This document shows, piece by piece, positions 1 through 64,000 of a stretch of DNA of 64,000 nt. How positions within the stretch are numbered: position 1 is the stretch's first letter; each line of letters begins with the position of its first letter. The DNA comes from a virus. The stretch lies in IMG/VR virus record IMGVR_UViG_3300044446_000019, positions 1 through 64,000 of that record. One strand, written 5' to 3'. The translations under genes and the position numbers were made by a program. A model generated the notes under the pieces. That model did no database searches, was not told the DNA's origin, and saw nothing but the letters and a program-made list of their open reading frames with translations.

Positions 1-21
1 GCTGGTCAGGGGATCGGAGAT

Positions 22-81
22 ATCGATGAACCCCTTTAGTTTCCTGCCATTCCATCGATGAACCCCTTTAGTTTCCTGCCA
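22..81. promoter_or_regulatory. Tandem 28-bp direct repeats, operator-like
   Basis: Two exact 28-bp copies (22-49 and 54-81) separated by ttcc lie immediately upstream of the promoter at 83-111. Both contain atcgatgaaccc. Tandem sites abutting a -35 in front of regulator genes suggest repressor or activator binding. The same pair is present in the inverted copy at 57195-57254. Binding is inferred; the repeat is seen. Confidence 0.6.
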
Positions 82-82
82 C

Positions 83-111
83 TGGTACACGGGAGGGGGG
101 GGGTGTAAGGT
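83..111 (+). promoter_or_regulatory. Promoter with G-tract spacer, leaderless start
   Basis: A -35 TGGTAC (83-88), a 17-bp spacer made largely of G, and a -10 TAAGGT (106-111) end six bases before the ATG at 118, so transcription should start at or near the start codon. The same layout recurs at several other genes in the window. Confidence 0.6.
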
Positions 112-117
112 GGGAGG

Positions 118-315
118 ATGGAGATTCAAATACCAGGGGATGTACCTCTGGAAGATCACGACCGGTACGTCCAGGCCTTCTGGTTGGGCTACCGGTTCGT
201 CCGGCTGTACCCGGAGACCTTGAGCATGGATGTGGACACCATTCGCATCAAAAGGGACATCTGGCCCGAAGCGTATGACGCTGGAGTGTCAGCGGCGTGG
301 AAGAAGAAGAAGTAA
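118..315 (+). CDS. Small hypothetical protein, first gene of left operon
   Basis: 65 residues, not recognised. Acidic N-terminal half, aromatic-rich centre (QAFWLGYRFVRLYP), Lys-rich C-terminus (WKKKK). The start is the ATG six bases after the -10, and the next gene's ATG follows its TAA directly (TAAATG), indicating co-transcription with the Xre-type regulator. It occupies the position that the Xre-like gene at 57158 occupies at the other inverted-repeat copy. Confidence 0.6.
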   Translation: MEIQIPGDVPLEDHDRYVQAFWLGYRFVRLYPETLSMDVDTIRIKRDIWPEAYDAGVSAAWKKKK

Positions 316-579
316 ATGGACGAGCCCACCCCCGACTTCCGAGCTGCTCGTCTGGCCCGAGGGATGTCTCAGTCTGATCTTGCTGAACTGATCGGTGTCA
401 GTAAGCAGGCCGTCTCACAATATGAGAACAGGATCAACTTTCCATCAGTGTCCACATTGGAATTGATGGGGATTGCCCTCGGTCAGGACTACTTCGAATA
501 CGAGGAGAGGTGTTCAAGATCTACGGGAAACAGGCTCCGCACCCTATCCAATATGAGGTCATCCAGATCAACTGGTTGA
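316..579 (+). CDS. Xre/Cro-type helix-turn-helix regulator
   Basis: 87 residues with an HTH_3 domain at roughly 7-60: the segment from LARGMSQSDLAELIG through VSKQAVSQYENR is a canonical five-helix Cro/Xre fold. It probably binds DNA as a dimer and may control its own promoter, which carries tandem 28-bp repeats. The C-terminal 20 residues (Ser/Arg-rich) overlap the next gene and may be poorly conserved. Confidence 0.8.
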   Translation: MDEPTPDFRAARLARGMSQSDLAELIGVSKQAVSQYENRINFPSVSTLELMGIALGQDYFEYEERCSRSTGNRLRTLSNMRSSRSTG

Positions 580-788
580 TCTGCCTTGTTCAACGGGTTT
601 CACCGGTAGACGGCTATCGCGACACCCTGCGCTGGTTCACGAAGCTCAAACGAGCCGAAGCCTGCGCACAAGGTCTCGCCGCTGGAACTTGGACCCAGCG
701 AGGACCCATCATGGCAGTGTTTACCCAACCCACCCCTCTGGAGGTATCAAATGACACAACCCAGCACATCCCCGCAGTTTCCTATTGA
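510..788 (+). CDS. Hypothetical protein overlapping flanking genes
   Basis: 92 residues from a GTG preceded by gaggaga. Not recognised. The central segment (VDGYRDTLRWFTKLKRAEA) looks like a genuine amphipathic coding stretch. It overlaps the regulator's 3' end by 70 bases and the first DUF6197 gene by 38 bases; one of the overlapping ends may be mis-set. The alternative is a short read-through of no function. Confidence 0.5.
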   Translation: MFKIYGKQAPHPIQYEVIQINWLICLVQRVSPVDGYRDTLRWFTKLKRAEACAQGLAAGTWTQRGPIMAVFTQPTPLEVSNDTTQHIPAVSY

Positions 789-1065
789 TCCCGCCGACAT
801 CCTGGAAGCAGCAGCCGACCTCCTGGAGACCAAAGGTTGGATCCAGGGCAGGTCGAAAAACGAAAACGGCTACTGCGCTATGGGAGCCATCAGTGAAGCC
901 TCCGGTCACAACTATCATCGAATTCTTGCCACCCTCCCAGTTATCGAGATGTGGGCAGCGGCCCTGGTTCATTGGAACGACCAGGAGACCCGCACGGCTG
1001 ATCAAGTCATCGACCTAATGAAGCACGCCGCCAAGGACCTACGTAACCGGAAGGAACCAGTGTGA
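751..1065 (+). CDS. DUF6197 family protein, paralogue 1
   Basis: 104 residues with the DUF6197 pattern: PADILEAAADLLETKGWIQG at the N-terminus, YCAMGAI in the middle, then WND and TADQVIDLMKHAAKDLRN at the C-terminus. The family is common in actinobacteria and their phages and has no established biochemical role. First of four tandem paralogues, each overlapping the next by 4 bases, so translation is likely coupled. Confidence 0.85.
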   Translation: MTQPSTSPQFPIDPADILEAAADLLETKGWIQGRSKNENGYCAMGAISEASGHNYHRILATLPVIEMWAAALVHWNDQETRTADQVIDLMKHAAKDLRNRKEPV

Positions 1066-1448
1066 ATGAGCGTCTTACTGACCCCGCCGACATCCTGGAA
1101 GCGGCAGCTGACCTGCTGGTCAGTGAAGGTTGGTGCCAGGGTGCCTTTTACCGAGACGAGAAAGGTATGGCTCACGGCAATCTCAGTGAGGCGGTTTCAT
1201 TCTGTGCCATGGGCGCGATCCGCATGGTCTCCGGTGTGTACAACCTGGACGGGGAAATAGGTTTCGATGAATCCCGTGCAGCACGTGAAGCACGGGCCGT
1301 TCTCCATGCTGGCTTGAACCGGCCTGTTCCTGGCTTGAACCGGCCTGTTCCTGCCTGGAATGACGAGGCCGGTCGCACTGCCGACGAGGTTGTCGATGCC
1401 ATGAGGCATGCAGCCAAGGATTTCCGTAACCGAAGGGAAGCAGCGTGA
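1062..1448 (+). CDS. DUF6197 family protein, paralogue 2
   Basis: 128 residues from a GTG overlapping the previous TGA (GTGTGA). It carries ADILEAAADLLVSEGWCQG, FCAMGAI and ADEVVDAMRHAAKDFRN. It is longer than its neighbours partly because of an in-frame tandem duplication of seven codons (GLNRPVP twice), encoded at 1311-1352, just before the conserved WND. Confidence 0.85.
   Translation: MNERLTDPADILEAAADLLVSEGWCQGAFYRDEKGMAHGNLSEAVSFCAMGAIRMVSGVYNLDGEIGFDESRAAREARAVLHAGLNRPVPGLNRPVPAWNDEAGRTADEVVDAMRHAAKDFRNRREAA
1311..1352 (+). repeat. Tandem 21-bp in-frame duplication
   Basis: Two exact adjacent 21-bp copies (1311-1331, 1332-1352) inside the second DUF6197 gene add one heptapeptide repeat. 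Perfect identity suggests a recent slippage event. Confidence 0.95.
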
Positions 1449-1825
1449 ACAACTACCCCACCGACCTAGCTGACATCCTCGAAAAAGCTGTCGAAATCTT
1501 GGAAACGGATGGTTGGGTCCAGGACGCCTATCGCACGGATCCGGACCTCGACACCGGGCGCCGGGCGCATTGTGCCGTCGGAGCGATTCGACAGGCGACC
1601 GGTTTCTATCGGTGGATTGATGTTGCCGAGAATGGTGAGGAGCTGCCTTCTCGTTGGGTAGATGACCAACGGGATCGATCGTTGGTTACAGATTCCGCGA
1701 TCAACGTTATCGAGGTCGAAGATCTGATCAGCTACAACGATGACGTAGGCACCAAGGCTGAAGATGTCATCAACCTACTCAAGCATGCGGCCAAGGACCT
1801 GCGGAACCAAAAGGAAGTAGCGTGA
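1445..1825 (+). CDS. DUF6197 family protein, paralogue 3
   Basis: 126 residues from a GTG overlapping the previous stop. It contains LADILEKAVEILETDGWVQD, CAVGAIRQATGF and a C-terminal AEDVINLLKHAAKDLRN. It keeps the family's length and motif order but has a divergent middle. Function unknown; the array implies diversification after duplication. Confidence 0.82.
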   Translation: MNNYPTDLADILEKAVEILETDGWVQDAYRTDPDLDTGRRAHCAVGAIRQATGFYRWIDVAENGEELPSRWVDDQRDRSLVTDSAINVIEVEDLISYNDDVGTKAEDVINLLKHAAKDLRNQKEVA

Positions 1826-2187
1826 AGGATGACTTTGCGGGAGCAGCGGACATCCTGGAGGCAGCCGCCGGCCTCCTAGAGGCCGTGGGTCACTGTAAGC
1901 ATGCCTCCTGCGAGGTGGATGCCGACGAAAACGTTACTGCTTACTGTGCCCTGGGTTCAGTGAACGTGGCCGCTCTTGAAATCTGCGGACTCGGATTCTG
2001 GAACGTTTGGCTACCTCTCAGGATCGTCTTTGATTCGGTGAAGGTGGAGCTGTGGGGCAATCCGTTGCTAGACGATATGGAGATAGCCGACTGGAACGAT
2101 GACCCCGAACGGGAGCCTTCCGACGTCATTGATCTGTTCAAGCAGGTAGCCAAAGATCTACGCAACGTGCAGAAACAACCTGAGTGA
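1822..2187 (+). CDS. DUF6197 family protein, paralogue 4
   Basis: 121 residues from a GTG overlapping the previous TGA. Most divergent of the four: GAADILEAAAGLLEAVGHCK, YCALGSVNVAAL, then DWNDDPEREPSDVIDLFKQ. The CAxG core and the C-terminal VIDL-KDLRN helix are kept. Last gene before an intrinsic terminator. Confidence 0.8.
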   Translation: MKDDFAGAADILEAAAGLLEAVGHCKHASCEVDADENVTAYCALGSVNVAALEICGLGFWNVWLPLRIVFDSVKVELWGNPLLDDMEIADWNDDPEREPSDVIDLFKQVAKDLRNVQKQPE

Positions 2188-2204
2188 CCGATTCGATTGA
2201 TGAG

Positions 2205-2237
2205 ACCCAGGATTTCCCCAGGGAGTCCTGGGTTTTT
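2205..2237 (+). terminator. Intrinsic terminator after DUF6197 array
   Basis: An 8-bp stem (acccagga / tcctgggt, 2205-2212 and 2226-2233) is followed by a run of T, closing the 118-2187 operon. Confidence 0.8.
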
Positions 2238-2353
2238 CTCGTCAGACGGGTCGATCATGACTCATACTTGATCAGCAGAGGGGGGGAGGTCTCCCTGGTA
2301 GACGCAACCACTCTCAAGTACTTGATTGGGAAACTATTGAAAGGTCAAACACC

Positions 2354-2659
2354 ATGAACCCTGACATGCCAACCTGGCAGAAGCTGCTCTGGGAAGAACT
2401 CGACACCCAGTCAGCAGACAAGCAGTTCGTCACTGCCGGCGAATGGATCAACAACATCACCCGGGTCCTACTGCCTGAGCTAGGAATCCGCCGCCGCGAA
2501 AACGTCCTCACGCTCCTCGCCCAAGACGGGGCCAACATCGCTACCGTCGCTGGTGAACTGGGCATGCGCCGCACCACCATCTCCAGACTGGTGGACGAGG
2601 GCCGCAGCTCCAGGAAGCAGGCCAGTCTTCGGCGACTCGAACCTGAACAAGCGGCTTAG
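2354..2659 (+). CDS. Helix-turn-helix DNA-binding protein
   Basis: 101 residues. The C-terminal half reads IATVAGELGMRRTTISRLVDEG, a recognisable HTH of the sigma-region-4 or resolvase type; the N-terminal half is helical and acidic, ending in LLPELGIRRREN. Start ATG preceded by gaaagg. Monocistronic, between a terminator and a promoter. Probably a small transcription factor; the target is unknown. Confidence 0.65.
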   Translation: MNPDMPTWQKLLWEELDTQSADKQFVTAGEWINNITRVLLPELGIRRRENVLTLLAQDGANIATVAGELGMRRTTISRLVDEGRSSRKQASLRRLEPEQAA

Positions 2660-2669
2660 AAAGAAGGGG

Positions 2670-2699
2670 TTGCCACTACCCCACCCCTCCCTGTAGTCT
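2670..2699 (+). promoter_or_regulatory. Predicted promoter with C-tract spacer
   Basis: TTGCCA (2670-2675), an 18-bp pyrimidine-rich spacer containing ccccacccctccc, and TAGTCT (2694-2699). The spacer is the strand complement of the G-tract spacers seen at other promoters here. Confidence 0.5.
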
Positions 2700-2725
2700 G
2701 GGGTCATTCAGGCCCAACAGACAGG

Positions 2726-2768
2726 CTGGACCCGGCAGGTCGACGCCCACAATCCCTGCCGGGTCCAG
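2726..2768 (+). other. Leader hairpin
   Basis: A perfect 14-bp stem (2726-2739 with 2755-2768) lies between the promoter and the gene at 2785, whose ribosome site gaggag follows within six bases. It could modulate translation or RNA stability; there is no T run, so it is not a classic terminator. Confidence 0.6.
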
Positions 2769-2784
2769 TGCACGAGGAGACATT

Positions 2785-2952
2785 ATGAAGCGTCCCCGCC
2801 TTCGTAGGGCGGACGAGTACGACGTTGTCTTGGCCCGCCACTGGTACTGCTATCTCCAGCGGGCTGGCGCCACGTCCAATATCAAGCGACGCATCCGTCG
2901 CCGTGAACGCCAGCAGGGGAAGGTAGAAACTCGTGAGAGAACCCTTGACTGA
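2785..2952 (+). CDS. Small arginine-rich hypothetical protein
   Basis: 55 residues, ATG six bases after gaggag. Strongly basic (RPRLRRADEY near the start, IKRRIRRRERQQGK in the second half) with aromatic residues WYCY in the centre. It could be a nucleic-acid-binding peptide. Overlaps the following gene by 20 bases. Confidence 0.6.
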   Translation: MKRPRLRRADEYDVVLARHWYCYLQRAGATSNIKRRIRRRERQQGKVETRERTLD

Positions 2953-3241
2953 GATCGCCTGGAAGGCGATCTCAGTGACCCAGACCCGTGCCACGCAGCA
3001 GGGTCTGGACTTTTTTGAGGAACTGAACCGGGTTGGGCTTCTGGCCACAGAACCCCGAATTCGAGAGATCCAAGTACTTGCATTAAGGAATATGTTGGAT
3101 TATCTGGAAACTGGGCTATCGGTCACAGACCTCAACAGAACGTACCAACGTGGAAATTCCAACCCTGCGACGCCGGCCGACACGTACAACGCTGTCCTCA
3201 GCTGGATCCGTACCTACGTCAATGCCATCAGCAACGACTGA
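2933..3241 (+). CDS. Hypothetical protein
   Basis: 102 residues from a GTG inside the preceding gene. Mostly helical, without cysteines or obvious motif; the C-terminus (TYNAVLSWIRTYVNAI) is amphipathic. Not recognised. Followed by a C-rich non-coding array. Confidence 0.6.
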   Translation: MREPLTEIAWKAISVTQTRATQQGLDFFEELNRVGLLATEPRIREIQVLALRNMLDYLETGLSVTDLNRTYQRGNSNPATPADTYNAVLSWIRTYVNAISND

Positions 3242-3242
3242 T

Positions 3243-3459
3243 CCTTTCTTCTCAGGTCCTTACTGCTCGACTTACCGAACCAGGTTCAGCTCTGCTCCAC
3301 CCGACATGCCACCGCAGCTCTAGTCGTATCTGCGCCATCCGGCTCCGACGAGCCAAATCTCCTCGGCACTTCCCTCCTCCGACGAGCCAAATCTTGTCCC
3401 CCCGACCCGACGTTCCAAATCGGGCCTTGAGCAACCCCAACCATTTCGAAGGAGGATCA
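3243..3459 (+). repeat. C-rich CCGAC array 1
   Basis: Non-coding, C-rich and G-poor on the + strand, with five CCGAC pentamers. An 18-bp unit, ctccgacgagccaaatct, occurs twice (3343-3360 and 3377-3394). It ends at the ribosome site of the gene at 3460. The same motif defines the arrays at 4018, 7205 and 44040. Confidence 0.75.
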
Positions 3460-4014
3460 GTGACCTCTGTTGAGCCCTACCAGCCACCGCCGAACCGAGA
3501 CTACGCAGCTGATATGCGCAAGTATCTCGACGAGGCGCGCACCGGAGGCGACAGCTACAACGCAGTAACCGCTGCCAGAGAAATTGCTCAGAAGCTACTT
3601 CAGGACGATCGGGAGCTGTATTACGGGTGGCTCGAAGCGCACGCAGAGAGCACTATCCGTACTGCCCTCGCTGCTGCTGATGCAGCCACCCGGGCTCACG
3701 CCCGCAAGAGTCCGGCCTCTGTGTTCGCTGCCGCAGCTGTTGCTGCTGAGGCAGGTGACCCACGGCCACTACGGCAGGGATTCCTGCAAGCCGTCTACAC
3801 GGTAGACGCTGACCACAACAGAAAAGCGTTGAAGGACATGAAGGCCGAGGATCTGAACTTCGTGGCCGCGTTCTATGAGGACCGGGCCCGGAGCCATATG
3901 TTCGAGGCTGCCTTCTTCCGGGCTTTGGCCAAAAAGGTGGAAGATGGCCGGGTCGCTGACAAATTCGACAACATGACACTTTCTGAACTACATAACCAAG
4001 TCACCGGTAAATAG
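3460..4014 (+). CDS. Hypothetical helical protein
   Basis: 184 residues from a GTG six bases after gaaggagg; an in-frame ATG at 3394 lacks a ribosome site and lies in the CCGAC array, so the GTG is preferred. Alanine-rich helices dominate (SVFAAAAVAAEAGDPRPLRQ). No recognisable family. It sits alone between two CCGAC arrays, suggesting shared control with the gene at 4475. Confidence 0.7.
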   Translation: MTSVEPYQPPPNRDYAADMRKYLDEARTGGDSYNAVTAAREIAQKLLQDDRELYYGWLEAHAESTIRTALAAADAATRAHARKSPASVFAAAAVAAEAGDPRPLRQGFLQAVYTVDADHNRKALKDMKAEDLNFVAAFYEDRARSHMFEAAFFRALAKKVEDGRVADKFDNMTLSELHNQVTGK

Positions 4015-4017
4015 TCG

Positions 4018-4470
4018 ACATCTCAGGACGGCACACACCTCTACAACCCCGACCCGACAACACATGTCAACCCGGATCCAACCCGACGAGTCATAACCAA
4101 CCCACGCGCACCCGATCCGACGGGTCTACACATCCCAGGTCCTCTCTGTCCTGTACCGACGAGCCTTTTCACTTCCGTCCATCTCCAACGAGTCCATACG
4201 CCCCTAATCCGACAAGCCGTGTCAACTCCCCACAAGTCTCGACGGGTCTTCCCGAGACTCCACCATTCCGCTCTCGTCCGACCATCCACCACCCGCCAAA
4301 GCCACAACCGACAAGTCTCCACCCTCCCTTTCCGAGCCGACATCTCAGAACTCACCGCCCCCCGTCATTTCCGACAAGCCGGGTCTCCTACTTGTCGTTT
4401 CCTAACAGCTCCGACAACACACACCTGCCCCCTGCAATCCCACCCTCTCGACCACCCCATGAGGAGAAAA
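4018..4470 (+). repeat. C-rich CCGAC array 2 (largest)
   Basis: About 450 bases without a credible gene. Eleven CCGAC pentamers occur, many in the context CCGAC-R-A/G-G-Y-C (for example ccgacgagtc, ccgacaagcc, ccgacgggtc), plus TCGAC variants, at irregular spacing. The + strand is very C-rich and poor in G. It leads directly to the ribosome site of the RAMP-like gene. It could be a rut-like RNA tract, a protein-binding array, or both. Confidence 0.75.
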
Positions 4471-4474
4471 CAAA

Positions 4475-5215
4475 ATGTCCGATCGCGTATTCAGTAAATG
4501 GGACAACGAGTCCTACCCGTACCGTTTCAGGGGTCGTCTCGAACTAGGAACCCTGGTTGGTGGTGTACCCAGTGACCCGAAGGTCGCCGAGGGATGGCTG
4601 CGTTCCAAGCTACAAGACACCGACGACCGGATCCGGGAGATGGTTGCTCAGATCATGGTGGAGCGTTCCACCTCCATGGAGGAGGCCACCGAGATCGTCA
4701 ACAGTCTCAAGAACCTGAACGGTTTCAAGCACACGCCCGAGGGTGTCCTCTTCATTGAGGGGCGACAGCTCAAGGCGGCCATCAAGGAGGCCGTATCGAT
4801 TGCGGTCGCGGCAAAGAAACTGGAGATGACCGGCTGGGGTGCCACTCGTAAATGGCTCACCAACTTCCTCCCCGAGCATGTGTTCATCCTTGAAGAGACG
4901 TTGGAGATTAGCCAGTGGGCCGCGAACGGCAAAGATAAGGGGGGTGACCTGGTCAAGGTCACCAAGCCGTCGGGGATCTTCCAGCAGTTCGTGCACACTC
5001 ATCGGGGTTCCAGTATCCAGTACCAGGAATATGTGACGGGTGCGGTGGTCGAGTTCAATCTGATCTCCGACCACCCGTTCACCACCAAGGACTGGGGCAT
5101 GATCTGGACGACCGGCGAGAAGAATGGTCTGGGTGCTTCGCGTTCCCAGGGTTACGGCACCTATGGCGTGACCCTGTGGGAGAACACGGAGCCGGCAGCA
5201 AAGAAGGCTAAGTGA
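4475..5215 (+). CDS. Putative RAMP-superfamily-like protein
   Basis: 246 residues, ATG after gaggag. Two segments resemble RAMP (Cas5/6/7-type RRM-like) proteins: FIEGRQLKAAIKEA at 93-106, like the 'GxxLKGxxREA' helix of Csm3/Cmr-type subunits, and NGLGASRSQGYG at 218-229, like the glycine-rich loop. The N-terminal RFRGRLELGTL could be beta-1 of a ferredoxin-like fold. If correct, RNA binding is likely. No other cas gene is nearby. The resemblance is by motif only and could be coincidental. Confidence 0.4.
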   Translation: MSDRVFSKWDNESYPYRFRGRLELGTLVGGVPSDPKVAEGWLRSKLQDTDDRIREMVAQIMVERSTSMEEATEIVNSLKNLNGFKHTPEGVLFIEGRQLKAAIKEAVSIAVAAKKLEMTGWGATRKWLTNFLPEHVFILEETLEISQWAANGKDKGGDLVKVTKPSGIFQQFVHTHRGSSIQYQEYVTGAVVEFNLISDHPFTTKDWGMIWTTGEKNGLGASRSQGYGTYGVTLWENTEPAAKKAK

Positions 5216-5478
5216 CGACTCGCCCCGGGTCCAAATATGGGCCCGGGGCCCCTTATCGTTCCGAAAGCATCCGTGACCTGGTCACCTATAGCCGGGGCTA
5301 CATCTTGGCTCTGGAAGACGTTTTGCAGGACAACACCATGATTTCCGAGACCCAGCCTGGGTATCGGCCACCATGGCAGCTCATTCAGAAGATTGAGAAG
5401 ACTCTCAGGGATGCGAGGCGCACGTTGGAAATCCTGCTCCACGATCAGGAAGCTGGGGGCTACCCTGATGAACCCTAA
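5212..5478 (+). CDS. Hypothetical protein
   Basis: 88 residues from a GTG overlapping the previous stop (GTGA), so translationally coupled to the RAMP-like gene. The C-terminal half is a long charged helix (IQKIEKTLRDARRTLEILL). Not recognised. Confidence 0.65.
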   Translation: MTTRPGSKYGPGAPYRSESIRDLVTYSRGYILALEDVLQDNTMISETQPGYRPPWQLIQKIEKTLRDARRTLEILLHDQEAGGYPDEP

Positions 5479-5761
5479 ACGCTTCTGGTACTACAGCCCC
5501 TTGAGCTACCGCCCACGTTGGTGGAACATGCTCGGAGTTCCTCATCTAGGTGAGGACGAGTACGGTCGCCGGACCCTCGTTGAAGGATCTTTCCTCACTG
5601 GCTATCTGGTGTGGGCGTTCAAGACCTGTCAGTGTGAAGACTGCGTTGACATCAGGTACGAGACCCAACTGGATGAGCAGTACGAGGTACTGAAGGAGAA
5701 ATATGGCCAGGAGTTGGCTGATGAGGTTCGTCTGCGAGAGTTGCAGAAACGGCGAGCATGA
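5468..5761 (+). CDS. Hypothetical protein with CxCxxC motif
   Basis: 97 residues from the ATG at 5468, overlapping the preceding stop by 11 bases. N-terminus is aromatic-rich (FWYYSPLSYRPRWWN); the middle has CQCEDC, a possible metal site; the C-terminus is a charged helix (DEQYEVLKEKYGQELADEV). Not recognised. Confidence 0.65.
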   Translation: MNPKRFWYYSPLSYRPRWWNMLGVPHLGEDEYGRRTLVEGSFLTGYLVWAFKTCQCEDCVDIRYETQLDEQYEVLKEKYGQELADEVRLRELQKRRA

Positions 5762-6033
5762 CCCGTGCCGTGGCGGCAGCTGGTGCGATTGCCACCACCG
5801 TGCTCCCCGGTAACCTCCGCTGCGACAACTTCCCCGAGTGTAGATCTGAGCTGTTTGGTCAAGGCAATGTGACCTTGACCGACGACCGGGCCCGCGCTCG
5901 GGGTTGGCATATCTATCCGTGGTCGGCTAAGTCCACTGAGGCCCGTCATGTGCTGTGCAAGGACTGCGTTGGCCGACGCATGCGACTGGCCCCAGCGCCG
6001 GAAACCCTGTCCGGACAAGAGGAGCTGTTCTGA
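5758..6033 (+). CDS. Small zinc-ribbon-like protein
   Basis: 91 residues; ATG overlaps the previous TGA. Four cysteines arranged as CDNFPEC and CKDC, separated by about 40 residues, suggest a zinc knuckle. Such small Cys4 proteins are common in actinophages, usually without known function. Confidence 0.65.
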   Translation: MTRAVAAAGAIATTVLPGNLRCDNFPECRSELFGQGNVTLTDDRARARGWHIYPWSAKSTEARHVLCKDCVGRRMRLAPAPETLSGQEELF

Positions 6034-6104
6034 TGCCGGGGCCACGTTCATGTCGCTGATCATGGGTTTCTTCCTGGTCACCTGTGGTTGACTCCTCTTC
6101 GATG

Positions 6105-6133
6105 TTGTCACCTACCCCTCCCTGGGGTAACAA
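6105..6133 (+). promoter_or_regulatory. Promoter with C-tract spacer
   Basis: TTGTCA (6105-6110), 17-bp spacer cctacccctccctgggg, TAACAA (6128-6133). The gene at 6159 has a proper aaggag ribosome site, so this transcript has a short leader. Confidence 0.65.
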
Positions 6134-6158
6134 TGGGAGGTACCTAGAAGGAGACAAC

Positions 6159-6482
6159 ATGTCACTGAACGATCTGGCCCTCCAGAACCTGCAACAGCCC
6201 TTCGGCCAGGAAGATCTCGCTGAACTGGGTGCCTCGCTGGCGATGGAGGGCTTCACTCGTGAGCAGGCCCGCAACCTGATCAATTTGGCTCAGCACATCG
6301 CGATGCAGACCACCCTGAACCTGGCCCCGCAGATGCTGGAGCAGGTCCGGGCGATCAATGCGGCGCGGTTGCAGAACATTTACACCCAGATCCGGATGTT
6401 GCCCAATATGGCTGGTTACGTCTCCCGTGACCGGGTTTTGCAGATTGTTCAGGGCATAACCAACACGCCACCCCGAACCTAA
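6159..6482 (+). CDS. Hypothetical helical protein
   Basis: 107 residues, ATG after aaggag. All-helical, rich in Gln and Leu (LALQNLQQPFGQEDLAELG). Not recognised; first gene of a three-gene unit ending at 7140. Confidence 0.65.
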   Translation: MSLNDLALQNLQQPFGQEDLAELGASLAMEGFTREQARNLINLAQHIAMQTTLNLAPQMLEQVRAINAARLQNIYTQIRMLPNMAGYVSRDRVLQIVQGITNTPPRT

Positions 6483-6490
6483 GGAAACCT

Positions 6491-6937
6491 ATGCAGTTCT
6501 CTCGAATGAACACCAAGCTTCTGACCGATGGCGATGAGGTGGAGATGCTCTCCATGCTTCGGGCACTTAAGCAGGTAGTCGCCGAAGCCGGCCCTGACTA
6601 CGTTTACCAGAGAAAGGTTGTGGATGGCTTCAACGCCAACCAACCTGCCTGTGTCTATGTGTTCCAGGGTGAGCCCGACTGTCTCGCCGGCCGCGTCCTC
6701 GCCAGAATGGGGGTCAGTACCGAGACCCTTGCAATCTGGGAAGGCAAGCGTTGCACCCAGATGAGTCCGGTCATCTCGACACCACCGGGACTGGGGGTGC
6801 TGCCAATCCATCTGTCCTATCCCACTCTGAACGTCCTGAGTGTGGCTCAGGACGCCCAGGATGCTGGTAAAACCTGGGCCAATGCCCTTGGAACCGCCCG
6901 TGAATTTGCCAGTATCCATTACGGAGTAAAGGTCTAA
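6491..6937 (+). CDS. Hypothetical protein
   Basis: 148 residues following the previous gene after eight bases. Alternating strands and helices, no recognised motif. Its stop overlaps the next start (TAATG). Confidence 0.65.
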   Translation: MQFSRMNTKLLTDGDEVEMLSMLRALKQVVAEAGPDYVYQRKVVDGFNANQPACVYVFQGEPDCLAGRVLARMGVSTETLAIWEGKRCTQMSPVISTPPGLGVLPIHLSYPTLNVLSVAQDAQDAGKTWANALGTAREFASIHYGVKV

Positions 6938-7140
6938 TGAACAAGAAGCTTGTACTACTCGCCGTCGCGGGTGTGGGTGTTGCGGGGTATGTGTTCCGCA
7001 ACGAAATCAGGACCAAGGTTCAGGAAGCTATGGAAGGTCTCAGTGAGACTGACATCGTCCAGAGTGCCCTGCTAGCCAGGTTGAACGAGAACGGGAACAT
7101 CAATCTGTTGATCGATGACCCTGATCCTGGGGAACGATAG
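6937..7140 (+). CDS. Small membrane-anchored protein
   Basis: 67 residues. One predicted transmembrane segment at about 4-20 (LVLLAVAGVGVAGYVF) preceded by MNKK, then a soluble acidic tail ending DDPDPGER. Last gene before a very strong hairpin. Role unknown. Confidence 0.65.
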   Translation: MNKKLVLLAVAGVGVAGYVFRNEIRTKVQEAMEGLSETDIVQSALLARLNENGNINLLIDDPDPGER

Positions 7141-7146
7141 TTAGAC

Positions 7147-7204
7147 ACGGAGGTCCAGTGTGTCGGGGAGACACGTCCCCGGGAAGACCACACTGGGCCT
7201 CCGT
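7147..7204 (+). terminator. Long nested hairpin, probable terminator
   Basis: A 16-bp stem with a single G-T pair (7147-7162 with 7189-7204) encloses a second stem, cgggg/ccccg. There is no T run, so this may be an RNA-stabilising or Rho-associated 3' end rather than an intrinsic terminator. Array 3 follows. Confidence 0.6.
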
Positions 7205-7345
7205 CCTTACCTGGCACAGACTCGACTAGACATCTCCGATCCTCCCATTTCCAACGACTCACCTCAGCACGCCGGCTCCACTCACACCGACTACTCGATG
7301 CTGCACTTCCCCAATCCACCCGGCTCCGACTATCCACAGAGGAGT
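7205..7345 (+). repeat. C-rich CCGAC array 3 (short)
   Basis: About 140 non-coding, C-rich, G-poor bases with two CCGAC pentamers and related TCGAC/ACGAC words, ending at the leader of the gene at 7350. Weaker than arrays 1, 2 and 4. Confidence 0.55.
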
Positions 7346-7349
7346 ACCG

Positions 7350-7718
7350 ATGCCACTACCAGATCCGTACGTCAACGAACCCACCGCTGATCTGGATCCG
7401 CACACCTTCGGTCTGTATATGGAGGCCATGGATGCAATCGCCCAGTGGGACAAGGAAGCCAAGCGTCTGAAAGACCTCCTGATCAAGGAGATCGGTGATG
7501 CTCACGCTGGCCTCATCAACGGCCGCAAGGTGATCTACTACCGGCCAGCCGATCGGTGGGCCGAGGCTCGAATGATCAAGGACTACCCGGATCTGACCGG
7601 ACACTACATCAAGCCGAAAGTGACCCAGGTATTTGACCTGGACTCGTTCTCTTCCGCGCACCCCGACATCACCGAACAGTACCGGGTACGGAGTTTCCGG
7701 AGCGTGGGCGATGTCTGA
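7350..7718 (+). CDS. YqaJ/exonuclease C-terminal-like stand-alone protein
   Basis: 122 residues. An acidic helical N-terminus (EAMDAIAQWDKEAKRLKDLL) is followed by a segment (GRKVIYYRPADRW, then IKDYPDLTGHYIKP and a terminal YRVRSF) resembling the C-terminal extension of YqaJ-type phage exonucleases, which usually reads G-x-V-x-W-x-R followed by a Lys/His-Pro helix. Here it stands alone without a nuclease core. Weak similarity from memory. Confidence 0.5.
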   Translation: MPLPDPYVNEPTADLDPHTFGLYMEAMDAIAQWDKEAKRLKDLLIKEIGDAHAGLINGRKVIYYRPADRWAEARMIKDYPDLTGHYIKPKVTQVFDLDSFSSAHPDITEQYRVRSFRSVGDV

Positions 7719-8001
7719 TCTTGCTGCCCCCAAGGACTGGTTCTACTACCGTCAGCAGGCCATCGGTCTCCAGCAACAACTGGCAGTAGTCGAGAAGAAA
7801 ATCCAGCTGATCTGGGACCAGGCCATCAGGGCTGCCGCCAACAAGAAGCGCGCCGCCTGGTACGTCATCCTCAAGAATGAGACCACGGAGCACGGGTACG
7901 AGTTCAGTACCTTGAAAGGTGAGCGGACCCTACTCCTGGAACAGATCACCGCCGCCGCGACCATGAGCATCATGTTGTATCAGCAGGGAGAGAACGCATG
8001 A
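7711..8001 (+). CDS. Hypothetical coiled-coil protein
   Basis: 96 residues from the ATG at 7711, overlapping the previous gene by 8 bases. Long helix (QQAIGLQQQLAVVEKKIQLI) followed by a short strand region and a second helix. Not recognised. Confidence 0.65.
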   Translation: MSDLAAPKDWFYYRQQAIGLQQQLAVVEKKIQLIWDQAIRAAANKKRAAWYVILKNETTEHGYEFSTLKGERTLLLEQITAAATMSIMLYQQGENA

Positions 8002-8321
8002 GGACACCTCCTAAAGAATTCTGGGGTCTCGTGGCCTCGTCGGCTCTCATGATTCTCCTGATGGTTCTGCTGCTGGGATGCGCGCCCGAGGAAGGCAACA
8101 TCACGGACAAGAACTACATCCCTGCCTGGACCTCGTACGGCAGCACCTGTGTCAGTTACAACCAGAACGGAACCTGCAACTTTTCGGTGCCACGGACCTA
8201 TCACCACTCGGAGGAGTTCTGCTTCGAGCTGGACGGTGGCACTTGGGACCGTTGCGTACCACAGGACATATGGAACAAGTACAAGGTCGGTGACTATTTC
8301 CCAGGGGTAGGTAAGGGTTAG
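7998..8321 (+). CDS. Putative lipoprotein
   Basis: 107 residues, ATG overlapping the previous stop (ATGA). Signal sequence with hydrophobic core (SSALMILLMVLLLG) and lipobox LLLGC, so Cys at about 28 would be lipidated. The mature part contains four cysteines, probably two disulfides. Phage lipoproteins often mediate superinfection exclusion; that role is only a possibility here. Confidence 0.7.
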   Translation: MRTPPKEFWGLVASSALMILLMVLLLGCAPEEGNITDKNYIPAWTSYGSTCVSYNQNGTCNFSVPRTYHHSEEFCFELDGGTWDRCVPQDIWNKYKVGDYFPGVGKG

Positions 8322-8340
8322 CCCCCCGTACTCTTGATCT

Positions 8341-8565
8341 ATGACAGGTGGGGATGTTGCATTGGTGATCGGGGCCGCGACCGCGTTGATAACAACGGTC
8401 ACGGCTTCTTTCATCGCACTGCGGCGTGAAGTAAGGATTGTCCACAGCATCGTGAACCAGGCCAGCACGGACGCGAGGGCATATAACCTGAAGCTATCCG
8501 ACACGCTACGTGAGCACGGGATCGTGGTACCAGTGGACCCTTCCGTGGTGCCGCCAGGGGACTAG
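8341..8565 (+). CDS. Small membrane protein
   Basis: 74 residues. One N-terminal transmembrane helix (ALVIGAATALITTVTASFIAL) followed by a basic helical segment. TACTCT ends six bases before the ATG, consistent with the leaderless layout used elsewhere. A holin-like role is possible but not supported by context. Confidence 0.65.
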   Translation: MTGGDVALVIGAATALITTVTASFIALRREVRIVHSIVNQASTDARAYNLKLSDTLREHGIVVPVDPSVVPPGD

Positions 8566-8574
8566 CCTCCCGGC

Positions 8575-9063
8575 ATGGACATCACCGTGTACGGCATGCC
8601 CGGACCCCAGGGCAGCAAGAAGTTCGTGGGCAGGAACAGCCAGGGCAAAGGGATCATCTTGGAAAACTCTGAGAAAGTCATCCCGTGGCGCAACGAGGTT
8701 AGTGAGGCTGCAACAAGGGAGCTGGATCGCATTGGGCGGCCAGCTCCCTTCGACGGTCCACTGTCTGTGCTGATGGTGTTTACGTTCCTGCGGCCCAAAT
8801 CCGTCAAGCCATCGAAACGTCTACATCCATCAGTGTATCCAGATTTGTCCAAAATTGTACGGGCCACGGAAGACGCGCTCACGGATGCTGGCGTTTGGCG
8901 AGATGATGCCTTGGTGGTGGACCTGGTGACGAGGAAGAGGTACGCGAACGAGGACGCCTGGGCCCTGGACCGTTCTGGCTGCTTCATCAGAATCGCCTCG
9001 GTGGTACCATTGGAACTACCCCCAGGGAGGGGGTACTTGGAACTGGAGGCTTCACATGAGTAA
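8575..9063 (+). CDS. rusA: RusA-family Holliday junction resolvase
   Basis: 162 residues. The diagnostic RusA segment is present: PDLSKIVRATEDALTDAGVW at 89-108 and DDALVVDLVTRK at 110-121, giving the catalytic acidic residues D90, D100 and D110/D111 and the conserved K93 and K121. RusA enzymes resolve four-way junctions formed during phage recombination and replication. Start ATG nine bases after the previous stop. Length is slightly above the 120-150 usual for the family. Confidence 0.88.
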   Translation: MDITVYGMPGPQGSKKFVGRNSQGKGIILENSEKVIPWRNEVSEAATRELDRIGRPAPFDGPLSVLMVFTFLRPKSVKPSKRLHPSVYPDLSKIVRATEDALTDAGVWRDDALVVDLVTRKRYANEDAWALDRSGCFIRIASVVPLELPPGRGYLELEASHE

Positions 9064-9310
9064 TAGAGATGGATACATACCCTGTTGGATAACGTTCTTG
9101 GTGGTGTTTGCGTTGTTCTGCGGCGCCATCACGGCGTTCTTTGTCTTGCCCAATCATGGCGATCACGTCGACTGCCTCCGTCTGCACGAACAGACCGGCC
9201 TTGCCACCAAGTACGCCCGGTCAGGGCCGAGCGGCGAATGTTACGTCCAGGTCGAAGACGGGCGCTGGGTTCCTGAGGACCGGTGGATGAACATGAGGGA
9301 CGGGTCGTGA
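9056..9310 (+). CDS. Small membrane-anchored protein
   Basis: 84 residues, overlapping RusA by 8 bases. Transmembrane helix at about 8-29 (IPCWITFLVVFALFCGAITA), then a soluble domain with Cys residues and repeated Trp. Unknown function. Confidence 0.65.
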   Translation: MSNRDGYIPCWITFLVVFALFCGAITAFFVLPNHGDHVDCLRLHEQTGLATKYARSGPSGECYVQVEDGRWVPEDRWMNMRDGS

Positions 9311-9504
9311 CCATCAAAAAAGACGTCCTTGTGCCGCTGGAGATTATTCTCCAGCGGCACAAGGATGAAGTGGTCCTGGAAGCTCTCGAATTGGCCGTAC
9401 TCCTGTGGCCGGCTGGCGAAGAGGCAGTAACTGTACTGGAACCTGAGGTATGGGTGAGATTGCGCAGGTTCCTGCTAGATATCCCCGAAATCCTAGGAGT
9501 TTGA
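9307..9504 (+). CDS. Hypothetical protein containing a palindromic coding segment
   Basis: 65 residues from a GTG overlapping the previous TGA (GTGA). Acidic, Leu/Val-rich. Its codons 7-20 are encoded by a perfect 17-bp inverted repeat (9326-9365). An alternative upstream ATG at 9283 would overlap the previous gene further. Not recognised. Confidence 0.6.
   Translation: MTIKKDVLVPLEIILQRHKDEVVLEALELAVLLWPAGEEAVTVLEPEVWVRLRRFLLDIPEILGV
9326..9365. repeat. Perfect 17-bp inverted repeat inside a gene
   Basis: Arms 9326-9342 and 9349-9365 are exact reverse complements around a 6-base attatt loop. Such a stem near the 5' end of a coding sequence would strongly impede translation or act as a terminator or processing site. 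Confidence 0.95.
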
Positions 9505-9505
9505 A

Positions 9506-9877
9506 GTGCTGCAAGATGTCGCCCCGGCTGCGTTCTCGGCTGGGATTGTCTTCGGGATCCTTCTCCGCTTCTACGAGGGACGCCCCCTGGTAGCCAAGAT
9601 CAAGAGTAGACAGGTGAAGGAACCGGTCGTTGATCCCGAGGTAGTCGAACTAGAGAAGACCGAAACCTTCCTGGCTGTGATGCACGACGACACCCAGGAT
9701 GACATCAGATTGAAGAACTACAAGCCGGTGAAGATCCGCAACCGGGCACCGCTCGCCATCACTGCCAGGCCCTCGAACACGTTGACGCACATGGCCAGCA
9801 TCCGGTCCTACATGCAGGAACATGGACCTAACGCCCAACACACCAAGGTGATGGCCAAAGAAGTACGCAAGGACTGA
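9506..9877 (+). CDS. Membrane-anchored hypothetical protein
   Basis: 123 residues from a GTG one base after the previous stop. N-terminal hydrophobic helix (APAAFSAGIVFGILLRF), then a charged cytosolic region. Not recognised. Confidence 0.6.
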   Translation: MLQDVAPAAFSAGIVFGILLRFYEGRPLVAKIKSRQVKEPVVDPEVVELEKTETFLAVMHDDTQDDIRLKNYKPVKIRNRAPLAITARPSNTLTHMASIRSYMQEHGPNAQHTKVMAKEVRKD

Positions 9878-9879
9878 CG

Positions 9880-10104
9880 ATGAAGAACAAGAATTTCCGC
9901 TCGGTGGGTTACTGCGAGGTCTGCGACAAGCAGCTCTACGCAGACCGGGCATCCGCGAAGGCGGTGTGTCGGCTGTTCCCAGCTGAGCACAAGACGCCCT
10001 ACCGGTGCCCGGACCAGGAGCAGTACTTCCACACCGGCGGACTTTCTAAGGAGGTCATTCGGGGCAACTTCAGCCGAGATGACATCTACGGGAGGGCCTC
10101 GTAG
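9880..10104 (+). CDS. Small zinc-binding protein
   Basis: 74 residues. CEVC and YRC with downstream His (EQYFHTGG) form a C2-CH type pattern often seen in small actinophage proteins. Probably a structural zinc site; role unknown. Confidence 0.65.
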   Translation: MKNKNFRSVGYCEVCDKQLYADRASAKAVCRLFPAEHKTPYRCPDQEQYFHTGGLSKEVIRGNFSRDDIYGRAS

Positions 10105-10116
10105 GCTAGAGGTCTA

Positions 10117-10188
<72 letters not shown>

Positions 10189-10206
10189 CTTAACGGAAAG
10201 ACTTTG

Positions 10207-10437
10207 ATGAAAGCTGTCATCAGTTACAGCGTGGCCAACACAGTTCACGAGCTGAGCGTTGAAGCGCCGTTCGTGAGCACTCAACTGTTCTCCGATGGCC
10301 AGGCCATGATCATGCTCAGAGACGAGGACTACGGAATGCCCACAGAGGTGATCCAACTCCGAAGTGTCTGGGTCATCAGAAAAACCGGCATCAGCCCAGC
10401 CCCTGTAGCTCAACAGGACAGAGCAGTTCCTTCCTAA
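10207..10437 (+). CDS. Hypothetical protein overlapping tRNA-Arg
   Basis: 76 residues from ATG 10207, with a TTG directly upstream as an alternative. The first 60 residues look coding (VHELSVEAPFVSTQLFSDGQ); the last dozen codons run into tRNA-Arg, and the stop lies in its anticodon loop. Not recognised. Confidence 0.5.
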   Translation: MKAVISYSVANTVHELSVEAPFVSTQLFSDGQAMIMLRDEDYGMPTEVIQLRSVWVIRKTGISPAPVAQQDRAVPS

Positions 10438-10471
10438 GGAACAGGTCCGGGTTCAACTCCTGGCAGGGGCT
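10399..10471 (+). tRNA. tRNA-Arg(CCU)
   Basis: A complete cloverleaf: acceptor gcccctg/caggggc, anticodon stem gttcc/ggaac with loop ttcctaa (anticodon CCT), T arm with ttcaact loop. It reads AGG, a rare Arg codon in GC-rich actinobacteria. No encoded CCA. Confidence 0.88.
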
Positions 10472-10493
10472 CTCCCCAAGGAAGTAGGTAGCC

Positions 10494-11567
10494 ATGACCC
10501 GAGAACAGAAGATGGCCAGGATTGGTTGGTCATTACTCCTAGCCATCATCCTGGTAATCGGTGCGATCTACTGGACACAGCCAGCATCTGCCTCAGTGGC
10601 AACGCAGCTACAAACGGCACGGGATAACCTGAGCAACTGTCAGCTCCTAGAACGCAACAGCACCGGGGCTCAACGAACCAGAGCCCAGGTCTGCATCGCG
10701 GACCAACAGCGCATCGTCACGTTGCTCACGTCGACTATTCCACCCACCAACACCGCGTCACCGACGAGCCCTGTCACCTCCACCTCTGCCCCACCGACTA
10801 CACCTGCCACGACTGGTCCCGTTCAAAACAACAACAACTGCGCACCGAGCCCCAGTGCCTGCGGGTTCCCCGATGCTTCCAACACCGGGGTTCCTGCGGG
10901 CACTGTGCTGTCTGCGGCCGGTACCGCCACCATCACTACGCCCAACACGACCATCGTCGGCAAGGATTTGGGCTGTCTGACGGTGGAGGCAGCCAACGTG
11001 ACTATCCGTAACAGCCGCATCGGTGGTCAGTGCTTCTTCGTGGTTCGAGCTAACTCCTCCGGTCTGGTGATCCAGGACTCGGAGATCAGCTGTGAGAACT
11101 CCACCGGTACCGGCATCGGTGGACGGGGGTTTGTAGCCCAGCGGGTCGAGTTCACCGGCTGCGAGAACGGTCTCAGCATGGACGCTGATGCCACCGTGTC
11201 GGACTCCTACATCCACGCCATGTACATCGCCAACGGTGGCCACACGGACGGCATCCAGATCTACAGCGGCGCCGATAACATCTGGGTTTTACACAACACC
11301 ATCTTCAACGAGAACAACGGTGGCACGTCGGCGATCATCGGCGACAACAACAACATGACCAACATCAACATTCAGGGCAACCTGTTGGCCGGCGGCGCTT
11401 ACACGCTCTACTGCCCCACCAGGACCAGTGGTCCTGTCACCAACAACCGGATCAGCAAACTCTTCAAGGCCCAGGGTGGCCAGTACGGTCCCTGGATCCA
11501 CTGTGAACTGGCCCAGCCTCGTACTGGAAACGTATGGGACGGCGACGGTTCTCCGTTACCCTTCTAG
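10494..11567 (+). CDS. Membrane-anchored right-handed beta-helix protein
   Basis: 357 residues. A signal-anchor lies at about 11-29 (WSLLLAIILVIGAIYW), a helical stretch at 35-75, a Thr/Pro/Ser linker at 80-112, then a Cys-containing parallel beta-helix domain from about 115 to 350 with repeated N-x-T/I-I turns (NTTIVGKDLGCLTVEAANVT and similar). Such domains occur in pectate-lyase-like enzymes and phage depolymerases. It is encoded away from the tail genes, so a secreted or surface role during infection is more likely than a tailspike. Confidence 0.7.
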   Translation: MTREQKMARIGWSLLLAIILVIGAIYWTQPASASVATQLQTARDNLSNCQLLERNSTGAQRTRAQVCIADQQRIVTLLTSTIPPTNTASPTSPVTSTSAPPTTPATTGPVQNNNNCAPSPSACGFPDASNTGVPAGTVLSAAGTATITTPNTTIVGKDLGCLTVEAANVTIRNSRIGGQCFFVVRANSSGLVIQDSEISCENSTGTGIGGRGFVAQRVEFTGCENGLSMDADATVSDSYIHAMYIANGGHTDGIQIYSGADNIWVLHNTIFNENNGGTSAIIGDNNNMTNINIQGNLLAGGAYTLYCPTRTSGPVTNNRISKLFKAQGGQYGPWIHCELAQPRTGNVWDGDGSPLPF

Positions 11568-11576
11568 TTCGCGTGA

Positions 11577-11617
11577 AACAGAGGCCGTTATCGGGATACC
11601 CGGTGGCGGCCTCTGTT
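11577..11617. terminator. Hairpin between convergent genes
   Basis: An 11-bp perfect stem (11577-11587 with 11607-11617) just past the beta-helix gene and overlapping the 3' end of the opposing gene. Probably a bidirectional terminator at the convergence of the early and late units. Confidence 0.65.
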
Positions 11618-11899
11618 CGTGTGCGGGGTCAACGTCTCCCAGTCAGGGGTCGGGATCGGGAGGTCAACACCGAGGCCGTGGATGGCGTTCTCCATCAGGT
11701 TCATGGCCCGTTTGTGTGCCCACCACTGATCCCGAGCGGCCACGTTAAATCTGACCTGGAGGACACCGAGACCGTTACCTAGGGTCTGCGGGTCGCTGTA
11801 CCACCAGTACTCCTCGCATGCCTGCCGTAATCGACGCAGGATGTAGCCATGGCCCACCTCTATTGGATAGGTGAAGGTGTAGCGGCGATGACAGGTCAC
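11588..11899 (-). CDS. Hypothetical protein
   Basis: 103 residues, rich in Trp, Tyr and Arg (YILRRLRQACEEYWWYSD). Last gene of the long minus-strand operon, next to the lysin. Not recognised. Confidence 0.55.
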   Translation of the reverse strand: MTCHRRYTFTYPIEVGHGYILRRLRQACEEYWWYSDPQTLGNGLGVLQVRFNVAARDQWWAHKRAMNLMENAIHGLGVDLPIPTPDWETLTPHTNRGRHRVSR

Positions 11900-11923
11900 T
11901 TCTTTAGTAAACCAGGCAGTGGA

Positions 11924-12676
11924 TCAGTCCGACAGATGAGTCTTGTCCAGCTCCTCGCGGACAATCACGCGAACGGCATCTAGGTCCACGGGAGCTGGCT
12001 CGGGAACTGACAGTGCATTCAGTTTGGCGAGGATCTCGTTCATCTTGACGGTCAGTTGGTTGGGCACGACCAAATTTGAGACCGAGACATTGCTAATTCC
12101 GGTGGCCTCGGTAGTCATCCCCAGCACGGATTGCAGGTAGTGCTCGGAGTTGTTGACTTGCGCATGTTCGAGCGGGTCGAGTGGCACTTCGGGTTCCTCT
12201 TCTCCTCCTGGTAGCAGGCTCCACGTACCCAGGCTGGTGTTCTGAAAGTCAGTCCGAACGGAAATATGAATGTGATCAAAGTGGTCACTGTTCGTTTGTG
12301 CTACCCAACCATGACGAACGTCGTAAATCTTCGCCTGCCAGATCAGATACTTCAACCACGGCATCCGGCCGGCCCGAGCTTCAACGATCCAGTAGTTGAA
12401 CATCGCCTGGCACACCACACCCTTGGAGGGCTGGTTCATGATGTCCGTGGCGAATACGACCGGGTACGGGGAGGGCTTGATCTTGTACCCATCGGCGCTG
12501 AAGGGTGTGTGATCAAGAGGGGGGTTGGCCTGGTAGTGCGCGTCGTTGGCGAACCAACTGAACGGTCCGGCCCCAGGGAACGCAGCCTTCATCCGCTCGA
12601 CAATCTCGCGGACAGGTCTCGCTGGCGTCAGGGGCTTGCCCTGAGCCAGCCAGGTGTAGTACATGGCGACGGCCAT
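11924..12676 (-). CDS. Putative endolysin, M15-like peptidase domain
   Basis: 250 residues. The N-terminal domain to about 150 contains DHTPFS, VVFATDIMN and DHFDHIHISV, matching the H...D...HxH zinc pattern of M15-type and related peptidoglycan peptidases. After an acidic-proline linker (GGEEEPEVPLDP) the C-terminal 90 residues form a coiled coil (LTVKMNEILAKLNAL). Likely cleaves host cell-wall peptides. No second catalytic domain and no obvious holin neighbour are seen. Confidence 0.7.
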   Translation of the reverse strand: MAVAMYYTWLAQGKPLTPARPVREIVERMKAAFPGAGPFSWFANDAHYQANPPLDHTPFSADGYKIKPSPYPVVFATDIMNQPSKGVVCQAMFNYWIVEARAGRMPWLKYLIWQAKIYDVRHGWVAQTNSDHFDHIHISVRTDFQNTSLGTWSLLPGGEEEPEVPLDPLEHAQVNNSEHYLQSVLGMTTEATGISNVSVSNLVVPNQLTVKMNEILAKLNALSVPEPAPVDLDAVRVIVREELDKTHLSD

Positions 12677-12690
12677 GAGGGCAGTATGCC

Positions 12691-13284
12691 CTAAGCTGCG
12701 TCACCCTGTCCTGGTTGCCCGGAACTGTTCTGTCCGTGCGCGTGATAGGTCCAGGTCCGCTCGGCCAGGTGAACCATGTTCAGGCCACGCTCGCAGGCCA
12801 GCTTGGACACGCCCGTGATGAACGCCCAGTCCTCATTGGAGAACGGCCCTGGCGCTGAGTCAGGGAATCCGACCTCTTTCGCGATGTCGGTACGTACCAG
12901 GTGTCCCATGGTGGTGTGATGAGGAGTGCACGGATTGAAGGGGAGACCGAAGTGACCGAGGGGATCGTGGCCGTGGAACCAGGGGAACACGAACACAGCG
13001 TCTGTCTCGACTGCTACTCGCAAGAGCTTTTCGAGGTGTTCGGGGTCCCATTCATCATCGGAATCAAGCCATGCTATCCACTTTGTATCCACGTTGCGCA
13101 ACAAGGTTTGCCGTGTCCAGCCGGCTCCCCGGCGGCCACTATCATTAACCACGCTGATCGCTTCTGGTGGATTAGTCTGTGCAATCACGGAAGCCAGTGC
13201 TCGTGCGAGCAGCCCCCCACGAATTCGAGCTGGGTGCGCAGCGATCGCTACCGTGACACCGGGGCGTAGTGGCTGATGGGTCAT
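12691..13284 (-). CDS. Glycosyltransferase family 2 (GT-A)
   Basis: 197 residues. VTVAIAAHPARI at the N-terminus, ALASVIAQTNPP and the DxD-type motif LDSDDEWDPEH identify a GT2 nucleotide-sugar-binding core; HHTTMGHLVRTDIAKEVG and SNEDW follow in the usual order. Slightly short for the family. It would transfer a sugar to a virion or host polymer. First of several sugar-modifying proteins in this cluster. Confidence 0.85.
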   Translation of the reverse strand: MTHQPLRPGVTVAIAAHPARIRGGLLARALASVIAQTNPPEAISVVNDSGRRGAGWTRQTLLRNVDTKWIAWLDSDDEWDPEHLEKLLRVAVETDAVFVFPWFHGHDPLGHFGLPFNPCTPHHTTMGHLVRTDIAKEVGFPDSAPGPFSNEDWAFITGVSKLACERGLNMVHLAERTWTYHAHGQNSSGQPGQGDAA

Positions 13285-13309
13285 TGGATCTTCTCCATGA
13301 AGACTTCCA

Positions 13310-13474
13310 TCACTGTCGCTCCTTCATGAGCTTGTAGCAGTTGTCGCATAGATACACCCCGAACGGGAGCAGGAACTCCATCCGCAAGATGGCAGACTTC
13401 CCGCACTTGAGAACCACCGGTTTACCGGAGACCTTCTCATGGCTGACACTGGCTTCACAGGGATCCGTGCTCAT
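13310..13474 (-). CDS. Small cysteine-containing protein
   Basis: 54 residues, ATG inside the 3' end of the upstream gene (20-base overlap). Three cysteines plus His (C6, H13, C24, then CDNC near the C-terminus) suggest a zinc-knuckle fold. It lies between two glycosyltransferase genes. Function unknown. Confidence 0.55.
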   Translation of the reverse strand: MSTDPCEASVSHEKVSGKPVVLKCGKSAILRMEFLLPFGVYLCDNCYKLMKERQ

Positions 13475-14126
13475 GAAGATGCCACCAGGTGAACCACGGC
13501 AGGTTCATGTTCCACTTGTACCCCTCATGTAATTGGAACAAAACGGGCAGGGACAGCTGGTCCTGGTGTGACCAGTTGATGCACTCCTGCCACCACTGTT
13601 CCCCGATCTCGATAGTCTCAGGCGTATGACGTCTAACGTTTGCGCCTGTTGCGATGAGTCCCAGGCCCGCACCGTGGCCTATGGACCGGTAGAAGGCTGC
13701 CTGCTTCAAGATGGATTCAGCGTCGTAACGCCATGTGAGTGTGGCGGAGAAGTCTGCTTCTGGGTAGATGCACGAGCGGGCTGGGTGGGGCACACAGGAC
13801 CACTCGTCATCCTGGAGAGCTTCGAGGCACCGGGAGACGTAGTCATCGACCACTATCTCCATACTCCCATCAATCCACATAGTGACATCAGTGTCTGGGA
13901 CGGCAAGAGCAGGGTGACACTTCCAGAACTTGTGAGCCAGCATTGGTGCAGTGATGGAGGGGGCACCCTTGAGGGTGACGATGCCATGATTTACGACCCT
14001 GACCTCCCAACCGGGAGCATCTCGGGGACGGTCTGAGTACATGATGGCCGGCACCCCTAGGTTGGCGGGTACCGGCTTCACCCAGTCGGAGTTACCGTAG
14101 ATTGCGGTATACAGGGCCAGCTTCAC
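13455..14126 (-). CDS. Glycosyltransferase-like protein (DUF616 type)
   Basis: 223 residues. LYTAIYGNSDWVKPVP, MWIDGSMEI, the FPHP-like VPHPARSCIYPEA and the C-terminal GLIATGANVRRHTPET follow the order seen in DUF616 (TOD1/MUCI70-like) putative glycosyltransferases. The acceptor is unknown; context suggests virion or wall glycan modification. Confidence 0.75.
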   Translation of the reverse strand: MKLALYTAIYGNSDWVKPVPANLGVPAIMYSDRPRDAPGWEVRVVNHGIVTLKGAPSITAPMLAHKFWKCHPALAVPDTDVTMWIDGSMEIVVDDYVSRCLEALQDDEWSCVPHPARSCIYPEADFSATLTWRYDAESILKQAAFYRSIGHGAGLGLIATGANVRRHTPETIEIGEQWWQECINWSHQDQLSLPVLFQLHEGYKWNMNLPWFTWWHLHEHGSL

Positions 14127-15005
14127 TCAAGAACCCGTTGACGTATGTCCGCCGGTGGCCACGTAATGGGAAGTGATCGCCACCTCCTCCGGCTTGTACG
14201 AGTCGATCACCGGATCCAGATAGTGCCAACGGAACGTTGGCTGCCACCCCAGCAGTTCCCAGCCTTCACCTTGAGCGCAGATGTTGGCGCCTGCTTCCTC
14301 GCCCAGACGCATCGGAAGCATGAGGACACCGGCGTCCTGGTTATTGGTGTAATTCTGGACGTACTCGATCACGTCCATGACGTGTTGCGGGTTACCGGTG
14401 CCGGCGTCAAACACCTCATCGTCACCGAACCCGGTCGCCTCCACCAGCATCCGTGCCACGTCCTCAGACCGGACCATATCCACGGTCTGTGAACCGTTGC
14501 CCCACATGGGAAGCGGCTTACCCTCCCAGGCAAGGGTGGCCCAGGTCGGCAGGAACTTTTGCGGATGACCGGGGCCGTGTTTCTGGCCAGTACCAAAAGC
14601 ATTGAAGGCTCGGACATGCGAAACAGGTACCGAGAAGTTCCGGTTCCAGGCTGTGGCCAATCTCTTCGCACACAGTTTCGTAGCCTGGTACACGTTCGCC
14701 CAGTTGCTGTCCGGCATCGTGATCCCAACGAAGCCGGCACTGTTCTTCTTGCACCATTCCAGGATCCTGATGGTCCCGATCACGTTGGCTTCCACGGCTT
14801 CCTCGGGAGTGTCGAACAGCTCCGCCGTCCCCAACATCCCTGCCATGTGGATCACGCATTCGGCATCCTTCAGATCTTTCAGGTCTCCGAGCACATCGTT
14901 TCCGTCAGACCGGTCAAACCTCCATGCCGTGTGTCCGTTGGCTTCCGCGTACGCAATGGTGGCGGAGCCCAGGAAGCCCCCGCCACCGGTAACTGCAATC
15001 CTCAT
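14127..15005 (-). CDS. NAD-dependent sugar epimerase/dehydratase (extended SDR)
   Basis: 292 residues. N-terminal Rossmann motif GGGGFLGS at 8-15, catalytic YQATK (Tyr and Lys of the SDR triad), and typical downstream AFNAFGTGQ and GNGSQTVDMV segments of NDP-sugar epimerases. It would generate an activated sugar for the adjacent glycosyltransferases. Confidence 0.88.
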   Translation of the reverse strand: MRIAVTGGGGFLGSATIAYAEANGHTAWRFDRSDGNDVLGDLKDLKDAECVIHMAGMLGTAELFDTPEEAVEANVIGTIRILEWCKKNSAGFVGITMPDSNWANVYQATKLCAKRLATAWNRNFSVPVSHVRAFNAFGTGQKHGPGHPQKFLPTWATLAWEGKPLPMWGNGSQTVDMVRSEDVARMLVEATGFGDDEVFDAGTGNPQHVMDVIEYVQNYTNNQDAGVLMLPMRLGEEAGANICAQGEGWELLGWQPTFRWHYLDPVIDSYKPEEVAITSHYVATGGHTSTGS

Positions 15006-15008
15006 CCG

Positions 15009-15683
15009 CTACTCCTCGTCCACACCGCTCAGGAAATTCTTCAGCTCTTCCAGTGCGAACACTGGATCAACAGCGTAAGCCCTGTTGATCACGTTATCTG
15101 GTACCACGTCCAGCTTGACGTAGTCCTCGGTGATGATGTGCAACAACTCGGGCATCCCGTATCTGGCGGCGCTGAGCTTCTGTTCGCGGCCGAAGCCGTA
15201 CACCAGCAGCGTCCCCGTGGGCTGGGTGTTGACTTCCAGCACGGTCAGGTCTGGCCGGAAGCGCATCAGGACGTGCGTCACCTTCCATACGTCACCGGTC
15301 CAGTCACCGGGGCACTGCACCCGGTTGGCCTCTTCCTGGTTGCGTGGAAGGACATCATCGAGCACGACCACGGAATCCTTGCCCGTGTACTTCTCGATGT
15401 TCAGGAAGTCCTGGAGGGCTTGCTCGCAATGGTGCAGACCGTCAATGAAACCAAAGTCGATGGAGAAAATGGGAGGGTACGGGTTAGCGAAGTATTCGTC
15501 AGATGACATCGGGTAAACGAGCCGGTTGCCGCTGGACTGGACGAACGGTTGCGGGTCAACGCCGATGGCTACCTCGGCAGCATGGGCCAGATTCAGGCTG
15601 GCTCCATGTTGGACACCCACCTCCAGGTATACCCGAGGCTTCACTACATTGTGTACGTGAGACAAAAACTCATGCAGGTGCAT
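15009..15683 (-). CDS. Class I SAM-dependent methyltransferase
   Basis: 224 residues. YLEVGVQHGASLNLA is the SAM-binding motif I, followed by VDPQPF, FIDGLHHCEQALQD and VVLDDVLPRN, the pattern of the Methyltransf_24 family often found with sugar-modifying enzymes. Probably methylates a sugar or related small substrate. Confidence 0.82.
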   Translation of the reverse strand: MHLHEFLSHVHNVVKPRVYLEVGVQHGASLNLAHAAEVAIGVDPQPFVQSSGNRLVYPMSSDEYFANPYPPIFSIDFGFIDGLHHCEQALQDFLNIEKYTGKDSVVVLDDVLPRNQEEANRVQCPGDWTGDVWKVTHVLMRFRPDLTVLEVNTQPTGTLLVYGFGREQKLSAARYGMPELLHIITEDYVKLDVVPDNVINRAYAVDPVFALEELKNFLSGVDEE

Positions 15684-15705
15684 ACGATCACCGTGTCGTC
15701 TGTAG

Positions 15706-15729
15706 GGTTACCATCTCCTGATGGTAACC
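15706..15729. repeat. Palindrome over HNH start codon
   Basis: Ten-base arms (ggttaccatc / gatggtaacc) around tc-ct. The ATG of the HNH gene lies in the right arm. It could be an operator, a translational lock, or the footprint of insertion. Confidence 0.9.
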
Positions 15730-16149
15730 GCTGAGGATAGATTCTGGGGAAAAGTCGAGAAAGGTCACCATTGGATATGGCAGGGGAGACCGAACGGTCA
15801 TGGATACGGACGTATCAGTGTCAACGGGAAACTTCGGTACGCTCACGTTTTCTCGTACCAGCTGAACGTGGGTGAGATTCCTCAGGGCCTTCAGATTGAC
15901 CACCTGTGCCGGGTCCGTATATGTGTCCGACCTGATCATCTGGAGGCAGTGACGCAGGGGACCAACCTCCTGAGAGGAATCGGGATCGCTGCGATCAACG
16001 CCAAGAAGACCCATTGCCCTCAGGGTCATCCACTGGCATATCCCAACGTCTATATATGGAGAGGATGTCGCCGCTGTATCCGCTGCAACAATGAAGCGCA
16101 GGCATGCAGGCGTCACCAAGGACGTCTCCCCCATTTATCCACAAAGTAG
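15721..16149 (+). CDS. HNH endonuclease, probable homing enzyme
   Basis: 142 residues. HHWIWQGRPNGHGYGRI, then LQIDHLCRVRICVRPDHLEAVT, the HNH core with DH, N/C and H residues, and a C-terminal zinc-like CPQGH / CRRCIRCN. It is on the strand opposite to its neighbours, and its 3' end overlaps the following glycosyltransferase by 37 bases, as expected of an inserted selfish gene. Confidence 0.88.
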   Translation: MVTAEDRFWGKVEKGHHWIWQGRPNGHGYGRISVNGKLRYAHVFSYQLNVGEIPQGLQIDHLCRVRICVRPDHLEAVTQGTNLLRGIGIAAINAKKTHCPQGHPLAYPNVYIWRGCRRCIRCNNEAQACRRHQGRLPHLSTK

Positions 16150-16778
16150 GCCATGTCTCTGGCGATACATTCCTGGAGTTCGGGAGTCACTTGTCCATTG
16201 GGGTACAGGTGTTCAACGGGGTACCCACCCACCATATTCATGCCGCCAGCCTCACGGGAACGCCAGTCCAGGTCATCGTCACCGGCCCACCATTGGAATC
16301 TCTCATCTGCCCGGAGCCTTTTCTCACCGGCCAGCATGAAAGCGAACCCCTGCATTCGTACTTCCAGCGGTACGGCTACTGGAGTCAGTAGGACCGAGTC
16401 ACTGACGCCAGGATGTCCACCGGAACAGGCAGCAGCGCAGTCGAACTTCCGTAGACCTATTGCTACAGCTTCGAACCAGCCCGATGGAACAATGACGTCG
16501 TCATTGATGACGGCCACGTCCCAGGTTTCTTTCTTCTCTATCTCCGCCAACATGGCCACTGTCTCAAGGCCCTGGTTCCACCAGCAGGAAATGTTGACGG
16601 CATCGCAGTACGTGTACGCCCAACCTATTTTCCTGCCGGCCAGGTGTTTGTGTACGAAATCTGGGAACACATCTGGAGAGGTTCGGATCAGGTATACGAA
16701 ATCAACCTGGGGCACGATCGCATCCAGACACTGTTCCAGGCAGTCACGCCCGTTCGTCGGGATCACGGCGAACTTCAC
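16113..16778 (-). CDS. GT-A glycosyltransferase
   Basis: 221 residues. FAVIPTNGRDCLEQCLDAI, the INDDVIVPSGWF acidic motif, then a WWAGDDDLDWRSREAGG segment typical of GT2-like enzymes. Third glycosyltransferase of the cassette; donor and acceptor are unknown. Confidence 0.82.
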   Translation of the reverse strand: MKFAVIPTNGRDCLEQCLDAIVPQVDFVYLIRTSPDVFPDFVHKHLAGRKIGWAYTYCDAVNISCWWNQGLETVAMLAEIEKKETWDVAVINDDVIVPSGWFEAVAIGLRKFDCAAACSGGHPGVSDSVLLTPVAVPLEVRMQGFAFMLAGEKRLRADERFQWWAGDDDLDWRSREAGGMNMVGGYPVEHLYPNGQVTPELQECIARDMAYFVDKWGRRPW

Positions 16779-16938
16779 CCGTCACCTCCAGGTTGAACAT
16801 GTAGTTCAGTGCGGCGGCTAGACCTGCCCGCCTCCGGTCACCTGGTGCGTCCGGAGGTGTCGACGCCCATGCCTGGTGGAAGACTTCAAGGGTTGTTTCA
16901 TCGAAGTCTTCCGGCGAGAACCATATTTTCGTCTCCAT
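16744..16938 (-). CDS. Hypothetical protein
   Basis: 64 residues overlapping the start of the next glycosyltransferase by 35 bases. Acidic and aromatic N-terminal half (DETTLEVFHQAWAS). Not recognised; the overlap leaves its 3' end doubtful. Confidence 0.5.
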   Translation of the reverse strand: METKIWFSPEDFDETTLEVFHQAWASTPPDAPGDRRRAGLAAALNYMFNLEVTGEVRRDPDERA

Positions 16939-17159
16939 CAGAACGCCGGCAATCCGTAGTGCTTCCGCCCGCAGGTGGAGCAGCGAGCAGACACAGTGGA
17001 CGTGTCTTCTTCCAAGCCACCGGCACCGATGCGACCAGTGGGCTGGACCGAGTAGACCCCGGCTCCACAGTCAACACAGACGTCAGCTATCAGAGGGCCG
17101 TGGATGGTTTCCCGGAAGCTGTAGCCATCCTTGAAACGGTGCCAGGCTCCAGCGATCAT
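16938..17159 (-). CDS. Zinc-ribbon protein
   Basis: 73 residues. CVDCGAG and CSTCGRKHYG form two CxxC knuckles about 30 residues apart. Start overlaps the downstream gene's start by one base. A small structural or regulatory protein. Confidence 0.65.
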   Translation of the reverse strand: MIAGAWHRFKDGYSFRETIHGPLIADVCVDCGAGVYSVQPTGRIGAGGLEEDTSTVSARCSTCGRKHYGLPAF

Positions 17160-17165
17160 GTGCGC

Positions 17166-17513
17166 TCACTCATAGGTAGTTACCGTGATCTGCTTCGCGA
17201 ATGTCTGAGTCAACGTGATCGTATCGTCGTACTCGCCCCAGAAATCAACGTTGGATTCACCCGCCGCGATCTCGTACATGAACGAGAACAGCTCGGTGGA
17301 GTCATCCTGCCGGATGACTAACTGGTACATGATGGTCCACCGGGTCTTTCCGTCGATCCCATTGTGCTCCACGTGCCAAAGGACCCCATGTTCATCGGAC
17401 TGGGTCTCACCCACCCTGGAGAAACTCAGTTCTGTCAGAGTGTCCTTGTCGATGGTGGCCCCTAGGCGCGTTCCATGAGCATTGCCGCTGTCCATGCTTC
17501 GTGCCACCTCCAA
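17166..17513 (-). CDS. Hypothetical beta-rich protein
   Basis: 115 residues. Alternating strands (TRWTIMYQLVIRQDD, DTITLTQTF), no motif recognised. Its first 17 codons overlap the end of the glycosyltransferase at 17462; an internal ATG (MDSGNAHG) is an alternative start. Confidence 0.6.
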   Translation of the reverse strand: MEVARSMDSGNAHGTRLGATIDKDTLTELSFSRVGETQSDEHGVLWHVEHNGIDGKTRWTIMYQLVIRQDDSTELFSFMYEIAAGESNVDFWGEYDDTITLTQTFAKQITVTTYE

Positions 17514-18523
17514 GCATTTGCCTGGATTGTCTGATCTGCCATGTATTGCCTCCCCATTTCAGCCTGCTCCTTGCGGAGCACGTCATCAGTGAGCAGGCGC
17601 TTGAGCTGGGCGTACCACTCTTTCGGGGTGGCAGCGAGAAGCCCGCAACCTGACTCACGGTTGAGCTTACGGTACTCCTCCCGTGGTGAAGCAATCCACG
17701 GAACACCCACTGCCATGTGCTCGATCCCCTTGAGCCTGGACTTCGAGGCGTTGAACGCAGTGGGCTCCAAGGGGACCATGGCTACGCTGTACGTCTCCGA
17801 CAGCGCCTTGTTCCAGTCGGTCAGGGGCACGGAGCCGGTACACGGTGGCGCCTCCTTGAGCCTGAGGACGTCCTTCACCTTGCTCTCGGGCCCAACGACC
17901 CTGAACGGGAAACCTTCCTCTATGAGCTGCTGAGCGGCCTTGCCTACCTCTTGTAGGTCCCCTGGGTGGGAGATAGTGGTACCACCCCACCCAAACCCAT
18001 CCGTATCCACTGCCGGGTAGCCCAACACAGCGGCCGGGACGTAGTTGTCGATGACAACTCCTCGCCCGTGCTTCGCGTAGACCTTCTGCAACCTGGCCGT
18101 GCTGGTGGTGACCAAGGTGGCACGCTTGCAGCATTCCATTGCCCATTTCCAGGACAGCGGGGAGCGCTTGTTGCTATGGCGGTACGTCTGGTACGCGATG
18201 TTATTCGGATGGATGCTGGACATGTCATCGTCCATATCGATGATGACAGCTACCTTGTTCTGACGCAGGATCTCGATCATTTGAGCTTGGAGTGGGTGAG
18301 CGGGGCGCTGCACTACGAGGACATCGGCGTCAGCTGGAACCTGAATCGAGACAACCTTCTGACTGCCGTCCGGGAGGTCCTCTGTCTTACAGGCGATGCC
18401 AGACTCTTTGCTGGGTGGCATGATCGTGATATCCATGCCCTGATCGTGAAGTGCTTGCGCGGGCCAGATGAGGCGGTAGTGCCCGCATCCATGGAGATCA
18501 GCCGGTAGCACATACACCTTCAT
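17462..18523 (-). CDS. GT4-like (GT-B) glycosyltransferase
   Basis: 353 residues. An N-terminal GYGHYR-like segment (LHGCGHYRLIWPAQAL), DADVLVVQRP and VIIDMDDDM, and a C-terminal region with VAMVPLEPTAFNASKSRLKG and GVPWIASPREEY, the nucleotide-sugar-binding part of GT-B enzymes. Often encoded by phages and in exopolysaccharide loci. Confidence 0.82.
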   Translation of the reverse strand: MKVYVLPADLHGCGHYRLIWPAQALHDQGMDITIMPPSKESGIACKTEDLPDGSQKVVSIQVPADADVLVVQRPAHPLQAQMIEILRQNKVAVIIDMDDDMSSIHPNNIAYQTYRHSNKRSPLSWKWAMECCKRATLVTTSTARLQKVYAKHGRGVVIDNYVPAAVLGYPAVDTDGFGWGGTTISHPGDLQEVGKAAQQLIEEGFPFRVVGPESKVKDVLRLKEAPPCTGSVPLTDWNKALSETYSVAMVPLEPTAFNASKSRLKGIEHMAVGVPWIASPREEYRKLNRESGCGLLAATPKEWYAQLKRLLTDDVLRKEQAEMGRQYMADQTIQANAWRWHEAWTAAMLMERA

Positions 18524-18531
18524 GTGATCTC

Positions 18532-19122
18532 CTACGTGTCGATAGGAAGTATGGTGGCGTAGTAGGTGGTACCGGAGGTTGCTCCCCAGATAACCAGGTT
18601 CCCGTTAATCTTCAGCTGCATCAATGGACCTACGACACCTACTGCCGGTGACGGATTACAGGCAACGGGATACGTGATAGTCGTCAGGGGTCGATAGCCC
18701 ACGGGGAGGTTAGTGACCACGGTGTCATTGGCGGTGGTACCGGATGCCATCTCCCCTACGATCTGAATACAGTTCGGCAGTGCTGACAGTCGGCGATATT
18801 GACAGGGGACTTCTGCGGCAACCGAGTTGTGCCAGCCGTTCTGGAACACGAACGGATGCCAGGGGTCGGGGTCTGCTCCTGGTCCAATGATGAAATTGCC
18901 GGCCGGTGGCACCTGGATGGCCATGACCCGTAGACCGGAGATCAGAGACATGTTGCTGACGTTGACTGCACCAATAGCCACGCTGTCACCGTCGTAGGTG
19001 ATGCTCACTCTGTCAGGTGCCACGGTGGCAGGGCGCATGGTCCACGTGAGACCCAGAGACTTCGCTCGGTCCACAATGGACTGGGCGCCTACGCCAACAA
19101 GGGCCGGTGCTTCGTCAGTCAC
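18532..19122 (-). CDS. Minor tail or receptor-binding-associated protein
   Basis: 196 residues. The C-terminal half resembles the tip domain of phage fibres (GYRPLTTITYPVACNPSP, then LMQLKINGNLVIWGA), the pattern of short beta-rich host-binding domains. Encoded just downstream of the long minor tail genes, overlapping the neighbour by 8 bases. Confidence 0.65.
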   Translation of the reverse strand: MTDEAPALVGVGAQSIVDRAKSLGLTWTMRPATVAPDRVSITYDGDSVAIGAVNVSNMSLISGLRVMAIQVPPAGNFIIGPGADPDPWHPFVFQNGWHNSVAAEVPCQYRRLSALPNCIQIVGEMASGTTANDTVVTNLPVGYRPLTTITYPVACNPSPAVGVVGPLMQLKINGNLVIWGATSGTTYYATILPIDT

Positions 19123-20194
19123 TGGCGTACGCCTTACGCAGTAGATGATTCATCTGACCTCCCTCGGTCAGCGCCATGGACCATGCCAACTCCAGCCACA
19201 GATCTCCCTGCCATCGGATGACCTGGTAAGAATCGTGGCGTGGATCCGGGGCAGTTGTCAGCGTCACCCGTTCGAAGATCGTCTGTCGGTTCGCCAAGTT
19301 TTGTGCCACCAATGTGGCCTGTGAGATGGTGGCAATCTGTAGATCCTGTGTCTCTAGGATCTGAAACCCCCGGTTCGCCTCCGAGTGGGGTGCAGTGGGG
19401 GGGACTGTGGCAATACCCACCACCGGCACACTGGAATCAGTGGCCGCGTTAGAAATGACCACGAACGTATTAGGTGCCATCAAGAGGTCATCGGTCTCGA
19501 CGATGTCTGATCGGGTGACCTGATTGCCGGCATCGTAGTCAAACTCCGGAATCCTGGTGGCCGGGTTAAAGGACCTGATGAACCTCAGGACCCCATTGTT
19601 ATCGAACCAAGGACTGAAATAGTCACCTGTCGTGGCCAGAGCCTCCAGCATCACGCCGCGACTGGTACCGATAGACCAGGAGTCCACGGACTGTAGCGGT
19701 GAAGGCTCCATGGAGAAGTCGATCGGCAATCCCTCCAGGACCAGGGCCACCACAATAGGGACCGTGCGCGGAGTTGCGCCCGTCAAACCAGAGACACCGT
19801 TCGGGGACTGCTGGTCAACCAGGAACATCTCGTCATTGAGCGCCATCTGACCGAGCTTGCCGCTAGTGTACTTCTGCCTGGAAGCGTCGGTGAACATGTA
19901 CTTCCCTAACGGGTACTGCTGCCCGTTAGGGAACACCATTGTCACCGTGATCCGGTCCGTGATGGAGTTGATGGCAGCGGTGTCTTCCTTGCCCAGGGCC
20001 AAAGTCAACTGACGCTTGATGGTCCTGGTGGTGTCATGGGTTAGTGCAGCACCGCGCAGTGGATGGATCTCTCCCAGGTTCTCACCCGTCACACCGTTGA
20101 TGCGGTGGAACCTGAACGTGGCCTGACGCTGACCCACCCATGGAGCCAGGTCCAGAAGTGGGTCATAGGGGAGGAGAGTGAGACCAGCCATCAT
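19115..20194 (-). CDS. Minor tail protein (baseplate-like)
   Basis: 359 residues. ATFRFHRINGVTGENLGEIHPL at the N-terminus and an N-to-C pattern of beta segments typical of actinophage minor tail proteins encoded after the tape measure. Overlaps the 1067-residue tail protein by 4 bases. Probably part of the tail tip. Confidence 0.7.
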   Translation of the reverse strand: MMAGLTLLPYDPLLDLAPWVGQRQATFRFHRINGVTGENLGEIHPLRGAALTHDTTRTIKRQLTLALGKEDTAAINSITDRITVTMVFPNGQQYPLGKYMFTDASRQKYTSGKLGQMALNDEMFLVDQQSPNGVSGLTGATPRTVPIVVALVLEGLPIDFSMEPSPLQSVDSWSIGTSRGVMLEALATTGDYFSPWFDNNGVLRFIRSFNPATRIPEFDYDAGNQVTRSDIVETDDLLMAPNTFVVISNAATDSSVPVVGIATVPPTAPHSEANRGFQILETQDLQIATISQATLVAQNLANRQTIFERVTLTTAPDPRHDSYQVIRWQGDLWLELAWSMALTEGGQMNHLLRKAYASD

Positions 20195-23100
20195 GGACTC
20201 ACGGGGGTAGGTGTGTCAGTAACCTCGACGATGGTCACCGGGGCCATGTATAAACGACGACTGTTCAGGACAGTGCCACCGGGCACCGACACGTTGGCAA
20301 ACCATCTGTTGCCGGCCTCATCTCGCAGGCAAATGAACGGCACGTCCACCCATGCCATGTTGCGTAGAGAAGTGAAGTCTTCCAAGGTTTCCGGGGAGAT
20401 GGCAGCAGCCTGGACGAGGAGGTTCCGGCTGAAGTTGGTGCCACCTCGTTCCGATGGCCGGAAGGCAACAACGAAGTCTCGGTCATACATGACCTGGAAC
20501 ACCTGGCCGGCAGCTTCGGGGAAGTTGAAGTCTTCCGACACCTCCCCATCCCAGCCGAGACAATAGGCCAGGTTGCTACTGCCGTTCTGGATCGAGTTGG
20601 TGGTAAAGATCCATACGTGACTGGTGGCATTGGTAGATGTGGCAGTGACACCGGGGGCCGGGATTGTCGCCGTGATAGTGGACGACCAGGACCCAGCGAA
20701 CTCATACAGGTTGACCTTCCGGACCCTGTAGCTGGCCAGGATCCCCACTCTGGCCTCGTAGTCATTGAACGACATCTGGGCCTGATTGGTGGCCTTCATG
20801 ATCGTTTTCCAGGTGGCGTCCACTGTATCCATACGCTGGATCTCGGTGTACCCCAGGTCATAGTTACTGACCAACAGATTGTCATAGGAAACGGTGATGG
20901 TGGTGGGGGACCCGGGACCAGCGATCGACCGGGTACCCACAAGACCAGCGACACCGTTGGCGGTGGTGGCTACCTGGATCAACCAGTCAGCCGGTTCTAC
21001 ATCCCCATCCAACCAAGCTTTGCCCTTGAAAGCGGAACCGAAGGCCAGGAGTCGGAGTTTCACCTTAGTGCCGGGGATGTAGCGACCAGCGAAGGTCACT
21101 GTTCCCAGGACGGTGTGCACCGCAGAAACCACACTGGTGAGAATCAGCTTCACTGAACCATCGATGGCAAAGTTGATCTCCCCGTATAGTTGATCACCAC
21201 TGCCGTTGTCCCGTAAGAACAGAGAACCCCAGTGATCAGCGCCAGAGGCAGCTGTGTCCGACGAGATCTCCACGTAACCGTTCACGTCACGAACAGAAAA
21301 GGTAGCTGCCCGGGTGAGTCGGTACACGTTGGTGGTGGACAACAAGATGTTGCCCGTGCTGCCGTTGACCGAATAGTCCGAGGCTGACCCACCCGAGGCG
21401 GTCCAGGCCTGTCCACTGGTAGCAGTACCCCAGCCGCTGGCCACCACCCGAGTGAACAGGTCCGACATCTGGTTGACCTGGTCGAGTGTCCATGCCAACT
21501 GGTTGTAGCTCAGGGCCGTGGGGATGAACTCCGGCGGCAGTCCACAATCGAGCCCGATCCCTGTGAGCGCCTGACTCAGGACCGTGACCCCAAAACCAGA
21601 CACAGGTGCTGGGTCGGTACTGAAGATCAACGTGGCGTCGGTAGTTTGATCATCCGTCGTCGCGGTAACCGGTGGAGCGTAGCCAGGAACCCAACCCATG
21701 TTGACAGTGGCGCCAACAGTTGGCTGACCATAGGTGGCACTGGACAACTGTTGAGGCGGCGGCACTAATGTATACAACCCGGCAGGGGTACCCGATAGCG
21801 CTGGTGCTATTGCACCCAACACTTCCCATCTGTTACCGGCGACCTCGGTCGCTGCGCTCCATACCCACTGAGGATTGGTGCCGGCGCCCATGGAAGGTGC
21901 AGTTGGGAACCGGAGAGTGATCTCCTTCCAACCATCAACGATCTCATCCAACCCGTCGAAATCATCAGGTGTGATGGATACATTCTGACCACTGCCGCTG
22001 AGGGTAGGCGAGGACAAGGTCAGGGGGACAGTCGTGTTACCGAACCGGCGAGCGTAGTAACGCACCTGTGGATACGACAGTGCCGATAGACCGGTATCGA
22101 AGATCTCCTGTGTGGCCGTGATTGTTCCGTAGACCTGAGCCCGAGCCTGCCGACCGTACACGTGAACCTCAGGAACCGGGCCACCGGAAGTATGCAAGGT
22201 CAACTGGGTCAAGACATGGGTATCAAGCTTCTCGAAGGTGCTGCCCACGGCAGTCAGATCCATGGGGGACGGGATATCCAGCTGCGTACCAGGGTGATCT
22301 GGCAGTGCATACAACTCTCGAACCGCGTTGAGATTTGAGAAGTCGGAGGTAGTAACAGTCGTGTTGCCGTTCAGTGCACCCACGTCGGCTGACGACAGGG
22401 TCACCGTGTATTCACCTACAGCCAGGCTTGGCTGAGCGTTGCTACCAGCAGCGAACTGGGCGACATCCAACAGGGGGATGGTGTTGGCACCCAAGATGGT
22501 GTCTTTACCAAAGGACGAAGAGGAGAACGTGGTACCAAACTGTTCGGCACCATATGCAATGCGTTGCTCCTCGCAGTAGAAGATCTCCAGAGCTACATAG
22601 AAGATGTAACAACTGGATGATCCGGCAATGGTGCCCGTGTTGACCGAGGTGCCCGTAGTGATGATGGTGTAAATGATAGGAGCGAGGATGTCCAGTCGCA
22701 GCAGGTTCAGGTAATTCCACGGCATCCGGGTAGAACTGGACGTGGGTGTGGTGGGACTGTTCCAGAACTGGTTGATCTCGCCGGTTTTGTTTCGATCAAT
22801 TTCCAGGTTATCGCCGAGTCGACCGAACAAGGCGAACGGAGTTACCGGGATGACGGCAGCGTTCTGGGCCATGTAAACGGCACTGGCCGAGCTGGAACCG
22901 GCACCGAAGATGTCACTGGTGCCAGACCCACCGATGAGGATGTTTACCCCCAAGATCCTCTTGGCGGTCAGGTTCGGGTACTGGCCAACGGCGAAGTTGA
23001 TGACGAGACCAGCATTAGCCAACGAGGTGTTCAGGGAGATACCCGAAGAGGTGCTCTGAGTCAGGAGAGCCTGGACTGCGGTAGCAGCACCGGACACAGT

Positions 23101-23394
23101 GCCACCGGTCATAGCTACAAGGTTGGCCGGGATAACCTCACGGCGCACTGGTCCACTGAGACCCTCTGTCCCGCGTCGATAGACAGCAGCCAGGTAGGTC
23201 TGTCCACGATCAGTCAACGGCGGCATCTCGTTGACATAGAACCGTGCGTCCTGGAGACGACGACTGGCGGTGACTGTCAACCCATGGCCTAGCTCCACCG
23301 CGTTCACACTGGGAGAGAAGACCGTGTTCTCATCCCGAATCGGCGCCCACTCCTGGCCAAGGATGAACGGGATATGCGGATTGTAGTTGCCCAT
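20191..23394 (-). CDS. Large minor tail protein with lectin-like domain
   Basis: 1067 residues. The N-terminal half is a beta-rich tail scaffold. A segment near 720-840 (SLFLRDNGSGDQLYGEI, KLILTSVVS, KVKLRLLAFGSAFKGKAWLD) looks like a concanavalin/LamG-type carbohydrate-binding fold, followed by a fibronectin-III-like region. A candidate for binding the host envelope. Start overlaps the tape measure stop by one base. Confidence 0.75.
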   Translation of the reverse strand: MGNYNPHIPFILGQEWAPIRDENTVFSPSVNAVELGHGLTVTASRRLQDARFYVNEMPPLTDRGQTYLAAVYRRGTEGLSGPVRREVIPANLVAMTGGTVSGAATAVQALLTQSTSSGISLNTSLANAGLVINFAVGQYPNLTAKRILGVNILIGGSGTSDIFGAGSSSASAVYMAQNAAVIPVTPFALFGRLGDNLEIDRNKTGEINQFWNSPTTPTSSSTRMPWNYLNLLRLDILAPIIYTIITTGTSVNTGTIAGSSSCYIFYVALEIFYCEEQRIAYGAEQFGTTFSSSSFGKDTILGANTIPLLDVAQFAAGSNAQPSLAVGEYTVTLSSADVGALNGNTTVTTSDFSNLNAVRELYALPDHPGTQLDIPSPMDLTAVGSTFEKLDTHVLTQLTLHTSGGPVPEVHVYGRQARAQVYGTITATQEIFDTGLSALSYPQVRYYARRFGNTTVPLTLSSPTLSGSGQNVSITPDDFDGLDEIVDGWKEITLRFPTAPSMGAGTNPQWVWSAATEVAGNRWEVLGAIAPALSGTPAGLYTLVPPPQQLSSATYGQPTVGATVNMGWVPGYAPPVTATTDDQTTDATLIFSTDPAPVSGFGVTVLSQALTGIGLDCGLPPEFIPTALSYNQLAWTLDQVNQMSDLFTRVVASGWGTATSGQAWTASGGSASDYSVNGSTGNILLSTTNVYRLTRAATFSVRDVNGYVEISSDTAASGADHWGSLFLRDNGSGDQLYGEINFAIDGSVKLILTSVVSAVHTVLGTVTFAGRYIPGTKVKLRLLAFGSAFKGKAWLDGDVEPADWLIQVATTANGVAGLVGTRSIAGPGSPTTITVSYDNLLVSNYDLGYTEIQRMDTVDATWKTIMKATNQAQMSFNDYEARVGILASYRVRKVNLYEFAGSWSSTITATIPAPGVTATSTNATSHVWIFTTNSIQNGSSNLAYCLGWDGEVSEDFNFPEAAGQVFQVMYDRDFVVAFRPSERGGTNFSRNLLVQAAAISPETLEDFTSLRNMAWVDVPFICLRDEAGNRWFANVSVPGGTVLNSRRLYMAPVTIVEVTDTPTPVSP

Positions 23395-25475
23395 TACAGA
23401 GTCCTCACCGCGAGCCGCGTGTTCCGGGCAGCCAACTGACTGCTGATACCAGCCCCCACGGCTACGCCTGTTGCCGTGGCTTCGTTCTGTGTCGGCAGCG
23501 CTCCCCGGAAGTTCACTTGGAGTGCATTGGCGCCGAAGAGAACATGGGTGGTGTTCTGGTTGATTCCGATACCCCCTAGGCCGGCAGTGAAATCCCCCAA
23601 CATGGCTTGGATATCCTGGGCCCCGGCTGCAATCCCTGCCCCAAACCCCTCCATGACCGCCCTACCCGTTGGCTCCAGGACCTTTTTGTCGGTTTCCTCG
23701 GGGCCCTTCCAGTCCGGCAACATGTTGGTGACCCAATTCAAGGTGGACCTCAGGCCGGGGATGGCGTTCTGGATACCGTTGATCAAGCCGTTGATCAGGT
23801 TCTTGCCGGCATTCAGAAGCAGGCCACCGAGGTCACCTAGTGCCTGCGTGACCTCATGTGGAATACCGGAGACCTTATCCTTCAGCTTCTGAGTGTTCTC
23901 CTGGAAGCCAAGCCAAAGCTTCAGGAAGAACCCGACGATGTTGTCCCAGATATCTGTCGCTGCGTGCGCGATGCCGTGTCCAATGACGGAGAAGAAGTCA
24001 CCAAGGAAGGCGACGATCTTGCCCAGTTCCAGGCCGAACCAGACGATGGCGTCAACGACAGCTGGGATGGCGGTGGACCCGAACCAGTCCACGAAAGCCT
24101 GAACGGACGCGAACAGGAACAGGACAGCTATCGTTACGCTCGCCAGTAGATAGAACGAAGCAATCGCTAACCCGATCGCCTCGTTCATTGCCCGCAGACC
24201 TGCCTCCGAGGCGAGGAAGGCGGTGAGCATCCCGAGCACCGTGGTCAGGTTGGTGATAAGGGCGTCACCACCGGCCTCATTCAGAGTGTCCAGGAACTGG
24301 ACGATGAACGCGAACGCAGTAACGAGCAGCGGCCCCAGGAGTTGCAGCGTCGTGAACATCTCATCGAGCCACACTTGGAACTTTTTGGACTCAGAGAGCT
24401 TAATGAGGTTCTCGCCCAATTTGGTCAGGCCAGAGTTCAGGAGACCGCCCAACTTGGACAGCAACGGGATAGCCGCATCACCGAGGCGTACCAGACCCAG
24501 TAGGAAGGTCCCGAAAGCGGGGCCGAACTCACGTAGCCACGCCGTGGTAGCTGGAATGACATTGGCGATGAGGCTATGAAACTCGGGGCCCGAGAACGCG
24601 GCCAAGATGTCGTGCAAGGCACGACCGAGCACGGTGGACAGTTCGCCGATGTTACGTCGCAACAATGGGGCAACGTTGTTGACGATGTCCATGACTGAAT
24701 TGCCGAAAGCCTTGAAGAAGTTCTGCTGCGCGACGGCCTGTAGGTCGGAGAACAGGCCCTTCAGTGGTAACAGACTCTTCACAAAGTTCTTAGCGGCCGG
24801 CTGGAGGCCAACCAGCGCCTCGTTCAGTTCCTTGGCATTCTTCGCCGCGAACGCACCCTGAACGGCTGTCCCGATGCCCTTGAAAGCCAGGAACAGGACG
24901 CCTGCCTGGAGACCGATGGCAGCAATCAAGGCAGGGATGGTGGTCAGGGTGGCCGCGACCGCATTCAGTGCCTGAAGTAGTGCACCGACCAGGCCGACGA
25001 TGGCACCAATGACTGGGATTAGGGCAATGATCAGCGGGGACCGGCCGGAGATGTTGAACGCGGAACCCAACGCGTCCTGGATAGCTTGAGTGAACTTGGT
25101 GAGGAATCCACCATCCGAGGTGGCCTTAGTAAAGGCGTCTTCTACCTCGTTGGCGATACCGGCGGCGGCTCGGGAGATGAACCGACCGTCTTTCCCGCGC
25201 ACGTTGTAGCGGAACTTCGGGGAGACCGGGATGTCTTCCTTCTCGACCGCGTCACCGATGGCCCTACCAATGGTGGGTCCGTGCCTACCGACCTCTTTCT
25301 CGATGCCTTTACCGAGATGGTCACCGATGTCGGCACCGATCTTGTCGGCGTCCTTCTCCCCGCTCTTCCCGGCCTCGTCCAGTCCTTTACGGACGTCGGG
25401 TTCCACGTCGTCGGTGCGAGCGTGGACGTTAATCCACGCATCGCCGAGGCTTCCGCCGCCGAGGGGTCCGGTCAC
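23394..25475 (-). CDS. Tape measure protein
   Basis: 693 residues from a GTG. Starts MTGPLGGGSLGDAWINV, then charged helices, with two hydrophobic blocks (LIIALIPVIGAIVGLVGAL and SFYLLASVTIAVLFLF) and Ala/Leu-rich helices throughout. Position directly after the tail chaperones is diagnostic. By the usual 1.5 A per residue it predicts a tail of about 100 nm. Confidence 0.88.
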   Translation of the reverse strand: MTGPLGGGSLGDAWINVHARTDDVEPDVRKGLDEAGKSGEKDADKIGADIGDHLGKGIEKEVGRHGPTIGRAIGDAVEKEDIPVSPKFRYNVRGKDGRFISRAAAGIANEVEDAFTKATSDGGFLTKFTQAIQDALGSAFNISGRSPLIIALIPVIGAIVGLVGALLQALNAVAATLTTIPALIAAIGLQAGVLFLAFKGIGTAVQGAFAAKNAKELNEALVGLQPAAKNFVKSLLPLKGLFSDLQAVAQQNFFKAFGNSVMDIVNNVAPLLRRNIGELSTVLGRALHDILAAFSGPEFHSLIANVIPATTAWLREFGPAFGTFLLGLVRLGDAAIPLLSKLGGLLNSGLTKLGENLIKLSESKKFQVWLDEMFTTLQLLGPLLVTAFAFIVQFLDTLNEAGGDALITNLTTVLGMLTAFLASEAGLRAMNEAIGLAIASFYLLASVTIAVLFLFASVQAFVDWFGSTAIPAVVDAIVWFGLELGKIVAFLGDFFSVIGHGIAHAATDIWDNIVGFFLKLWLGFQENTQKLKDKVSGIPHEVTQALGDLGGLLLNAGKNLINGLINGIQNAIPGLRSTLNWVTNMLPDWKGPEETDKKVLEPTGRAVMEGFGAGIAAGAQDIQAMLGDFTAGLGGIGINQNTTHVLFGANALQVNFRGALPTQNEATATGVAVGAGISSQLAARNTRLAVRTL

Positions 25476-25517
25476 AGCCTCATGGTACGGATCAAAGTGG
25501 GCAAGATGGTACTACTA

Positions 25518-26171
25518 CTACCCAGCCATGGCCATGAAGGCATCTGCTGACATACCGGCTGTCTCTTCAGGCGCTGGACCCCAGCCCTCGGGTGCCAACT
25601 CCAGTTTCATCAGGAACATGTTGCGTTTCGAGTCGTCAATGTTGCGCACGATCAGTAGAAACAGGGAATCCAGCCATGCGGCCAAAGGCACAACAGCGGC
25701 GTCCGCTCTCTTCACCATGTCGCCACCAAGGGCATCCCAGCTCTGTCGAGCGATGGTAATGAGGCGCAGGGACACCCACCAGGGTCGACCGGAGACCTGA
25801 CTGATGATCTCCAGAGCGAGCTCCTGGGAGTCACCCAAATCCAGGATCCCTGAGTGCAGTTGATCTTCGACGAACTGTCGCTCGTCCTCGTCCAGTAGCC
25901 CCGGGAACACGTCATCAGCCTGGAGCTGAGCGTTCATGAGGACATGCAACCAGTCAGCCGCACACATGGCAGGGATGGTCAGCTCCCTGCCAGCAACATC
26001 CATCACTATCGGCCATTGCTTCAGAGACCAGACCGGATCCAGCACCAGGTGCGGCAGAGTGATCTGCCCACCGGATGGCGCCTCAGGGCTACTTGGCGGA
26101 CTTGCGCGGCGGCCGACCACGGCGCACCACCGGCTTCTCTGGTTCCTCGCCAAACGCAGACAGGAACCCAA
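25518..26171 (-). CDS. Tail assembly chaperone, frameshift extension
   Basis: The 217-codon open frame overlaps the 3' end of the upstream chaperone (26089-26430) and continues for about 190 residues (WPIVMDVAGRELTIPAMCAA and on to DAFMAMAG). In tailed phages the second chaperone is made by programmed frameshift from the first; here the two frames differ by +1 (or -2), not -1. No plain slippery heptamer is obvious. Boundaries given are of the open frame; the true product starts within the first chaperone. Confidence 0.65.
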   Translation of the reverse strand: MGSCLRLARNQRSRWCAVVGRRASPPSSPEAPSGGQITLPHLVLDPVWSLKQWPIVMDVAGRELTIPAMCAADWLHVLMNAQLQADDVFPGLLDEDERQFVEDQLHSGILDLGDSQELALEIISQVSGRPWWVSLRLITIARQSWDALGGDMVKRADAAVVPLAAWLDSLFLLIVRNIDDSKRNMFLMKLELAPEGWGPAPEETAGMSADAFMAMAG

Positions 26172-26430
26172 TGAAGTCAGTCAGGGTCAGGTCCCCGGTG
26201 CGCATGAGCAGGGTGACGTACGCTTTGTCGTCCTCGGAGAGGATCACCGACTCGAAGGCGTCCAGAATCCAGGCACCAGCCTGAAGCTTCACCGCGTTCT
26301 CGATACCCTCCTTCTGGAGCAGGGCTGCGTCCCGGCTCATGAGCAGAAGCTGGGCGTCGGTGAGGCGTTTAATCGAGACATTGCGGCCTTTAACGTCGAC
26401 GAGACGGATATTTGCTTCGGGGTCGGTCAT
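26089..26430 (-). CDS. Tail assembly chaperone 1
   Basis: 113 residues. IRLVDVKGRNVSIKRLTDAQ and acidic helices ending in a basic tail (VVRRGRPPRKSAK). Short gene two positions before the tape measure, overlapped by the second open frame; both facts fit gpG-like chaperones that coat the tape measure during tail assembly. Confidence 0.72.
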   Translation of the reverse strand: MTDPEANIRLVDVKGRNVSIKRLTDAQLLLMSRDAALLQKEGIENAVKLQAGAWILDAFESVILSEDDKAYVTLLMRTGDLTLTDFIGFLSAFGEEPEKPVVRRGRPPRKSAK

Positions 26431-26434
26431 GTGG

Positions 26435-26884
26435 CTAATCGTAGGTGAATACCCTCATGTTGTGCTTGGGGGCTACGACCAGAAGCGGGATCCGCAGGTA
26501 CGCCTTACCGGTCTGACCAGGATGGTTGACCTGTTTGAGGTATACGACGTGACCAACCTTGCGCCAGAAGAACACAAGCCACTTACCCTTACCTTTCGGA
26601 ATAAGTGGGATTTTATGGCGGCGAGCGCCACCCTCTACTGAGGCTGCATAAGGGAACCGGCGGCCGGAGATACCCACTTTCCCCTCTACGATGTGGGGGC
26701 CGTAGCGGATCTGGGTCTCCAGGCCCTTCACTAGGTTGCCTTGGGTATAGGGACCGAAGGAGAGGATGGCGGTGGCGCCTTCCTTGATCTCCCGGACCAC
26801 CTGAGTTACAAGTCGTCGACCGGCTTCAATGGACTGGACTTGAATTTGGAATCGATCGACGCGAACGGTGTAACCAGCGGCCAC
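26435..26884 (-). CDS. Neck/tail-completion protein (HK97 gp10-like)
   Basis: 149 residues. FPYAASVEGGARRHKIP, KWLVFFWRKVGHVVYLKQV and HPGQTGKAYL match the order 'AxxVExGT...I.P...V....HPGTKGxxxL' of HK97 gp10-type proteins, which close the head-tail interface. Located between connectors and tail chaperones. Confidence 0.75.
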   Translation of the reverse strand: MAAGYTVRVDRFQIQVQSIEAGRRLVTQVVREIKEGATAILSFGPYTQGNLVKGLETQIRYGPHIVEGKVGISGRRFPYAASVEGGARRHKIPLIPKGKGKWLVFFWRKVGHVVYLKQVNHPGQTGKAYLRIPLLVVAPKHNMRVFTYD

Positions 26885-27012
26885 TTGTTCACCACCCTCA
26901 CGTAGTCGCTGGCGATCAGGTGTGCCCAGCGTTCATCCAGCACAACACGGATCGTGTCGTGCTCCAGCCAATTCTCGAACGATTTCAGGATAACTAGGTT
27001 GGCGACCCACAT
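26806..27012 (-). CDS. Hypothetical neck-region protein
   Basis: 68 residues from the ATG at 27012, which overlaps the stop of the gene at 27012-27566. Mixed helix/strand, ILKSFENWLEHDTIRVVLDE. Overlaps the gp10-like gene by 79 bases, an unusually long overlap. Possibly a minor connector. Confidence 0.5.
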   Translation of the reverse strand: MWVANLVILKSFENWLEHDTIRVVLDERWAHLIASDYVRVVNKWPLVTPFASIDSKFKSSPLKPVDDL

Positions 27013-27566
27013 CAGCACACGCAGTCGAGGTTGGGGAACTGGACGGTGACAGTCAGGTACCGCTCGGTGCAACCACCGTTGGGGGTGACCTGGGTCTGTC
27101 GGTTGATGACCACGGACATGCCCAGATATAGGGCCTGGTTGGTGGTTACCCAGTCACGGATACAGCACGCCACCTGACGCAGAGCCTGAGCATCATAGAG
27201 GTTTTGGAGCGCGGCAGCCGTCCAGTCGGCATCAGTGGGCGGCTCGCCTTCGGCGTTACCCACCGGGGCACACCTGATAATTCCTAGCTTGAGATCGGCG
27301 GCCCAGAACGCTGGGGGACAGTTACCTCGGACCTGACGAATGATGTCCTGATCGGGGAACGAGTTGTCCGATACCCAGATGTCGCCCAGTGTCAGGTAGG
27401 CCAGACCCTCACAGCAGTAGTCGGCGTACTGGCCCATGTCGTAGGCGATCTCGGGCCCGATACGCGGGGCACAGTGCTGTGGTGCCCCGACCATCTCACT
27501 GGTGATGCTGCACAGGCAGGCCAACGCTGCATCGTACAGCTGACCTAATGGATCAAGGAGGGCCAT
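27012..27566 (-). CDS. Hypothetical head-tail connector protein
   Basis: 184 residues with ten or more cysteines (ALACLCSIT, DYCCEGLAYL, VACCIRDW, DCVC at the C-terminus). Position between adaptor and neck genes suggests a connector or stopper. The high Cys content is shared with the neighbouring adaptor and major tail genes, hinting at disulfide or metal stabilisation of the virion. Confidence 0.6.
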   Translation of the reverse strand: MALLDPLGQLYDAALACLCSITSEMVGAPQHCAPRIGPEIAYDMGQYADYCCEGLAYLTLGDIWVSDNSFPDQDIIRQVRGNCPPAFWAADLKLGIIRCAPVGNAEGEPPTDADWTAAALQNLYDAQALRQVACCIRDWVTTNQALYLGMSVVINRQTQVTPNGGCTERYLTVTVQFPNLDCVC

Positions 27567-28426
27567 TAGAACGTCCAGGTGGTCTCGCGGATCACCGGCA
27601 GATCGGGGGACGAGATCTGCATATGCGATGGTAGTCGGCCAGGATTAAAACGTTGAATGATCGAATCGACCGTGACCAGGCCAGTTAAACCGTTCTGCAA
27701 GAGCTGATCCACATCCGCAAGGCTGACCGAAACTCCCTGCCTGGCTATGCTTGTCACCCTCTGCGGGAGTCGACACTCCCCTCCCATGCAGTTCTTGATC
27801 CACTCGCAGGCTAGCTCGCCTGCTGCCCTCTGAAGTACGGCAGGGACAGGGATTCCCCATAGGTAAGTGACCTCCCACGCAGTTTTGTCACTGGGCGCCA
27901 GCGCACCAGTGACGGGAAAATCGTAGTCGTTGTGGTTGGGCCAGCACCCGTTGTCAGTGTCGAGGTCGGGACCCTGACGGACCAACCATTGCCAGTCATC
28001 AACGCGGTAGGTTGCCGGGTCAACAACAGTGCCGTCACTGAACCGAACCTCGACGATGCCAGACACTGGCGGGGTAAGCCATACCTGACATTGCGCACGG
28101 CAGCGGCATCCCGAACCCATCCCACACCAGCAGTTTCGCCAGACTCCGTCGAGGATGTACGGGAACCATGTTCCTTCAGACCAGTAGTATCCGGAACCCC
28201 ATCCAAGGTTGTCCAGGCAGTCCCGGCCACATGGCCGGACGGTTCTAGTACAAGCACCGAACCGGCGGCCGGTAGCCGCCCAAACGGAAAACGCACCGTA
28301 TTCGGCGGCAGCTGTCTGGGTGGCAAGGTCAGCCCCCGTCCACGTCTCTGTGCAGCAACCTACGTCGACAGTCCAGTTGCAGGGTAGTCCGGGAGCCGAG
28401 TTGGTGAACACGTTAATGCTGGGCAA
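27566..28426 (-). CDS. Head-to-tail adaptor-like protein
   Basis: 286 residues from a TTG. Cys-rich N-terminal half (VGCCTETW, GACTRTVRPCGRDCLDN, NCWCGMGSGCRCRAQC), then a helical domain with WEVTYLWGIPVPAVLQRAA and RLPQRVTSIARQGVSV, as in actinophage head-to-tail adaptors. Start codon and ribosome site lie in a 13-bp hairpin. First residues MPSINVFTNSAPG support this start. Confidence 0.68.
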   Translation of the reverse strand: MPSINVFTNSAPGLPCNWTVDVGCCTETWTGADLATQTAAAEYGAFSVWAATGRRFGACTRTVRPCGRDCLDNLGWGSGYYWSEGTWFPYILDGVWRNCWCGMGSGCRCRAQCQVWLTPPVSGIVEVRFSDGTVVDPATYRVDDWQWLVRQGPDLDTDNGCWPNHNDYDFPVTGALAPSDKTAWEVTYLWGIPVPAVLQRAAGELACEWIKNCMGGECRLPQRVTSIARQGVSVSLADVDQLLQNGLTGLVTVDSIIQRFNPGRLPSHMQISSPDLPVIRETTWTF

Positions 28427-28436
28427 CTCGGCTCCC
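28391..28436 (-). promoter_or_regulatory. Hairpin enclosing the adaptor start
   Basis: A perfect 13-bp stem (28391-28403 with 28424-28436). On the minus-strand RNA the 5' arm holds the ribosome site and TTG start of the adaptor gene, and the 3' arm codes for its residues 9-13, so translation initiation would be occluded until unfolded. Confidence 0.7.
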
Positions 28437-28479
28437 TTCCTGGCTGGTACTGGGGTCCGTCGAACTCAGACTAGCTGGA

Positions 28480-29199
28480 TTAGGCAGGGATCAGGCTGGA
28501 GAGGGTAGTGCAACCACACGCGGACACTGGCGGGGCCAGTCGGGTCAGGAACATCCGATGATGCTGGTTGCTCAGGATCGGAGTCAGTAGCGGGATTGGA
28601 GTATTGAGGTTCGCGGTCGCATCGGACAGGTCCACGTTGTACGGGCCAGTGCCCCACAGCGAGGTGGACCGAGTACGCGCATTGACGACGAAGCTGGCAT
28701 TACCGTTCTCGTAGGTGAGATCACCAACGGTGCCCTCGATAACCCACGGGTACAGGACGTAGCCGTATTCCACGCCACCCGTGCACGCTGCACCACCCGT
28801 GAGCCCCGACAATCGGGTCCAGCCTTCCAGGGCAAAAGACGCGGAGGCCGCAGAACCTTCCTGGGTACTGAAGCCGGTAGCCCGGGGGGCTGGTGCGTTG
28901 TCCAGGACCAGTGGCTCGGAGGTCATGATGTTGACGAGTTCCGGGTCCACGTTGCACAGGGTGACAACCAGGTTGATCCACTTCAGGATTGGTGGGTTGG
29001 TCTCCTTGACGCAGAAGACACCGTCACCGTTCTTGACGAAGAACTCTTCCCGGTCCTCATACTCCTTCGTCATCTCGATAGAGATGATGCCGTCGGACAC
29101 CACGGTGGAACAGCCGGTCACCGGCTGTCCACAGTTCACGTCGACCTTGGTAGCCCGGATCCGTGGAATCTTGAATGGGGTATAGCAAACAGACGTCAT
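28480..29199 (-). CDS. Major tail protein (probable)
   Basis: 239 residues. KEYEDREEFFVKNGDGVFCV, ILKWINLVVTLCNVDPEL and SEPLVLDN are typical of actinophage major tail tube subunits, followed by an Ig-like or insertion domain. It lies upstream of the adaptor genes, whereas connectors usually precede the tail tube gene; that order is noted as unusual. Confidence 0.7.
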   Translation of the reverse strand: MTSVCYTPFKIPRIRATKVDVNCGQPVTGCSTVVSDGIISIEMTKEYEDREEFFVKNGDGVFCVKETNPPILKWINLVVTLCNVDPELVNIMTSEPLVLDNAPAPRATGFSTQEGSAASASFALEGWTRLSGLTGGAACTGGVEYGYVLYPWVIEGTVGDLTYENGNASFVVNARTRSTSLWGTGPYNVDLSDATANLNTPIPLLTPILSNQHHRMFLTRLAPPVSACGCTTLSSLIPA

Positions 29200-29411
29200 T
29201 TCCTGCTCCGCTTCTTCGGCTCTATAGGCGGCGAAGACTCGAATCCAAGTTCCTGGTACCGGCGGTACCGGGCATACAAGTAGTCAGGGACCACTAGACC
29301 CAAGGAGGGTGTATCGGTGGTGGTGGCCACGTCGTAGACGGAATCGGCCAGGTCGACGAGAACTCGAACCACGTCCGAGAACTCGTCAACGGTTGGCGTC
29401 AAGGTGATCAT
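29196..29411 (-). CDS. Hypothetical protein
   Basis: 71 residues from the ATG at 29411, overlapping both neighbours by 4 bases. N-terminal acidic helix (VDEFSDVVRVLVDLADSV), basic C-terminus (EPKKRSRK). Between capsid and tail genes; unknown function. Confidence 0.6.
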   Translation of the reverse strand: MITLTPTVDEFSDVVRVLVDLADSVYDVATTTDTPSLGLVVPDYLYARYRRYQELGFESSPPIEPKKRSRK

Positions 29412-30250
29412 GTAGTGGTGCAATCCCGAGTGACGGCGACGGAGAACTTCCCGCACTCGATCCCCATGGCGTAAACCTGCTCAGCCAGGAGAGTCAGTAC
29501 GTTGGTGGACTGATTGAAGCCACCTTCGATCGGGTTGACGAAAATCTCTGGGTCCTGCCAAATGATCGGCCGGCCGGTGGCGTACATGTACTCGATCGTG
29601 GACGAGACAGCTTCCCCGTTGGGTCCGGTGCCGTCGTAGCCCTGACCGAAAACAACAGGAGTACCGAGGTAGGTCTGCCATCCGCGCCCACGGGGCACCA
29701 GTAGGTGGTTGTTGGCGAGGAACGGCATCATGTACGGGCGGGCGTGGATCACGCCACCGACGATGTTGTTGTCGGCCAAACCCTGCTCCAATGTGGCTAC
29801 CGCTACCGTCGGACACGAGGCAGCGGTCAGGGCAGTGGATCCACGAAGTAGGCCGGTGAGACCTGGTGCACCGGGTGCGGCAGGAGTACCTCCCCAGAAC
29901 ACCTCCTCCACGCCCCGCTGGAACCGAAGGTCCGCACGGATCAGTGTCCGTTGCCGGGCCTCCTCGTATGACATGCCGACGATGTTGCAGGTGTAAGAGG
30001 TGTAAACCGCGAACGGGAAACCCGACACCGGAGCAGGTAGTGCCTGAAACGTCTTGGCACCCGACACCGGTGGACAGTTCATGCCCCAGAAGTACACATC
30101 CCCGCACGAGTCAGGGATGTAGGTGACACCGCCACCGACCGCATTGGGACTGGGGAACGGTATCGGTCCAACGGCAGCCTCAAATAGCCCTGCCTGACGG
30201 ACCGGCGGTGGCGGGGGCTCCGCGTAATACAGTGCGTTAAATACGGCCAC
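29408..30250 (-). CDS. Capsid-associated structural protein
   Basis: 280 residues. PPPPPV near the N-terminus, CGDVYFWGMNCPPVSG, then beta-rich segments with ARPYMMPFLANNHLLV and GQGYDGTGPNGEAVSS. Encoded directly after the major capsid gene in late-operon order, suggesting a decoration or minor capsid protein. Family not recognised. Confidence 0.6.
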   Translation of the reverse strand: MAVFNALYYAEPPPPPVRQAGLFEAAVGPIPFPSPNAVGGGVTYIPDSCGDVYFWGMNCPPVSGAKTFQALPAPVSGFPFAVYTSYTCNIVGMSYEEARQRTLIRADLRFQRGVEEVFWGGTPAAPGAPGLTGLLRGSTALTAASCPTVAVATLEQGLADNNIVGGVIHARPYMMPFLANNHLLVPRGRGWQTYLGTPVVFGQGYDGTGPNGEAVSSTIEYMYATGRPIIWQDPEIFVNPIEGGFNQSTNVLTLLAEQVYAMGIECGKFSVAVTRDCTTT

Positions 30251-30280
30251 AGCTACTCCTTCCAGTAGGGCTGAAGCGAA

Positions 30281-30302
30281 GGGGGCCAGTTCCCTGGCCC
30301 CC
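30281..30302 (-). terminator. GC-rich hairpin after the major capsid gene
   Basis: An 8-bp stem gggggcca/tggccccc with a 6-base loop, enclosed by an outer stem agtagggc/gccctact (30265-30272 with 30305-30312). Probably attenuates transcription downstream of the highly expressed capsid gene. Confidence 0.6.
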
Positions 30303-30310
30303 GTGCCCTA

Positions 30311-32026
30311 CTAGCAGGTCACCGCTCGCTGAACACCGGTAGAACCGTTGGGGCAGATAGCGATGGTGTAGACCCGCGACAGCGGACACATTCGCACCAT
30401 CTTCCAGCCGGTTTCCGTGAACAGGTGGGTCACCTGGTTCGTGGCCAACTTGGTGGAGTCGTAGACCGAGTTCAGGGTGATGACGTCGGAAACTGCCCGC
30501 ACCCACGTACCGGCCGGGTAGATCAGGAACTGCAAGGAGATTGGCAGCTCACCGATAGCGGTGGCGGAGCCCGGTGCGGTACCAGACGCGGCCAGCGACG
30601 TGGAGAATGAGTCCTGCCAGTCGTAGACGTACTGGGCCCGGACGCCGCGAGTGGCCATGGCCGAACTGATCGCCGAGTCAGCCAGCGACAACGTGTTGGA
30701 GTAGTCGCCACCGTTACGACGGATCCAGTCCGCCCGCATCTGGGCGAGGATCCAGAACGGCAGCACAACTTCCAGGGTGGCGGAACGCTGAAGGCGTAGC
30801 CGGTACTTGATGTCGACGGCCGCCATCTCCAGAGCCGACAGCACCTGAGAAACCACGGAACCATCAGAGGTCCACGGCTGGCCACCCAGGGTGACAGCGG
30901 TGGACCCGGCGACCACAGCTGCGATCTGCTCACGGTTGACCTGGTGCGCGGACGCAGCCATGGCACCACGGGTGAACGTGGCCGTGAACTCCGGGTAGCC
31001 CCGGATGCTCAGGATGTTGCCAGTGAGGCAGAGGCCCGTGACACCGAGACGATCGTCCACGAAATCGGGGCACGGGATTTCCAGGCACGTCTTGACGGTG
31101 CCGGAGGCAACCTGGGCCTCAGTGAGGTTGAAGAAGCCGGTGCCGCTACCGAAGATATAGCTGAAGTCGATACCAGTGTTGTGCCGGATGCCGCCACGTC
31201 GAGCCTGGACTTCAGGTGCGTCGTACAGACCATCAGTGGTGATCTGGAGACAGATGTCGTAGTCGGTTTCCGACGGGGCACACCAGCCGGCCGCTGCGAC
31301 CAGGGAGTCGCGGGTAGGGTCGATGGCCGCGAGTTCCTTGCGACGCAGTTCCGACGACGCGATCAGGGAACCACCCGGGAGACGCTTCTCGTCCGCTGCG
31401 GCCATGATCTTGGCGTAGTCGTTGTCGTCCATGTTGACGCTGTACTCGTCCGGGTAGTCACGAATCATCTTCGCGACCGGGTAGTGGATCGGACCATTAC
31501 CCGTCGGACCAGACATGCCACCGTGACCGGCCGAGCGGGCGATGAATGCCTTCGCTACGTCCAGCATGGAGTCGAACTTGTGACCGGCCTCGTAGTCCGG
31601 TACGCCAGCGGCTGCAACCAGGGTGGCGTAGCCCTGGCGATTGGTGGGGATGACCGTGGTGCCATCACGGTTGATGATGTCGGCAACAGTCACCTTGACC
31701 ACGTTGCTGTCGTCAACAACAGCAGTGGCCGTAGCGGATGCGGTGACCGGCTCCGGCTCAACGGTCTCTTCGACCTCAGGCTCAGCGTCAGGCTCGGTGA
31801 GTGCGGCGAACTGGGTGGCACGATCCTTGCGGCCTTGAATTTCAGCGGCCACATCGTACTTGTAGAACTGCTTGAGCGCAGTCAGCTCTTCGAGCTGCTC
31901 ATCGGTGACCGTAGAGGCGTCAACCTCGGAAAGCGCAGAGGTGTACTCAGTCTCCGCCTCGACACGCTTCGCCTCCAGGGCACTGAGCGTGAAGACGGTC
32001 AGGTCTTCGGGGATTTCAAAAAGCAT
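30311..32026 (-). CDS. HK97-type major capsid protein
   Basis: 571 residues. The first ~130 residues are acidic and helical (EAKRVEAETEYTSALSEVD, EPDAEPEVEETVEPEPV), like the scaffolding delta domain of HK97-fold capsids. The shell part follows (DYEAGHKFDSMLDVAKAF, RGYPEFTATFTRGA, QVNREQIAAVVAG, then VEVLPF-like LEVVLPFWILAQMRADWIRRN). The gene order supports it. The delta domain would be removed by the protease at 38711. Confidence 0.85.
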   Translation of the reverse strand: MLFEIPEDLTVFTLSALEAKRVEAETEYTSALSEVDASTVTDEQLEELTALKQFYKYDVAAEIQGRKDRATQFAALTEPDAEPEVEETVEPEPVTASATATAVVDDSNVVKVTVADIINRDGTTVIPTNRQGYATLVAAAGVPDYEAGHKFDSMLDVAKAFIARSAGHGGMSGPTGNGPIHYPVAKMIRDYPDEYSVNMDDNDYAKIMAAADEKRLPGGSLIASSELRRKELAAIDPTRDSLVAAAGWCAPSETDYDICLQITTDGLYDAPEVQARRGGIRHNTGIDFSYIFGSGTGFFNLTEAQVASGTVKTCLEIPCPDFVDDRLGVTGLCLTGNILSIRGYPEFTATFTRGAMAASAHQVNREQIAAVVAGSTAVTLGGQPWTSDGSVVSQVLSALEMAAVDIKYRLRLQRSATLEVVLPFWILAQMRADWIRRNGGDYSNTLSLADSAISSAMATRGVRAQYVYDWQDSFSTSLAASGTAPGSATAIGELPISLQFLIYPAGTWVRAVSDVITLNSVYDSTKLATNQVTHLFTETGWKMVRMCPLSRVYTIAICPNGSTGVQRAVTC

Positions 32027-32071
32027 TGTGGGCCTCTCAACGGAAGAGTTTTCTTCCGGTGCAGGCCCACA
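32027..32071 (-). promoter_or_regulatory. Hairpin in the major capsid gene leader
   Basis: Outer 9-bp stem (32027-32035 with 32063-32071) and inner 7-bp stem cggaaga/tcttccg, immediately before the capsid start codon. Likely an RNA-stability or translation-control element for the capsid mRNA. Confidence 0.65.
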
Positions 32072-32105
32072 GCTACAGCCACCGATCTAAGGGGATGGTA
32101 ACACC

Positions 32106-32258
32106 CTATGCCCTAGAATAGGTCGTTCCTGCCGGGCCCAGGGTTTGTGCAACCTTGGCGGCATGCTCCCCAGTTACGACCTTTTTCTCCCCGTTTGGGT
32201 ACTTCACCTCGAACTGTGGTTCAACCACAGCAACCTTGTCCCCATTGCATCCACACAT
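32106..32258 (-). CDS. Small cysteine-containing protein
   Basis: 50 residues: begins MCGCNGDKVA and continues FEVKYPNGEKKVVTG. ATG preceded by gggaggcgaag. Short proteins of this type (M-C-x-C start, 'V.YPDG....TG..AA..A') sit just upstream of actinophage capsid genes. Role unknown. Confidence 0.7.
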   Translation of the reverse strand: MCGCNGDKVAVVEPQFEVKYPNGEKKVVTGEHAAKVAQTLGPAGTTYSRA

Positions 32259-32260
32259 CT

Positions 32261-35200
32261 TTACTTCGCCTCCCTCTTCTTCCTCGCTTCAAGCATCATC
32301 CGCTTGAGCCACGCCTGAACCTCAGGATCACTTGTAGCCTTTTGCATAATGTCCCACATCGTTGTGGCGGCGTCAGTGCCCTCGTGGAAGTCCCTCTGGT
32401 TCAGTTCACGCTCTGCTGCACCTAGCCGTAGAAGTTCCTGTTCATCACCCGCGAGAAGTCTGCGGATGATGTCTTCCTTCTTTTCGATGAGGGAGGGTTT
32501 GCCGGGTTCGAAGCTACCGGTCCCCACTCTCCGCATGAAGCTTCCCTTCGGCACCTTAATCCGGGCCGTGGGGATGGCAGCAAGTTTCTCGAACGCATCA
32601 CGAAGAGCCTTGGGCGCATCGGCAGGGAGGTCTACCTTGCGTCCAAGCGGTGGTGCGTCGATAGCATCGATGGCTCTCTGGATTCGGTCAGCGACACCCT
32701 GATCGGCGGCGGTCTTCTTCATCTCCCTCAAGCGGTCGATGAATTTACTCAGCTCAAGCTTGTCTCGACCCATTTGATCACCCATACGAGCGATCTCGTT
32801 GATGAAGGAGTTCGGTTCCCGGTCATCCATGTACAGATCAGCCCACAGGGCTCCTAGTTCGGAGTCCAGGTGCATCAGACCCTGATCATTGCCACCGTTG
32901 GGTAGGTAGATGGGTTCGTCAGCGTTGGGACGTTCGCGCTTGATGATGCGACCATCGCCACCGGTTGCTTTGTATTTGAGGGATTCCACCGGCGGCCCGG
33001 GAGCAGCAGGCGAACTGCCGGTGGCAGCAGTCTTCTTTGCAGCAGCCTTCTTTACTGGGGCAGCCTTAGATCGGGCGGCAAGGATGGCGTCAACCCGGGC
33101 CGACTTGAGCAGAGTCGGACGCTCCAGGTTCAGCTCGTCCTCGATATCCTTCAGCTCACCGGGCGACATGTCCATGAGTTCTTCACGGGTCTGTGTACCG
33201 CCGGTGGATGGTGCCGCCGTCTTCGTGACCTTCTTGGCCGCCGCTACCTCGCGCTTGACCTCCGCTTTTGTCTCCGTGCTGGATGCAGCCTTCTTCGCTG
33301 GTGTCCCCCGAAGCTCCGCGATGATGCCTTCGTCTCGGGAAATGTCAGCACGGATTTGGTTACTCTGTGCAGATTCTGTGCCACCGCTGGATCCCGCTGG
33401 GATCTTGCGGTGAGCAAGGCGATCGGTGCGCTCCCTGTTATGCAGTTCAAGCTCCTGGATGGCGCGTGTCTTAGTGACACGACCGCCAGCCACTGCCTTC
33501 GTGAAGTCATCGCCAGTCATGGCAGCGATCTCACGGGGTGTTGCCTTCGCTTCCGTAGTGGGACCAGTCGACTCATTGCGCATCCCACCACGGGTCAGGA
33601 CAGCCATGTTCCTGTTCATCTGTTCCTGCGCGGCGGCCGCAGCTGCGGCCTTCTTCGTTACCTTCCTCGCAGGCGGCGCGGACTTGGCGGCACGGGCCAA
33701 TGTCTCCTTGACCGGGGTACGACTGGACTCCACAATCCTTGCCACGGCAGCAGCGTCTCCAGTAAATCCCCTGGAAGAGATGGGTCCCGGTGCCTTCTTC
33801 GCTGCCGTACGCCGGGCCAATTCAGCGGCAACGGTGGCCTTCTGATCGTCACCGAACTGTGGACTCTCGGTGATCTTCTTCAGGTCATCATCAGCGAGCG
33901 GAGACAGGTTGCTCTGAACTGTCTTCGAGACCTTCTTGGCCGGCGGCAGGTCAGCGGCAACGTCAGCCTTGGCGGCAGGGGTAGCCCTGGAACGTTTGGT
34001 CTTCTTCAACGCCTCCGCGAGTGCTTTCCATCGTGCACTCTGGGCGCGGTACATCTGCGTATTGGCTTCAGCATCCGCCAACTCTGCGCGTGCAATGGCG
34101 ATGTCTTCGGGGGTGACTGAGTTCTTCAGCCGCCTCTTCGCCCCATCAACAAGAATGGTGTTGGTTGCTGCGGCGTAGCCAGGACTGCCAGCTCCCCCGC
34201 TCCAGTTGTCCAACCACCGTCCGATGGCGGCAGGTGTTGCATTCTTGGGTAGCCCGCTGTCACGGAGAGCTTCAGTGTCACCATCAAGGAGACGTTGAAT
34301 CCGGTCCAGCATGTTCTTGTCATTGCCGACGGAGCCTGGTGCTTCGGCATACGCCTGGTCTGGTACCAGGGTGCGGGCATCGATCTTGGCAGCTGGTGGT
34401 TTGGGTGCAGCCTTCTTCTTCGGCAGTGGCGCTGGTGGTGTGAGGTCGATCGGGTCGCCGGCCTGCTGGCGCCGGATCATTTCCCGGGCAAGCTCAGTCA
34501 GTACCTCATCCTTCGTGGTGGCAGCCTCAGGCAGCTTGATGCCGGCAGCCTTGGCGTCCGCCTTAATCTGAGCGACGCTGATTTTTCCTAGCTCCGGGTC
34601 CACTACCCGGATGACTTCCTTCTTGGTCACCAGTTCCGGGGAGTCTCCAGTATGGAGCGCTGCGGCTGCACTCTGGATCCACTGTGCTCGTTCCAGTTCC
34701 TCAGTGATCCGCTTACCGAGGAACTCCTTGTTGGCTTGGGTTTGACCTGGTGCTTCTAACCCTGCCCGGTAGGATTTGAGGCTGTCGTCGGAGCGGCTAA
34801 GTAGACGCTTCAGCTCCGCCTTGGCGTCGTCAACCTTGCCCTTACCTAGGAGGTTCTCCACGGTGGCGTAGTCCAGGGCGGCGGGGCCACCGGCAGGACG
34901 CTTGATCCCAGCGTCTGCCATGATCTTGTCGAGATCATGACCGCCCTTCTTGACCCGCTTGTCCTCCAGGGCTACCCGTTCGCTGATATCCAGGAGATGT
35001 TTGCGATCCTTCTCCGACATCTCAGCCAGGACGCCGTCGCGGTACTCCGGTTTGATACGAGCCAGCATCCGGACAGCTACTCGGTCCTCCACGCTGACCT
35101 TGGAGGGACCGCTGGTGGTCTCAACTTCGTCGCGGATCTCCTTGGCCATCTTGACCAGGTCGTGGCCAGTCTGTCCGGGCATCTGTTTGGCCAGCTCATC

Positions 35201-38200
35201 AAACGGGTCGCCCTGTTGGGCCTGCATATCAGCCAGAACTTCGCGGGCACGCTGTTGTAAACGTGCTCGTTCGGCGGTATCAATGCCGGGGATTTTCCTT
35301 GGTTCCGGTGCGGTAGCAGGGGCCTCCGGAGTCCTTTCGAGCAGGTCGATCAAGTCCTGCTTCTTGGCCCGCTGCGGTGGGTTCAGGCCACGGTCAGTGG
35401 CCATCTCCCGCAACTGGCGCACCGTGTTGCCCTTGAGCGGGGAACCGAGGTCTACCTCAGGAGCTGGTCCCTCTGGCGCTACACCGAGACGGCCACGGAT
35501 GTCGTTGATGACGTCCCCGGCGGCCTCCCCCGCAAGGACCCGGTTGGACAGTTCCGGAAGGTTGTCGTCGCGTTCCTTCTTCGTCAGCTCAGTCCGAGCA
35601 GCCTTCTTGGCTGGCGCACTGAGGGCACGGTGGACAACGTTCTGGCCGGCGATCGACTGGAGGGTGATCTCGTTACCGTCTTCATCGGTACCGCTGATCT
35701 TGTACCCGGTCTGCCGACCAACCTGTGCCCGGTCGATCTTGGAAACCGTGAGCGTCTTGGCCCCGGTCTTGCGGGCACTACTGCTCCAGTTGCCCTTAGT
35801 GTCCTGCTGAACGCGAAGCTTCTCGCCCACCTTGAGCCGAGAGGCAGACACCGTCGGCTTGTTCGGGTCAGACAGCTGATCCTGGTGCGCCTTGAAAGCT
35901 GCCTCGATCTCCGCTTCCCGGGCAGCAGCCTTCGCTGCCTTGGCCAGGACCGGTGGAGTGTCCGGGGCTACTTCGATCGCCTTCAGTGCCTTGACCTCAG
36001 GCGTGGCCTTCTTGCCCAGATTGGCGATGGTCTTCTCAGCCTTGGCCAGCGCGGCATCGTCGGCTGCGGTAGCCGGACCCAGCTTACTCGGGGTCAGCCT
36101 CTTGATCGGGGCGCCGCTGCCCATGCGGTCAAGGGTCTTCTGTGCCTTGGCAATCGTCTCTTCGTCAGTGAGAACCTTAGGCGCGGCAACCTTCTTGGCA
36201 GGTGCGGCCAGCTTCGCAGGCGCAGCCTGCTTCATGTCAGCGGCTACGTCTTCCTTCGCCGCACCACCCTTGCGCTGTAGCTCCGGTGTGGCCTTCCACT
36301 TGGCCGCCAGTTCCTTGGACAGGGCTGCCTTCAGCTTGAGCTTCTTGTCCTCGCCACGGGTCTCCACGCCCCACTTCTCAGCGAGAGCGCGGAGGTCCCC
36401 GACCGTGAGTCCATTAAGGCCGGTGAGAATGTTCTTCTCTGTGCGACCTTCCAGCTTCTTCTGGGCAGCTTCAACGTCCGGTGCAGCCTTGGGGGCACGC
36501 TTCTTCAGCGGTACACGCTTGGCTGGCTTAGACTCGTCGGCTTCGATAACGTCAGCAATCTTGCGCAGGTAGTTGGCTTCGGGGGTGTCATCCTCCTTGG
36601 CCTGATCCCGTAGCCGCTGCACCGCCTTCGGTCGAGTGACCCTGCCATTACGCAACAGGTCAGCGGTTTCGTCTAGCAGGATATTGCCGGCGGTGTCGCC
36701 GGAGCGCATGCTAGCCGGTTCCGCGCCCACCGCATCCGACCACCGGGACCGCTGCTCCGCGTTCAGGCGGTCGTCTTCAATGTCCTTCTCTTGCTGAGTA
36801 CCCAGACCCTTGGCACGAGACTCGGGCGTACCGTCGGTCCGTTTCGGAGCCACCTTCGCCAATGGGCCAGGGCGGGCGGCCTCAGTGGCAGTCTTCTTCG
36901 CCCCCGGCACCCTGTCTGTTCCACCGCCGGGACGAGTCAGCGCCTTCTTCGCGGCAGCCGCTGCTTTCTGGTCCAGCTCGTTACGAACGTCAGCCTTGGC
37001 CTGACGCTGTTGCGGCGTACCCAAGGTGAAGTGGGAACGGATAAGGTCCGCGAGTTTCTCCTGCTTACTGATGTCGTCAGCCAGCAAGGAGTCGCCACGG
37101 CCCACCTCCGTCGCCTGGAGCTTCTTGTTGGTAGCAATGTCTGCTTCCAACTCCCGCAACATGTCGGCGGGGTGCTGCTTGCCAGAGGTAATGCCGGTGT
37201 AGGCGCTGTTCCATTCCTTACGACGTGGGCCAGCCGACGGTGCCTCCAGACTGGCAGCCGAGGCCGCGTCCCGGAAGCTGGTGGCAGGTTCCCCGGTGAC
37301 CACGGAGGTGGCACCATTGGGGGTCTCCGGCGCCGGTGGGGTCTGGGGAGTTTCTACCGGCGCCGGAGCTGGTACGTTCGGGGCCTCACGAGGTGCCGGC
37401 TGCGTGACCGCCGGAGCCGGTGTCGGTGAGAGGCCCGCCGCCGTTGACTCTGCCGGTTGTACGGCGGCGGGTCCTCTACCGAGTACGGCAGCCCGTCGTT
37501 GAGCCCGAACCTGCTCTGGGGTCATTCCTTCAGGTGGGTTTTCGAGAGCTTCTCCGGGAAGTGCACCGAGAGGTTGACTGCCAGTTTCGCGAGCGGAGGC
37601 AGCGTCCTCCAGTTTCTTGATGTTGCCCTCGCGGTCCTGGGGCATACCGGAACCCTGGTGACCGGACTCAGGTAGCGGGGTCTCACCAGGAGTCTTCGGG
37701 GTCGCTACCACCGACATGATGTAGCCGCCACGACCGTCAGGCTTGACCTTGGTGATGGTCATTTCCTGGTCGCGGTCCATGAAGATGGCCCGGTCTGTGC
37801 CACTCCTGGCCGGGATGGCGACCCGCGTTCCCTTGGGTGCGGCAATCCTCATCTGGATCATGCCCTGACCACCAGCGGCCGGGGTGCCCAGGTTGGTGGC
37901 CAGGTAGCCACGGTCGGCGATGACGTCGCCGGTCAGTTCTTCCAGCTCGGGTAGCCGGTCAGCGGTGAGACCGAAGGCGTCCGGCGTGGCAACGTGGTTG
38001 ATGATCAGGTCTTCGGGCGTCTCCTCCATGGAGGCGTCCATCATGTCGACGAACTTCTTCGTGGACGGCTCGTCAATCTTGCCGTCACGAAGATCCTGGT
38101 TGGCGTTATCGAAATCGGCCTGCAACCGGGCGAAGCCCTTGCCTCCACCGAAACGACCAGGCTTCTTATGACCCAGGTTGTTGGTGTACTGGGTCGCCTG

Positions 38201-38362
38201 AGAGTCGCTCTGGAAGAAGCGAGGGTGATAGGCGCCAAGCACCTTCTCCACCGCTGCGAGGACAGAAGGGGACATTTTCCACTTGCTACGGAAACGCCCG
38301 TGACTGTCGCGAGGATGGAGCAATTCCTCGCGAGTGCCCCAGCTGTCACCAATTCCGGCCAT
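32261..38362 (-). CDS. Giant virion protein with ADP-ribosyltransferase domain
   Basis: 2033 residues. N-terminal ART-like domain at about 45-220: RGYLATNLG stands for the STS strand, and GTDRAIFMDRDQEMTITKV carries the (E/Q)xE-type site as D-Q-E. The remainder is Lys/Ala-rich and low complexity with at least three SAP/HeH-like helices (LRALAEKWGV near 650, VRQLREMATDRGLNPP near 975, MSPGELKDIEDELNLERP near 1730) that could bind DNA. Location between protease and capsid genes suggests it is packaged and ejected to modify host proteins. Confidence 0.75.
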   Translation of the reverse strand: MAGIGDSWGTREELLHPRDSHGRFRSKWKMSPSVLAAVEKVLGAYHPRFFQSDSQATQYTNNLGHKKPGRFGGGKGFARLQADFDNANQDLRDGKIDEPSTKKFVDMMDASMEETPEDLIINHVATPDAFGLTADRLPELEELTGDVIADRGYLATNLGTPAAGGQGMIQMRIAAPKGTRVAIPARSGTDRAIFMDRDQEMTITKVKPDGRGGYIMSVVATPKTPGETPLPESGHQGSGMPQDREGNIKKLEDAASARETGSQPLGALPGEALENPPEGMTPEQVRAQRRAAVLGRGPAAVQPAESTAAGLSPTPAPAVTQPAPREAPNVPAPAPVETPQTPPAPETPNGATSVVTGEPATSFRDAASAASLEAPSAGPRRKEWNSAYTGITSGKQHPADMLRELEADIATNKKLQATEVGRGDSLLADDISKQEKLADLIRSHFTLGTPQQRQAKADVRNELDQKAAAAAKKALTRPGGGTDRVPGAKKTATEAARPGPLAKVAPKRTDGTPESRAKGLGTQQEKDIEDDRLNAEQRSRWSDAVGAEPASMRSGDTAGNILLDETADLLRNGRVTRPKAVQRLRDQAKEDDTPEANYLRKIADVIEADESKPAKRVPLKKRAPKAAPDVEAAQKKLEGRTEKNILTGLNGLTVGDLRALAEKWGVETRGEDKKLKLKAALSKELAAKWKATPELQRKGGAAKEDVAADMKQAAPAKLAAPAKKVAAPKVLTDEETIAKAQKTLDRMGSGAPIKRLTPSKLGPATAADDAALAKAEKTIANLGKKATPEVKALKAIEVAPDTPPVLAKAAKAAAREAEIEAAFKAHQDQLSDPNKPTVSASRLKVGEKLRVQQDTKGNWSSSARKTGAKTLTVSKIDRAQVGRQTGYKISGTDEDGNEITLQSIAGQNVVHRALSAPAKKAARTELTKKERDDNLPELSNRVLAGEAAGDVINDIRGRLGVAPEGPAPEVDLGSPLKGNTVRQLREMATDRGLNPPQRAKKQDLIDLLERTPEAPATAPEPRKIPGIDTAERARLQQRAREVLADMQAQQGDPFDELAKQMPGQTGHDLVKMAKEIRDEVETTSGPSKVSVEDRVAVRMLARIKPEYRDGVLAEMSEKDRKHLLDISERVALEDKRVKKGGHDLDKIMADAGIKRPAGGPAALDYATVENLLGKGKVDDAKAELKRLLSRSDDSLKSYRAGLEAPGQTQANKEFLGKRITEELERAQWIQSAAAALHTGDSPELVTKKEVIRVVDPELGKISVAQIKADAKAAGIKLPEAATTKDEVLTELAREMIRRQQAGDPIDLTPPAPLPKKKAAPKPPAAKIDARTLVPDQAYAEAPGSVGNDKNMLDRIQRLLDGDTEALRDSGLPKNATPAAIGRWLDNWSGGAGSPGYAAATNTILVDGAKRRLKNSVTPEDIAIARAELADAEANTQMYRAQSARWKALAEALKKTKRSRATPAAKADVAADLPPAKKVSKTVQSNLSPLADDDLKKITESPQFGDDQKATVAAELARRTAAKKAPGPISSRGFTGDAAAVARIVESSRTPVKETLARAAKSAPPARKVTKKAAAAAAAQEQMNRNMAVLTRGGMRNESTGPTTEAKATPREIAAMTGDDFTKAVAGGRVTKTRAIQELELHNRERTDRLAHRKIPAGSSGGTESAQSNQIRADISRDEGIIAELRGTPAKKAASSTETKAEVKREVAAAKKVTKTAAPSTGGTQTREELMDMSPGELKDIEDELNLERPTLLKSARVDAILAARSKAAPVKKAAAKKTAATGSSPAAPGPPVESLKYKATGGDGRIIKRERPNADEPIYLPNGGNDQGLMHLDSELGALWADLYMDDREPNSFINEIARMGDQMGRDKLELSKFIDRLREMKKTAADQGVADRIQRAIDAIDAPPLGRKVDLPADAPKALRDAFEKLAAIPTARIKVPKGSFMRRVGTGSFEPGKPSLIEKKEDIIRRLLAGDEQELLRLGAAERELNQRDFHEGTDAATTMWDIMQKATSDPEVQAWLKRMMLEARKKREAK

Positions 38363-38367
38363 GTTGC

Positions 38368-38718
38368 CTATCCAGTCGTCGGAGGTAGGGTCGCTGGTGC
38401 AGGTGCTGCTGCCGGCTGGGGGGGTCCAGCTGGCGCCTCTGCTGAGGGAGCCGGGGCTTGGTCCCCCGCAGTGCTGGCCCCGGCTTCCTCACCACCCGTC
38501 TTCTTGACGATCGAAAACCGGGAGTTCAGTTGCATAGCCAGAAGCTCTTGCTCCTCGCGCGCTGCGTCGTCCCCACCCTCAGCCACTGGAGCAGCGACCG
38601 GGTCTACTGGCGCCGCTGGAGTCACAGCAGCGTCGGGTGCGGCCGCAGGCGTAGCCCCTGCCCCCGGAACTACTGCTGGTACGGGTGCCACGGCTGGCTG
38701 CGGTACCGGGTTAGTCAT
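38368..38718 (-). CDS. Pro/Ala-rich protein
   Basis: 116 residues, almost entirely Pro, Ala, Val and Gly, with one charged helix (AAREEQELLAMQLNSRFSIV). Overlaps the protease gene's end by 8 bases. It could be an internal scaffold or a flexible linker; unrecognised. Confidence 0.6.
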   Translation of the reverse strand: MTNPVPQPAVAPVPAVVPGAGATPAAAPDAAVTPAAPVDPVAAPVAEGGDDAAREEQELLAMQLNSRFSIVKKTGGEEAGASTAGDQAPAPSAEAPAGPPQPAAAPAPATLPPTTG

Positions 38719-41017
38719 CGACGTCCTCCAGCATCTGCTTCAGGCGCTCGGCCCGGTCTTCCTGGGCCTGCATCTCCCTCAGCTTCGCGATGACCCCGTA
38801 CGCCAGTGCGTCCATGTCCACAATGGGAGTGTCCGGTTGGATGCCGAAGTTCGGAAGCTCGTAGCCGGTCGGCGCGATGTCGTCTTCCGGGTACACGACC
38901 CCGGCTGCGACGAGACTGAACTGCTCGTCTCCGTCCATGGCGTACACCGGGAAAGCAGGGACATTAACCGCGAGGGCAGCAGTAAGTTCCAGGTGCCCAT
39001 CCACGCCTCGCCAGTCTCCGGAGATCGGCGAACGACGCAGCTTCGCAACCTTGCGTGGAGTGGCGTCAGGAACGACGGCGCCAGCAACCCAGATGCCGTA
39101 ATCATCTTCACCAGCTCGGACGACAGCCACCTCATCACCGGTGTCGTCATAGTGAATCGCCGCAGCGGCGTACCCCAGACGTACGTCAGCGTGGCGCGTG
39201 TCCTGGACAATCTTTCCCACCTTCACAGTTTCGCCTTCGGCTGTTACTACGGAGCCTAGGTGGAAGGGGGCGTACTCCTTGAACGACTTTGGGGCTAGGA
39301 CACACGAACGATTGGAGACGTCACGGTGGCATTCATTCCACGCAGCAAGGTGGCCATACACCTGGCCAGCTGCGGTAATTGTGAGTGGTGTCTTCTCGGT
39401 GAGAACCGGGTCGGAGAACCAAGCCCGTGGTGGAGCGAGCGGGAAAAGACTTTCGTCCGCCGAGTAAGTCTGATCTGCCGAGTGACTGGCATCAGCATTG
39501 ACGCCCACGCCGAACTTCTTCAAGGCTGCCTGAATCTTTCCCTTGATGACTGACAACTGCTCGGGGGTGTACTCCTCGGCGTTCTTTGGAACATTGATGT
39601 ATGCCCATGCAGCCTTGGCGTGCTCCATGGTGTCGATCGGGTAGCGCTTCTTGTTGTCCCGGTAGCCAGGGTCGGCGTACTTCACATCCCCATACGGCTC
39701 CTGCTTATCTGCCATGGCAAACTGCTGCCCTTCATTTTCTGGACGATCCCACGGTGCACGGAGACTGCTGTCATTGAACTCGTCCGCCATCACCCGGTAG
39801 ATGTCGGTGATGACGTTACGGATGGCGTTCTTGTCCTGTTCGGACACAGACGGAAGACCGCCATGGGCGCCGGAGATCAGCGCGGCGGCGGCATAGATGG
39901 CGTGGAATACCATCGTCAGCTCGCCGTTGAGCACGTCACCTATCGGCATCCGGTACGAGGTGGTCTGCGTTTCCGGGAGTCGAGGGTCCCGCCAGAGGAA
40001 CGCTCGGTGGAGCTTAGCGACGTCAACACCCTCTGGCGTGGTATTGGCCCAGGCTGCGATCCGCTTGACCGCGTCGTCGTTGTCAAAGGGGATATCACGA
40101 GGTGCCAGGGCGAGTCCCTCCCAGCCGGACGGGTTGATCGCGTAGGCGTCACCTTTCGCACCCAGATCCGCACTGTGCCCGCACCCGCAATCGCCACCAC
40201 CGTTGATGGACTCGGGGTCCCCGATGGTGATGGACATGTCGGGGTCATCGTCATCCCAATCGTCGTGTCCCATGGACCGCAGACGCATGTCGTCGAACGC
40301 GGCAGTGGACACCAGGGTCGCATCCCCGATGACGTACTGGGAGGTGTACTCCCCGCCGTTGGCCGGGTTGACGGAGGTAATGACCTTGCCACCGGGTCCG
40401 ACGCTGGCCCCAGCTACTCCCTGCTCCACCATGTACTGGGCAACCTTGGACTCGGGCACCATATCCGAATCGAGCCAGTCACCCCAGCCCCACAGATACT
40501 CGTCTCCCTTGTGGTCAGGTCCACTCGTCAAACCCATGATTCGGCCGACGGTGACCGCCCCCTCGTGGCCAGGACCGTCCGCCTTCCTCCACTTCAACGG
40601 GAGTGGCAATGTCCGGTGCGAGAACGCTCCCGGCTCGAACACCCTCATCCGACGGGGTTCCGCAGTCGGGACACCAATAGGTGCAAGTGGCCCCATCCAT
40701 AGACGTGGACCAAGAGAGGGTTGCCTGTCCAGTAAGCCCGCAGCCGCAGTCAAACTGAACTCGTCGTCGGGCTCGGCGTACACGGAATGCTTGTGCGGTT
40801 CGGCGGACCCATGTCCGGGGGGACCACCAGTGGCCTTGGTATGAAGGATGTTGCATAGCCCCTCCGGGTTCTTGGGGAAGTACTTGGTCAGTGCCCGGAC
40901 GCAACGCTTGAAGTCACCGGGTACGTTCCACCGGATCTTGATAGCTCCCTTGCCTGCCAACCAGTAGCGCTGAAGTGCGGCCGGCATCCCACGAGCCGGG
41001 TTGGGGTCCACCATCAC
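38711..41017 (-). CDS. Capsid maturation protease-like fusion protein
   Basis: 768 residues. After an N-terminal helical segment (RWNVPGDFKRCVRALTKYFP), a protease-like domain (LPLPLKWRKADG, AVTVGRIMGL, DEYLWGWGDWLDSDMV, GASVGPGG) matches actinophage prohead proteases. A central DUF6582-like segment (YPIDTMEHAKAAWAYIN) and a C-terminal beta domain (PLTITAAGQVYGHLAAWNEC) follow. The order of three modules in one chain is notable. Confidence 0.75.
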   Translation of the reverse strand: MMVDPNPARGMPAALQRYWLAGKGAIKIRWNVPGDFKRCVRALTKYFPKNPEGLCNILHTKATGGPPGHGSAEPHKHSVYAEPDDEFSLTAAAGLLDRQPSLGPRLWMGPLAPIGVPTAEPRRMRVFEPGAFSHRTLPLPLKWRKADGPGHEGAVTVGRIMGLTSGPDHKGDEYLWGWGDWLDSDMVPESKVAQYMVEQGVAGASVGPGGKVITSVNPANGGEYTSQYVIGDATLVSTAAFDDMRLRSMGHDDWDDDDPDMSITIGDPESINGGGDCGCGHSADLGAKGDAYAINPSGWEGLALAPRDIPFDNDDAVKRIAAWANTTPEGVDVAKLHRAFLWRDPRLPETQTTSYRMPIGDVLNGELTMVFHAIYAAAALISGAHGGLPSVSEQDKNAIRNVITDIYRVMADEFNDSSLRAPWDRPENEGQQFAMADKQEPYGDVKYADPGYRDNKKRYPIDTMEHAKAAWAYINVPKNAEEYTPEQLSVIKGKIQAALKKFGVGVNADASHSADQTYSADESLFPLAPPRAWFSDPVLTEKTPLTITAAGQVYGHLAAWNECHRDVSNRSCVLAPKSFKEYAPFHLGSVVTAEGETVKVGKIVQDTRHADVRLGYAAAAIHYDDTGDEVAVVRAGEDDYGIWVAGAVVPDATPRKVAKLRRSPISGDWRGVDGHLELTAALAVNVPAFPVYAMDGDEQFSLVAAGVVYPEDDIAPTGYELPNFGIQPDTPIVDMDALAYGVIAKLREMQAQEDRAERLKQMLEDVDD

Positions 41018-41736
41018 CGGCCTCCTTCGTTAACGATTACTAAGTCGCATCTACAGCCAACCACTTCATCAGCTGGTCCTTGCGGATCTCCGGGAAACAA
41101 CATCGGATAGCCGCCAACGTTGAACGGTTGATACAGCGGGAGGGTGACTCCGTCTATCGCAGAATGAGTCGGTCGTACCCGGGAGTCATGTTCGGTACGC
41201 CAGCGCTTCTGCAAGAGACGCCCGGTAACACGTGACTGCTCCAGACCTGCTGCCGTCGTTCCAGCTCCGTAGGCACGGGTGACTTCAGTAATAGCGATGA
41301 CTCGGGCTCGGTTGGCCCACCGTTCTGACCCCGTTGTTTCAAGGACTGCATCGACCATCCGCGCAATGTCGTCGGTACTGCCACCGGCGTTGACCCCATC
41401 GACGATCTCCCCAAAGACAAGGTTGTAAACCTCGTCCGGGATGCGGACGAGGAAGTTCTGGGTCTGCGCCAGTTGAGCAACGACGAAAGCGTGACGGGAC
41501 ACTGGTGGCACATCGGTGGCCTCCACCCAGGCGTGCATGGAAATCTGACCCAACACGGTCAGGATGGTGTCGGTGCTCCACTGGTCCTGGGCTTGGAAGA
41601 CGCCGCTGGGGTCGGGCATCCCTTTCCAGCCACGGAACGGGGCCATCACCTTGGTCCGGGCAGCGTTAATGAACCGATCCAGCGCTGACTTGACTACACC
41701 GAAGACCTTGTTCTCATCTGCGTCACGATTCGCCAT
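41014..41736 (-). CDS. MuF-like minor capsid protein
   Basis: 240 residues from the ATG at 41736, within the portal's 3' end. Its C-terminal half carries the MuF signature: TEHDSRVRPTHSAIDGVTLP, a G-G-Y-P-M-L-F-P-G-D-P stretch, and CRCDLVIV. MuF proteins attach to portal and help head morphogenesis. An upstream in-frame ATG at 41928 would overlap the portal by 200 bases and is less likely. Confidence 0.85.
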   Translation of the reverse strand: MANRDADENKVFGVVKSALDRFINAARTKVMAPFRGWKGMPDPSGVFQAQDQWSTDTILTVLGQISMHAWVEATDVPPVSRHAFVVAQLAQTQNFLVRIPDEVYNLVFGEIVDGVNAGGSTDDIARMVDAVLETTGSERWANRARVIAITEVTRAYGAGTTAAGLEQSRVTGRLLQKRWRTEHDSRVRPTHSAIDGVTLPLYQPFNVGGYPMLFPGDPQGPADEVVGCRCDLVIVNEGGR

Positions 41737-43651
41737 GGAGGAAGCCCTGTCGCGACAGCATTTCCCAGAGGAGACCGGCTTCGTGTGGACGCTCAGCTTC
41801 CAGCAGCGTGGAGCAGTAGCGGTGCAGAGTGACGGCCAGCTCGGGGTCCTGGAGTTGTGGCATCTCCAGGAACTCGGCGAGCGCGGGCATCTGGTCCCAC
41901 GCCCCGGTGAGTAGCTTGGAAGCACCACCAGCCTGCACTTTGACCTTGGTGTGCAGCGAATAGGCGGGAGTGTCCTGCATTGTCCGATGATGATTACCGA
42001 CTAGTCGCTTTCCGGCGACTTCGAGCGCACGCAAAACCGCCATATTCGCGACAGCAAACACGGCTTGCGTTCCGGGGACCACGGAGGCGGAAGCAGTTAT
42101 CCCAGGTGGCTGACTGGAGTTTGGTGCAGTTGGTCCACCTGGTGTGGACAGGGCCGACGAGTCTTGCGGCATCGGCGATGGTCCGGTGGGCTGGATTCCG
42201 GTAGGTGGAGCAGGGGGCGGTGGAGGACCCGCCCCCTGCTGACCGGGTACCTGTGGCGTCACGACGGTATTCGGGGGAAGAATTTCGTCGGTGTACCCGG
42301 CGATCTTGCGTACCGCTGGGATCTGGAACAGCGTCGGGTCGCGTTCCATCAGGGTGCGGGTGAAGTACATCAGGTCTTCCTCGCGACTGGGCTTGTCGCT
42401 CAGCTTGAAGTCACCAGCAAGGATGACCGCTTCGTCCGAGATGATGTGTTTTTCGTTCAGATTCAGGGCGTCCTTCAGTCGCTCCGGGCGTACGGTCAGC
42501 GGAGCGGTGTCGAACCAGAAGACGAACCGGTCCGGGTCTTCCTTGATCGCCTTCAGAGCCGGGGTCAGGTACGCCGTGGTCAGGGCGTCACAAATCCGAG
42601 TCATCAGGGGTTCAATGTGGATCTTTATATTCGCTTCTTCGACGTGCCAGGCGCTCCAGTGGTTTGCATCGCCAGTGCCTGTGAGGATCTCCGGAGCGAT
42701 ATCCATAGCCAGGGCGAAACGACGGATGGCCTCTGCGCGGAGGTCCAGCGCCTGTTTGCTGAGATCCGAACCGAAGGTGACCATCTCGATCTTGCCGAGG
42801 GCATCCATCGGTACCTCGACGAACATGGGCACGACACCTGCTGCGGTCCCCTCACCCTTCAGCGACCGGGACCCAGCTTTCATCATCGCCTGGGTGAGAC
42901 CCTCAGCCCCAGGGACAGTGACGTCGTTACTGTCGTCCGGGAAGGACGCCTCTTTCGGGATGGGAACCATGCCCGCTGAGATCAGCCGAGAATCGATCTG
43001 GGCGAAGACGTACCGGGTTAGTCGCTCGATCTCCCAGAGCATCGGCATAGCCGCACGGGTAGGCGAGTCCGCCCACAGAGAACGACGCGGATGGGGCGTC
43101 CAGACCCGGATGACAATGTCCTTGTCCAGGTCCAGTGATTCTTTAGTGCCGTCCGGATACAGCTGCTGAACGTTGCCGTTCCAACGCTTGAGCTCGGAAC
43201 AACTGACGATGTACCACTCGTCAGCTTCGTTGTCACGGACCGCGCCCCGGCCCACGATGTAGCAATCACCCGCAACAGTGAGATTGATACCCAACATCCG
43301 CAGGGCTTCCGACTGTGCCGCTGGGGAACCGAACATGTTCTCTGCAACGGCGGCGACCTTCGGCTTCTTCGTCTCCTGCTGGACGCGACCGTTCTTGTCA
43401 ACCTCAGCCACATAGATGCGGACCCTGGAGCACGCGGACCCGATCCAGTTCGCCGCGAACCTCAGCTCACCGATGATGTCGTACAGGCGCCAGACTTCCT
43501 GCTGCCACGAGTCATCACCGAAGCGATAGGTCCGCCATCCCTGCCCGTCAATGTTCCTAATCCGGGCGGCGGAGGCAATCAGTGAAGTGAGTTCCGAAGG
43601 GTGTTCCGGTTCCGGTGCGGCAACTGGGGCCTTGGGCCGGCGGATTCCCAT
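41723..43651 (-). CDS. Portal protein
   Basis: 642 residues. ELRFAANWIGSACSRVRIYV, YIVGRGAVRDNEADEWYIVS, WTPHPRRSLWADSPTRAAMP and DLRAEAIRRFALAMDIAPEILTG are hallmarks of the SPP1/HK97-like portal family in actinophages. A Pro/Gly-rich linker separates a short C-terminal helical domain. It overlaps the MuF gene by 14 bases. Confidence 0.9.
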   Translation of the reverse strand: MGIRRPKAPVAAPEPEHPSELTSLIASAARIRNIDGQGWRTYRFGDDSWQQEVWRLYDIIGELRFAANWIGSACSRVRIYVAEVDKNGRVQQETKKPKVAAVAENMFGSPAAQSEALRMLGINLTVAGDCYIVGRGAVRDNEADEWYIVSCSELKRWNGNVQQLYPDGTKESLDLDKDIVIRVWTPHPRRSLWADSPTRAAMPMLWEIERLTRYVFAQIDSRLISAGMVPIPKEASFPDDSNDVTVPGAEGLTQAMMKAGSRSLKGEGTAAGVVPMFVEVPMDALGKIEMVTFGSDLSKQALDLRAEAIRRFALAMDIAPEILTGTGDANHWSAWHVEEANIKIHIEPLMTRICDALTTAYLTPALKAIKEDPDRFVFWFDTAPLTVRPERLKDALNLNEKHIISDEAVILAGDFKLSDKPSREEDLMYFTRTLMERDPTLFQIPAVRKIAGYTDEILPPNTVVTPQVPGQQGAGPPPPPAPPTGIQPTGPSPMPQDSSALSTPGGPTAPNSSQPPGITASASVVPGTQAVFAVANMAVLRALEVAGKRLVGNHHRTMQDTPAYSLHTKVKVQAGGASKLLTGAWDQMPALAEFLEMPQLQDPELAVTLHRYCSTLLEAERPHEAGLLWEMLSRQGFLHGES

Positions 43652-43653
43652 TG

Positions 43654-43989
43654 CTACTCCCTGTCAGCCATACGAAGGAAAATGGCTGCCGCCATGGACC
43701 CGGCAGGGATAGAGAAAGCCGCGAGGACCCACTGGTTGGGCCAGAAAACGGCCACCGGCAGTAGGACCGAAAACCACATGGACATACACCAGGGTGCGCA
43801 GTGGACCAGCTTAGTGATCAAGGTATCGGTGCCGAAACGGTTGATGATGGCCCTGCGAAACCCGACGGTGAGGTCATCCTCGGCAATGAGCCGAGCGAGC
43901 CGGGCTGCGGCGAAGGCGGCCACGATCAGGGTAAGGACCAGCACGTCTACTACTCTAACGGGATCAAGACCACAAGAGGTAGATAGCAC
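43654..43989 (-). CDS. DUF1360-like membrane protein
   Basis: Up to 111 residues with two or three transmembrane segments. RLARLIAEDDLTVGFRRAI and CAPWCMSMWFSV match the DUF1360 pattern common in actinophages between terminase and portal. A GTG at 43944 is an alternative start giving 96 residues. Role unknown. Confidence 0.7.
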   Translation of the reverse strand: MLSTSCGLDPVRVVDVLVLTLIVAAFAAARLARLIAEDDLTVGFRRAIINRFGTDTLITKLVHCAPWCMSMWFSVLLPVAVFWPNQWVLAAFSIPAGSMAAAIFLRMADRE

Positions 43990-44003
43990 ACGGCTCTAAC
44001 ATT

Positions 44004-44031
44004 TTGGACATTGCCTGGGGAGGGGTAGGGT
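44004..44031 (+). promoter_or_regulatory. Plus-strand promoter reading into array 4
   Basis: TTGGAC (44004-44009), a 16-bp spacer with ggggagggg, TAGGGT (44026-44031). It fires opposite to the flanking late genes, into the CCGAC array and then across the 3' end of the terminase gene. Confidence 0.55.
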
Positions 44032-44039
44032 GATGGAGA

Positions 44040-44430
44040 CAATTCGACGCGCTTCATGTTCTTACTGTTCTCCTCCGACTCGCCGGATCGCCCCAATATC
44101 ATCCGACTTCCCTCGACAGCTCTTTCCATCCCGACCCTCTCGACGAATCTCCACTGCGCCGGTCGGACCCGACGAATCTCCACTTCTCACTCCCGTGTCG
44201 ACTACCCGTCTCGTCTCCGACATGCCTAACCAAGTCGCCCCAACCCATCCGACACGTCTATATCTCTCCGGATTCCGGTCTGGTGCTGGCTCGTTCCGAG
44301 CTGACATATCGCGTCCTCTTACTTCCACCTCCGACATGTCAAACCTCCCCGAATCCGTTCCGACTGCCCCTATCCGCCCGGGTCAGGTCTCCCTCGACAA
44401 GCCGGGCCATTCCGACCCGAGTCTCATACG
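44040..44430 (+). repeat. C-rich CCGAC array 4
   Basis: About 390 bases between minus-strand genes. Nine CCGAC and several TCGAC words, C-rich and G-poor on the + strand only, like arrays 1-3 although it is not in a + strand operon. Preceded by a + strand promoter. A 162-codon frame from 44030 exists but has an S/P/R-biased composition and is not considered a gene. Confidence 0.7.
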
Positions 44431-44432
44431 AC

Positions 44433-45869
44433 TTACCACTGCGGTTGGAGCTGGGACAGGTCGTAAAACTCCTGGCCCAGGTTCCACTCCTGCGCGGAGG
44501 GTTGAGCGATCTTCATGACGCGACGCTCTCCGCGCATCAGGTGGAGGCAGCCATGAACAAGGGCATCCATCCGGTCGGGAGATTCCCTTGTGGACTCGGG
44601 ATCGAACATGGTCATCTCGGTTTCGAGGTCGTCCCACTCACCGACCATGTGTAGCCGGCCCTGTTCGCAGCGCATGGCTACCGGCTCAGCTCTTGTACGT
44701 TTGCCATGTTTCGCGTGCACAGGATACATAGATGGAGAGCTATGTTCAGGGAAAAGACCGAGAGTTATCGACTCTTTGAAGGCATCCTGCAATACTTCCG
44801 CGAGATACCTTTTGCCGAGGTTCTCCTCGTAGACGAGGGTATCGGCGCCCCACTTAGACATTGCTCGCCAGGCTGCCAAAGCTGCTGTGCGACCACTCTG
44901 TTCGACACTGGCGTCCTCAAGCACATAGAGATCGTTGTTCACGGTCCGCGCAACGACCACGATCCCGAACAGGTCGTCCTCACCGGTCAGGTTTGGGTCC
45001 ACTCCAACAATGGTGCTGACGATGTCAGTCGGGATTTCAGTCACGCGACCCTTGACTATGTCCATCCGTTTGAATAGGCCACCGGCCCCCAGTTCCAGTA
45101 GCTTCCCGTACAGCTCCTGTTGACCCAGATCTGAGTCCGCGTACCGGATCTTCAACTCCCGCAGCACATGCGCGGACAAGTTGGTCGCGTTGTCGAAAGT
45201 AGAACCCCCCATAATGTGGATGGTCCCGTCATCACGCTTCACCCACTCCTGAAGCAGCTTGATTGGCTTCGGCGTAGTGGTGGCGAAGCAGCGAGGATGG
45301 TCGTCCATCAAGTCAGTACGTAAAGACGGGAGGATCCCCTCATACCAGCTCTCATACGACTTCGGCCATTTACAGATCTCATCTACCCAGGCGCCGGCCG
45401 CGTTATAACCTCGGCCCACGTCCTCATCGTCCGCCCCTTCGGCGTAGATCCGAGACCCGTCTGGGAACAGAACCATCGGCCGTGGGCTCTGCTTATACCG
45501 AAAGTCAATGCCCCGACGTGTGAGTACGCGCAGCAGACCTGCTGGACCCTCCATACAGATCGTTCGAGTGTCAGCCAGGGTCTCACCGATCAGCAACCAC
45601 TCAGTTGGTTGCCCGTTACGGTCGAATGGATGTTGCAGAACCTTTTCCACGAGCCACTCTGCCCCTGCTCGGGATTTCCCCCAGCCGCGCCCCGCGAGTG
45701 CCAGTGCTACCAGCCAATTCCCCGGTGGTGGCACCTGCTCCGGGCGGGCTGTCCACCACCACTCCCCGCGATTGATCTCCAGCAGCATGTTCAGGGGTAG
45801 CGACCTGATCCAGCTGTCCCGCTCATGGGCAGGGAGCTTAGCCACCCGTTGTGCCAGAGATAAACCCAT
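44433..45869 (-). CDS. terL: Terminase large subunit
   Basis: 478 residues. Walker A as AGRGWGKSRAG at 59-69, Walker B with VDE at 162-164 (GAWVDEI), the C motif FATTTPKP, and the nuclease domain starting at VGVDPNLTG with later acidic residues (YEENLG, SPDRMDALVHG). It pumps DNA into the prohead with a nuclease that cuts concatemers. First gene of the late minus operon. Confidence 0.93.
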   Translation of the reverse strand: MGLSLAQRVAKLPAHERDSWIRSLPLNMLLEINRGEWWWTARPEQVPPPGNWLVALALAGRGWGKSRAGAEWLVEKVLQHPFDRNGQPTEWLLIGETLADTRTICMEGPAGLLRVLTRRGIDFRYKQSPRPMVLFPDGSRIYAEGADDEDVGRGYNAAGAWVDEICKWPKSYESWYEGILPSLRTDLMDDHPRCFATTTPKPIKLLQEWVKRDDGTIHIMGGSTFDNATNLSAHVLRELKIRYADSDLGQQELYGKLLELGAGGLFKRMDIVKGRVTEIPTDIVSTIVGVDPNLTGEDDLFGIVVVARTVNNDLYVLEDASVEQSGRTAALAAWRAMSKWGADTLVYEENLGKRYLAEVLQDAFKESITLGLFPEHSSPSMYPVHAKHGKRTRAEPVAMRCEQGRLHMVGEWDDLETEMTMFDPESTRESPDRMDALVHGCLHLMRGERRVMKIAQPSAQEWNLGQEFYDLSQLQPQW

Positions 45870-45912
45870 GTGTCCACATTAGGCGCTTTCGCTCACGGTG
45901 AATAAGAACCAG

Positions 45913-45941
45913 TTGCATCCCCAGGGGAGGGGAGCTACGGT
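45913..45941 (+). promoter_or_regulatory. Promoter with G-tract spacer, leaderless start
   Basis: TTGCAT (45913-45918), a 17-bp spacer containing ggggagggg, TACGGT (45936-45941). The ATG at 45948 follows six bases later. Confidence 0.7.
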
Positions 45942-45947
45942 TGCAAC

Positions 45948-46205
45948 ATGAGCAACGATCACCTGGAAGATCACGAACTCATTGCCATGACTCAGCAATA
46001 CGACCAGACACCAGACGGTGAGTACGTCACCCACCTGGCCTACGCTGAGATCAACCGGCAAGGGGCAGCCGGTCGTCAGTGGGCGAAGTGTCCCAACTGC
46101 GGCGACCCTTACCCACTAGACAGGGAAGGGGCAGGTGACACAGTCTGTAGTACGAAATGCTTCGATGAGTATTTGATCTACGTGACAAATGAATCGGGCT
46201 TCTAG
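45948..46205 (+). CDS. Small zinc-binding protein
   Basis: 85 residues. CPNCGDPYPLD and CSTKC make a four-Cys knuckle near the C-terminus; the N-terminus is acidic. First gene of the + strand unit opposite the terminase, with a leaderless promoter, immediately before the tRNA array. Confidence 0.7.
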   Translation: MSNDHLEDHELIAMTQQYDQTPDGEYVTHLAYAEINRQGAAGRQWAKCPNCGDPYPLDREGAGDTVCSTKCFDEYLIYVTNESGF

Positions 46206-46307
46206 CTTGGCAAAGCAACACCGACCGGTCAAAAAGGAAATTGACCTTAAACCGGGACGGCCAGATTCGGAGGGGAGTTGTCTGGTTGCCAAAAAACCCC
46301 TTCGCCC

Positions 46308-46380
46308 GGATCCATAGCTCAGAGGTGAGAGCAGTGGTCTTATATACCACCGGTCGCAGGTTCGAATCCTGCTGGATCTA
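46308..46380 (+). tRNA. tRNA-Ile(UAU)
   Basis: Acceptor ggatcca/tggatct (G1-U72), D stem gctc/gagc, anticodon stem gtggt/accac with loop cttatat (anticodon TAT), T arm gcagg ttcgaat cctgc. UAU reads AUA directly and is rare in bacteria, which normally use a CAU tRNA modified to lysidine. No encoded CCA. Confidence 0.85.
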
Positions 46381-46381
46381 C

Positions 46382-46456
46382 GTGGCGGCAGGTCCGATAA
46401 CTAGCCTAGTGCCGTTAGCATGACGCATCCAGGATGGAAACTCACCCTGCCGCCAC
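46382..46456 (+). ncRNA. Hairpin between tRNA-Ile and tRNA-Tyr
   Basis: Perfect 11-bp stem gtggcggcagg/cctgccgccac encloses 53 bases with no T arm or anticodon arm. It may be a processing element or a decayed tRNA; it shares the 11-bp stem length of the element at 46653. Confidence 0.5.
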
Positions 46457-46470
46457 CCGCAACTTCATAT

Positions 46471-46552
46471 GTAGGTACGCCACAGATGGTGAGGTGGGCC
46501 TGGCTGTAAACCAGGTGCTTCGGCTGAGGGAGTTCGAATCTCTCTACCTGCA
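46471..46552 (+). tRNA. tRNA-Tyr(GUA)
   Basis: 82 nt. Acceptor gtaggta/tacctgc (one wobble), anticodon stem cctgg/ccagg with loop ctgtaaa (GTA), a long variable arm as expected for bacterial tRNA-Tyr, and T arm gggag ttcgaat ctctc. No encoded CCA. Confidence 0.88.
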
Positions 46553-46553
46553 C

Positions 46554-46627
46554 GGACCCGTAGCTCAGCCTGGCAGAGCAGTGGCCTCTTAAGCCGACGG
46601 TCGCAGGTTCAAATCCTGCTGGGTCCA
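46554..46627 (+). tRNA. tRNA-Lys(CUU)
   Basis: Acceptor ggacccg/tgggtcc, D stem gctc/gagc, anticodon loop ctcttaa (CTT), T arm gcagg ttcaaat cctgc. The anticodon stem has only three Watson-Crick pairs plus a wobble and a G-A mismatch at its base. No encoded CCA. Confidence 0.8.
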
Positions 46628-46652
46628 CGCCCTACGCAAGGTTCGCAAGGGT

Positions 46653-46710
46653 GTAGCGGGGGCTCGTCTATTGGTGGAGCCCATCAAGCGCAACGACTGG
46701 CCCCCGCTAC
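46653..46710 (+). ncRNA. Bistable hairpin before the array gene
   Basis: An 11-bp stem gtagcgggggc/gcccccgctac (46653-46663 with 46700-46710) competes with an internal gggctc/gagccc stem (46660-46665 with 46677-46682). The internal part resembles a tRNA D arm (gctc..ttggt..gagc). It sits 25 bases upstream of the gene at 46736 and could be a leader switch, a processing site or a reduced tRNA. Confidence 0.45.
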
Positions 46711-46735
46711 TTTCAACTTCAATCTGAGGAGCAAC

Positions 46736-47464
46736 ATGACTGAGCTACATCAGATCCTCGCCATCGAGAAGGGCACCAAGGCACGCAGCTACCGTGCTCT
46801 GACCGATGCGCACCACCTGCTACAGAACCAGACGAAGCTGTCGGGTCTGTCGCGTACCTACCGGCCGAAGGATGACGACGGTGACCGTCTGCCGTCGGAG
46901 ACCACCCGGCTGCAGGTCCACGCGAGTGATGTCCTGCAGACGGTTCGGACTGCACTGACTGAGCTGTTCGACGTCGAGCTGACGAAGGACGCGGCGAACC
47001 AGGTGGCGATGGCTGACATTGTGGTCGACGGCATCATCATCGCCAGCAACGTTCCGGTGTCCTATCTCCTGTTCCTGGAGAAGCAGCTCACCGACCTGAA
47101 CACGTTCGTGGACAAGCTTCCGGTGCTGGACCCGGCTGAGTCGTGGGAGTTTGACTCGGGCAGCGATGCCTACGTCACCTCCGTGGAGACGACCCGGACG
47201 AAGAAGATCCCGCGCAACCACGTGAAGGCTGAGGCCACTGACCGCCACCCGGCGCAGGTGGAGCTGTACTTCGAAGATGTGACGGTCGGCTACTGGACCA
47301 CGATCAAGTTCTCTGGGGCACTGCCGCAGTCGGACGTGAACGAATTCAAGACCCGGATCGTGAAGCTGTCCAACGCGGTCAAGGAAGCCCGCGAGGAGGC
47401 GAACAGCTTCAGTGTGGAGCGTCGCACCATCGGCCAGGATGTGTTCAACTACCTGTTCGACTAG
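46736..47464 (+). CDS. Conserved actinobacterial protein embedded in the tRNA array
   Basis: 242 residues, ATG after gaggag. LAIEKGTKARSYRALTDAHH, LSGLSRTYRPKDDDGDRLPS, VPVSYLLFLEKQLTDLNTF and KIPRNHVKAEATDRHPAQVE belong to a highly conserved family present in many actinobacteria and their phages. I do not know its biochemical function. Its place inside a tRNA array, just before tRNA genes of abnormal order, suggests a role in tRNA or translation biology; that is inference only. Confidence 0.75.
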   Translation: MTELHQILAIEKGTKARSYRALTDAHHLLQNQTKLSGLSRTYRPKDDDGDRLPSETTRLQVHASDVLQTVRTALTELFDVELTKDAANQVAMADIVVDGIIIASNVPVSYLLFLEKQLTDLNTFVDKLPVLDPAESWEFDSGSDAYVTSVETTRTKKIPRNHVKAEATDRHPAQVELYFEDVTVGYWTTIKFSGALPQSDVNEFKTRIVKLSNAVKEAREEANSFSVERRTIGQDVFNYLFD

Positions 47465-47471
47465 CTACACC

Positions 47472-47540
47472 GGGTCAGGCATGAGCAAGCCCCAGGACAC
47501 TGTCTACACCCTGGTCCAGGTTCGATTCCTGGATGACCCA
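47472..47540 (+). tRNA. Degenerate tRNA-like element
   Basis: 69 nt in normal order: six-pair acceptor gggtca/tgaccc, a minimal ggc/gcc D arm without the GG loop, anticodon stem ccagg/cctgg with a 13-nt loop (acactgtctacac), one-base variable region and a perfect T arm ccagg ttcgatt cctgg. Positions 8-9 are missing. Probably a decayed tRNA or tRNA mimic rather than a normal decoder. Confidence 0.45.
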
Positions 47541-47599
47541 CTGCCCTTCGGGGCTGGCACAAGTTCAACTTCAAACTCAAGCGCAAGATAAATGGACGC

Positions 47600-47672
47600 C
47601 TCGTCCAGTGCAGGTTCGAAGCCTGCCCCCGGCTCCACATGCCGGGGTAGCCCAATCGGTAGAGGCAGCGAG
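47600..47672 (+). tRNA. Candidate circularly permuted tRNA A
   Basis: The 3' half comes first: ctcgt (anticodon stem 3' strand, 47600-47604), ccagt, T arm gcagg ttcgaag cctgc, acceptor ccccggc, T73 and CCA to 47637. After a 3-base linker the 5' half follows: acceptor gccgggg (47641-47647), ta, a D arm with cggta, A26, then gcgag (47668-47672). The acceptor pairs 7/7 and the anticodon stem 5/5 (one G-U). The anticodon loop cannot be assembled unambiguously, so the amino acid is unassigned. Confidence 0.65.
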
Positions 47673-47730
47673 GACCAAATTCAACTTATGCCTCAATCTC
47701 AAGCTAAGCCGTCAGTGCACCGGCTCGACC

Positions 47731-47837
47731 GGTTCCGATCTGTTCTTCCAGTCGCGGGTTCGATCCCCGCCCCGGCCTCCAACGTGGCCGGGTAGCTCAG
47801 TGGTAGAGCGGGAAGATTGAAACTCTAAGACGGAACC
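47731..47837 (+). tRNA. Candidate circularly permuted tRNA B
   Basis: The same permuted order: 3' half cttcc (47745-47749), agtc, T arm gcggg ttcgatc cccgc, acceptor cccggcc, T73, CCA to 47781; 4-base linker acgt; 5' half ggccggg (47786-47792), ta, D arm gctc..ggta..gagc, G26, ggaag (47811-47815). Acceptor pairs 7/7 and anticodon stem 5/5. The flanks pair as ggttccg (47731-47737) with cggaacc (47831-47837), extending the anticodon helix outwards as expected for a pre-tRNA whose ends meet in the anticodon loop. Confidence 0.7.
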
Positions 47838-47877
47838 TTAAACGCCATCGGTGCGCCTAGGTAACACAAACATAAAC

Positions 47878-47908
47878 GGGGCCGGTCGTCGGATATGCGA
47901 CCGGCCCC
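47878..47908 (+). terminator. Hairpin closing the tRNA array
   Basis: An 11-bp GC-rich stem ggggccggtcg/cgaccggcccc with a 9-base loop, 21 bases before the next gene. No T run; likely a 3' end or processing signal of the tRNA transcript. Confidence 0.6.
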
Positions 47909-47928
47909 ACCTAAACTCTGGAGTTGAG

Positions 47929-48219
47929 ATGGAGACGTATGTCCTTGTAGGTGGACGCGAAAGACTCATTGTCCATTCTCGTGACACCTGTGACGGTGGG
48001 CGATGTTTGGTGCACAACCCCAGCAACCATCACATGAGGAAGTGGAGGCAGAACTGGCGCCAGGATCGTGGGATCATGGAACGTCTATGTGAACACGGGA
48101 CCGGTCACCCCGACCCTGATGACCGCAAGGTTCGGATGGGTTCGTGGGCTGAAGGAGTTCACGGTTGTGACGGTTGTTGTTTCGTGCCTGATCACGTTGC
48201 GCAGACGGTTCCAGACTGA
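47929..48219 (+). CDS. Conserved actinophage Cys/His-rich protein
   Basis: 96 residues from ATG 47929, preferred over an upstream in-frame start because it begins METYVLV after ggagttgag. CLVHNPSNHHMRKWRQNWR, RLCEHGTGHPDPDD and HGCDGCC are characteristic of a family widespread in actinophages, probably zinc-binding. Function unknown. Confidence 0.8.
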   Translation: METYVLVGGRERLIVHSRDTCDGGRCLVHNPSNHHMRKWRQNWRQDRGIMERLCEHGTGHPDPDDRKVRMGSWAEGVHGCDGCCFVPDHVAQTVPD

Positions 48220-48241
48220 TTTGTCTGGGTAAAGTTAGGCC

Positions 48242-48580
48242 ATGACAACCACCGAGGTACACGTTCACGTGCACGTAGACGGTGGCGGTGCCGAGAACCT
48301 GTCGGTGCACGTCTACCTACCCACGGACACTGAAGAATTGGAAGGATTGCTCATGGCCACCAAGGAAGAGCTGCTCGCGAGCGTTGCCGATGTCAAGGCA
48401 CTGGTCGTGGAGCTTCAGAAGGATGTCACCCGAATCATCACTGATCTAGAGGCTGCACTCGCGGCTCAGGATCTGACTGCCGTTGCTGCTGCGGTCGAGG
48501 ATCTGAAGTCGAGTGTCACCACCATCGACGACGCGGTCGAGGCCGCGTCCCCAGAGCCGCCGACCGAGCCCACCCCGTAA
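48242..48580 (+). CDS. Coiled-coil protein
   Basis: 112 residues. A beta-rich N-terminus with repeated V-H (EVHVHVHVDGGG), then a long coiled coil (SVADVKALVVELQKDVTRI) and a Pro-rich end. TAAAGT ends six bases before the ATG, consistent with a leaderless start. Unknown function. Confidence 0.65.
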   Translation: MTTTEVHVHVHVDGGGAENLSVHVYLPTDTEELEGLLMATKEELLASVADVKALVVELQKDVTRIITDLEAALAAQDLTAVAAAVEDLKSSVTTIDDAVEAASPEPPTEPTP

Positions 48581-48626
48581 CGTTTCTACAGATCCGAGCC
48601 GGTTTTCCAGATCCCGGTGACGGGTC

Positions 48627-48679
48627 CGCCCCCCGTATCAGGTTGCCTGTCGTCTCCCTGATGCGGGGGGCGTTTTTTT
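48627..48679 (+). terminator. Strong intrinsic terminator
   Basis: Stem cgccccccg/cggggggcg extended by tatcagg/cctgatg-type pairing, followed directly by seven T. Confidence 0.9.
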
Positions 48680-48728
48680 GTCACACCCCCTCGGTAAGGT
48701 GTTCCTGCTACCTGGGAGGGGAGGGTTT

Positions 48729-49163
48729 ATGATCTGCTGTATGCCGAGCGTAGAAGATCATGTTGATGCTGGCCGTTCACTGGTTCGGAGCGGCGACCTG
48801 GTCAAACTACGTCACCGCATCGGGCTCACTCGGTCTGCTATGGCGCACATGCTGCATATGTCCCCACTGACGTACAACAAGCTGGAGGACACCGACGAAG
48901 CCTCGGAACGGATGTGGTCCAGCACCGCTGAGCGCCTTGGCCGCTTCGAGTATCTTGCCGAAATCACGCTCGAAGAACTGAGGTCGGAAGGTGTGAGATT
49001 GGATGACTTGTCGCCTTTACATGTGATAGCCACCCATCACGGCCTGCCACAGGAGTTGATGTTGAAGTGGTACCGCGAGGGGAAGCTTCCTGCGTGGGAC
49101 CTCGGCATCCTGGGACTATGGATCCACAAGGATGACGTGCACTACCTTCGGGATGCGGCATGA
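48729..49163 (+). CDS. Helix-turn-helix regulator
   Basis: 144 residues from ATG 48729; ATG 48741 is an alternative. LRHRIGLTRSAMAHMLHMS followed by TYNKLEDTDEASERMW forms an Xre-like HTH, then a C-terminal MerR/excisionase-like helix pair (HHGLPQELMLKWYREGKLPA, then LGLWIHKDDVHYL). First gene of the replication unit, so a likely activator or repressor of it. Confidence 0.7.
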   Translation: MICCMPSVEDHVDAGRSLVRSGDLVKLRHRIGLTRSAMAHMLHMSPLTYNKLEDTDEASERMWSSTAERLGRFEYLAEITLEELRSEGVRLDDLSPLHVIATHHGLPQELMLKWYREGKLPAWDLGILGLWIHKDDVHYLRDAA

Positions 49164-49327
49164 CACCCGAGGAAAAGCTGCTGTGGTACGAGCGCCGGTG
49201 CAAGGCGCTGGAGGATCTCTTGGTCAAGTTCCGGGTCGGCGGCTACCCGTCTGAGCGGTTACACAAAGAGCTGGAGCGCACCAGGAGATACATCGACAGC
49301 TTTGGCAAATGGAAGGAGGGTGCATGA
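49160..49327 (+). CDS. Small hypothetical protein
   Basis: 55 residues, ATG overlapping the previous TGA and its own TGA overlapping the next ATG. Charged helical sequence (MTPEEKLLWYERRCKALEDL). Tight coupling argues that it is real. Confidence 0.6.
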   Translation: MTPEEKLLWYERRCKALEDLLVKFRVGGYPSERLHKELERTRRYIDSFGKWKEGA

Positions 49328-50166
49328 AGCAACGCACCTGCCTCGTGTGCCAGCAGCCGCTGCACAACTTCCTGAAAGAGAACACCCATCCGTCCTGCAT
49401 TCTCTTCGACACCGACGACGAAGACCCGTTGGCGAGGAAACTAAAGAAGCAGCTCATCGAGATCATCAAGTGGAAGGAGTTCAACAGTCCCCGCACCCTA
49501 CAGAAACGCATTGGGCCGAGCGAGATCGGGGACCCATGTGACCGTCGTATTGGTTACCGAGTGGCCGAGGTACCGGAGGTCAATACGGGATTTGATCCTT
49601 GGGCCGCCATCGTGGGCACGTCGATCCATGCCTGGCTCGACGAGGCCATCAGTGATTGGGTTGTGGCTCATGGTTCCAAGTCCTGGCTTACCGAGACCCC
49701 CGTTACGTTGGACAACTTCATCAAGGGCCGAAGTGATCTGTTCAATGTGGACGAGGCGTGCGTCATCGACCACAAGGGAGCTGGGCCCTCGGTAATGCAG
49801 AAGGTGGTGAAAGATGGCCCGGGTCCGGGTTATGTTGTTCAGGTCCATCTCTATGGCTATGGATATGAACAGCTCGACTACGAAGTCAAGAAAGTTGCTC
49901 TGGCTTTTTACCCCAGGGCCGGGCGCCTCAAGGATATGTACGTCTGGACAGCAGACTACGACAGAGATGTGGCGCTCGCGGCGTTGGATCGACTATCACG
50001 TATCGCATCAGAGGTAATGAATCTTGAGATATTGAAGGAGGGTCATGGACACCGATGGGAACAGATCGACGCAACTCCCAGCGACTACTGCGGGTTCTGC
50101 CCTTGGTACCAGACAGGAAGAGATCCAGAGGTTGGAGCAAATGAGTACGGCTGCCCAGGAAGATGA
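49324..50166 (+). CDS. Cas4/RecB-like PD-(D/E)XK nuclease
   Basis: 280 residues. Catalytic motifs: H102 in GTSIHAWLDEA, D138 in GRSDLF, D149/K151 in VIDHKG, Q173 in VVQVHLYGYG. Cysteines C72, C256, C259 and C277 are placed like the iron-sulfur ligands of Cas4/AddB nucleases. An extra N-terminal zinc-like CLVC is present. Probably a recombination exonuclease working with SSB and the RusA-type resolvase. Confidence 0.85.
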   Translation: MKQRTCLVCQQPLHNFLKENTHPSCILFDTDDEDPLARKLKKQLIEIIKWKEFNSPRTLQKRIGPSEIGDPCDRRIGYRVAEVPEVNTGFDPWAAIVGTSIHAWLDEAISDWVVAHGSKSWLTETPVTLDNFIKGRSDLFNVDEACVIDHKGAGPSVMQKVVKDGPGPGYVVQVHLYGYGYEQLDYEVKKVALAFYPRAGRLKDMYVWTADYDRDVALAALDRLSRIASEVMNLEILKEGHGHRWEQIDATPSDYCGFCPWYQTGRDPEVGANEYGCPGR

Positions 50167-50320
50167 GCTACTGGAAGAGATCGGACAAAAGATGAAAGAT
50201 CTGGCCCGATCCTTCGACATACTGGCCAAGCGCCAGACAATGTTGTTTCAACAGGTTCAGGAACTACGTGAGACAACTGAAAAATGGTTTCAGGAACACG
50301 ACTCCAAGCATCCCGTTTAA
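50141..50320 (+). CDS. Small coiled-coil protein
   Basis: 59 residues from ATG 50141, overlapping the nuclease by 26 bases; a longer frame from 50045 would overlap more. LLEEIGQKMKDLARSFDILA is a predicted coiled coil. It sits between nuclease and SSB. Confidence 0.6.
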   Translation: MSTAAQEDELLEEIGQKMKDLARSFDILAKRQTMLFQQVQELRETTEKWFQEHDSKHPV

Positions 50321-50329
50321 GGAGTGAGC

Positions 50330-50983
50330 ATGTTTGACAGCGAACCAGCGCGTAGCAACGAAACAGAATCGCTCTACCCAACCCACTGCGTCGGTCACCT
50401 GTTGATGGTGTGGTTCACCGGCTATATCGAGAATTCCCCGACCAGGTTCACGGTGCCGGGGAAGAAGTCCGATGCGGTGGTGGTGGACATCGTCGACCTG
50501 GATCAGGCCGGCGAAGACGGTTATCAGGGCAGGGTGTACCGCCAGACCTGGTGGCGTCCGGGTCGCCTGATCGGGTTCGGCCGCCCACGCATCGGGCGCG
50601 CGCAGCCGGTGATCGCCCGCATGATCAAGGGGGAGATGGTCATGGGCAACTACCCGTACGAGCTGGAATTAATGGATCATGATTCGGACTGCGTGAGTCG
50701 GGGGGCAGCCTGGTTCCAGGCCAATCCGGGTTTCCGGCCCACGGTGGCCCTCGGACATGGCAGCGATGTCCAGACGGAGCCACCACCGAACCAGGCCCCA
50801 GTGCAACGGCAGATGAGTCAACTGGAGCAGTTGGCCGCGTCCCGGATGCCGGTGACGCCGACTCAGCACACCAACGGTCTGCGGGAGGCTACGGGCCGGC
50901 CGCCGGTTACGCCACCGCCCCCTCCACCTCCACCGCCTCAGCGTCCAGCGGACACTATTGCGGACTCAGAGATTCCGTTCTAG
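50330..50983 (+). CDS. ssb: Single-stranded DNA-binding protein
   Basis: 217 residues, ATG six bases after aaggag. Beta-rich N-terminal domain (MVWFTGYIENSPTRFTVPG, then VVVDIVDLD and a TWWRPGRLIGFG segment), Pro-rich linker (PPPPPPPPPQRP), and the acidic tip DSEIPF, which matches the protein-interaction tail of SSBs. Protects ssDNA and recruits nuclease and helicase. Confidence 0.85.
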   Translation: MFDSEPARSNETESLYPTHCVGHLLMVWFTGYIENSPTRFTVPGKKSDAVVVDIVDLDQAGEDGYQGRVYRQTWWRPGRLIGFGRPRIGRAQPVIARMIKGEMVMGNYPYELELMDHDSDCVSRGAAWFQANPGFRPTVALGHGSDVQTEPPPNQAPVQRQMSQLEQLAASRMPVTPTQHTNGLREATGRPPVTPPPPPPPPPQRPADTIADSEIPF

Positions 50984-50991
50984 ATCAACAG

Positions 50992-51020
50992 AAACCCCCG
51001 GTCTATGAGACCGGGGGTTT
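50992..51020 (+). terminator. Intrinsic terminator after ssb
   Basis: Perfect 12-bp stem aaacccccggtc/gaccgggggttt followed by cttattt. Confidence 0.9.
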
Positions 51021-51160
51021 CTTATTTGGTCGCGCGTCCTGGCCTACCAGCACCCCGATTGTGGTGGCATGATCAGTGCACCCCGACAGCGACCAACGAG
51101 TTGGGGCCCCTGGAGCTGTTTCCCAACTCCCCCAGGGACCCCATGTGAAAGGACTCGACA

Positions 51161-53719
51161 TTGAGGTTATCAGATGTAGCTAAGATGTGGCAGTCCAATG
51201 GGGTGTCGATTGTCCCAATCGTTGCCAAAAATCAGCCTGCTGTTCGCTGGAAGCAATATCAGGCCAGGATTCCCGACCTCGGAGAGATCAACGACTGGTG
51301 GGGTAACGGGCACCCATGGGGCATTGCCCTGATCTGCGGTGCCGTCTCCGGTAACCTCGAAATGACCGAAATCGAGGGACGTGCCCTCTCTGCTGCCGGT
51401 TTGACCAAGGTGGCAAATAGTGCAGACACTCTCGGTTGCGGGGAGCTGTGGGACCGACTCAGTACCGGGTTCACGCAGGCGTCGCCCTCAGGCGGATTGC
51501 ACCTTGTGTACCGGATCTCTGATCACGAAGTGCCCGGAAACGAGAAGATTGCTCACGCCGAACCGAGCCTGGACGAGAAGTCCGGCCGGATGGTGCAGCT
51601 GGTCCTCGCCGAGACCCGTGGAGAGGGAGGATATTTCGTCGGGGCCCCGTCGCCAGGTTCGTGTCACCCAAGTGGCGAAGGCTGGTTGTTAGCATCGGGT
51701 GTCTACGGCGAAGTGCCCACGATCACCTGGGATGAACGCCAGCAACTACACGAAGCAATAAGACAAGCACTCGACATCCCCCGCCCGTCCGTGTCTCCTC
51801 CGTTCGACGAATCCACTCGGGACCAGCTGACCCAAGCCCTATCCGACGTGCCAGATCTGCACAACCCCAGCTCGATCTCTCCTCACTCTGCTACCCTCCA
51901 CGAAGCAGCCCTCCAGGCGACCGCCTCCCCAGGTGTTTTGGACCGGAGGGCTGCTTCTATTTCCCCTGGTGACCATTGGTCCGCGTCCACGGACTGGGCT
52001 GACATTCTGGAACCAGAAGGATGGACCTTACTGCGGGGGCAGCACAACGTCAGCCTCGGTGAACGATTGTGGGTACGTCCAGGCAAGAACGCCCGAGAAG
52101 GACACAGCGCCAGCACTGACTATCAGGGCAAACCGGGACTGTATGTCTGGTCCACGTCGGCTGGCCTGGAGTCGGAGACTCCACTGTCCAAACTATTTGT
52201 CCTGGCGCACTACCAGTTCCACGGTGACATGAAGCTGGCCGCACAGGACTTGAAACGTCGCGGCTTCGGCACGGTGGCTCAGCCTGATCTGACGCTGGGG
52301 GAACTGGATCTCAACAGCACCAACGAAGAGCCGGCGCCGGATCCACATTTCAGTCACGACGACACCGGTAACGCGATGCGGCTCTGGCACACGGTGGGCA
52401 GGGCTCGGTTCCGCTGGGTGTACGAACAAAAAGAGGTGTATGCCTGGACCGGGAAGGAATGGGCACCGGATTACAAGGGTGCCCTGGACCGTGAGTGGAT
52501 CAAGCTCACCGAGAGCATGGAGCGGGAGGGACTTGATCAGGAGAACGCTGCCCTGATCAAGTGGGCACGCCGCAGCCGTAGCCGCGACCGGCACAACGCA
52601 GCCTTGTCGATGATGCGAGTCATGGAGGGCGCAACCATCAGCGCCTCTGAGATGAACACTGCGCCGGATCACCTGAACTTGTACAACGGTACGTACAACA
52701 TGAAGACCGGGGTCCTGGAGCCACATAACCCCGAACACCTGATGACCCGCACCATGGTGGCCAGTTACAACCCCGAGGCCACCTGTCCAAAATTTGAGCA
52801 GTTCATGGAGCAGGTGCTGCCCGATCCTGAAGTCCGCGCCTACGTGCAGCGAGCGGTCGGATACAGCTTGCTCGGAAAAGCGGACCACCGAGCGTTCTTC
52901 CTGATCCATGGTCCCAGTGGTACTGGGAAGTCGCAGTTCCTGTCCACTATGGAGTATGTATTTGGTGGGTATGGTGCCACTGCTGCGGAAGGCACCTTCC
53001 GGGTGCACGAAGGTAGTGGACCCAACAACGACTTACATGGTCTACGGGGCAAGCGGTTCGTGTCCACATCGGAGACGGCGGAGAACGCTACCTTCAACGA
53101 GAACCTGCTGAAGCGTTTGACCGGCACGGATCAGGTAGTTTCCCGCGAGATGTACCAGACCAACGTGACCTGGCGCCCCGAGTGTGCACTGTGGCTGGCC
53201 ACGAACCACCCACCACGATTCAACAGTGACGACGACGCGATCTGGAAGCGGGCCAAACTGGTCCCGTTCGTTACTCGCTTTGGCACGGACGTGCCAGAGA
53301 TTCCCAACTTCGCCCGGGACTATCTGTACGCCGAGGCCGATGGCATCTTCAACTGGGTCTTGGCAGGGTTGCACGACTTCCTGGCCAACGGGTTGCAGGA
53401 GCCAGAGGGTGTCCTGGAGGCGGCAAACAAGCACCGCCAGCAGAGCGACACGGTGGCCCGGTTCCTGGATGACCAGATCGCTGACGGCAACCTGCAAGAG
53501 GTCCCGGAGGCCACCATCCGGACGTCGGAGCTGTTCGCCATGTACGAGCAGTGGGGTAAGTCCTCCGGTGAGCGTGGGCTTGGGTCCCGCAGGTTCATCA
53601 ACCGTCTGGAATCCACTGGCCGGGCAACATACACCCGGACCAACGCCCACAGTGTCTGGAAGGGGCTCCATCGATCAGGAGTCCTGGGTGCATACCAGAC
53701 ATCTGTGGATGAAACCTGA
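51161..53719 (+). CDS. Bifunctional primase-helicase (PrimPol + D5/P4-type)
   Basis: 852 residues from a TTG after aaagga. The N-terminal PrimPol-like domain has SPSGGLHLVYR with H114, but the usual D-x-D is E70-x-E72 (MTEIEG). The C-terminal SF3/D5 helicase has Walker A IHGPSGTGKSQF near 582-593, GKRFVSTSETAENATF and ALWLATNHPPRF. It would initiate phage replication with host polymerase, as no DNA polymerase is encoded here. Confidence 0.85.
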   Translation: MRLSDVAKMWQSNGVSIVPIVAKNQPAVRWKQYQARIPDLGEINDWWGNGHPWGIALICGAVSGNLEMTEIEGRALSAAGLTKVANSADTLGCGELWDRLSTGFTQASPSGGLHLVYRISDHEVPGNEKIAHAEPSLDEKSGRMVQLVLAETRGEGGYFVGAPSPGSCHPSGEGWLLASGVYGEVPTITWDERQQLHEAIRQALDIPRPSVSPPFDESTRDQLTQALSDVPDLHNPSSISPHSATLHEAALQATASPGVLDRRAASISPGDHWSASTDWADILEPEGWTLLRGQHNVSLGERLWVRPGKNAREGHSASTDYQGKPGLYVWSTSAGLESETPLSKLFVLAHYQFHGDMKLAAQDLKRRGFGTVAQPDLTLGELDLNSTNEEPAPDPHFSHDDTGNAMRLWHTVGRARFRWVYEQKEVYAWTGKEWAPDYKGALDREWIKLTESMEREGLDQENAALIKWARRSRSRDRHNAALSMMRVMEGATISASEMNTAPDHLNLYNGTYNMKTGVLEPHNPEHLMTRTMVASYNPEATCPKFEQFMEQVLPDPEVRAYVQRAVGYSLLGKADHRAFFLIHGPSGTGKSQFLSTMEYVFGGYGATAAEGTFRVHEGSGPNNDLHGLRGKRFVSTSETAENATFNENLLKRLTGTDQVVSREMYQTNVTWRPECALWLATNHPPRFNSDDDAIWKRAKLVPFVTRFGTDVPEIPNFARDYLYAEADGIFNWVLAGLHDFLANGLQEPEGVLEAANKHRQQSDTVARFLDDQIADGNLQEVPEATIRTSELFAMYEQWGKSSGERGLGSRRFINRLESTGRATYTRTNAHSVWKGLHRSGVLGAYQTSVDET

Positions 53720-53743
53720 CTTTCTTCATAGTTTGTCGGGGAC

Positions 53744-53773
53744 TTGCGGATGTTGAGTTTCTCGTAGTACCGT
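53744..53773 (+). promoter_or_regulatory. Promoter for the ParB unit, leaderless
   Basis: TTGCGG (53744-53749), 18-bp spacer, TACCGT (53768-53773); the ATG at 53781 starts eight bases after the -10 ends, so the mRNA is probably leaderless. The G-tract spacer is absent. Confidence 0.5.
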
Positions 53774-53780
53774 TCAGCGC

Positions 53781-53969
53781 ATGGAGCAGTTCCCCGAGAT
53801 GCTCACCACCCGCGAGGTCGCTTTCCTGTTCAGGGTCTCGCGCAACACCATCCTCCGGTGGGTGGCACGGGGTTATCTGGAGGCCATCCGTCCCATGGAC
53901 GGGAAGTACCTATATCCATCCGGCCAACGAGCCATCCTTAATCAAAGGAGACTTATGAACAATGTCTAA
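53781..53969 (+). CDS. MerR/excisionase-like HTH protein
   Basis: 62 residues: MLTTREVAFLFRVSRNTILR followed by WVARGYLEAIRP and a short wing. Classic small winged-HTH of the excisionase/MerR type. Overlaps the first ParB-like gene by 8 bases. Could control partition genes or DNA architecture. Confidence 0.8.
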   Translation: MEQFPEMLTTREVAFLFRVSRNTILRWVARGYLEAIRPMDGKYLYPSGQRAILNQRRLMNNV

Positions 53970-54804
53970 GCGAAAGCAAGCTACTGCTACAGAACTCAAT
54001 ATCCACCGAGGGTCCACCCACGAAGAGGCTGACCGTTTGGGAGAATTGACAAAAGACATCCATGAAAATGGATTGAAAATGCCGATTCTTGTTGACGAGG
54101 AAATGAATATCATCGACGGAGTCCGTCGGTTCTACGCCTTCTACGTCAATCACTCAATGACAGATCCGATTCAGGTAGTTGTCTGCTCAAGGTTCGAGGA
54201 CACCTGTTCATGGCTGTCTAAAACCGTCAAGCATGGGGTGGCCGCCGTACCGGTCACGGCTCTACGAGCCTGGCAGCTGTTCAACGACACTTATCCACAG
54301 CAGAAGGAACGAGGTACTCGACTCCGTAAGCGCCGTACCGGGCTGAAGCGGAGCGAGATACTCGGCGAGGAAACGCGCTCGCGCACCATGCTGAACGAAG
54401 CGTTGGGTTTCAAGGGAGAATCCTTCCTGGCTACCGCGACGTGGATCTACAAAATGTTTGACACCTACCAAGAGGACCCGATCAAGGTCGAGAAGTTGGC
54501 CCGTATCCGACGGCAATTGGAGATCGATGAAGTAACGATCTACGAGGCCAAGGGCATGGTCAGCAAGGTCCTCAGAGGTGGCGATCTGAATGGTGACATC
54601 GTTGGGCTGAATGAGCAGCGCGGCGCTCTAGCCACTCTGTTGTCGCAACTGACCGGCATGACGAAGGGAACAGCTCGCCTCGGTGAACTGGATCCAGGAC
54701 TCACGCAGATCGAACTGCAAATGTACATAAAAGGGTTTGAGACCGCACGACGCGATCTCAATATCTTCGTTGCCAGTCTCAAGAAAAGAGTAACCACCCC
54801 ATGA
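53962..54804 (+). CDS. ParB-like protein 1
   Basis: 280 residues. Segment 37-60 (GLKMPILVDEEMNIIDGVRR) is the ParB/Srx-fold core with a GVRR box, and the following helices (SEILGEETRSRTMLNEALGF) look like an HTH region. Locally more AT-rich than its neighbours. Could bind DNA or hydrolyse CTP, but a canonical GERR(F/W) box is not preserved. Overlaps the second ParB-like gene by 4 bases. Confidence 0.7.
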   Translation: MSKRKQATATELNIHRGSTHEEADRLGELTKDIHENGLKMPILVDEEMNIIDGVRRFYAFYVNHSMTDPIQVVVCSRFEDTCSWLSKTVKHGVAAVPVTALRAWQLFNDTYPQQKERGTRLRKRRTGLKRSEILGEETRSRTMLNEALGFKGESFLATATWIYKMFDTYQEDPIKVEKLARIRRQLEIDEVTIYEAKGMVSKVLRGGDLNGDIVGLNEQRGALATLLSQLTGMTKGTARLGELDPGLTQIELQMYIKGFETARRDLNIFVASLKKRVTTP

Positions 54805-55619
54805 CCTATCCCAGCTCGAAGTACACCGAAAAGCGTCTCAATGTTGGCGACCTGGAGATTGACCGCAGGGTTCAGCGACAGGGACTCAACATCGCAAAAG
54901 TGGACAAGATCGTCGCGAAGTACAACTCGGACGCGCTGGGCATCATCACCGTGTCACACCGCAAGGATCGCTCCTTCGTGGTCGTGGACGGCCAGCACCG
55001 AGTCGAGGCCACCCGACGAGTGACCGACAACCAGGGCAACCTGCCTTGCCGGATCTTCGAGGATCTGACCCTCGCGGACGAGGCGCAGATGTTCCTGGAT
55101 CTGAACTACACCACGCTGCCTACGATGATCGACAAGTACAAGGTTCGACTCAACGTGGAGAGCGAGGATGGTGACGCCGCTCGCAGCATCGGTGAACTGG
55201 TCGGTGCGTACGGCTGGACCGTCAGCCGTACGGCGGCGGATAGCCACATCAACGCGGTGAGCGTGCTGGAGCGCCTGTATGGCCTCAGTCGCAAGATCGA
55301 GGCGGACCCGAACCTGATCCAGGTCACCATCCTGGTCATCACCCGGGCCTGGGGCATCAACCGCTACGGCGTGCAAGCTCCCATCCTGGAGGGTATCGGG
55401 CGGATGTTCGCTGAGTACGGTTCCCTCTTGGACGTGGATCACCTCATCGAGGTGATGAAGAAGTACCAGGGCGGACCCGGGACCCTGGTTGGGGAGGCGT
55501 CCCAGCTGGCCAACCTACGGCGCTGGAAGAAGTCCATGGCCGTAGCTGACATCCTGGTCAACGAGTACAACAAGGGTCGACGTACCAAGACCCTGACGAC
55601 CTGGGCCAAGCGGGCGTAA
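54801..55619 (+). CDS. ParB-like protein 2 (DUF6551-type)
   Basis: 272 residues. LNVGDLEIDRRVQRQGLNI, GIITVSHRKDRSFVVVDGQH and DGQHRVEATRRV form a ParB-N domain in the variant typical of DUF6551-like actinobacterial proteins. A C-terminal helical domain (YGVQAPILEGIGRMFAEYG) follows. No ParA is nearby. May bind parS or act as a nuclease regulator. Confidence 0.75.
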   Translation: MTYPSSKYTEKRLNVGDLEIDRRVQRQGLNIAKVDKIVAKYNSDALGIITVSHRKDRSFVVVDGQHRVEATRRVTDNQGNLPCRIFEDLTLADEAQMFLDLNYTTLPTMIDKYKVRLNVESEDGDAARSIGELVGAYGWTVSRTAADSHINAVSVLERLYGLSRKIEADPNLIQVTILVITRAWGINRYGVQAPILEGIGRMFAEYGSLLDVDHLIEVMKKYQGGPGTLVGEASQLANLRRWKKSMAVADILVNEYNKGRRTKTLTTWAKRA

Positions 55620-55625
55620 GGCAAG

Positions 55626-55662
55626 AAGAAGCCCCGGTAGCCATCCGCTACCGGGGCTTCTT
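55626..55662. terminator. Bidirectional terminator between converging units
   Basis: Perfect 15-bp stem aagaagccccggtag/ctaccggggcttctt between the ParB gene and the opposing DUF2637 gene. Confidence 0.88.
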
Positions 55663-55710
55663 CGTTTGCCAGCTCAAGGACCACCCCTGGTTCCTATGCT
55701 GGTGCATAGG

Positions 55711-56400
55711 TTACACGGTGATCGCTGCCACGTCATCATTCAGGGCAACCTTGGCCTCAGCCTCAGCCTTCAATGCCTTCATCACTCCGTAGACGTAGCT
55801 CGGAGTGGCGTCGACCCTGGCCGCGATCGCCGCCGGCTTCAGTTCAGGGAACCTGGCGTACACGTCGGCAATCAGCTGCTTCTTACTGGGCTCCACGTCC
55901 TTCACCTTCGTGATAATGGCGAGATCCGGGTCCCTGGGCTTGTAGGTGGTGACCTTGTCACCTTCCTGGTGGGCCAGGAGCCGGGTTATGAAGAGGTTCA
56001 AGTCCAGCACCGCGACCGAGGCCATCACCATCAGGCCATCGATCGCGAACGGCAGCAACATCGCTGTCGTCGCATCCTTGCTGTACGTGAAGAAGGCCGC
56101 CTTCTGATGGAAGTACGACAGCCAGGCACCGATACAGGTGATCGCGAGCATGGACAACGGCCGAGCCCACCGTACTGGTGAATACCAGGGACCCTCCCGC
56201 AGAGGGATCCGCGATGAAAGCTCGAAGCCTCCCAGGATGATGACGGGTGGCAGGCAGTTAATGACGATAGGCCACAGCGTCTGCTCCGCGTGGAGCCAGT
56301 TGGCCCAGATGCTGGTGAGCGTAGACAGGAAGACAACTCCTCGGCACGCCCAACGGGTGCGCTTGTAAGAATCAATCTTCTTCTGAATCTGGATGTTCAT
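55711..56400 (-). CDS. DUF2637 membrane protein with C-terminal HTH
   Basis: 229 residues. Four transmembrane segments (CRGVVFLSTLTSIWANWL, WPIVINCLPPVIILGGF, LSMLAITCIGAWLSYF, MLLPFAIDGLMVMASVAVL), then a cytosolic HTH-like end (KPAAIAARVDATPSYVYGVM). DUF2637 proteins are typical of actinobacterial plasmids, integrative elements and phages (spread or regulation roles). Supports a plasmid-like lifestyle. Confidence 0.8.
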   Translation of the reverse strand: MNIQIQKKIDSYKRTRWACRGVVFLSTLTSIWANWLHAEQTLWPIVINCLPPVIILGGFELSSRIPLREGPWYSPVRWARPLSMLAITCIGAWLSYFHQKAAFFTYSKDATTAMLLPFAIDGLMVMASVAVLDLNLFITRLLAHQEGDKVTTYKPRDPDLAIITKVKDVEPSKKQLIADVYARFPELKPAAIAARVDATPSYVYGVMKALKAEAEAKVALNDDVAAITV

Positions 56401-56420
56401 AACAAAAACTCCCTATGTAT

Positions 56421-56455
56421 AAGAAAAGAGGTTGCCGGCGAAAACCGGTAACCTC
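56421..56455 (-). terminator. Intrinsic terminator in the DUF2637 leader
   Basis: Eleven-pair stem (56428-56438 with 56445-56455, one G-U) followed on the minus strand by ttttctt. It probably ends transcripts of the 57158 operon; it overlaps the start region of the promoter at 56458. Confidence 0.7.
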
Positions 56456-56457
56456 AT

Positions 56458-56485
56458 CCTATACATAGGGAGGGGTAAGGTGCAA
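56458..56485 (-). promoter_or_regulatory. Minus-strand promoter for DUF2637 gene
   Basis: Reading the minus strand: TTGCAC (56480-56485), 16-bp spacer with cccctccc, TATAGG (56458-56463). An 11-bp inverted repeat ccctatgtata/tatacataggg (56411-56421, 56460-56470) covers the -10 and part of the spacer. Confidence 0.6.
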
Positions 56486-56507
56486 CTATTCTCGATCAAA
56501 TTCTATA

Positions 56508-56819
56508 TCAATCCACCCGTCCAGGTGGACCATTGCCTCCCAAGTTATAGCGAGGACGGTAGATCTGCTCTCTGAGCTGTCTCTCCATCTCCTCAGGCAG
56601 CTCGATGTCCCTCAGATCTGTCAGGTGGTGCTTGCTCAAGTCCACCAGAAGGAGCTGGCACTCTTCCTCTGAAGTAGCTGACACAGGTGTCAGTATCACG
56701 TACCCGGTCGTATCCGAGGGCCCGGAGTTGAGCGGGGCAGACGCAACCTGGTTCGCCGACCTTTTCCTGGCTGTACCAGCAGAAGACGTTGAACCGCGTC
56801 CCGGGACCAAGATCCTCAA
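56508..56819 (-). CDS. Hypothetical protein
   Basis: Up to 103 residues from a TTG that overlaps the end of the Xre-like gene. The C-terminal half looks coding (ECQLLLVDLSKHHLTDLRDI, LPEEMERQLREQIYRPRY); the N-terminal third is low complexity, and a competing frame from 56829 exists. Start and exact extent uncertain. Confidence 0.45.
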   Translation of the reverse strand: MRILVPGRGSTSSAGTARKRSANQVASAPLNSGPSDTTGYVILTPVSATSEEECQLLLVDLSKHHLTDLRDIELPEEMERQLREQIYRPRYNLGGNGPPGRVD

Positions 56820-56825
56820 GCATCC

Positions 56826-57158
56826 TCAAGCATCCTCAGAGATCATTTCCTTTGTGGAGTGATCATCTCCGTTGCCGAGTTTGATCTCCGGGAAGGCCTC
56901 CTTCTCCGGCTGGTGGAACTCGGTGGCCCGCAGCCGCAGAAGTCGCTCTTCCATCGACAAGGGCAACTTCATCCCCTTGCAGAAGGATCGGATTATCCGT
57001 TCAGTGGGTCTCCAGCGGCCGATCTCGATGAGCCCCCAGCAGCCGTTGCTGATACCGGTGAGGTCTGCGACCTCCCGCTGCGTCAGGTCTGCTGTGTGTC
57101 GGAGCTGACGCATCACCCTGCCCTCGGGGCTGGGTTCGTACTTCGGTCTATATACCAT
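56826..57158 (-). CDS. Xre-type phage repressor-like protein
   Basis: 110 residues. RQLRHTADLTQREVADLTGI, SNGCWGLIEIGRWRPTERI is a full Xre HTH, followed by a C-terminal helical tail. Transcribed from the right copy of IR1, whose 28-bp tandem repeats could be its operators. It and the 316 regulator sit behind identical promoters, an arrangement suited to a switch. Confidence 0.82.
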   Translation of the reverse strand: MVYRPKYEPSPEGRVMRQLRHTADLTQREVADLTGISNGCWGLIEIGRWRPTERIIRSFCKGMKLPLSMEERLLRLRATEFHQPEKEAFPEIKLGNGDDHSTKEMISEDA

Positions 57159-57275
57159 CCTCCCACCTTACACCCCCCCCCTCCCGTGTACCAGTGGCAG
57201 GAAACTAAAGGGGTTCATCGATGGAATGGCAGGAAACTAAAGGGGTTCATCGATATCTCCGATCCCCTGACCAGC
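57155..57275. repeat. Inverted repeat IR1, right copy
   Basis: Exact inverted copy of bases 1-121, carrying the same promoter and tandem 28-bp repeats on the minus strand. Beyond 57275 the sequence continues into the unique-looking spacer to 58268. Confidence 0.95.
57165..57193 (-). promoter_or_regulatory. Promoter of the Xre-like gene (IR1 copy)
   Basis: Mirror image of the promoter at 83-111: -35 at 57188-57193, -10 at 57165-57170, ATG at 57158, giving a leaderless transcript. Confidence 0.6.
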
Positions 57276-57289
57276 AGAAACAGGAACCG

Positions 57290-57410
57290 AGTGGCACGAG
57301 TGGCAGTTGTGTAAGTTCGATCTGGAAAAGTGTTTATATAACCGCCTAGTTGATCTAGGTAGCGCGTATATAGAAAGTCTTTCCGGAAACGAACTGCCAC
57401 TCGTGCCACT
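57290..57410. repeat. Extended imperfect palindrome
   Basis: Perfect 19-bp arms (57290-57308 with 57392-57410) enclose nested pairings: tctggaaa/tttccgga, tatata/tatata and cctag/ctagg. The whole 121-base block could fold into one long hairpin or cruciform. Candidate replication, recombination or terminus-related site. Confidence 0.8.
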
Positions 57411-57484
57411 GTCGAGGAAGATTTCATCCGTTACGTCACCAAAATGGACACTGACTTTCCTGGCCTGGTTCGGCGACCGTGGCC

Positions 57485-57865
57485 TCAGACCCCGTCTGAG
57501 GCCATCCGAGCCTCCAGTTCGGCTACCTGCGCCACCGCAGCTTCCCGCTGAGTCAGGATCGGGTCCAGATCAGGCGAATCGGACTTCGTCAGTGGTGCTT
57601 CCAGGCGATACAGCTTCGCCAACCTGTCCAGCACCCTGATCCCAGCCTCGATGAAGCGCGGATCAGGTTTCGCGAAGCTGCCGTCGACGTGTGGCTGGCA
57701 CACGGACCAGATCTGCTCCAGGCGTTGCACCAGCAGGGCCCGGACCATGGGTGCGCTGCCGGTTACTTCTTCCTCGCCGATGCCGTATTCGGTGGTTTCC
57801 AGGTCTCCCATACAGGCAGCATGTGCCTGGCAATGATGCATATCAACATGCAGTCGTAGTGCCAC
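57485..57865 (-). CDS. Putative small terminase subunit or related protein
   Basis: 126 residues. LLVQRLEQIWSVCQPHVDGS and PDPRFIEAGIRVLDRLAKLY resemble actinophage TerS-like proteins, where 'PRYLEIALRIxDRxAxLxGL' is typical. Located far from terL, in the region inferred to be duplicated. A DNA-recognition partner of packaging is possible; the match is weak. Confidence 0.5.
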   Translation of the reverse strand: MALRLHVDMHHCQAHAACMGDLETTEYGIGEEEVTGSAPMVRALLVQRLEQIWSVCQPHVDGSFAKPDPRFIEAGIRVLDRLAKLYRLEAPLTKSDSPDLDPILTQREAAVAQVAELEARMASDGV

Positions 57866-58268
57866 CAGGTATCCTGTATCCGAACACCTGTATCAGGGCT
57901 CAAGAGTAAGGGCAACGTTCTTAACAGATCGAAGAGGAGCACTGCAACAGGTGAGCTTCCGTATCAGGAACCAGTGCTATGCGGGCCCCTTAAACCGGAC
58001 AAAACCGGTTTGCCTGTTGCCTGCCCTTACATGACACATATCCCCTGTGTCCGGTTTGGGTGGTGTGCCCTGTATCAGGTTGTGGATCATGGGGGTGAGG
58101 GGATGAGTCATGATCGTTGATCTTGGTTAGTTGATCAATCGAGCGCTTGCTCTTGATCATGGATAGTGGATCATGGGGGTGATGGATCATGACTCAGGGT
58201 GACCTGAGCCCCAGCTGCCGCCCAGGAGGACTGGCCGCGCGGGTCCCTGCCCCAGCTGGGGAGTAGCA
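57866..58268. other. Repeat-rich intergenic region, possible origin or packaging site
   Basis: No gene seen. The word TGTATC followed by A/C-GG recurs (57879, 57891, 58072 and similar), aaaccggac/gtccggttt form an inverted pair (57992-58000, 58048-58056), and tggatcatgggggtga occurs twice with gagtcatgatc/gatcatgactc inverted copies. Iteron-like density suggests an origin or cos/pac site; none is proven. Confidence 0.45.
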
Positions 58269-58326
58269 GCGTCGTCAGCTGGGGCAGGGGAGGGAGGTTA
58301 GGGGAGGGAGGTTAGGGGATCGAGGG
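58269..58326. repeat. Inverted repeat IR2, left copy
   Basis: Exact reverse complement of 63943-64000 over 58 bases, reaching the end of the window, so the true length may be greater. It contains a direct repeat of a 14-base unit (ggggagggaggtta). It covers the 3' ends of the genes at 58275 and, in the other copy, 63774. Confidence 0.95.
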
Positions 58327-58559
58327 TAGGCGCCACCATCCTCCAGTCCGAGGGCGTACGCACGGTTCACGAGGTCACGGCTGTCTGCCACCTGATCTTC
58401 TCTACCGTTCTGGTACGCCTTATTCAGCGCGGCAGCCACACGGTCAGCTACCTTGCGCGTCAGCCCGGTAATTGTGTCGCTGACGCCGGAGCCCTGGTCG
58501 TTGTGCTCGTCAACAGCATGATACCCATTACGGCCATTGACCAGATATGTACGCTTCAT
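58275..58559 (-). CDS. Small hypothetical protein
   Basis: 94 residues. YLVNGRNGYHAVDEHNDQGS and a helical ADRVAAALNKAYQNGRED are typical of small actinophage proteins of unknown function. The last 17 codons lie in IR2, so its C-terminus (PPLTSLPCPS) depends on the repeat. Confidence 0.65.
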   Translation of the reverse strand: MKRTYLVNGRNGYHAVDEHNDQGSGVSDTITGLTRKVADRVAAALNKAYQNGREDQVADSRDLVNRAYALGLEDGGAYPRSPNLPPLTSLPCPS

Positions 58560-58688
58560 CGGTTATGTCCCTTTCTATGGTCAGAGTGGTCCCCGTATCG
58601 TCAACTGTAACCCCTACCCCGGAGGGGGGGGGTGTGATATAGTTGGCGCTCCGGCCGGGAATACCGGCCCATGAACATGGGAGACACC

Positions 58689-58937
58689 ATGGACTATCAG
58701 ATCTATGCCGAAACGATCGCGGCTCGCACCGGCACTAGCGTGGAAGCGCTACAGACCTACGCAGAGGCGTTGATCGGATTGGAGGTAGTCGGTGACGTCG
58801 GGTACGCGCTGGACACGGCGCTCCTGGTGCTGCGCAACGGCGACAATGACAAGCTCATCGACACCGTGCTCAACATGGAGGCGACTGAGCAGACCCAGCA
58901 GGCCAGTCGACGTTACCGAGGCCGACACATCGGCTAG
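58689..58937 (+). CDS. Small hypothetical protein
   Basis: 82 residues from the ATG after gggagacacc; an upstream ATG lacks spacing. Acidic helical (EALQTYAEALIGLEVVGDVG). First gene of the parS arm; unknown. Confidence 0.65.
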   Translation: MDYQIYAETIAARTGTSVEALQTYAEALIGLEVVGDVGYALDTALLVLRNGDNDKLIDTVLNMEATEQTQQASRRYRGRHIG

Positions 58938-59022
58938 CGATCACCGTGATGGGTCAGGGCAACCTGGCCCATCCGCGCGGTGAGTACCGGGCATCGGCCC
59001 GGTATCAAGCTAGGGAGACAGC

Positions 59023-59172
59023 ATGCGGATTGATCTCACCGGGTACGGCGCCCGGTACCGCGCATTCCTGCTGGCTGCTATAGGTCAGCTATTCAGTTCC
59101 TACCTGCTACCGGGTAGCCCTGCCTACCGCACGATGACTGCGCTACGGCGCAACGTGCCGATGGCATCATGA
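59023..59172 (+). CDS. Small hypothetical protein
   Basis: 49 residues, ATG after agggagacagc. Amphipathic with a short hydrophobic run (FLLAAIGQLFSSYLLPG). Stop overlaps the next start (ATGA). Confidence 0.55.
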   Translation: MRIDLTGYGARYRAFLLAAIGQLFSSYLLPGSPAYRTMTALRRNVPMAS

Positions 59173-59273
59173 GAGACCCATGGACCATGGGTGCGATCCT
59201 GGCCGTGGTGTTCCTGGTATCGAGCCTGGTCACGACGGCCGTGATCAGGGAGCTTGAGAAACCCCCCCGCTAG
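59169..59273 (+). CDS. Tiny membrane protein
   Basis: 34 residues with one transmembrane segment (GAILAVVFLVSSLVTTAVI) and a basic, proline-ended tail. Coupled to the previous gene. Confidence 0.5.
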   Translation: MRDPWTMGAILAVVFLVSSLVTTAVIRELEKPPR

Positions 59274-59431
59274 ACTTGACACCCCAGCCCTACTGAGCTA
59301 CTGTTTGACGTGTTCGGCGGGTACCGGCCCGATGCGCGATGCAGAGGTCGGCCCTTCGGAACCTGGCACCACTTTCCCGTGATCAACGGGCATCCTCCAT
59401 AGTGATCCACACATATAGATCTCCCGTAAAC

Positions 59432-59536
59432 ATGGCGGGCGACGCGCATTTGGCCACCGCTGTCAAAGCCGCGTCCGACCGTGTGGAGTGTTGGTTTCAC
59501 GTGAAACCAACCCTGACCATGGGAGAAAGCACATGA
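59432..59536 (+). CDS. Doubtful short reading frame over parS-1
   Basis: 34 codons from ATG 59432, overlapping the next ATG. It spans the first parS site (residues FHVKP). No ribosome site stands out. The surrounding 59274-59431 shows no other gene. Confidence 0.25.
   Translation: MAGDAHLATAVKAASDRVECWFHVKPTLTMGEST
59493..59508. promoter_or_regulatory. parS site 1
   Basis: Core GTTTCACGTGAAAC within a 20-base palindrome ttgg...ccaa. The core equals the chromosomal actinobacterial/Bacillus parS core; outer bases are G/C instead of T/A. Confidence 0.8.
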
Positions 59537-59700
59537 CACAGCCAGTTGCCACCGCGACCACGACTATCTATCAATCGCGGTTCGCTACGGCGCAGCGACG
59601 TATCGCTACCGCTATCGCCCTCGGGCTGGGGCCGGACCGGCATGACGTCCGGCAGGCGGAGCGATATCGGGGACTGCTTGCGCACGTCCCTGCCGCGTGA
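59533..59700 (+). CDS. Small basic hypothetical protein
   Basis: 55 residues, ATG after gggagaaagcac. YQSRFATAQRRIATAIALGL suggests a DNA- or RNA-binding helix. Unknown. Confidence 0.6.
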   Translation: MTQPVATATTTIYQSRFATAQRRIATAIALGLGPDRHDVRQAERYRGLLAHVPAA

Positions 59701-59722
59701 TCGTCTGATCGGTCCGCGCGGT

Positions 59723-59751
59723 CCCTGCCGGAGCCACGGACTCCGGCAGGG
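59723..59751 (+). terminator. Hairpin between small genes
   Basis: 11-bp stem ccctgccggag/ctccggcaggg with a 7-base loop; no T tract. Probably an mRNA end or stabiliser. Confidence 0.55.
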
Positions 59752-59804
59752 AGCCACGGGCGCCCGTCCACAAGGGACGGACGCGCGACCGAAGGGCAAG
59801 AACC

Positions 59805-60206
59805 ATGGATGAAGCAATGCGTACGGCACTGCTCACCGGTGACCTCGGCACGCTGCTAGAAAGTGCCGAGCCGGATGAGAGCTGGACGATTGACATCACC
59901 AACCCCGGGACGGGTGCCATGTCCGGCACTCGTAACTACCGGTTCGACAACGCCATATGGGGACTCTTCCACGATGGTGACGACAACACGCGCAAAGTTT
60001 CCTTCGTGCGGTGTCTCGACGCTGCCGACGCTGCCGCGTCGGTCACGCTGGCCATTGAGCAAGCCACGATGGCCTACGGCATCGGCGTCAAGCTGGGGGC
60101 ATTGCCTCCGGACGGTTTGATCATCAGTCACCGTCTCAAGAGTGACTCAGACATGGGCGTCTTTACGGACACCATTATCCCGACAGGGATGGACGGAACC
60201 ATCTGA
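59805..60206 (+). CDS. Hypothetical protein
   Basis: 133 residues. Mixed alpha/beta (SWTIDITNPGTGAMSGTRNY, then VTLAIEQATMAYGIGVKLGA), no recognised family. Followed by parS-2. Confidence 0.65.
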   Translation: MDEAMRTALLTGDLGTLLESAEPDESWTIDITNPGTGAMSGTRNYRFDNAIWGLFHDGDDNTRKVSFVRCLDAADAAASVTLAIEQATMAYGIGVKLGALPPDGLIISHRLKSDSDMGVFTDTIIPTGMDGTI

Positions 60207-60261
60207 CCTACGGGTCGGGCCAGCTGGACTATCAAGCGTCCAGCTGGCCACGAGGGCTACA

Positions 60262-60277
60262 TGTTTCACGTGAAACA
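60262..60277. promoter_or_regulatory. parS site 2
   Basis: Exact 16-mer TGTTTCACGTGAAACA, flanked catg/catg to make a 20-base palindrome. Lies between genes. Confidence 0.85.
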
Positions 60278-60300
60278 TGGCCCGTACCAAGGGAGACAAC

Positions 60301-60513
60301 ATGAACGACACCACGAACACTGACGCCGTGGCCGTCCACACGCTGAATCTGGCCGTGGATTTCAGCGGTGAGGACATCGGCCCCCAGGATGCGGAATTGC
60401 TCGTGTCTGTGCTGAATGACCTTCTCGCCGGTATCGGCGGCGTAGTCCGCGTGACTCCGGGTACATACGTGGCCGGCAAGACGACCACGGTCAGTAACGT
60501 TCGGGTCGCGTAG
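60301..60513 (+). CDS. Small hypothetical protein
   Basis: 70 residues, ATG after gggagacaac. AVHTLNLAVDFSGEDIGPQD and a strand-rich end. Unknown. Confidence 0.6.
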   Translation: MNDTTNTDAVAVHTLNLAVDFSGEDIGPQDAELLVSVLNDLLAGIGGVVRVTPGTYVAGKTTTVSNVRVA

Positions 60514-60543
60514 CACCACCACTCCACATGGAGGCATGGGCCA

Positions 60544-60559
60544 TGTTTCACGTGAAACA
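60544..60559. promoter_or_regulatory. parS site 3
   Basis: Exact 16-mer TGTTTCACGTGAAACA in a 28-base perfect palindrome (60538-60565) starting gggcc and ending ggccc. Confidence 0.85.
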
Positions 60560-60602
60560 TGGCCCTGTGCCACCCGATGGACGGGTGGGATTGGGGCCAG
60601 TG

Positions 60603-60773
60603 ATGGCTAAGCATGAAGCAGGCGGTAAGGACGCTGGCGGGAAGATCGGCAATCAAAACCCTAATAAGCGGGGGCGTGACGCCGATCCAACTCAGCGAGA
60701 GATTGTCCCGCATACCGGGCAACCGATTGATGACGGGAAGCACAGCGACACCAACCCGAACCGTAACAAGTAG
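60603..60773 (+). CDS. Small hydrophilic protein
   Basis: 56 residues, basic and disordered-looking (GGKDAGGKIGNQNPNKRGRD). The immediately preceding ribosome site is weak. Unknown. Confidence 0.45.
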   Translation: MAKHEAGGKDAGGKIGNQNPNKRGRDADPTQREIVPHTGQPIDDGKHSDTNPNRNK

Positions 60774-60859
60774 GTAAGGGTGGTCCGGCTGGCTATCAAG
60801 CGCCAGCCGGACACGATCCTTTGGCCAGTGTCCAAGGGACAAGATGAAGGGACCGAAGC

Positions 60860-61609
60860 ATGGTCACAAGAGATGCCCTTGTCGAGGTGTTGAGCGCCGA
60901 TCAGATGGTCACGCTCGACGCGCTCACACAGCGGGTGAAAGACTCCGCGCAGCTCATCGCGCGGGAACGACTCACGGACATAGCCGTGCGTACCGCACGC
61001 GCGGCTAGCTGGTGCGACGACTTCAGGGCCTACGCACTGAAGGTCATTGGCCGGCCGGCTGGCCCGAAGGTCAATTGGCGTATTTCTGCCCGCAACCGTA
61101 CCGAAAGGGACATGCGGGTCGAATTCCGCGACACGGACGGGCTCGACTGCTGGGGCTATGACGTCAATGGCTGGAAAGACGGGATAGGTCCTGACGGGTT
61201 CAACGCTGACGGTTGGAACGTCGACGGCTATAACCGTGAAGGGTTCGATACCGAGGGCCGCAATATGTTCCGATTCAACTCAAAGGGCCGGGATATCGAA
61301 GGTTACGACGCCAACGGCCGTAACCATGATGGACGCGACCGTGAGGGTTGGGATCAACTTGGCTTCCGCGATGGACGCGACCGTGATGGGTTCGACCACA
61401 ACGGGCGCGACATGGACGGGTATGACCGCGAGGGCGTAGATCTTCACGGTCTTCGTCGTGACGGTACGGACCAATTCGGCCGACCACGGCTAGGGTTCGA
61501 CCTCTGGGGGCGGGATGAGAATGGGTATGACCGCTACGGATACAACCGTGATAACGGTCGATACCTTACGCCCGTGCCGTTGGCCGAGCCTGTGTCGGCC
61601 GTGAGCTAG
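60860..61609 (+). CDS. Protein with a pentapeptide-like DGY-repeat domain
   Basis: 249 residues. The N-terminal ~85 are helical and basic; the rest is about 27 tandem five-residue units of the form x-G-[FYWR]-[DN]-x (for example DGFNADGWNVDGYNREGFDT). This differs from classical A(D/N)LXX pentapeptide repeats and may form a distinct solenoid or a low-complexity coat. Function unknown. Confidence 0.7.
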   Translation: MVTRDALVEVLSADQMVTLDALTQRVKDSAQLIARERLTDIAVRTARAASWCDDFRAYALKVIGRPAGPKVNWRISARNRTERDMRVEFRDTDGLDCWGYDVNGWKDGIGPDGFNADGWNVDGYNREGFDTEGRNMFRFNSKGRDIEGYDANGRNHDGRDREGWDQLGFRDGRDRDGFDHNGRDMDGYDREGVDLHGLRRDGTDQFGRPRLGFDLWGRDENGYDRYGYNRDNGRYLTPVPLAEPVSAVS

Positions 61610-61669
61610 GAAACCCCCATCGGGGGCGGGTCAGGGATTAAACCTCACAGCGGACCCTGGCCCGGCGAA

Positions 61670-61686
61670 CCGTCCACAGTGGACGG
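61670..61686. repeat. GTCCACAGTGGAC palindrome, copy 1
   Basis: CCGTCCACAGTGGACGG upstream of the gene at 61700. The same 13-base core occurs at 62618, 62664 and 63781. It contains overlapping GTCCACA/TGTGGAC halves resembling part of actinobacterial DnaA boxes. Confidence 0.8.
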
Positions 61687-61699
61687 GGAAGGGGAACAA

Positions 61700-62164
61700 A
61701 TGAACGACATCATCAGGGCTGCCGTAGTAGAGGCAGACTTCGCACCGGAGCACGTCGACGCTGTCGCGGCCTATCTGACAGCGGTGCGCAAAGAGGCAAC
61801 CGACGTGTCCGTCCAGATGTACGTGGACCGGTCCGTGTCCATTGTGGACCGTTCTAGTTATCTTGGCGCAGTGCTCTCAGCTGCCTTCGGCCAGCCGACC
61901 ACTACGGGCCGACATAACGAACCCATGTTCTTCACCACCGACGGTAGCAGGGTGGTGTATCAAACACTGGACACGGTCAGGTACAACGTGATTGGAACCG
62001 ACGTCAAGGGGGTCACGGTAGAAAACCCTGTGTATGACGGTGGTGACCCGATGCCGTTCCGCTTCGTGGAGCTGGCACCGGTGCCAGGGGAATTGACGCA
62101 GGATGATCTTGAAATGTTGTCAGAGTTCGAACCCTCGGACGACGACGACGACGACGACGACTAA
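61700..62164 (+). CDS. Protein with poly-Asp tail
   Basis: 154 residues from ATG 61700. Alpha/beta body (HVDAVAAYLTAVRKEATDVS, then MFFTTDGSRVVYQTLDTV) and a C-terminus ending in eight Asp. An acidic tail can mimic nucleic acid or occupy basic surfaces; no family recognised. Followed by parS-4. Confidence 0.65.
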   Translation: MNDIIRAAVVEADFAPEHVDAVAAYLTAVRKEATDVSVQMYVDRSVSIVDRSSYLGAVLSAAFGQPTTTGRHNEPMFFTTDGSRVVYQTLDTVRYNVIGTDVKGVTVENPVYDGGDPMPFRFVELAPVPGELTQDDLEMLSEFEPSDDDDDDDD

Positions 62165-62184
62165 CGCTCCTTGTGGGTGGGCCA

Positions 62185-62200
62185 TGTTTCACGTGAAACA
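62185..62200. promoter_or_regulatory. parS site 4
   Basis: Exact 16-mer TGTTTCACGTGAAACA inside a ggcca...tggcc palindrome. Confidence 0.85.
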
Positions 62201-62268
62201 TGGCCCGCTCACTCGACGCGTCAGCGTGTGAGTACCGTGCAACATCGTTTTGAGAGGTACCCGGACCA

Positions 62269-62499
62269 ATGGTAGTAGAAGCAGTGTTTGTTACTGCGCC
62301 GACGCTCATCCTGGCGCATGTGACCTACCAGGACGCCAACAAGGACAAGCCATCTGATGAGTGGCCTCACCGAATCGCCTACCGCGTGTGCGTATTCCTG
62401 GTCCGCCACCACGGCCGCTGGCTGTTGTGGACGGTATGTACGCCGTTGGTGCTCGTGCAACGTGCGATAAGGCGACGGAAGGGAGACAACGAGAATTGA
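62269..62499 (+). CDS. Small membrane protein
   Basis: 76 residues. Two hydrophobic stretches (VEAVFVTAPTLILAHV, WLLWTVCTPLVLVQ) around a charged hinge, basic end (RRRKGDNEN). Unknown. Confidence 0.6.
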   Translation: MVVEAVFVTAPTLILAHVTYQDANKDKPSDEWPHRIAYRVCVFLVRHHGRWLLWTVCTPLVLVQRAIRRRKGDNEN

Positions 62500-62542
62500 T
62501 CAAATGCTGGTGCCGCGTCCGGGAGCGCGGTGCCAGCCACAT

Positions 62543-62612
62543 GGGGTAGTGGTCTGTCCGCACTGGTGCGCACCAGTCAACGGGCGTGATGGTTCGATTC
62601 CATCCCACCCCA
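62543..62612 (+). tRNA. tRNA-like element with palindromic anticodon arm
   Basis: Acceptor ggggtag/ccacccc (one mismatch), a perfect T arm gatgg ttcgatt ccatc and A73. The D arm is poor. The anticodon region is a perfect 16-base palindrome actggtgc/gcaccagt, leaving only a six-base loop (tgcgca). Probably not a normal decoder. Confidence 0.5.
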
Positions 62613-62615
62613 CGA

Positions 62616-62632
62616 CCGTCCACAGTGGACGG
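62616..62632. repeat. GTCCACAGTGGAC palindrome, copies 2 and 3
   Basis: CCGTCCACAGTGGACGG just after the tRNA-like element; a further 13-base copy lies at 62664-62676 within the gene at 62640. Confidence 0.8.
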
Positions 62633-62639
62633 AGATAGG

Positions 62640-62981
62640 ATGTCCGATATGTGTATTATGGAAGTCCACAGTGGACAGCGTCAGTCGACCATGACGCAAG
62701 CTATGGCGCACAATGCTTCCACGCTCGACCGTGATCTTGACATGCTGATCGAGGTGTTGACGCGCCGTGGCGGCGTGCTCCTGGCGGCGCCCGTCCAGCA
62801 GGCACAGGACCACATTCACCGAGCCTATGCGGTCCTGCTGGACGCCTACGGTGAGGCCGTAGCGTCCGAGGTCACCGATCCCGAAGGACACGTGCACGAC
62901 CACGACCATGGCTCGGAGCGCAGCCTGGTGGACCAGGCCCACCACGACGCCAGCCTGGCGCGACGGTACGAGACACGATGA
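62640..62981 (+). CDS. Hypothetical protein with HDHDHG segment
   Basis: 113 residues, ATG after ggagatagg; an upstream frame runs through the tRNA-like element and is rejected. Helical body, then HVHDHDHG, a possible metal-binding patch. Unknown. Confidence 0.6.
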   Translation: MSDMCIMEVHSGQRQSTMTQAMAHNASTLDRDLDMLIEVLTRRGGVLLAAPVQQAQDHIHRAYAVLLDAYGEAVASEVTDPEGHVHDHDHGSERSLVDQAHHDASLARRYETR

Positions 62982-63100
62982 TTGACCGGCTGATCGAAAC
63001 GGCGTCACCGATCGCGTATCTGGTAGGAATGTTCGCCCTTGCCGTGTGGTGGGGCCGAGTGACCTTCAAACGTTGGGAGAAACGACAGGACGACGACTAG
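62978..63100 (+). CDS. Tiny membrane protein
   Basis: 40 residues, overlapping the previous stop. One transmembrane segment (PIAYLVGMFALAVWWG) with a basic then acidic tail (KRWEKRQDDD). Confidence 0.5.
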   Translation: MIDRLIETASPIAYLVGMFALAVWWGRVTFKRWEKRQDDD

Positions 63101-63107
63101 ATGAACT

Positions 63108-63176
63108 GGGCAGGGTGCCTGGCGTGCACCACGCGAACGTACGAGCGCGTGGGGGGTTCGAATCCCCTCCTGTCCA
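63108..63176 (+). tRNA. tRNA-like element with extended anticodon arm
   Basis: Acceptor gggcagg/cctgtcc (seven pairs, one G-U), short D arm, T arm ggggg ttcgaat cccct, A73. The anticodon arm is a seven-pair stem ccacgcg/cgcgtgg with a ten-base loop (aacgtacgag) rather than 5 + 7. Sits between two tiny genes. Confidence 0.5.
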
Positions 63177-63180
63177 CGTT

Positions 63181-63197
63181 CCCTCCACTGTGGAGGG
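63181..63197. repeat. CTCCACTGTGGAG palindrome (variant)
   Basis: CCCTCCACTGTGGAGGG before the gene at 63212; a variant of the GTCCACAGTGGAC family. Confidence 0.75.
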
Positions 63198-63211
63198 AAG
63201 TAGGGAGCATC

Positions 63212-63502
63212 ATGGAAAAACAGGATTGGTTTTGGGTCATATTCGGTTTGGTAGCTGCATTATGGGTCATTGCAACCGTGATCGGTACCGGGCTCGCAGA
63301 CGCACGTCAGCGCGACCGTGCCGAGGCTCAAGATGAGCGCGACATGGATGCAGCCTGGCATTGTTATGCGCTGACGGGCGAGCCTAGCCCGTCCGAGTTA
63401 CGCGCTAGTCAGGTGAATGTCGCAGAGGCACGTGACGAGAAAGAGGTGCAGACCATATTGCGCCGTGAGCTGCGCTCACCCACGCCGCCGGCTGGCACCT
63501 AA
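63212..63502 (+). CDS. Membrane-anchored hypothetical protein
   Basis: 96 residues, ATG after agggagcatc. One N-terminal transmembrane helix (FWVIFGLVAALWVIATVIG), then acidic and basic helical segments. Unknown. Confidence 0.65.
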   Translation: MEKQDWFWVIFGLVAALWVIATVIGTGLADARQRDRAEAQDERDMDAAWHCYALTGEPSPSELRASQVNVAEARDEKEVQTILRRELRSPTPPAGT

Positions 63503-63707
63503 GCCGACCACCGCACCACTGTCCCGTTCTGCCCGCGCTCGTGTGCTCGACAGAGCCGTGATCGCGTGGCGAGTCGGTAAGCCACATCGAGCGTGGGAGA
63601 TCCTTGCCGAGGCAGGGATGTCCGACTATTGGGCGCGGTTTCAGCGCACTGCCCTCCAGCACGCCCGGAGGGGTTACACCCGCGCGATGGATCGTTACGT
63701 CGCATGA
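63465..63707 (+). CDS. Hypothetical basic protein
   Basis: 80 residues if started at GTG 63465; a longer frame from 63417 overlaps the previous gene more. Basic with a helical core (DRAVIAWRVGKPHRAWEILA). Unknown; start uncertain. Confidence 0.45.
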   Translation: MSCAHPRRRLAPKPTTAPLSRSARARVLDRAVIAWRVGKPHRAWEILAEAGMSDYWARFQRTALQHARRGYTRAMDRYVA

Positions 63708-63708
63708 C

Positions 63709-63748
63709 CACAACTACCCCGGAGCCAGCAGGCTCCGGGGTAGTTGTG
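63709..63748. terminator. Perfect 18-bp terminator
   Basis: Arms 63709-63726 and 63731-63748 (cacaactacccc... and reverse) with a four-base loop, followed by ttg. Strong, possibly bidirectional. Confidence 0.85.
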
Positions 63749-63773
63749 TTGATCCGACGACACAGGAGGCACC

Positions 63774-63971
63774 ATGGCACGTCCACAGTGGACCGCAATA
63801 CAGGCGTACGATCCCGATGAGGGTAGGTGGTATGACCTTGCCGTGCTCCCTTCACAGCGAGCGGCACGCGGTCAGTTGGCTTTCTACCGTCTCACCGGTG
63901 GTAGTGGTCGACGTCATCGCCTGCTACGGACCGGTCCTACCGCCCTCGATCCCCTAACCTCCCTCCCCTAA
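63774..63971 (+). CDS. Small hypothetical protein entering IR2
   Basis: 65 residues, ATG after aggaggcacc. WTAIQAYDPDEGRWYDLAVL is the most protein-like part; the C-terminus runs into IR2 and would change if the repeat recombined. Contains a GTCCACAGTGGAC copy (63781-63793). Confidence 0.55.
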   Translation: MARPQWTAIQAYDPDEGRWYDLAVLPSQRAARGQLAFYRLTGGSGRRHRLLRTGPTALDPLTSLP

Positions 63972-64000
63972 CCTCCCTCCCCTGCCCCAGCTGACGACGC
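63943..64000. repeat. Inverted repeat IR2, right copy
   Basis: Exact reverse complement of 58269-58326, ending at the last base of the window; its true extent past 64000 is not visible. Confidence 0.95.

Follow-up and report, generated by a model that had tools for sequence, protein, structure and literature searches.

Class 1 CRISPR-Cas systems consist of an array of near-identical repeats accompanied by cas genes. The phage-associated TIGR-Tas systems resemble the locus described here in their tandem guide arrays but differ from it in protein family and in their box C/D-like guides. The closest described system is VIPR (Viral Interference Programmable Repeat), for which a 2026 preprint takes the type II system of Escherichia phage SUSP1 as prototype and draws mainly on GGY-scaffold systems from E. 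coli and Pseudomonas (PMC13142463). As presented there, a phage-encoded RAMP protein with a glycine-rich loop, separate from Cas5, Cas6 and Cas7, works with guides in which constant GGY, or a scaffold of related consensus, alternates with variable NN, the target DNA being read with one skipped base (PMC13142463). The vrRNA co-purifies with Vipr, the ribonucleoprotein binds double-stranded DNA and silences it, and gene repression was measured in E. coli; the type II vrRNAs comprise 9–16 YNNGG repeats and a structured 3′ tail (PMC13142463). The preprint's account distinguishes seven types with accessory genes vap1–6 (PMC13142463). VIPR systems may predate CRISPR.

Here we describe a RAMP gene (hereinafter vipr) and four C-rich noncoding tracts in a 64,000-nucleotide stretch of phage DNA from IMG/VR (hereinafter the window; Table 1). 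We hold with high confidence that the tracts are arrays of guide RNAs for this RAMP, the whole constituting a VIPR-type system that differs from the SUSP1 prototype in its scaffold and in its more compact units. The window has no similar DNA among annotated phages, and by protein its sole annotated phage match is a Microcystis phage record.

Table 1. Features of the putative guide system in the window
Feature	Coordinates	Strand	Remarks
Putative guide array 1	3241..3459	+	Precedes the vap-like gene; units at 3269, 3303 (8 pentamers), 3347 and 3381
vap-like gene, probably accessory	3460..4014	+	184 aa, all-helical, no known fold
Putative guide array 2	4015..4474	+	GAC-delimited units, mostly 29/34/39 bases, 5–7 NN-N-Y-C pentamers each
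vipr, RAMP (Cas7-like, predicted)	4475..5215	+	246 aa, G-loop GLGASRSQGYGTY
Putative guide array 3	7205..7349	+	About 3 units; precedes the gene that begins at 7350
Promoter-like box TTGGAC-N16-TAGGGT	44004..44031	+	Immediately 5′ of array 4; late genes on the other strand
Putative guide array 4	44040..44445	+	Between terminase (44433–45869, −) and portal (41723–43651, −)

The RAMP protein, its neighbor and their distribution

The first-pass annotation, which had drawn attention to the CCGAC motifs of array 2, suggested that the adjoining gene may encode a RAMP-like protein, and structure prediction agrees. The G-loop lies near the C-terminal end of the product and corresponds to the glycine-rich loop of RAMP proteins, its glycines being invariant in A2. 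An AlphaFold (AF2) model built from 61 relatives (pLDDT 85.7) retrieves type VII Cas7 and Csm3 in Foldseek (E 1e-7, probability 1.00), and a VIA comparison of the model with Cas7/Csm3 yields Z 11.6 over 171 residues. Hence, the product is predicted to adopt the CRISPR Cas7/Csm3 fold. At the level of sequence the signal is fainter: searches of Pfam, NCBIfam and the PDB with the protein gave no match, it has no family of its own in Pfam or PHROGs, and PADLOC reports only weak Cas6/Csm3/Csm4 matches; the BFVD match is to a protein named 'Cas system-associated RAMP'. In hhalign, the profile of the family aligns with that of SUSP1 Vipr at E 1.1e-4 with the G-loops in register, the probability being only 56%, and phrog_4652, the family of SUSP1 Vipr, is matched by 3 of the 61 members (best E 0.0023). 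Profiles are needed on both sides, as hhalign of the family with the single SUSP1 sequence returned nothing. Going by these comparisons, the homology to known Vipr proteins appears weak but direct, and remote. The protein shares its fold and glycine-rich loop with Csm3 of type III and with type VII Cas7, and multi-subunit RNA-guided recognition would be expected of it as of them; unlike type III and type VII CRISPR, the locus presents a noncontiguous code in place of a repeat-spacer array, with no other CRISPR-associated gene recognized among the genes examined.

In 37 loci a homolog of the vap-like gene precedes vipr and shares its strand, and 7 of 29 members of its family match phrog_4604, a family of unknown function. 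The AF2 model of its product is confident (pLDDT 90) and has no PDB matches at E<0.001. It is probably an accessory factor.

Gene and arrays tend to be present or absent together. Five near-complete phages whose terminases are related have gene and arrays alike, in the same orientation, and in four of these five the vap-like gene is also found upstream; three further near-complete terminase relatives (G006, G008 and G009) lack the gene as well as the arrays. A fourth contig of this kind, G007, was withdrawn as a control lacking both since its end carries another RAMP. This different, divergent RAMP-like ORF (2050–2671 in L304, corresponding to 41050–41671 at the contig end) has the G-loop GIGASRKMGWGRF and is directly followed by a tract of CGCC-NN hexamers (CGCCGG, CGCCAC, CGCCTC and so on), which might be guides arrayed with a period of 6 bases or else low-complexity sequence of a contig end.

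A profile search of IMG/VR for vipr recovered 78 loci. About 60 of them, by a periodicity threshold that is uncalibrated, have a 250-base tract with 5-base periodicity, mostly within 1–2 kb of the gene, while several relatives have the gene without an array above threshold, in some cases owing to a short contig. Dozens of actinophage contigs carry a Vipr-like gene with arrays nearby. The hosts named for these loci are Actinomadura, Streptacidiphilus and an Acidimicrobiales MAG; in the host survey the gene occurs in only 3 genome contigs and, within the family tested, in 2 of 394 genomes, so that there is no well-sampled host in which targets could be decoded.

Arrays with a five-base register

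Array 2 contains exactly the eleven CCGAC pentamers that had been noted in some 450 noncoding bases, with starts at 4049, 4054, 4083, 4117, 4156, 4209, 4278, 4308, 4337, 4371 and 4411, all on the plus strand and none on the minus strand. Dinucleotide shuffles of 4018–4470 give 2.6 and mononucleotide shuffles 1.4, none of 2000 shuffles reaching 11. The extended context CCGACRRGYC, described earlier as usual, holds for six of the eleven (0.01 in shuffles) and not for the other five. The base counts of the array (C 199, A 111, T 79, G 71) make it the strongest C-over-G skew of the window, as was to be expected from the description of the tract as C-rich and G-poor on the plus strand only. Both the enrichment over shuffles and the conservation in relatives, on which the first-pass annotation had staked the motif array, were found; the motif array is real, but it is the edge of a larger feature, whose 5-base period, unit lengths of 29, 34 or 39 bases and conservation in relatives had been missed.

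This larger feature is a reading register. Following GAC in 4018–4470, C occupies positions +5, +10, +15 and +20 in 93% of cases as compared to 44% in dinucleotide shuffles, such that the plus strand after each GAC resolves into pentamers of the form NN-N-Y-C, and cutting the tracts at CGAC produces recurrent intervals of 29, 34 or 39 bases. When the window is pooled with six related phages, place 5 of pentamers 1–5 after YCGAC is a C in 88, 84, 78, 79 and 71% of cases, respectively, and the C–C autocorrelation peaks at lags 5, 10 and 15. In a pooled parse of 1417 units, places 1 and 2 are near-uniform, place 3 is C-biased, place 4 is C or T and place 5 is C; as places 4 and 5 are themselves criteria of the parse, only places 1–3 are free of circularity. 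Units span 5–9 pentamers between successive GACs, and the window contains about 25 putative guides. Thus, the CCGAC motifs mark the starts of guide units, with GAC as the anchor.

The other three arrays, whose existence the first-pass annotation had implied, divide by how they are recognized. Array 1 is enriched in CCGAC (5 versus 0.6 in shuffles, P about 0.0005), shows lag-5 C periodicity (P<0.0005) and has counterparts in the relatives G001, G003 and G004. Its end carries a ribosome-binding site, just as the 3′ end of array 2 carries that of vipr. Array 3 has no CCGAC enrichment over shuffles and is recognizable by its pentamer structure only, all 18 pentamers of its three units ending in C under the unit parse; matching C-rich tracts occur at 13776 in G001, 12476 in G003 and 5876 in G004. 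Array 4 is again enriched (9 CCGAC versus 2.2, P < 0.0005; C at +5..+20 after GAC 0.76 versus 0.41) and is kept in G001–G004, G010, L004, L009 and L030. Its last bases overlap the 3′ end of the terminase gene, and it is C-rich on the plus strand even though the flanking terminase and portal genes are both on the minus strand. Since a generic scan for sigma-70 consensus promoters did not report the promoter-like box, the latter is put forward on account of its conservation: a GGTAGGGT box just 5′ of array 4 recurs in 8 related contigs, the TTGGAC-like box being less constant. Rfam and tRNA scans returned nothing at the arrays. A further C-rich tract picked by the unit parser (51726–51975) was dropped, as it lies inside the primase gene.

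The strand asymmetry of array 2 had been taken to suggest an RNA-level element. We concur: all four arrays share the same C-rich strand, including array 4, which lies amid minus-strand late genes and has a conserved plus-strand promoter-like box to itself, and array 2 accordingly behaves as an RNA-level element.

A gapped code and its candidate targets

The five places of the pentamer do not evolve alike. When homologous units are compared between contigs (39 pairs), mismatches number 23 at place 1 and 15 at place 2, as compared to 54 at place 3 and 49 at place 4 (P 1e-8), the latter two drifting more despite their more uniform composition. Such unequal drift argues that the units are not merely binding sites, in which equal drift would be expected. 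The clearest case is a nine-pentamer unit shared by L136 and L139, which has kept 18 of 18 NN letters despite changes at 11 of its 27 scaffold letters (Fisher P 0.0014). A GAC stands at either end of the conserved block. Hence, the information resides in the NN letters, with one GAC-to-GAC interval as the unit. A unit from Microcystis phage Mae-JY09 (L003, 8700–9213), a record assigned to Microcystis, and one from L117 have six identical NN pairs with scaffold differences at 5 places.

The NN guides were matched at skips of 0–3 bases to about 1.7 Mb of related phage DNA (3.4 Mb on both strands), from which most natural targets are absent. Strong matches are in excess at a skip of one base only (15 versus 2.5 with shuffled guides); since one guide dominates this count and the excess is small when counted per guide, what counts is which sites are matched and in what register. 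In 1.7–2.8 Mb of related phage DNA, no excess was seen with contiguous or NNN codes, nor with skips of 0, 2 or 3 bases.

Three guides from relatives make that case. The eight pairs of an L087 unit match ten other vipr genes at 16 of 16 letters, in antisense to the codons for KVAEGWLK and with the unread base at every wobble position. An L083 unit of nine pairs matches at 18 of 18 letters in two different terminase genes, across the P-loop RGPHGLGK. The nine-pair unit of L136/L139 matches 106 stretches in IMG/VR at a skip of one base, where chance predicts a handful, and none at a skip of two; all 80 of the matches inspected are antisense and in frame, with the skip at the wobble position, in a helicase motif of the DLII[LF]DEAH type. 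Taken together, these computational matches support the rule of a single skipped base for the guides of the relatives. In the closest relative of the window (L005/G011, terminase 97% identical), a unit matches a pair of homologous genes for a tail protein, at positions that coincide in their alignment, an observation that is suggestive only. For the longest guide of the window itself (unit 3303), a target was sought in IMG/VR and rejected: the 16 matches amount to about 4 distinct sequences and lie in the wrong reading frame, and are hence ascribed to chance.

Separately, the L087 guide (5934–5976) resembles the vipr of its own contig (gene at 6001) at 14 of 16 letters and 7 of 8 dinucleotides; this might reflect either escape from the guide through the one changed pair or autoregulation.

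Accordingly arranged, the parts would operate as follows. An array would be transcribed into a C-rich, G-poor RNA of guide units, each comprising a GAC opening and 5–9 NN-N-Y-C pentamers, with processing presumably occurring at GAC. By analogy with Cas7 filaments, one Vipr subunit might occupy each pentamer and hold N-Y-C as scaffold, leaving the leading two letters to pair with the target, with one unread base between consecutive pairs. If VIPR in E. coli is a guide, the complex would bind the DNA, rather than the RNA, of competing phages or mobile elements and repress their genes, with the product of the vap-like gene upstream potentially serving as accessory factor. On this analogy, the guides and the Cas7-like protein most likely switch off the genes of rival phages.

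Competing readings and relation to VIPR

The tracts are best read as programmable guide RNA arrays and not as a binding or termination tract. Rho rut sites are C-over-G bubbles with irregularly spaced YC dimers that support Rho-dependent termination. The first-pass annotation had offered a rut-like loading tract, and a rut or other anti-termination leader, whose C-rich, G-poor RNA would load a host factor and control the early operon, finds some agreement in the C-over-G skew, the many YC steps, the position of three of the four arrays directly upstream of genes and the array RNA being not unusually structured (z −0.66). However, the 5-base register and the GAC anchors are no part of rut, and a loading tract needs no exact resetting of that register at each GAC; nor does it need NN conservation amid a changing scaffold, or require matches to genes of other phages with the unread base at the wobble position. 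Array 4, moreover, has no gene on its strand to lead into. The suggestion leaves the strict register, the conserved NN letters and the decoded targets unexplained, and we regard it as very improbable.

We give just as little credence to a binding tract through which the RAMP would autoregulate its own operon without any guide function. That array 2 directly precedes vipr, and that arrays and gene co-occur, would suit such a tract. Nevertheless, it would not specifically conserve hypervariable NN pairs, place arrays 40 kb away on the strand opposite to the late genes, or decode to motifs of vipr, terminase and helicase genes.

Two further readings have next to no probability: DNA-level repeats (operators, iterons or packaging sites) would fit the repetition and fixed genomic orientation of the arrays but not their strong strand asymmetry, the hypervariable content between GAC anchors, the co-occurring crRNA-binding fold or the conservation of the code, and a genuine CRISPR array whose repeats have degenerated and whose spacers are contiguous would fit the Cas7-like partner and the interspersed units of fairly regular length but not the finding, from unit cuts and parse alike, that nothing beyond GAC is conserved as the near-identical repeat of class 1 systems, nor the recognition of no other CRISPR-associated gene among the genes examined, nor the lack of any excess in contiguous or 0-skip matching.

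In favoring guide arrays, we are guided by the likeness to SUSP1 as far as the preprint's description extends: a phage-encoded RAMP flanked by noncoding guides and, probably, by an accessory gene, repeats of five bases of which two are hypervariable, a gapped reading that passes over a single target base, most often at the codon wobble, and some guides aimed at the vipr genes of other phages. Judged from sequence, the actinophage system displays the general features of VIPR that sequence analysis can address, namely a RAMP with a G-loop, a remote sequence link, flanking pentamer guides of a consensus related to GGY/NN and, for the guides of relatives, the one-base skip. Measured against the same description, it departs in its C-rich N-Y-C scaffold, as opposed to the G-rich GGY, and in its units of 5–9 pairs opened by GAC with no structured tail seen, as opposed to 9–16 repeats with a structured 3′ tail. 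Unlike SUSP1, it has its units strung into long arrays that occupy as many as four sites in the genome, one of them preceded by a separate promoter-like box, and is found in actinobacterial phages with a protein similar only remotely in sequence. Given the C-type scaffold, the 5–9 pentamers and the RNA without unusual structure, it is not VIPR type II, although it may be one of the seven types of the preprint (PMC13142463). We are evenly divided on a more specific proposal, that it represents a further, so far uncharacterized type found in actinobacterial phages. In this type, every unit between GACs, only 5–9 dinucleotides long, would be a complete, tail-less guide, long arrays could be remote from vipr and have a promoter to themselves, and a single phage would deploy dozens of guides against the vipr, terminase and helicase genes of rivals.

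That this gapped code recurs in a distant lineage whose scaffold differs supports the generality of noncontiguous guide RNAs, and indicates that scaffold letters may vary from one lineage to another and that guides can be compact, with 10–18 informative letters. Here the code was reached by reading raw sequence, comparing dozens of phages and following natural covariation and natural targets. GAC followed by an NNNYC register beside a RAMP gene offers a signature with which to search for such arrays.

Elsewhere in the window, five tRNA genes are present at 10117–10189 (Met), 10399–10472 (Arg(cct)), 46308–46381 (Ile(tat)), 46468–46551 (Tyr) and 46554–46628 (Lys(ctt)), and a very large minus-strand ORF (32261–38362, 2033 aa), rich in Ala/Lys low-complexity sequence, adjoins the structural genes. 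The segment 58040–58330 is G-rich on the plus strand, with repeated GGATCATG and GGGGAGGGAGGTTAGGGG motifs and a skew opposite to that of the arrays.

Follow-up and report, generated by a model that had tools for sequence, protein, structure and literature searches.

Genes in which the acceptor-bearing 3' half of a tRNA precedes its 5' half have been described in algae and one archaeon; a short variable linker of 1-74 bp separates the halves, and splicing takes place at bulge-helix-bulge motifs (PMC3978253). Permuted tRNA-like modules are also already known in bacteria, namely in the Y RNAs: in the tRNA-mimicking Rfam family YrlA (RF02553), the acceptor lies between a preceding T arm and a following D arm, and a stem replaces the anticodon arm. 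A further related system is the two-piece permuted tmRNA (RF04321), whose permuted gene encodes a tRNA-like acceptor domain that a linker divides in two. The phage RNA presented here shares the order of halves and the linker with the permuted tRNA genes, but its modules are deprived of an anticodon loop and their ends are set in conserved outer helices. It shares the arm order and the replaced anticodon arm with YrlA, whereas it contains two modules in many loci (YrlA has one), the additional elements P1, Px and a 3' hairpin, and often variable linkers and an encoded CCA, and it is tied to the DUF7873 protein, not to Ro60. In comparison with the RF04321 tmRNA, the modules have an intact D arm (with a GG loop) and a stem at the anticodon position; the RF04321 model gave no match at E<10 in the 64,000-nt stretch of DNA analyzed here (the window) and reached 19.3 bits in Gordonia phage GodonK against a threshold of 47.

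The window corresponds to positions 1-64,000 of the IMG/VR virus fragment IMGVR_UViG_3300044446_000019. The first-pass annotation had interpreted 47600-47672 (module A) as a circularly permuted tRNA gene. The segment consists of a T arm, a 3' acceptor strand, CCA and, 3 nt further, the perfectly complementary 5' acceptor strand with a D arm. Re-reading of the sequence agreed with the annotated coordinates and pairings, including the intact T arm and D arm (47610-47626 and 47650-47666). The acceptor strand ccccggc (47627-47633) is followed by the discriminator T (47634), the encoded CCA (47635-47637), cat and gccgggg (47641-47647). At the anticodon position, ctcgt (47600-47604) pairs with gcgag (47668-47672), and one further pair, c47599-g47673, extends this stem. 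A second permuted tRNA-like module (module B) occupies 47745-47815 on the same strand. The features of the locus are collected in Table 1.

Table 1. Features of the DUF7873 gene and of the adjacent RNA with two permuted tRNA-like modules (positions in the window)
Feature	Position	Strand	Support or remark
DUF7873 (PF25283) gene, 242 aa, immediately 5' of the RNA	46736-47464	+	Pfam E 1.4e-103
P1 helix, 5' strand (GGCA)	47556-47559	+	pairs with 47689-47692
Module A, anticodon-position stem, 3' strand (cctcgt)	47599-47604	+	sequence
Module A, T arm (gcagg ttcgaag cctgc)	47610-47626	+	sequence
Module A, 3' acceptor, discriminator and CCA	47627-47637	+	sequence, acceptor covariation
Module A, linker (cat) from CCA to 5' acceptor	47638-47640	+	homologue linkers 3 to about 110 nt
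Module A, 5' acceptor (gccgggg), D arm, anticodon-position stem 5' strand (gcgagg)	47641-47673	+	sequence, homologues
P1 helix, 3' strand (TGCC)	47689-47692	+	in conserved stretch separating modules A and B
Px helix, 5' strand (gcaccgg)	47717-47723	+	pairs with 47848-47854
Outer stem of module B, 5' strand (ggttccgat)	47731-47739	+	pairs with 47829-47837
Module B, anticodon-position stem 3' strand, variable agtc, T arm, 3' acceptor cccggcc, T, CCA	47745-47781	+	
Module B, linker (acgt)	47782-47785	+	sequence
Module B, 5' acceptor ggccggg, D arm, anticodon-position stem 5' strand ggaag	47786-47815	+	
Outer B stem 3' strand, conserved TTAAACG motif, Px 3' strand	47829-47854	+	
3' hairpin, 11 bp, loop TCGGATATG	47878-47908	+	similar hairpins, with GG-rich loops, in homologues

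A strict scan for a T arm, a 3' acceptor, a complementary 5' acceptor within 60 nt and a D arm identified exactly two places in the window, module A and 47754-47809 in module B, both on the plus strand; 40 dinucleotide-preserving shuffles of the window, scanned on both strands, gave no matches. No tRNA of normal order was found at either module by ARAGORN or the Rfam tRNA model. With the halves swapped, as the first-pass annotation had proposed, and joined by a generic 7-nt loop, modules A and B folded as cloverleaves (-32.8 and -34.0 kcal/mol, respectively) and were accepted by ARAGORN. The program also accepted a chimera of the 5' half of A and the 3' half of B, hence its verdict alone is non-discriminating.

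The same pair of modules was found 3' of the same 242-aa gene in the Gordonia phages GodonK and Phendrix. The DUF7873 protein used as a bait led to 256 homologous loci from phages and bacteria, some of them duplicates (257 records with the window). At least one strict module was present on the DUF7873 strand in 232 of the 257 records and on the opposite strand in one; most of the records without a strict module were truncated contigs or had modules that, as judged by eye, deviated slightly. The linkage was also seen at the level of genomes: DUF7873 was detected in 75 of 121 Streptomycetaceae genomes, with one match per genome, and a covariance model of the B half matched at full length in the same 75 of 75, always on the same strand and immediately 3' of the gene. 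The scores ranged from 73 to 148 bits in 74 genomes and amounted to 50.7 bits in G038, where the DUF7873 gene is fragmentary. In the 46 genomes lacking DUF7873, the matches listed were solely partial and did not exceed 57.5 bits, a full-length match below about 45 bits being possible. Besides the RNA and DUF7873, no other recurring neighbor gene was noticed in 80 bacterial loci. In a Microcoleus phage (L012, 4184-5461), no permuted module was found beside the DUF7873 gene, which adjoins an apparent IscB-type nuclease and a probable guide RNA region. The public record of Klebsiella phage FBKp24 (L016, 4018-4097) labels part of the RNA as tRNA-Sup-TTA.

The homologues were used to look for the compensatory changes suggested as a check by the first-pass annotation, and such changes were present in all four stems (acceptor, T, D and anticodon position) as well as in tertiary pair 15-48. 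As the strict scan itself demands paired acceptors, the acceptor test was anchored on the T and D arms only; all 7 of 7 pairs were formed in 49 of 57 distinct combinations, in comparison with a mean of 3 and a maximum of 8 after shuffling. The anticodon-position stem, not a selection criterion, had 5 of 5 pairs in 131 of 274 modules (shuffled mean 12), and pair 15-48 was A-U or G-C in 264 of 274 (161 shuffled). In the alignment of 40 B-half sequences, 92.0% of cells were paired versus 70.1% after shuffling, and double-change cells numbered 335 versus 102, with none of 500 shuffles as high. Px (99.2% of cells paired, double changes in 5 of 6 pairs) and the outer B stem (91.9%, 9 of 9 pairs) were among the best-supported helices and neither had been used in selecting the sequences, whereas P1 received moderate covariation support, several pairs exceeding all shuffles in 71 loci. 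The claim that the halves pair only in the permuted order held as well: in 71 loci, the 5' acceptor of A formed 2-6 of 7 pairs with the 3' acceptor of B and 7 of 7 with that of A, the latter being partly a selection criterion, and no better normal-order partners were found. Altogether, the covariation among the homologues, with the compensatory changes and pair 15-48, demonstrates that the permuted L-shaped, tRNA-like fold of modules A and B is real and excludes chance.

The flanks of both modules run on into a conserved core made of P1, the outer B stem, Px and the 3' hairpin; at its ends, module B is flanked by helices of 9 bp and 6 bp that contain internal loops. Conserved motifs beyond the module ends include CTATCGCTC, ATCGACC and TTAAACG. 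The conserved spacing, P1 and Px suggest that modules A and B would reside on a single molecule. Only one strict module was present in many loci, and in a close relative (L003, 6840-6890) unrelated sequence takes the place of module A while module B is retained. In many loci, a perfectly paired hairpin lies 17-100 nt past the RNA, often without a T run; its GG-rich loop reads CGGATATG, TGGACAT, TGGCTAC or similar. The putative pseudoknot H1 (GCTGAA/TTCAGC) was dropped since its covariation was no higher than composition gives, and the idea of a group I intron or permuted intron-exon arrangement, prompted by the flanks, found no support in Rfam. Past the DUF7873 stop codon, at 47470-47541, there is a degenerate normal-order tRNA-like element with a 6-bp acceptor and a T arm and no proper D arm; comparable oddities follow the stop codon in L003, L009, L012 and L015. 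A weak CRISPR-repeat-like match (24.8 bits, below threshold) lies at 46414-46441 between two tRNA genes.

In tRNAs, position 33 is nearly always U. Among the homologues, T occurred at this position in 16% of the A modules and 40% of the B modules, no conserved anticodon or anticodon loop was detected, and the stem spacing varied. The discriminator differed by locus (A 110, T 100, G 50, C 14), so that the type of tRNA would change between loci. Hence, the permuted order asserted by the first-pass annotation stood and proved to covary among the homologues, but the identity as a tRNA gene was not supported, as the modules have no anticodon loop and end in the helices of a larger RNA. The cutting and ligation in the anticodon loop that it envisaged are likewise unsupported, given the non-conserved loop and the ends that continue into conserved helices and motifs. 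The conserved order, the acceptor, T, D and anticodon-position stems, the tertiary pair, the often encoded CCA and linkers resembling those of the known cases (PMC3978253) would fit two true circularly permuted tRNA genes, with RNase P and RNase Z removing the linker and functional tRNAs as the product; given the above observations, together with the bulge-helix-bulge splicing and the algal and archaeal origin of the known examples, we regard such genes as very improbable. The modules could also be relics of tandem tRNA genes, since the junction of two identical genes in normal order appears permuted. Such junctions do yield sub-threshold YrlA and R1 matches and tRNA arrays are present in the phage, but the outer halves are absent (gccgggg and ggccggg each occur once within 4 kb), the normal-order pairing is poor and the covariation is strong in the permuted order, which makes this origin hardly conceivable.

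The only relevant Rfam match was YrlA, with 44.7 bits (E 3.6e-8) for module B and 24.7 bits for module A. The YrlA gathering score of 69 bits was not reached in the window or in 20 other loci, where no family besides tRNA exceeded its own threshold. Junctions of identical tandem tRNA genes (L257, L258 and L260) gave YrlA matches of about 41 bits (E about 2e-6 to 4e-6), hence a sub-threshold score does not establish a Y RNA, and its use as proof was abandoned. Classical YrlA Y RNAs, in which the modules would act as tRNA-like effector domains on a stem bound by a host or phage Ro60 (Rsr), nevertheless have the same permuted module in their favor. The Ro60 (TROVE) gene was present in 70 of 121 Streptomycetaceae genomes; a comparison of lists placed it in 51 of the 75 DUF7873-positive genomes and in 19 of the 46 negative ones, so that Ro60 is not a requirement but may still be involved. 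It was missing from 11 phage records, the window record and 11 of 21 assorted host genomes. Furthermore, Streptomyces matches beside TROVE genes (e.g., G067, G063 and G108) covered only the tRNA-like part of the B-half model, without the outer helices, and are probably true YrlA RNAs, whereas the DUF7873-linked RNAs matched over the whole length. These data make the assignment to YrlA rather improbable. The constant position of the RNA, on the same strand just 3' of the DUF7873 gene, is also what a cis-acting 3' UTR element of the DUF7873 mRNA would show, its modules drawing RNase P or ribosomal proteins for processing or autoregulation. The size, the two modules, the conserved core and the 3' hairpin go beyond the needs of a simple processing signal, and we find this explanation unlikely.

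The reading that we favor, and consider likely, is that the two tRNA-mimicking modules are parts of a single structured noncoding RNA, about 300 nt long, that is encoded just 3' of DUF7873 and functionally tied to it. The occurrence of this RNA almost always just behind DUF7873, in hundreds of phages and bacteria, suggests that it probably forms one half of a so far undescribed RNA-protein machine and is not a working tRNA. Each module would hang on the stem that stands in for the anticodon arm, with the outer helices (P1, the outer B stem and Px) connecting the modules to the core. DUF7873 may bind this core to form an RNP. The structure of the protein was predicted confidently (pLDDT 92.4), but Foldseek matched the model to no solved fold in the PDB at E<0.001, so its RNA binding is putative. 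The modules, in turn, might recruit proteins recognizing the tRNA elbow or acceptor, such as RNase P, tRNA-modifying enzymes, EF-Tu or the ribosome.

The acceptors were constant at 7 bp in the homologues while the linkers ranged from 3 to 110 nt. CCA was encoded in 131 of 274 modules, with C at position 74 in 92%; none of the five ordinary tRNA genes of the window encodes CCA. In short linkers, pyrimidine-purine-T precedes G1, and C(-3) is 90% conserved in these forms. Judged from the sequences, such features would be compatible with maturation by tRNA-processing enzymes and would fit equally well a functional closed loop that is conserved and stays uncut. Cleavage of the linkers by tRNA-processing enzymes plausibly could produce CCA ends and a multi-piece RNA. 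If both linkers were cut, the RNA would end up in three pieces and carry two mature CCA ends, which could be charged or could dock at ribosomal sites; we consider this proposal rather unlikely. The DUF7873 RNP would then be a double-headed tRNA mimic that phages and bacteria share and that has no relation to Ro60, a corollary that is just as unlikely.

Among the papers searched, preprints and most subscription papers excepted, none dealt with DUF7873 or with phage-borne permuted tRNA-like RNAs. The RNA described here points to an undescribed family with an obligate-looking protein partner, present in most of the Streptomycetaceae sampled and in phages with Gordonia, Arthrobacter, Rhodococcus, Vibrio, Klebsiella and cyanobacteria as hosts. 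Tandem identical tRNA genes emerge as a source of false Y RNA calls. DUF7873 gains its first functional context, tRNA mimicry by permuted modules extends past the Y RNAs, and the purpose of such modules becomes testable in the genetically tractable Streptomyces.

What the first reader, a model, noticed from the sequence alone, without database searches (positions are those of the whole stretch)
47731..47837. Second permuted tRNA gene B with flanks that extend the anticodon helix
Acceptor cccggcc-T-CCA then linker acgt then ggccggg; anticodon stem cttcc/ggaag. Outside the anticodon stem ggttccg (47731) pairs with cggaacc (47831), with further short pairing between, so the transcript ends would be held together at the anticodon. 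Two adjacent permuted tRNAs with the same design argue against chance. Both encode CCA, while the five ordinary tRNAs in the window do not.
Basis: partly seen in the sequence, partly recalled or inferred. Interest (0 to 1): 0.93.

Follow-up and report, generated by a model that had tools for sequence, protein, structure and literature searches.

The report
Twin tRNA-mimic RNA with partner protein
The odd "inside-out tRNA" is real, but it is half of a larger, previously undescribed RNA carrying two inside-out tRNA shapes, which phages and nearly half of sampled Streptomyces genomes always carry directly behind the gene of one uncharacterised protein, suggesting an unrecognised RNA-protein machine rather than ordinary tRNAs.

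Summary
The outer helix covaries strongly (6/6 pairs with double changes in 25 phage and virus sequences).

The interpretation changes. Units A (about 47600-47672) and B (47731-47837) are two domains of one structured RNA (about 47555-47910), directly downstream of a DUF7873 gene (46736-47464). The same layout follows DUF7873 in nearly all of 66 virus loci and 79 of 80 bacterial loci. In 150 Streptomyces genomes, the 70 with DUF7873 are exactly the 70 with a full-length, co-located match to the RNA; none of the other 80 has one. The tRNA elbow is nearly invariant, but U33 and a fixed anticodon loop are not. Domain A can be replaced by a plain hairpin. So these are tRNA mimics, not decoding tRNAs.

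Closest known: bacterial Y RNA (YrlA), best sub-threshold Rfam match, same permuted tRNA-like module on a basal stem. But no Ro60/Rsr partner is found in this record and the gathering score is never reached. Most likely a Y-RNA-like ribonucleoprotein with DUF7873 in place of Ro60. Structure and pairing are shown; binding and function are inferred.

The parts
46736..47464 (+). DUF7873 protein gene (242 aa), obligate neighbour of the RNA
   Evidence: Pfam PF25283 E=1.4e-103; same neighbour in 79/80 bacterial loci and nearly all virus loci; 70/70 co-occurrence in Streptomyces
47558..47604 (+). Leader strand of the RNA (repeated YTNARR-type motif) that pairs with the middle segment; 47600-47604 ctcgt is the 3' strand of the closing stem of domain A
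   Evidence: conserved segment and leader/middle helices 94.3% and 91.7% paired in 28 bacterial RNAs; coordinates
47600..47672 (+). Domain A: permuted tRNA-like unit (T arm 47610-47626, acceptor 47627-47633/47641-47647 with TCCA 47634-47637, D arm 47650-47666, closing stem 47600-47604/47668-47672)
   Evidence: sub-threshold YrlA match 24.7 bits
47673..47730 (+). Middle segment: strand pairing back to the leader, then 5' strand of the basal helix of B and the conserved CTCGACC (consensus AUCGACC) side of an internal loop
   Evidence: invariant T-C.A columns; helices 185-190/349-354 and 194-199/332-337 of A5
47731..47837 (+). Domain B (the finding): outer helix 47731-47737/47831-47837, anticodon-type stem 47745-47749/47811-47815, T arm 47754-47770, acceptor 47771-47777/47786-47792 with TCCA 47778-47781, D arm 47795-47809
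   Evidence: fold; covariation; YrlA sub-threshold match 44.7 bits, full length 1-114
47837..47855 (+). Near-universal CTTAAACG (47837-47844) facing the CTCGACC strand, followed by the 3' strand of the basal helix (about 47849-47855)
   Evidence: TTAAA(C)G nearly invariant in virus and bacterial alignments
47878..47908 (+). Terminal GC-rich hairpin with loop around CGGATATG, end of the RNA (terminator-like)
   Evidence: same loop with different stem in many loci; helix 12 of A5 93.3% paired, 6 of 8 pairs with double changes

Best explanation
The window carries a two-part cassette: the DUF7873 gene and, directly behind it, a structured RNA of about 350 nt. The RNA has two arms, each a long basal helix ending in a tRNA-like head in which the tRNA is circularly permuted: the helix takes the place of the anticodon arm and the acceptor stem is closed by the linker. 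It most likely works as a Y-RNA-like ribonucleoprotein: DUF7873 binds the conserved basal part, and the tRNA-shaped heads act as tRNA mimics that engage enzymes recognising the tRNA elbow and acceptor (processing or modification enzymes, nucleases), as tether, decoy or sensor in tRNA metabolism. Shown: the structure, its covariation, the obligate genomic pairing with DUF7873, the intact elbow, the absence of a decoding anticodon loop. Inferred: that DUF7873 binds the RNA, that the heads engage tRNA-binding enzymes, and any role in tRNA damage or phage-host conflict.
For: Consensus structure of 28 bacterial RNAs: 72 pairs, 96.6% paired, 270 double-change cells against 73.6 +- 8.6 shuffled and at most 52 when slid. 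Virus domain B: 228 against 67.6 +- 6.7. Pairing: Streptomyces 70/150 genomes with DUF7873, the same 70 with a full-length RNA match of at least 57.6 bits a few hundred nt downstream on the same strand, none in the other 80; Actinomycetota sample 6/198 and the same 6. tRNA elbow kept: TTC-R-A T loop, U8, A14, G18G19 in nearly all units. No decoding loop. Head A replaceable by a hairpin while the basal helices stay. Closest Rfam family is YrlA, a Y RNA with this kind of head (YrlA description in PMC8394870). In virus genomes the cassette often lies within tRNA clusters. No other neighbour family was seen in more than 7 of 80 bacterial loci apart from fragments of the DUF7873 locus itself (crude ORF calling).
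Against: No expression, binding or phenotype data. DUF7873 has no recognised fold or nucleic-acid-binding match (Foldseek best E 5e-3 with prob 0.18; best Z 7.8), so RNA binding is not supported by homology. Y-RNA resemblance is sub-threshold (44.7 and 24.7 bits against 69; 0 of 30 records over threshold), and the YrlA model also responds weakly to adjacent ordinary tRNAs. The strong C at position 74 and encoded CCA in many units would fit processed tRNA ends as well as a mimic.
Confidence: 0.55

Rival explanations
1. Genuine permuted tRNA genes: the ends are cut at the anticodon-type stem and ligated (RtcB or an ATP-dependent RNA ligase), then RNase P and RNase Z open the acceptor stem and yield a decoding tRNA.
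For: Permuted order, intact elbow, C74 in most units and CCA in many; RtcB gene directly behind the RNA in L026 and in 7 of 37 virus records.
Against: U33 not conserved and no fixed anticodon register, whereas algal permuted tRNAs keep U33 (PMC3978253); domain A lost in L005, L255 and others; 72-pair common core and obligate DUF7873 partner unexplained; no RtcB, PF09414 or PF09511 ligase in this record.
Confidence: 0.07
2. tRNA decoy or sensor in tRNA-directed conflict: the heads soak up or sense anticodon nucleases or other tRNA-targeting toxins, and DUF7873 stabilises or signals. This is a functional sub-case of the best explanation.
For: Carried by many phages, often among tRNA genes; patchy in bacteria (3% of sampled Actinomycetota, 47% of Streptomyces); occasional RtcB neighbour.
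Against: No PADLOC match for DUF7873; the anticodon loop, usual target of anticodon nucleases, is not kept; single-copy and widespread in Streptomyces.
Confidence: 0.2
3. Type III-like toxin-antitoxin pair: DUF7873 is a toxin that the RNA neutralises.
For: Strict one protein plus one RNA pairing; patchy distribution.
Against: RNA lies 3' of the gene, is large and non-repetitive; no nuclease or toxin fold seen; no PADLOC match.
Confidence: 0.1
4. Cis-acting 3' element of the DUF7873 mRNA: tRNA-like heads are cut by RNase P/RNase Z and set the stability of the upstream message; no trans-acting RNA.
For: RNA always directly downstream and co-oriented; ends with a terminator-like hairpin.
Against: Size and conservation of the core far exceed known processing elements; distances to the gene vary; ordinary tRNAs sit inside it in some loci without disturbing it.
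Confidence: 0.1

Closest known systems
Bacterial Y RNA YrlA with Ro60/Rsr (Rfam RF02553; rsr-yrlBA-rtcBA operon)
   Same: tRNA-like head with T, acceptor and D arms in permuted order on a basal stem pairing the ends; two tandem units next to the gene of the partner protein; occasionally near RtcB.
   Different: Two heads in one about 350-nt RNA with its own conserved internal loops (AUCGACC/CUUAAACG; leader/middle helices); partner is DUF7873, not TROVE/Ro60; never reaches the YrlA gathering score; acceptor loops often hold NCCA and tolerate insertions of tens of nt or more.
Circularly permuted tRNA genes of red/green algae and Thermofilum (Soma 2014, PMC3978253)
   Same: 3' half before 5' half, acceptor stem across a short intervening segment, flanks pairing at the anticodon arm.
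   Different: Bacterial and phage; no conserved U33 or anticodon; embedded in a larger RNA; a head can be replaced by a hairpin.
Two-piece (permuted) tmRNA
   Same: tRNA-like part encoded with 3' segment first, long helix instead of anticodon arm.
   Different: Full D arm; no Rfam tmRNA match here; two heads. Whether it is charged is untested.
GOLLD/ROOL/OLE large ornate RNAs
   Same: Large structured RNAs of phages and bacteria, some near tRNA genes (own knowledge).
   Different: No Rfam match; different architecture with two permuted tRNA heads.

Membership tests
Bacterial Y RNA (YrlA) | tRNA-like domain resembling the D, T and acceptor arms | tested here: met
   both domains, with compensatory changes
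Bacterial Y RNA (YrlA) | large stem pairing the 5' and 3' ends | tested here: met
   B outer helix 93.5% paired, all 6 pairs with double changes; A leader/middle helices 91.7-94.3% paired
Bacterial Y RNA (YrlA) | scores above the Rfam gathering threshold (69 bits) | tested here: not met
   44.7 and 24.7 bits in the window; 0 of 30 records over threshold
Bacterial Y RNA (YrlA) | Ro60/Rsr (TROVE) partner protein | tested here: not met
   none in this record, 2 of 37 virus records; neighbour is DUF7873, no TROVE match
Bacterial Y RNA (YrlA) | binds Rsr and tethers PNPase | not testable with these tools
   needs biochemistry
Circularly permuted tRNA gene | 3' half precedes 5' half with pairing acceptor strands | tested here: met
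Circularly permuted tRNA gene | joined anticodon loop with U33 and an anticodon | tested here: not met
   pos33 U: A 9/44, B 22/42; A 6/51, B 9/45
Circularly permuted tRNA gene | BHB motif at the junction | tested here: inconclusive
   outer helix with an asymmetric internal loop; no strict bulge-helix-bulge seen by eye in the folds
Circularly permuted tRNA gene | circular intermediate | not testable with these tools
   needs RNA-seq or RT-PCR
tmRNA (incl. two-piece) | match to the Rfam tmRNA model | tested here: not met
   no tmRNA match at the locus at E up to 10, while the same kind of search finds a tmRNA elsewhere in GodonK

The most novel reading that the evidence does not exclude
A categorically new ribonucleoprotein class: DUF7873 and a twin-headed tRNA-mimic RNA, possibly cut at both acceptor stems by RNase P/RNase Z into a three-piece, base-paired RNA with mature tRNA-like CCA ends that could be modified, charged or delivered like tRNA without decoding.
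Probability: 0.3. Interest if true: 0.93.

Novelty: new variant of a known kind. Interest (0 to 1): 0.8.

Why it matters
A structured RNA with an obligate protein partner appears to have gone unnoticed although 70 of 150 sampled Streptomyces genomes and many phages carry it; it is absent from Rfam 15, its protein is only a DUF with no literature in the library searched, and named phage records leave the stretch largely unannotated or cover it with short hypothetical ORFs. It gives a second, apparently Ro60-independent example of tRNA mimicry by a permuted module and makes the function directly testable in genetically tractable Streptomyces. It also warns that permuted tRNA-like order in bacteria need not mean a tRNA gene.

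Tried and rejected
Chance or adjacent half-tRNAs: rejected by acceptor covariation and conservation. Anticodon reading of B: windows such as ATTGAAA look like a loop, but the register shifts between relatives and U33 is not kept. A codon-like reading of the leader repeat (K-L-K-L patterns): considered by eye; the strands pair with each other instead. Ligase association: RtcB 7/37, PF09414 8/26, PF09511 3/26, none in this record; no consistent link. TROVE: 2/37. DUF7873 in PADLOC, NCBIfam, PHROGs, PDB sequences: nothing significant; fold searches gave no clear relative, which does not show that the fold is new. Conserved neighbour genes in bacteria: none found (crude ORF calling in GC-rich DNA). 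Primary Y-RNA papers (Chen 2014, Sim and Wolin 2018) are not held; their content is taken from papers that cite them.

Full report
What was checked. The finding describes a permuted tRNA gene "B" at 47731-47837. Reading the sequence and mapping each element confirms every stated stretch. Folding 47704-47853 without constraints returns the T arm, acceptor, D arm, anticodon-type stem and outer helix as described. ARAGORN and Rfam at curated thresholds see nothing there.

It is not chance and not alone. BLAST led to Gordonia phages GodonK and Phendrix and Arthrobacter phage Mimi. All have two such units in a largely unannotated stretch right behind a homologue of the gene at 46736-47464, with different but complementary acceptor stems. 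That gene is DUF7873 (Pfam PF25283). Using it as bait gave 58 viral loci and named phages infecting Gordonia, Rhodococcus, Pseudanabaena, Klebsiella, Vibrio and Rhizobium. Nearly all have at least one permuted unit just downstream, and most have both; a Microcoleus phage (L070) is an exception in the scan, and L054 has both units by eye but was missed by the scan.

The system is bacterial too. Of the best 80 loci (Streptomyces, Lentzea, Nocardia, Dactylosporangium, Ktedonobacter and others), 79 have a permuted unit directly downstream; several in which the scan missed B in fact have it with a variant D loop. The exception is L257.

Anatomy. An alignment of 28 bacterial RNAs gives one consensus of 72 pairs: a leader strand pairing with a middle segment around domain A; basal helices around domain B with a conserved internal loop (AUCGACC facing CUUAAACG); an outer helix; an anticodon-type stem; the two tRNA-like heads; and a terminal hairpin. 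96.6% of cells pair, with 270 double-change cells against 73.6 +- 8.6 in shuffles and at most 52 when partners are slid. Matched flanks also pair better than flanks swapped between loci (mean -22.9 against -14.5 kcal/mol for B). Shuffle controls ignore relatedness; the slid control and the breadth of hosts make a phylogenetic artefact unlikely.

Obligate partner. A covariance model of the B half (calibration rough) was searched in the same genomes as the DUF7873 profile. In 150 Streptomyces genomes, 70 have DUF7873 and the same 70 have one full-length match of at least 57.6 bits a few hundred nucleotides downstream on the same strand; the rest have only background, at most 55.9 bits, mostly partial and resembling ordinary tRNAs. 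In 198 Actinomycetota genomes the numbers are 6 and the same 6. The gap in score is small at the bottom end (57.6 against 55.9), but the low true matches are full length and co-located while the background is partial or elsewhere.

tRNA or mimic. The elbow is kept almost without exception: TTC-R-A in the T loop, U8, A14, G18G19; some Nocardia B heads have a variant D loop. Position 73 is A in 51 of 51 bacterial A heads and position 74 is C in most units. But position 33 is U in only 9/44 (A) and 22/42 (B) virus units and 6/51 and 9/45 bacterial units. Head A is replaced by a plain hairpin in the closest viral relative (L005) and in a Streptomyces (L255) while the helices around it remain. Linkers range from 4 to over 80 nt. 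A head that can be dropped and has no anticodon is not a decoding tRNA gene.

Comparison with the known. A permissive Rfam scan gives one meaningful relative: YrlA, 44.7 bits full length for B and 24.7 for A, against a gathering score of 69; none of 30 records reaches it. By review (PMC8394870) YrlA has a tRNA-like domain on a stem that tethers the Ro60 homologue Rsr, and by PMC7790460 such RNAs sit in the Salmonella rsr-yrlBA-rtcBA operon. Phages with YrlA have been mentioned (PMC7765460). Here the partner is not TROVE (2 of 37 records) but DUF7873, whose confident model (pLDDT 93) has no clear relative. It works, I infer, like a Y RNA; it fails two tests of being one. Library searches for permuted tRNAs in phages or bacteria and for DUF7873 found no description; the library is open-access only, so prior publication elsewhere cannot be excluded.

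Mechanism. Most likely (about 0.55) a ribonucleoprotein in which DUF7873 holds the basal part and the heads present tRNA elbows and acceptor ends to tRNA-recognising enzymes. Whether this serves tethering, decoy or sensing is open. Carriage among phage tRNA genes and patchy occurrence in bacteria hint at tRNA-directed conflict, but this is inference.

Noticed in passing
window 47472-47540: A tRNA-like element in normal order (acceptor GGGTCA/TGACCC, T arm, 13-nt anticodon-type loop) just before the RNA, called by neither ARAGORN nor Rfam; similar odd elements at the same place in L005 and L063.
   Followed up: partly
L005, L008, L067, L068, L069 downstream of domain B: An ordinary tRNA gene seems to sit between the end of domain B and the terminal hairpin in several relatives, as if inserted into the RNA (by eye).
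   Followed up: no
L026 (gene L071): An RtcB RNA ligase gene directly follows the RNA in this virus, reminiscent of rsr-yrlBA-rtcBA; RtcB occurs in 7 of 37 records overall.
   Followed up: partly
L007 and L035, acceptor loop of domain B: The linker between the acceptor strands appears expanded to well over 100 nt by eye, so the acceptor loop tolerates large insertions or is removed.
   Followed up: no
L001 1156-1684: Rfam finds a tmRNA (90.3 bits) in phage GodonK where the record annotates only a tRNA-His (1235-1296).
   Followed up: no
Rhizobium phage TM30 139475-141332 (L075, L076, L079): A TROVE (Ro60-like) gene with YrlA-like matches beside it, about 5 kb from DUF7873 and its RNA: both systems in one phage. 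A 392-kb virus record (that of L021) also has TROVE and strong YrlA matches.
   Followed up: partly
window 32261-38362 (-): A 2033-aa ORF whose only PHROG matches are to a short segment (residues 962-1010, endonuclease VII/Arc-like repressor).
   Followed up: no
window 47533-47820; GodonK gp151: Short ORFs can be called on top of the RNA, and are annotated there in phage records; probably not genes.
   Followed up: no
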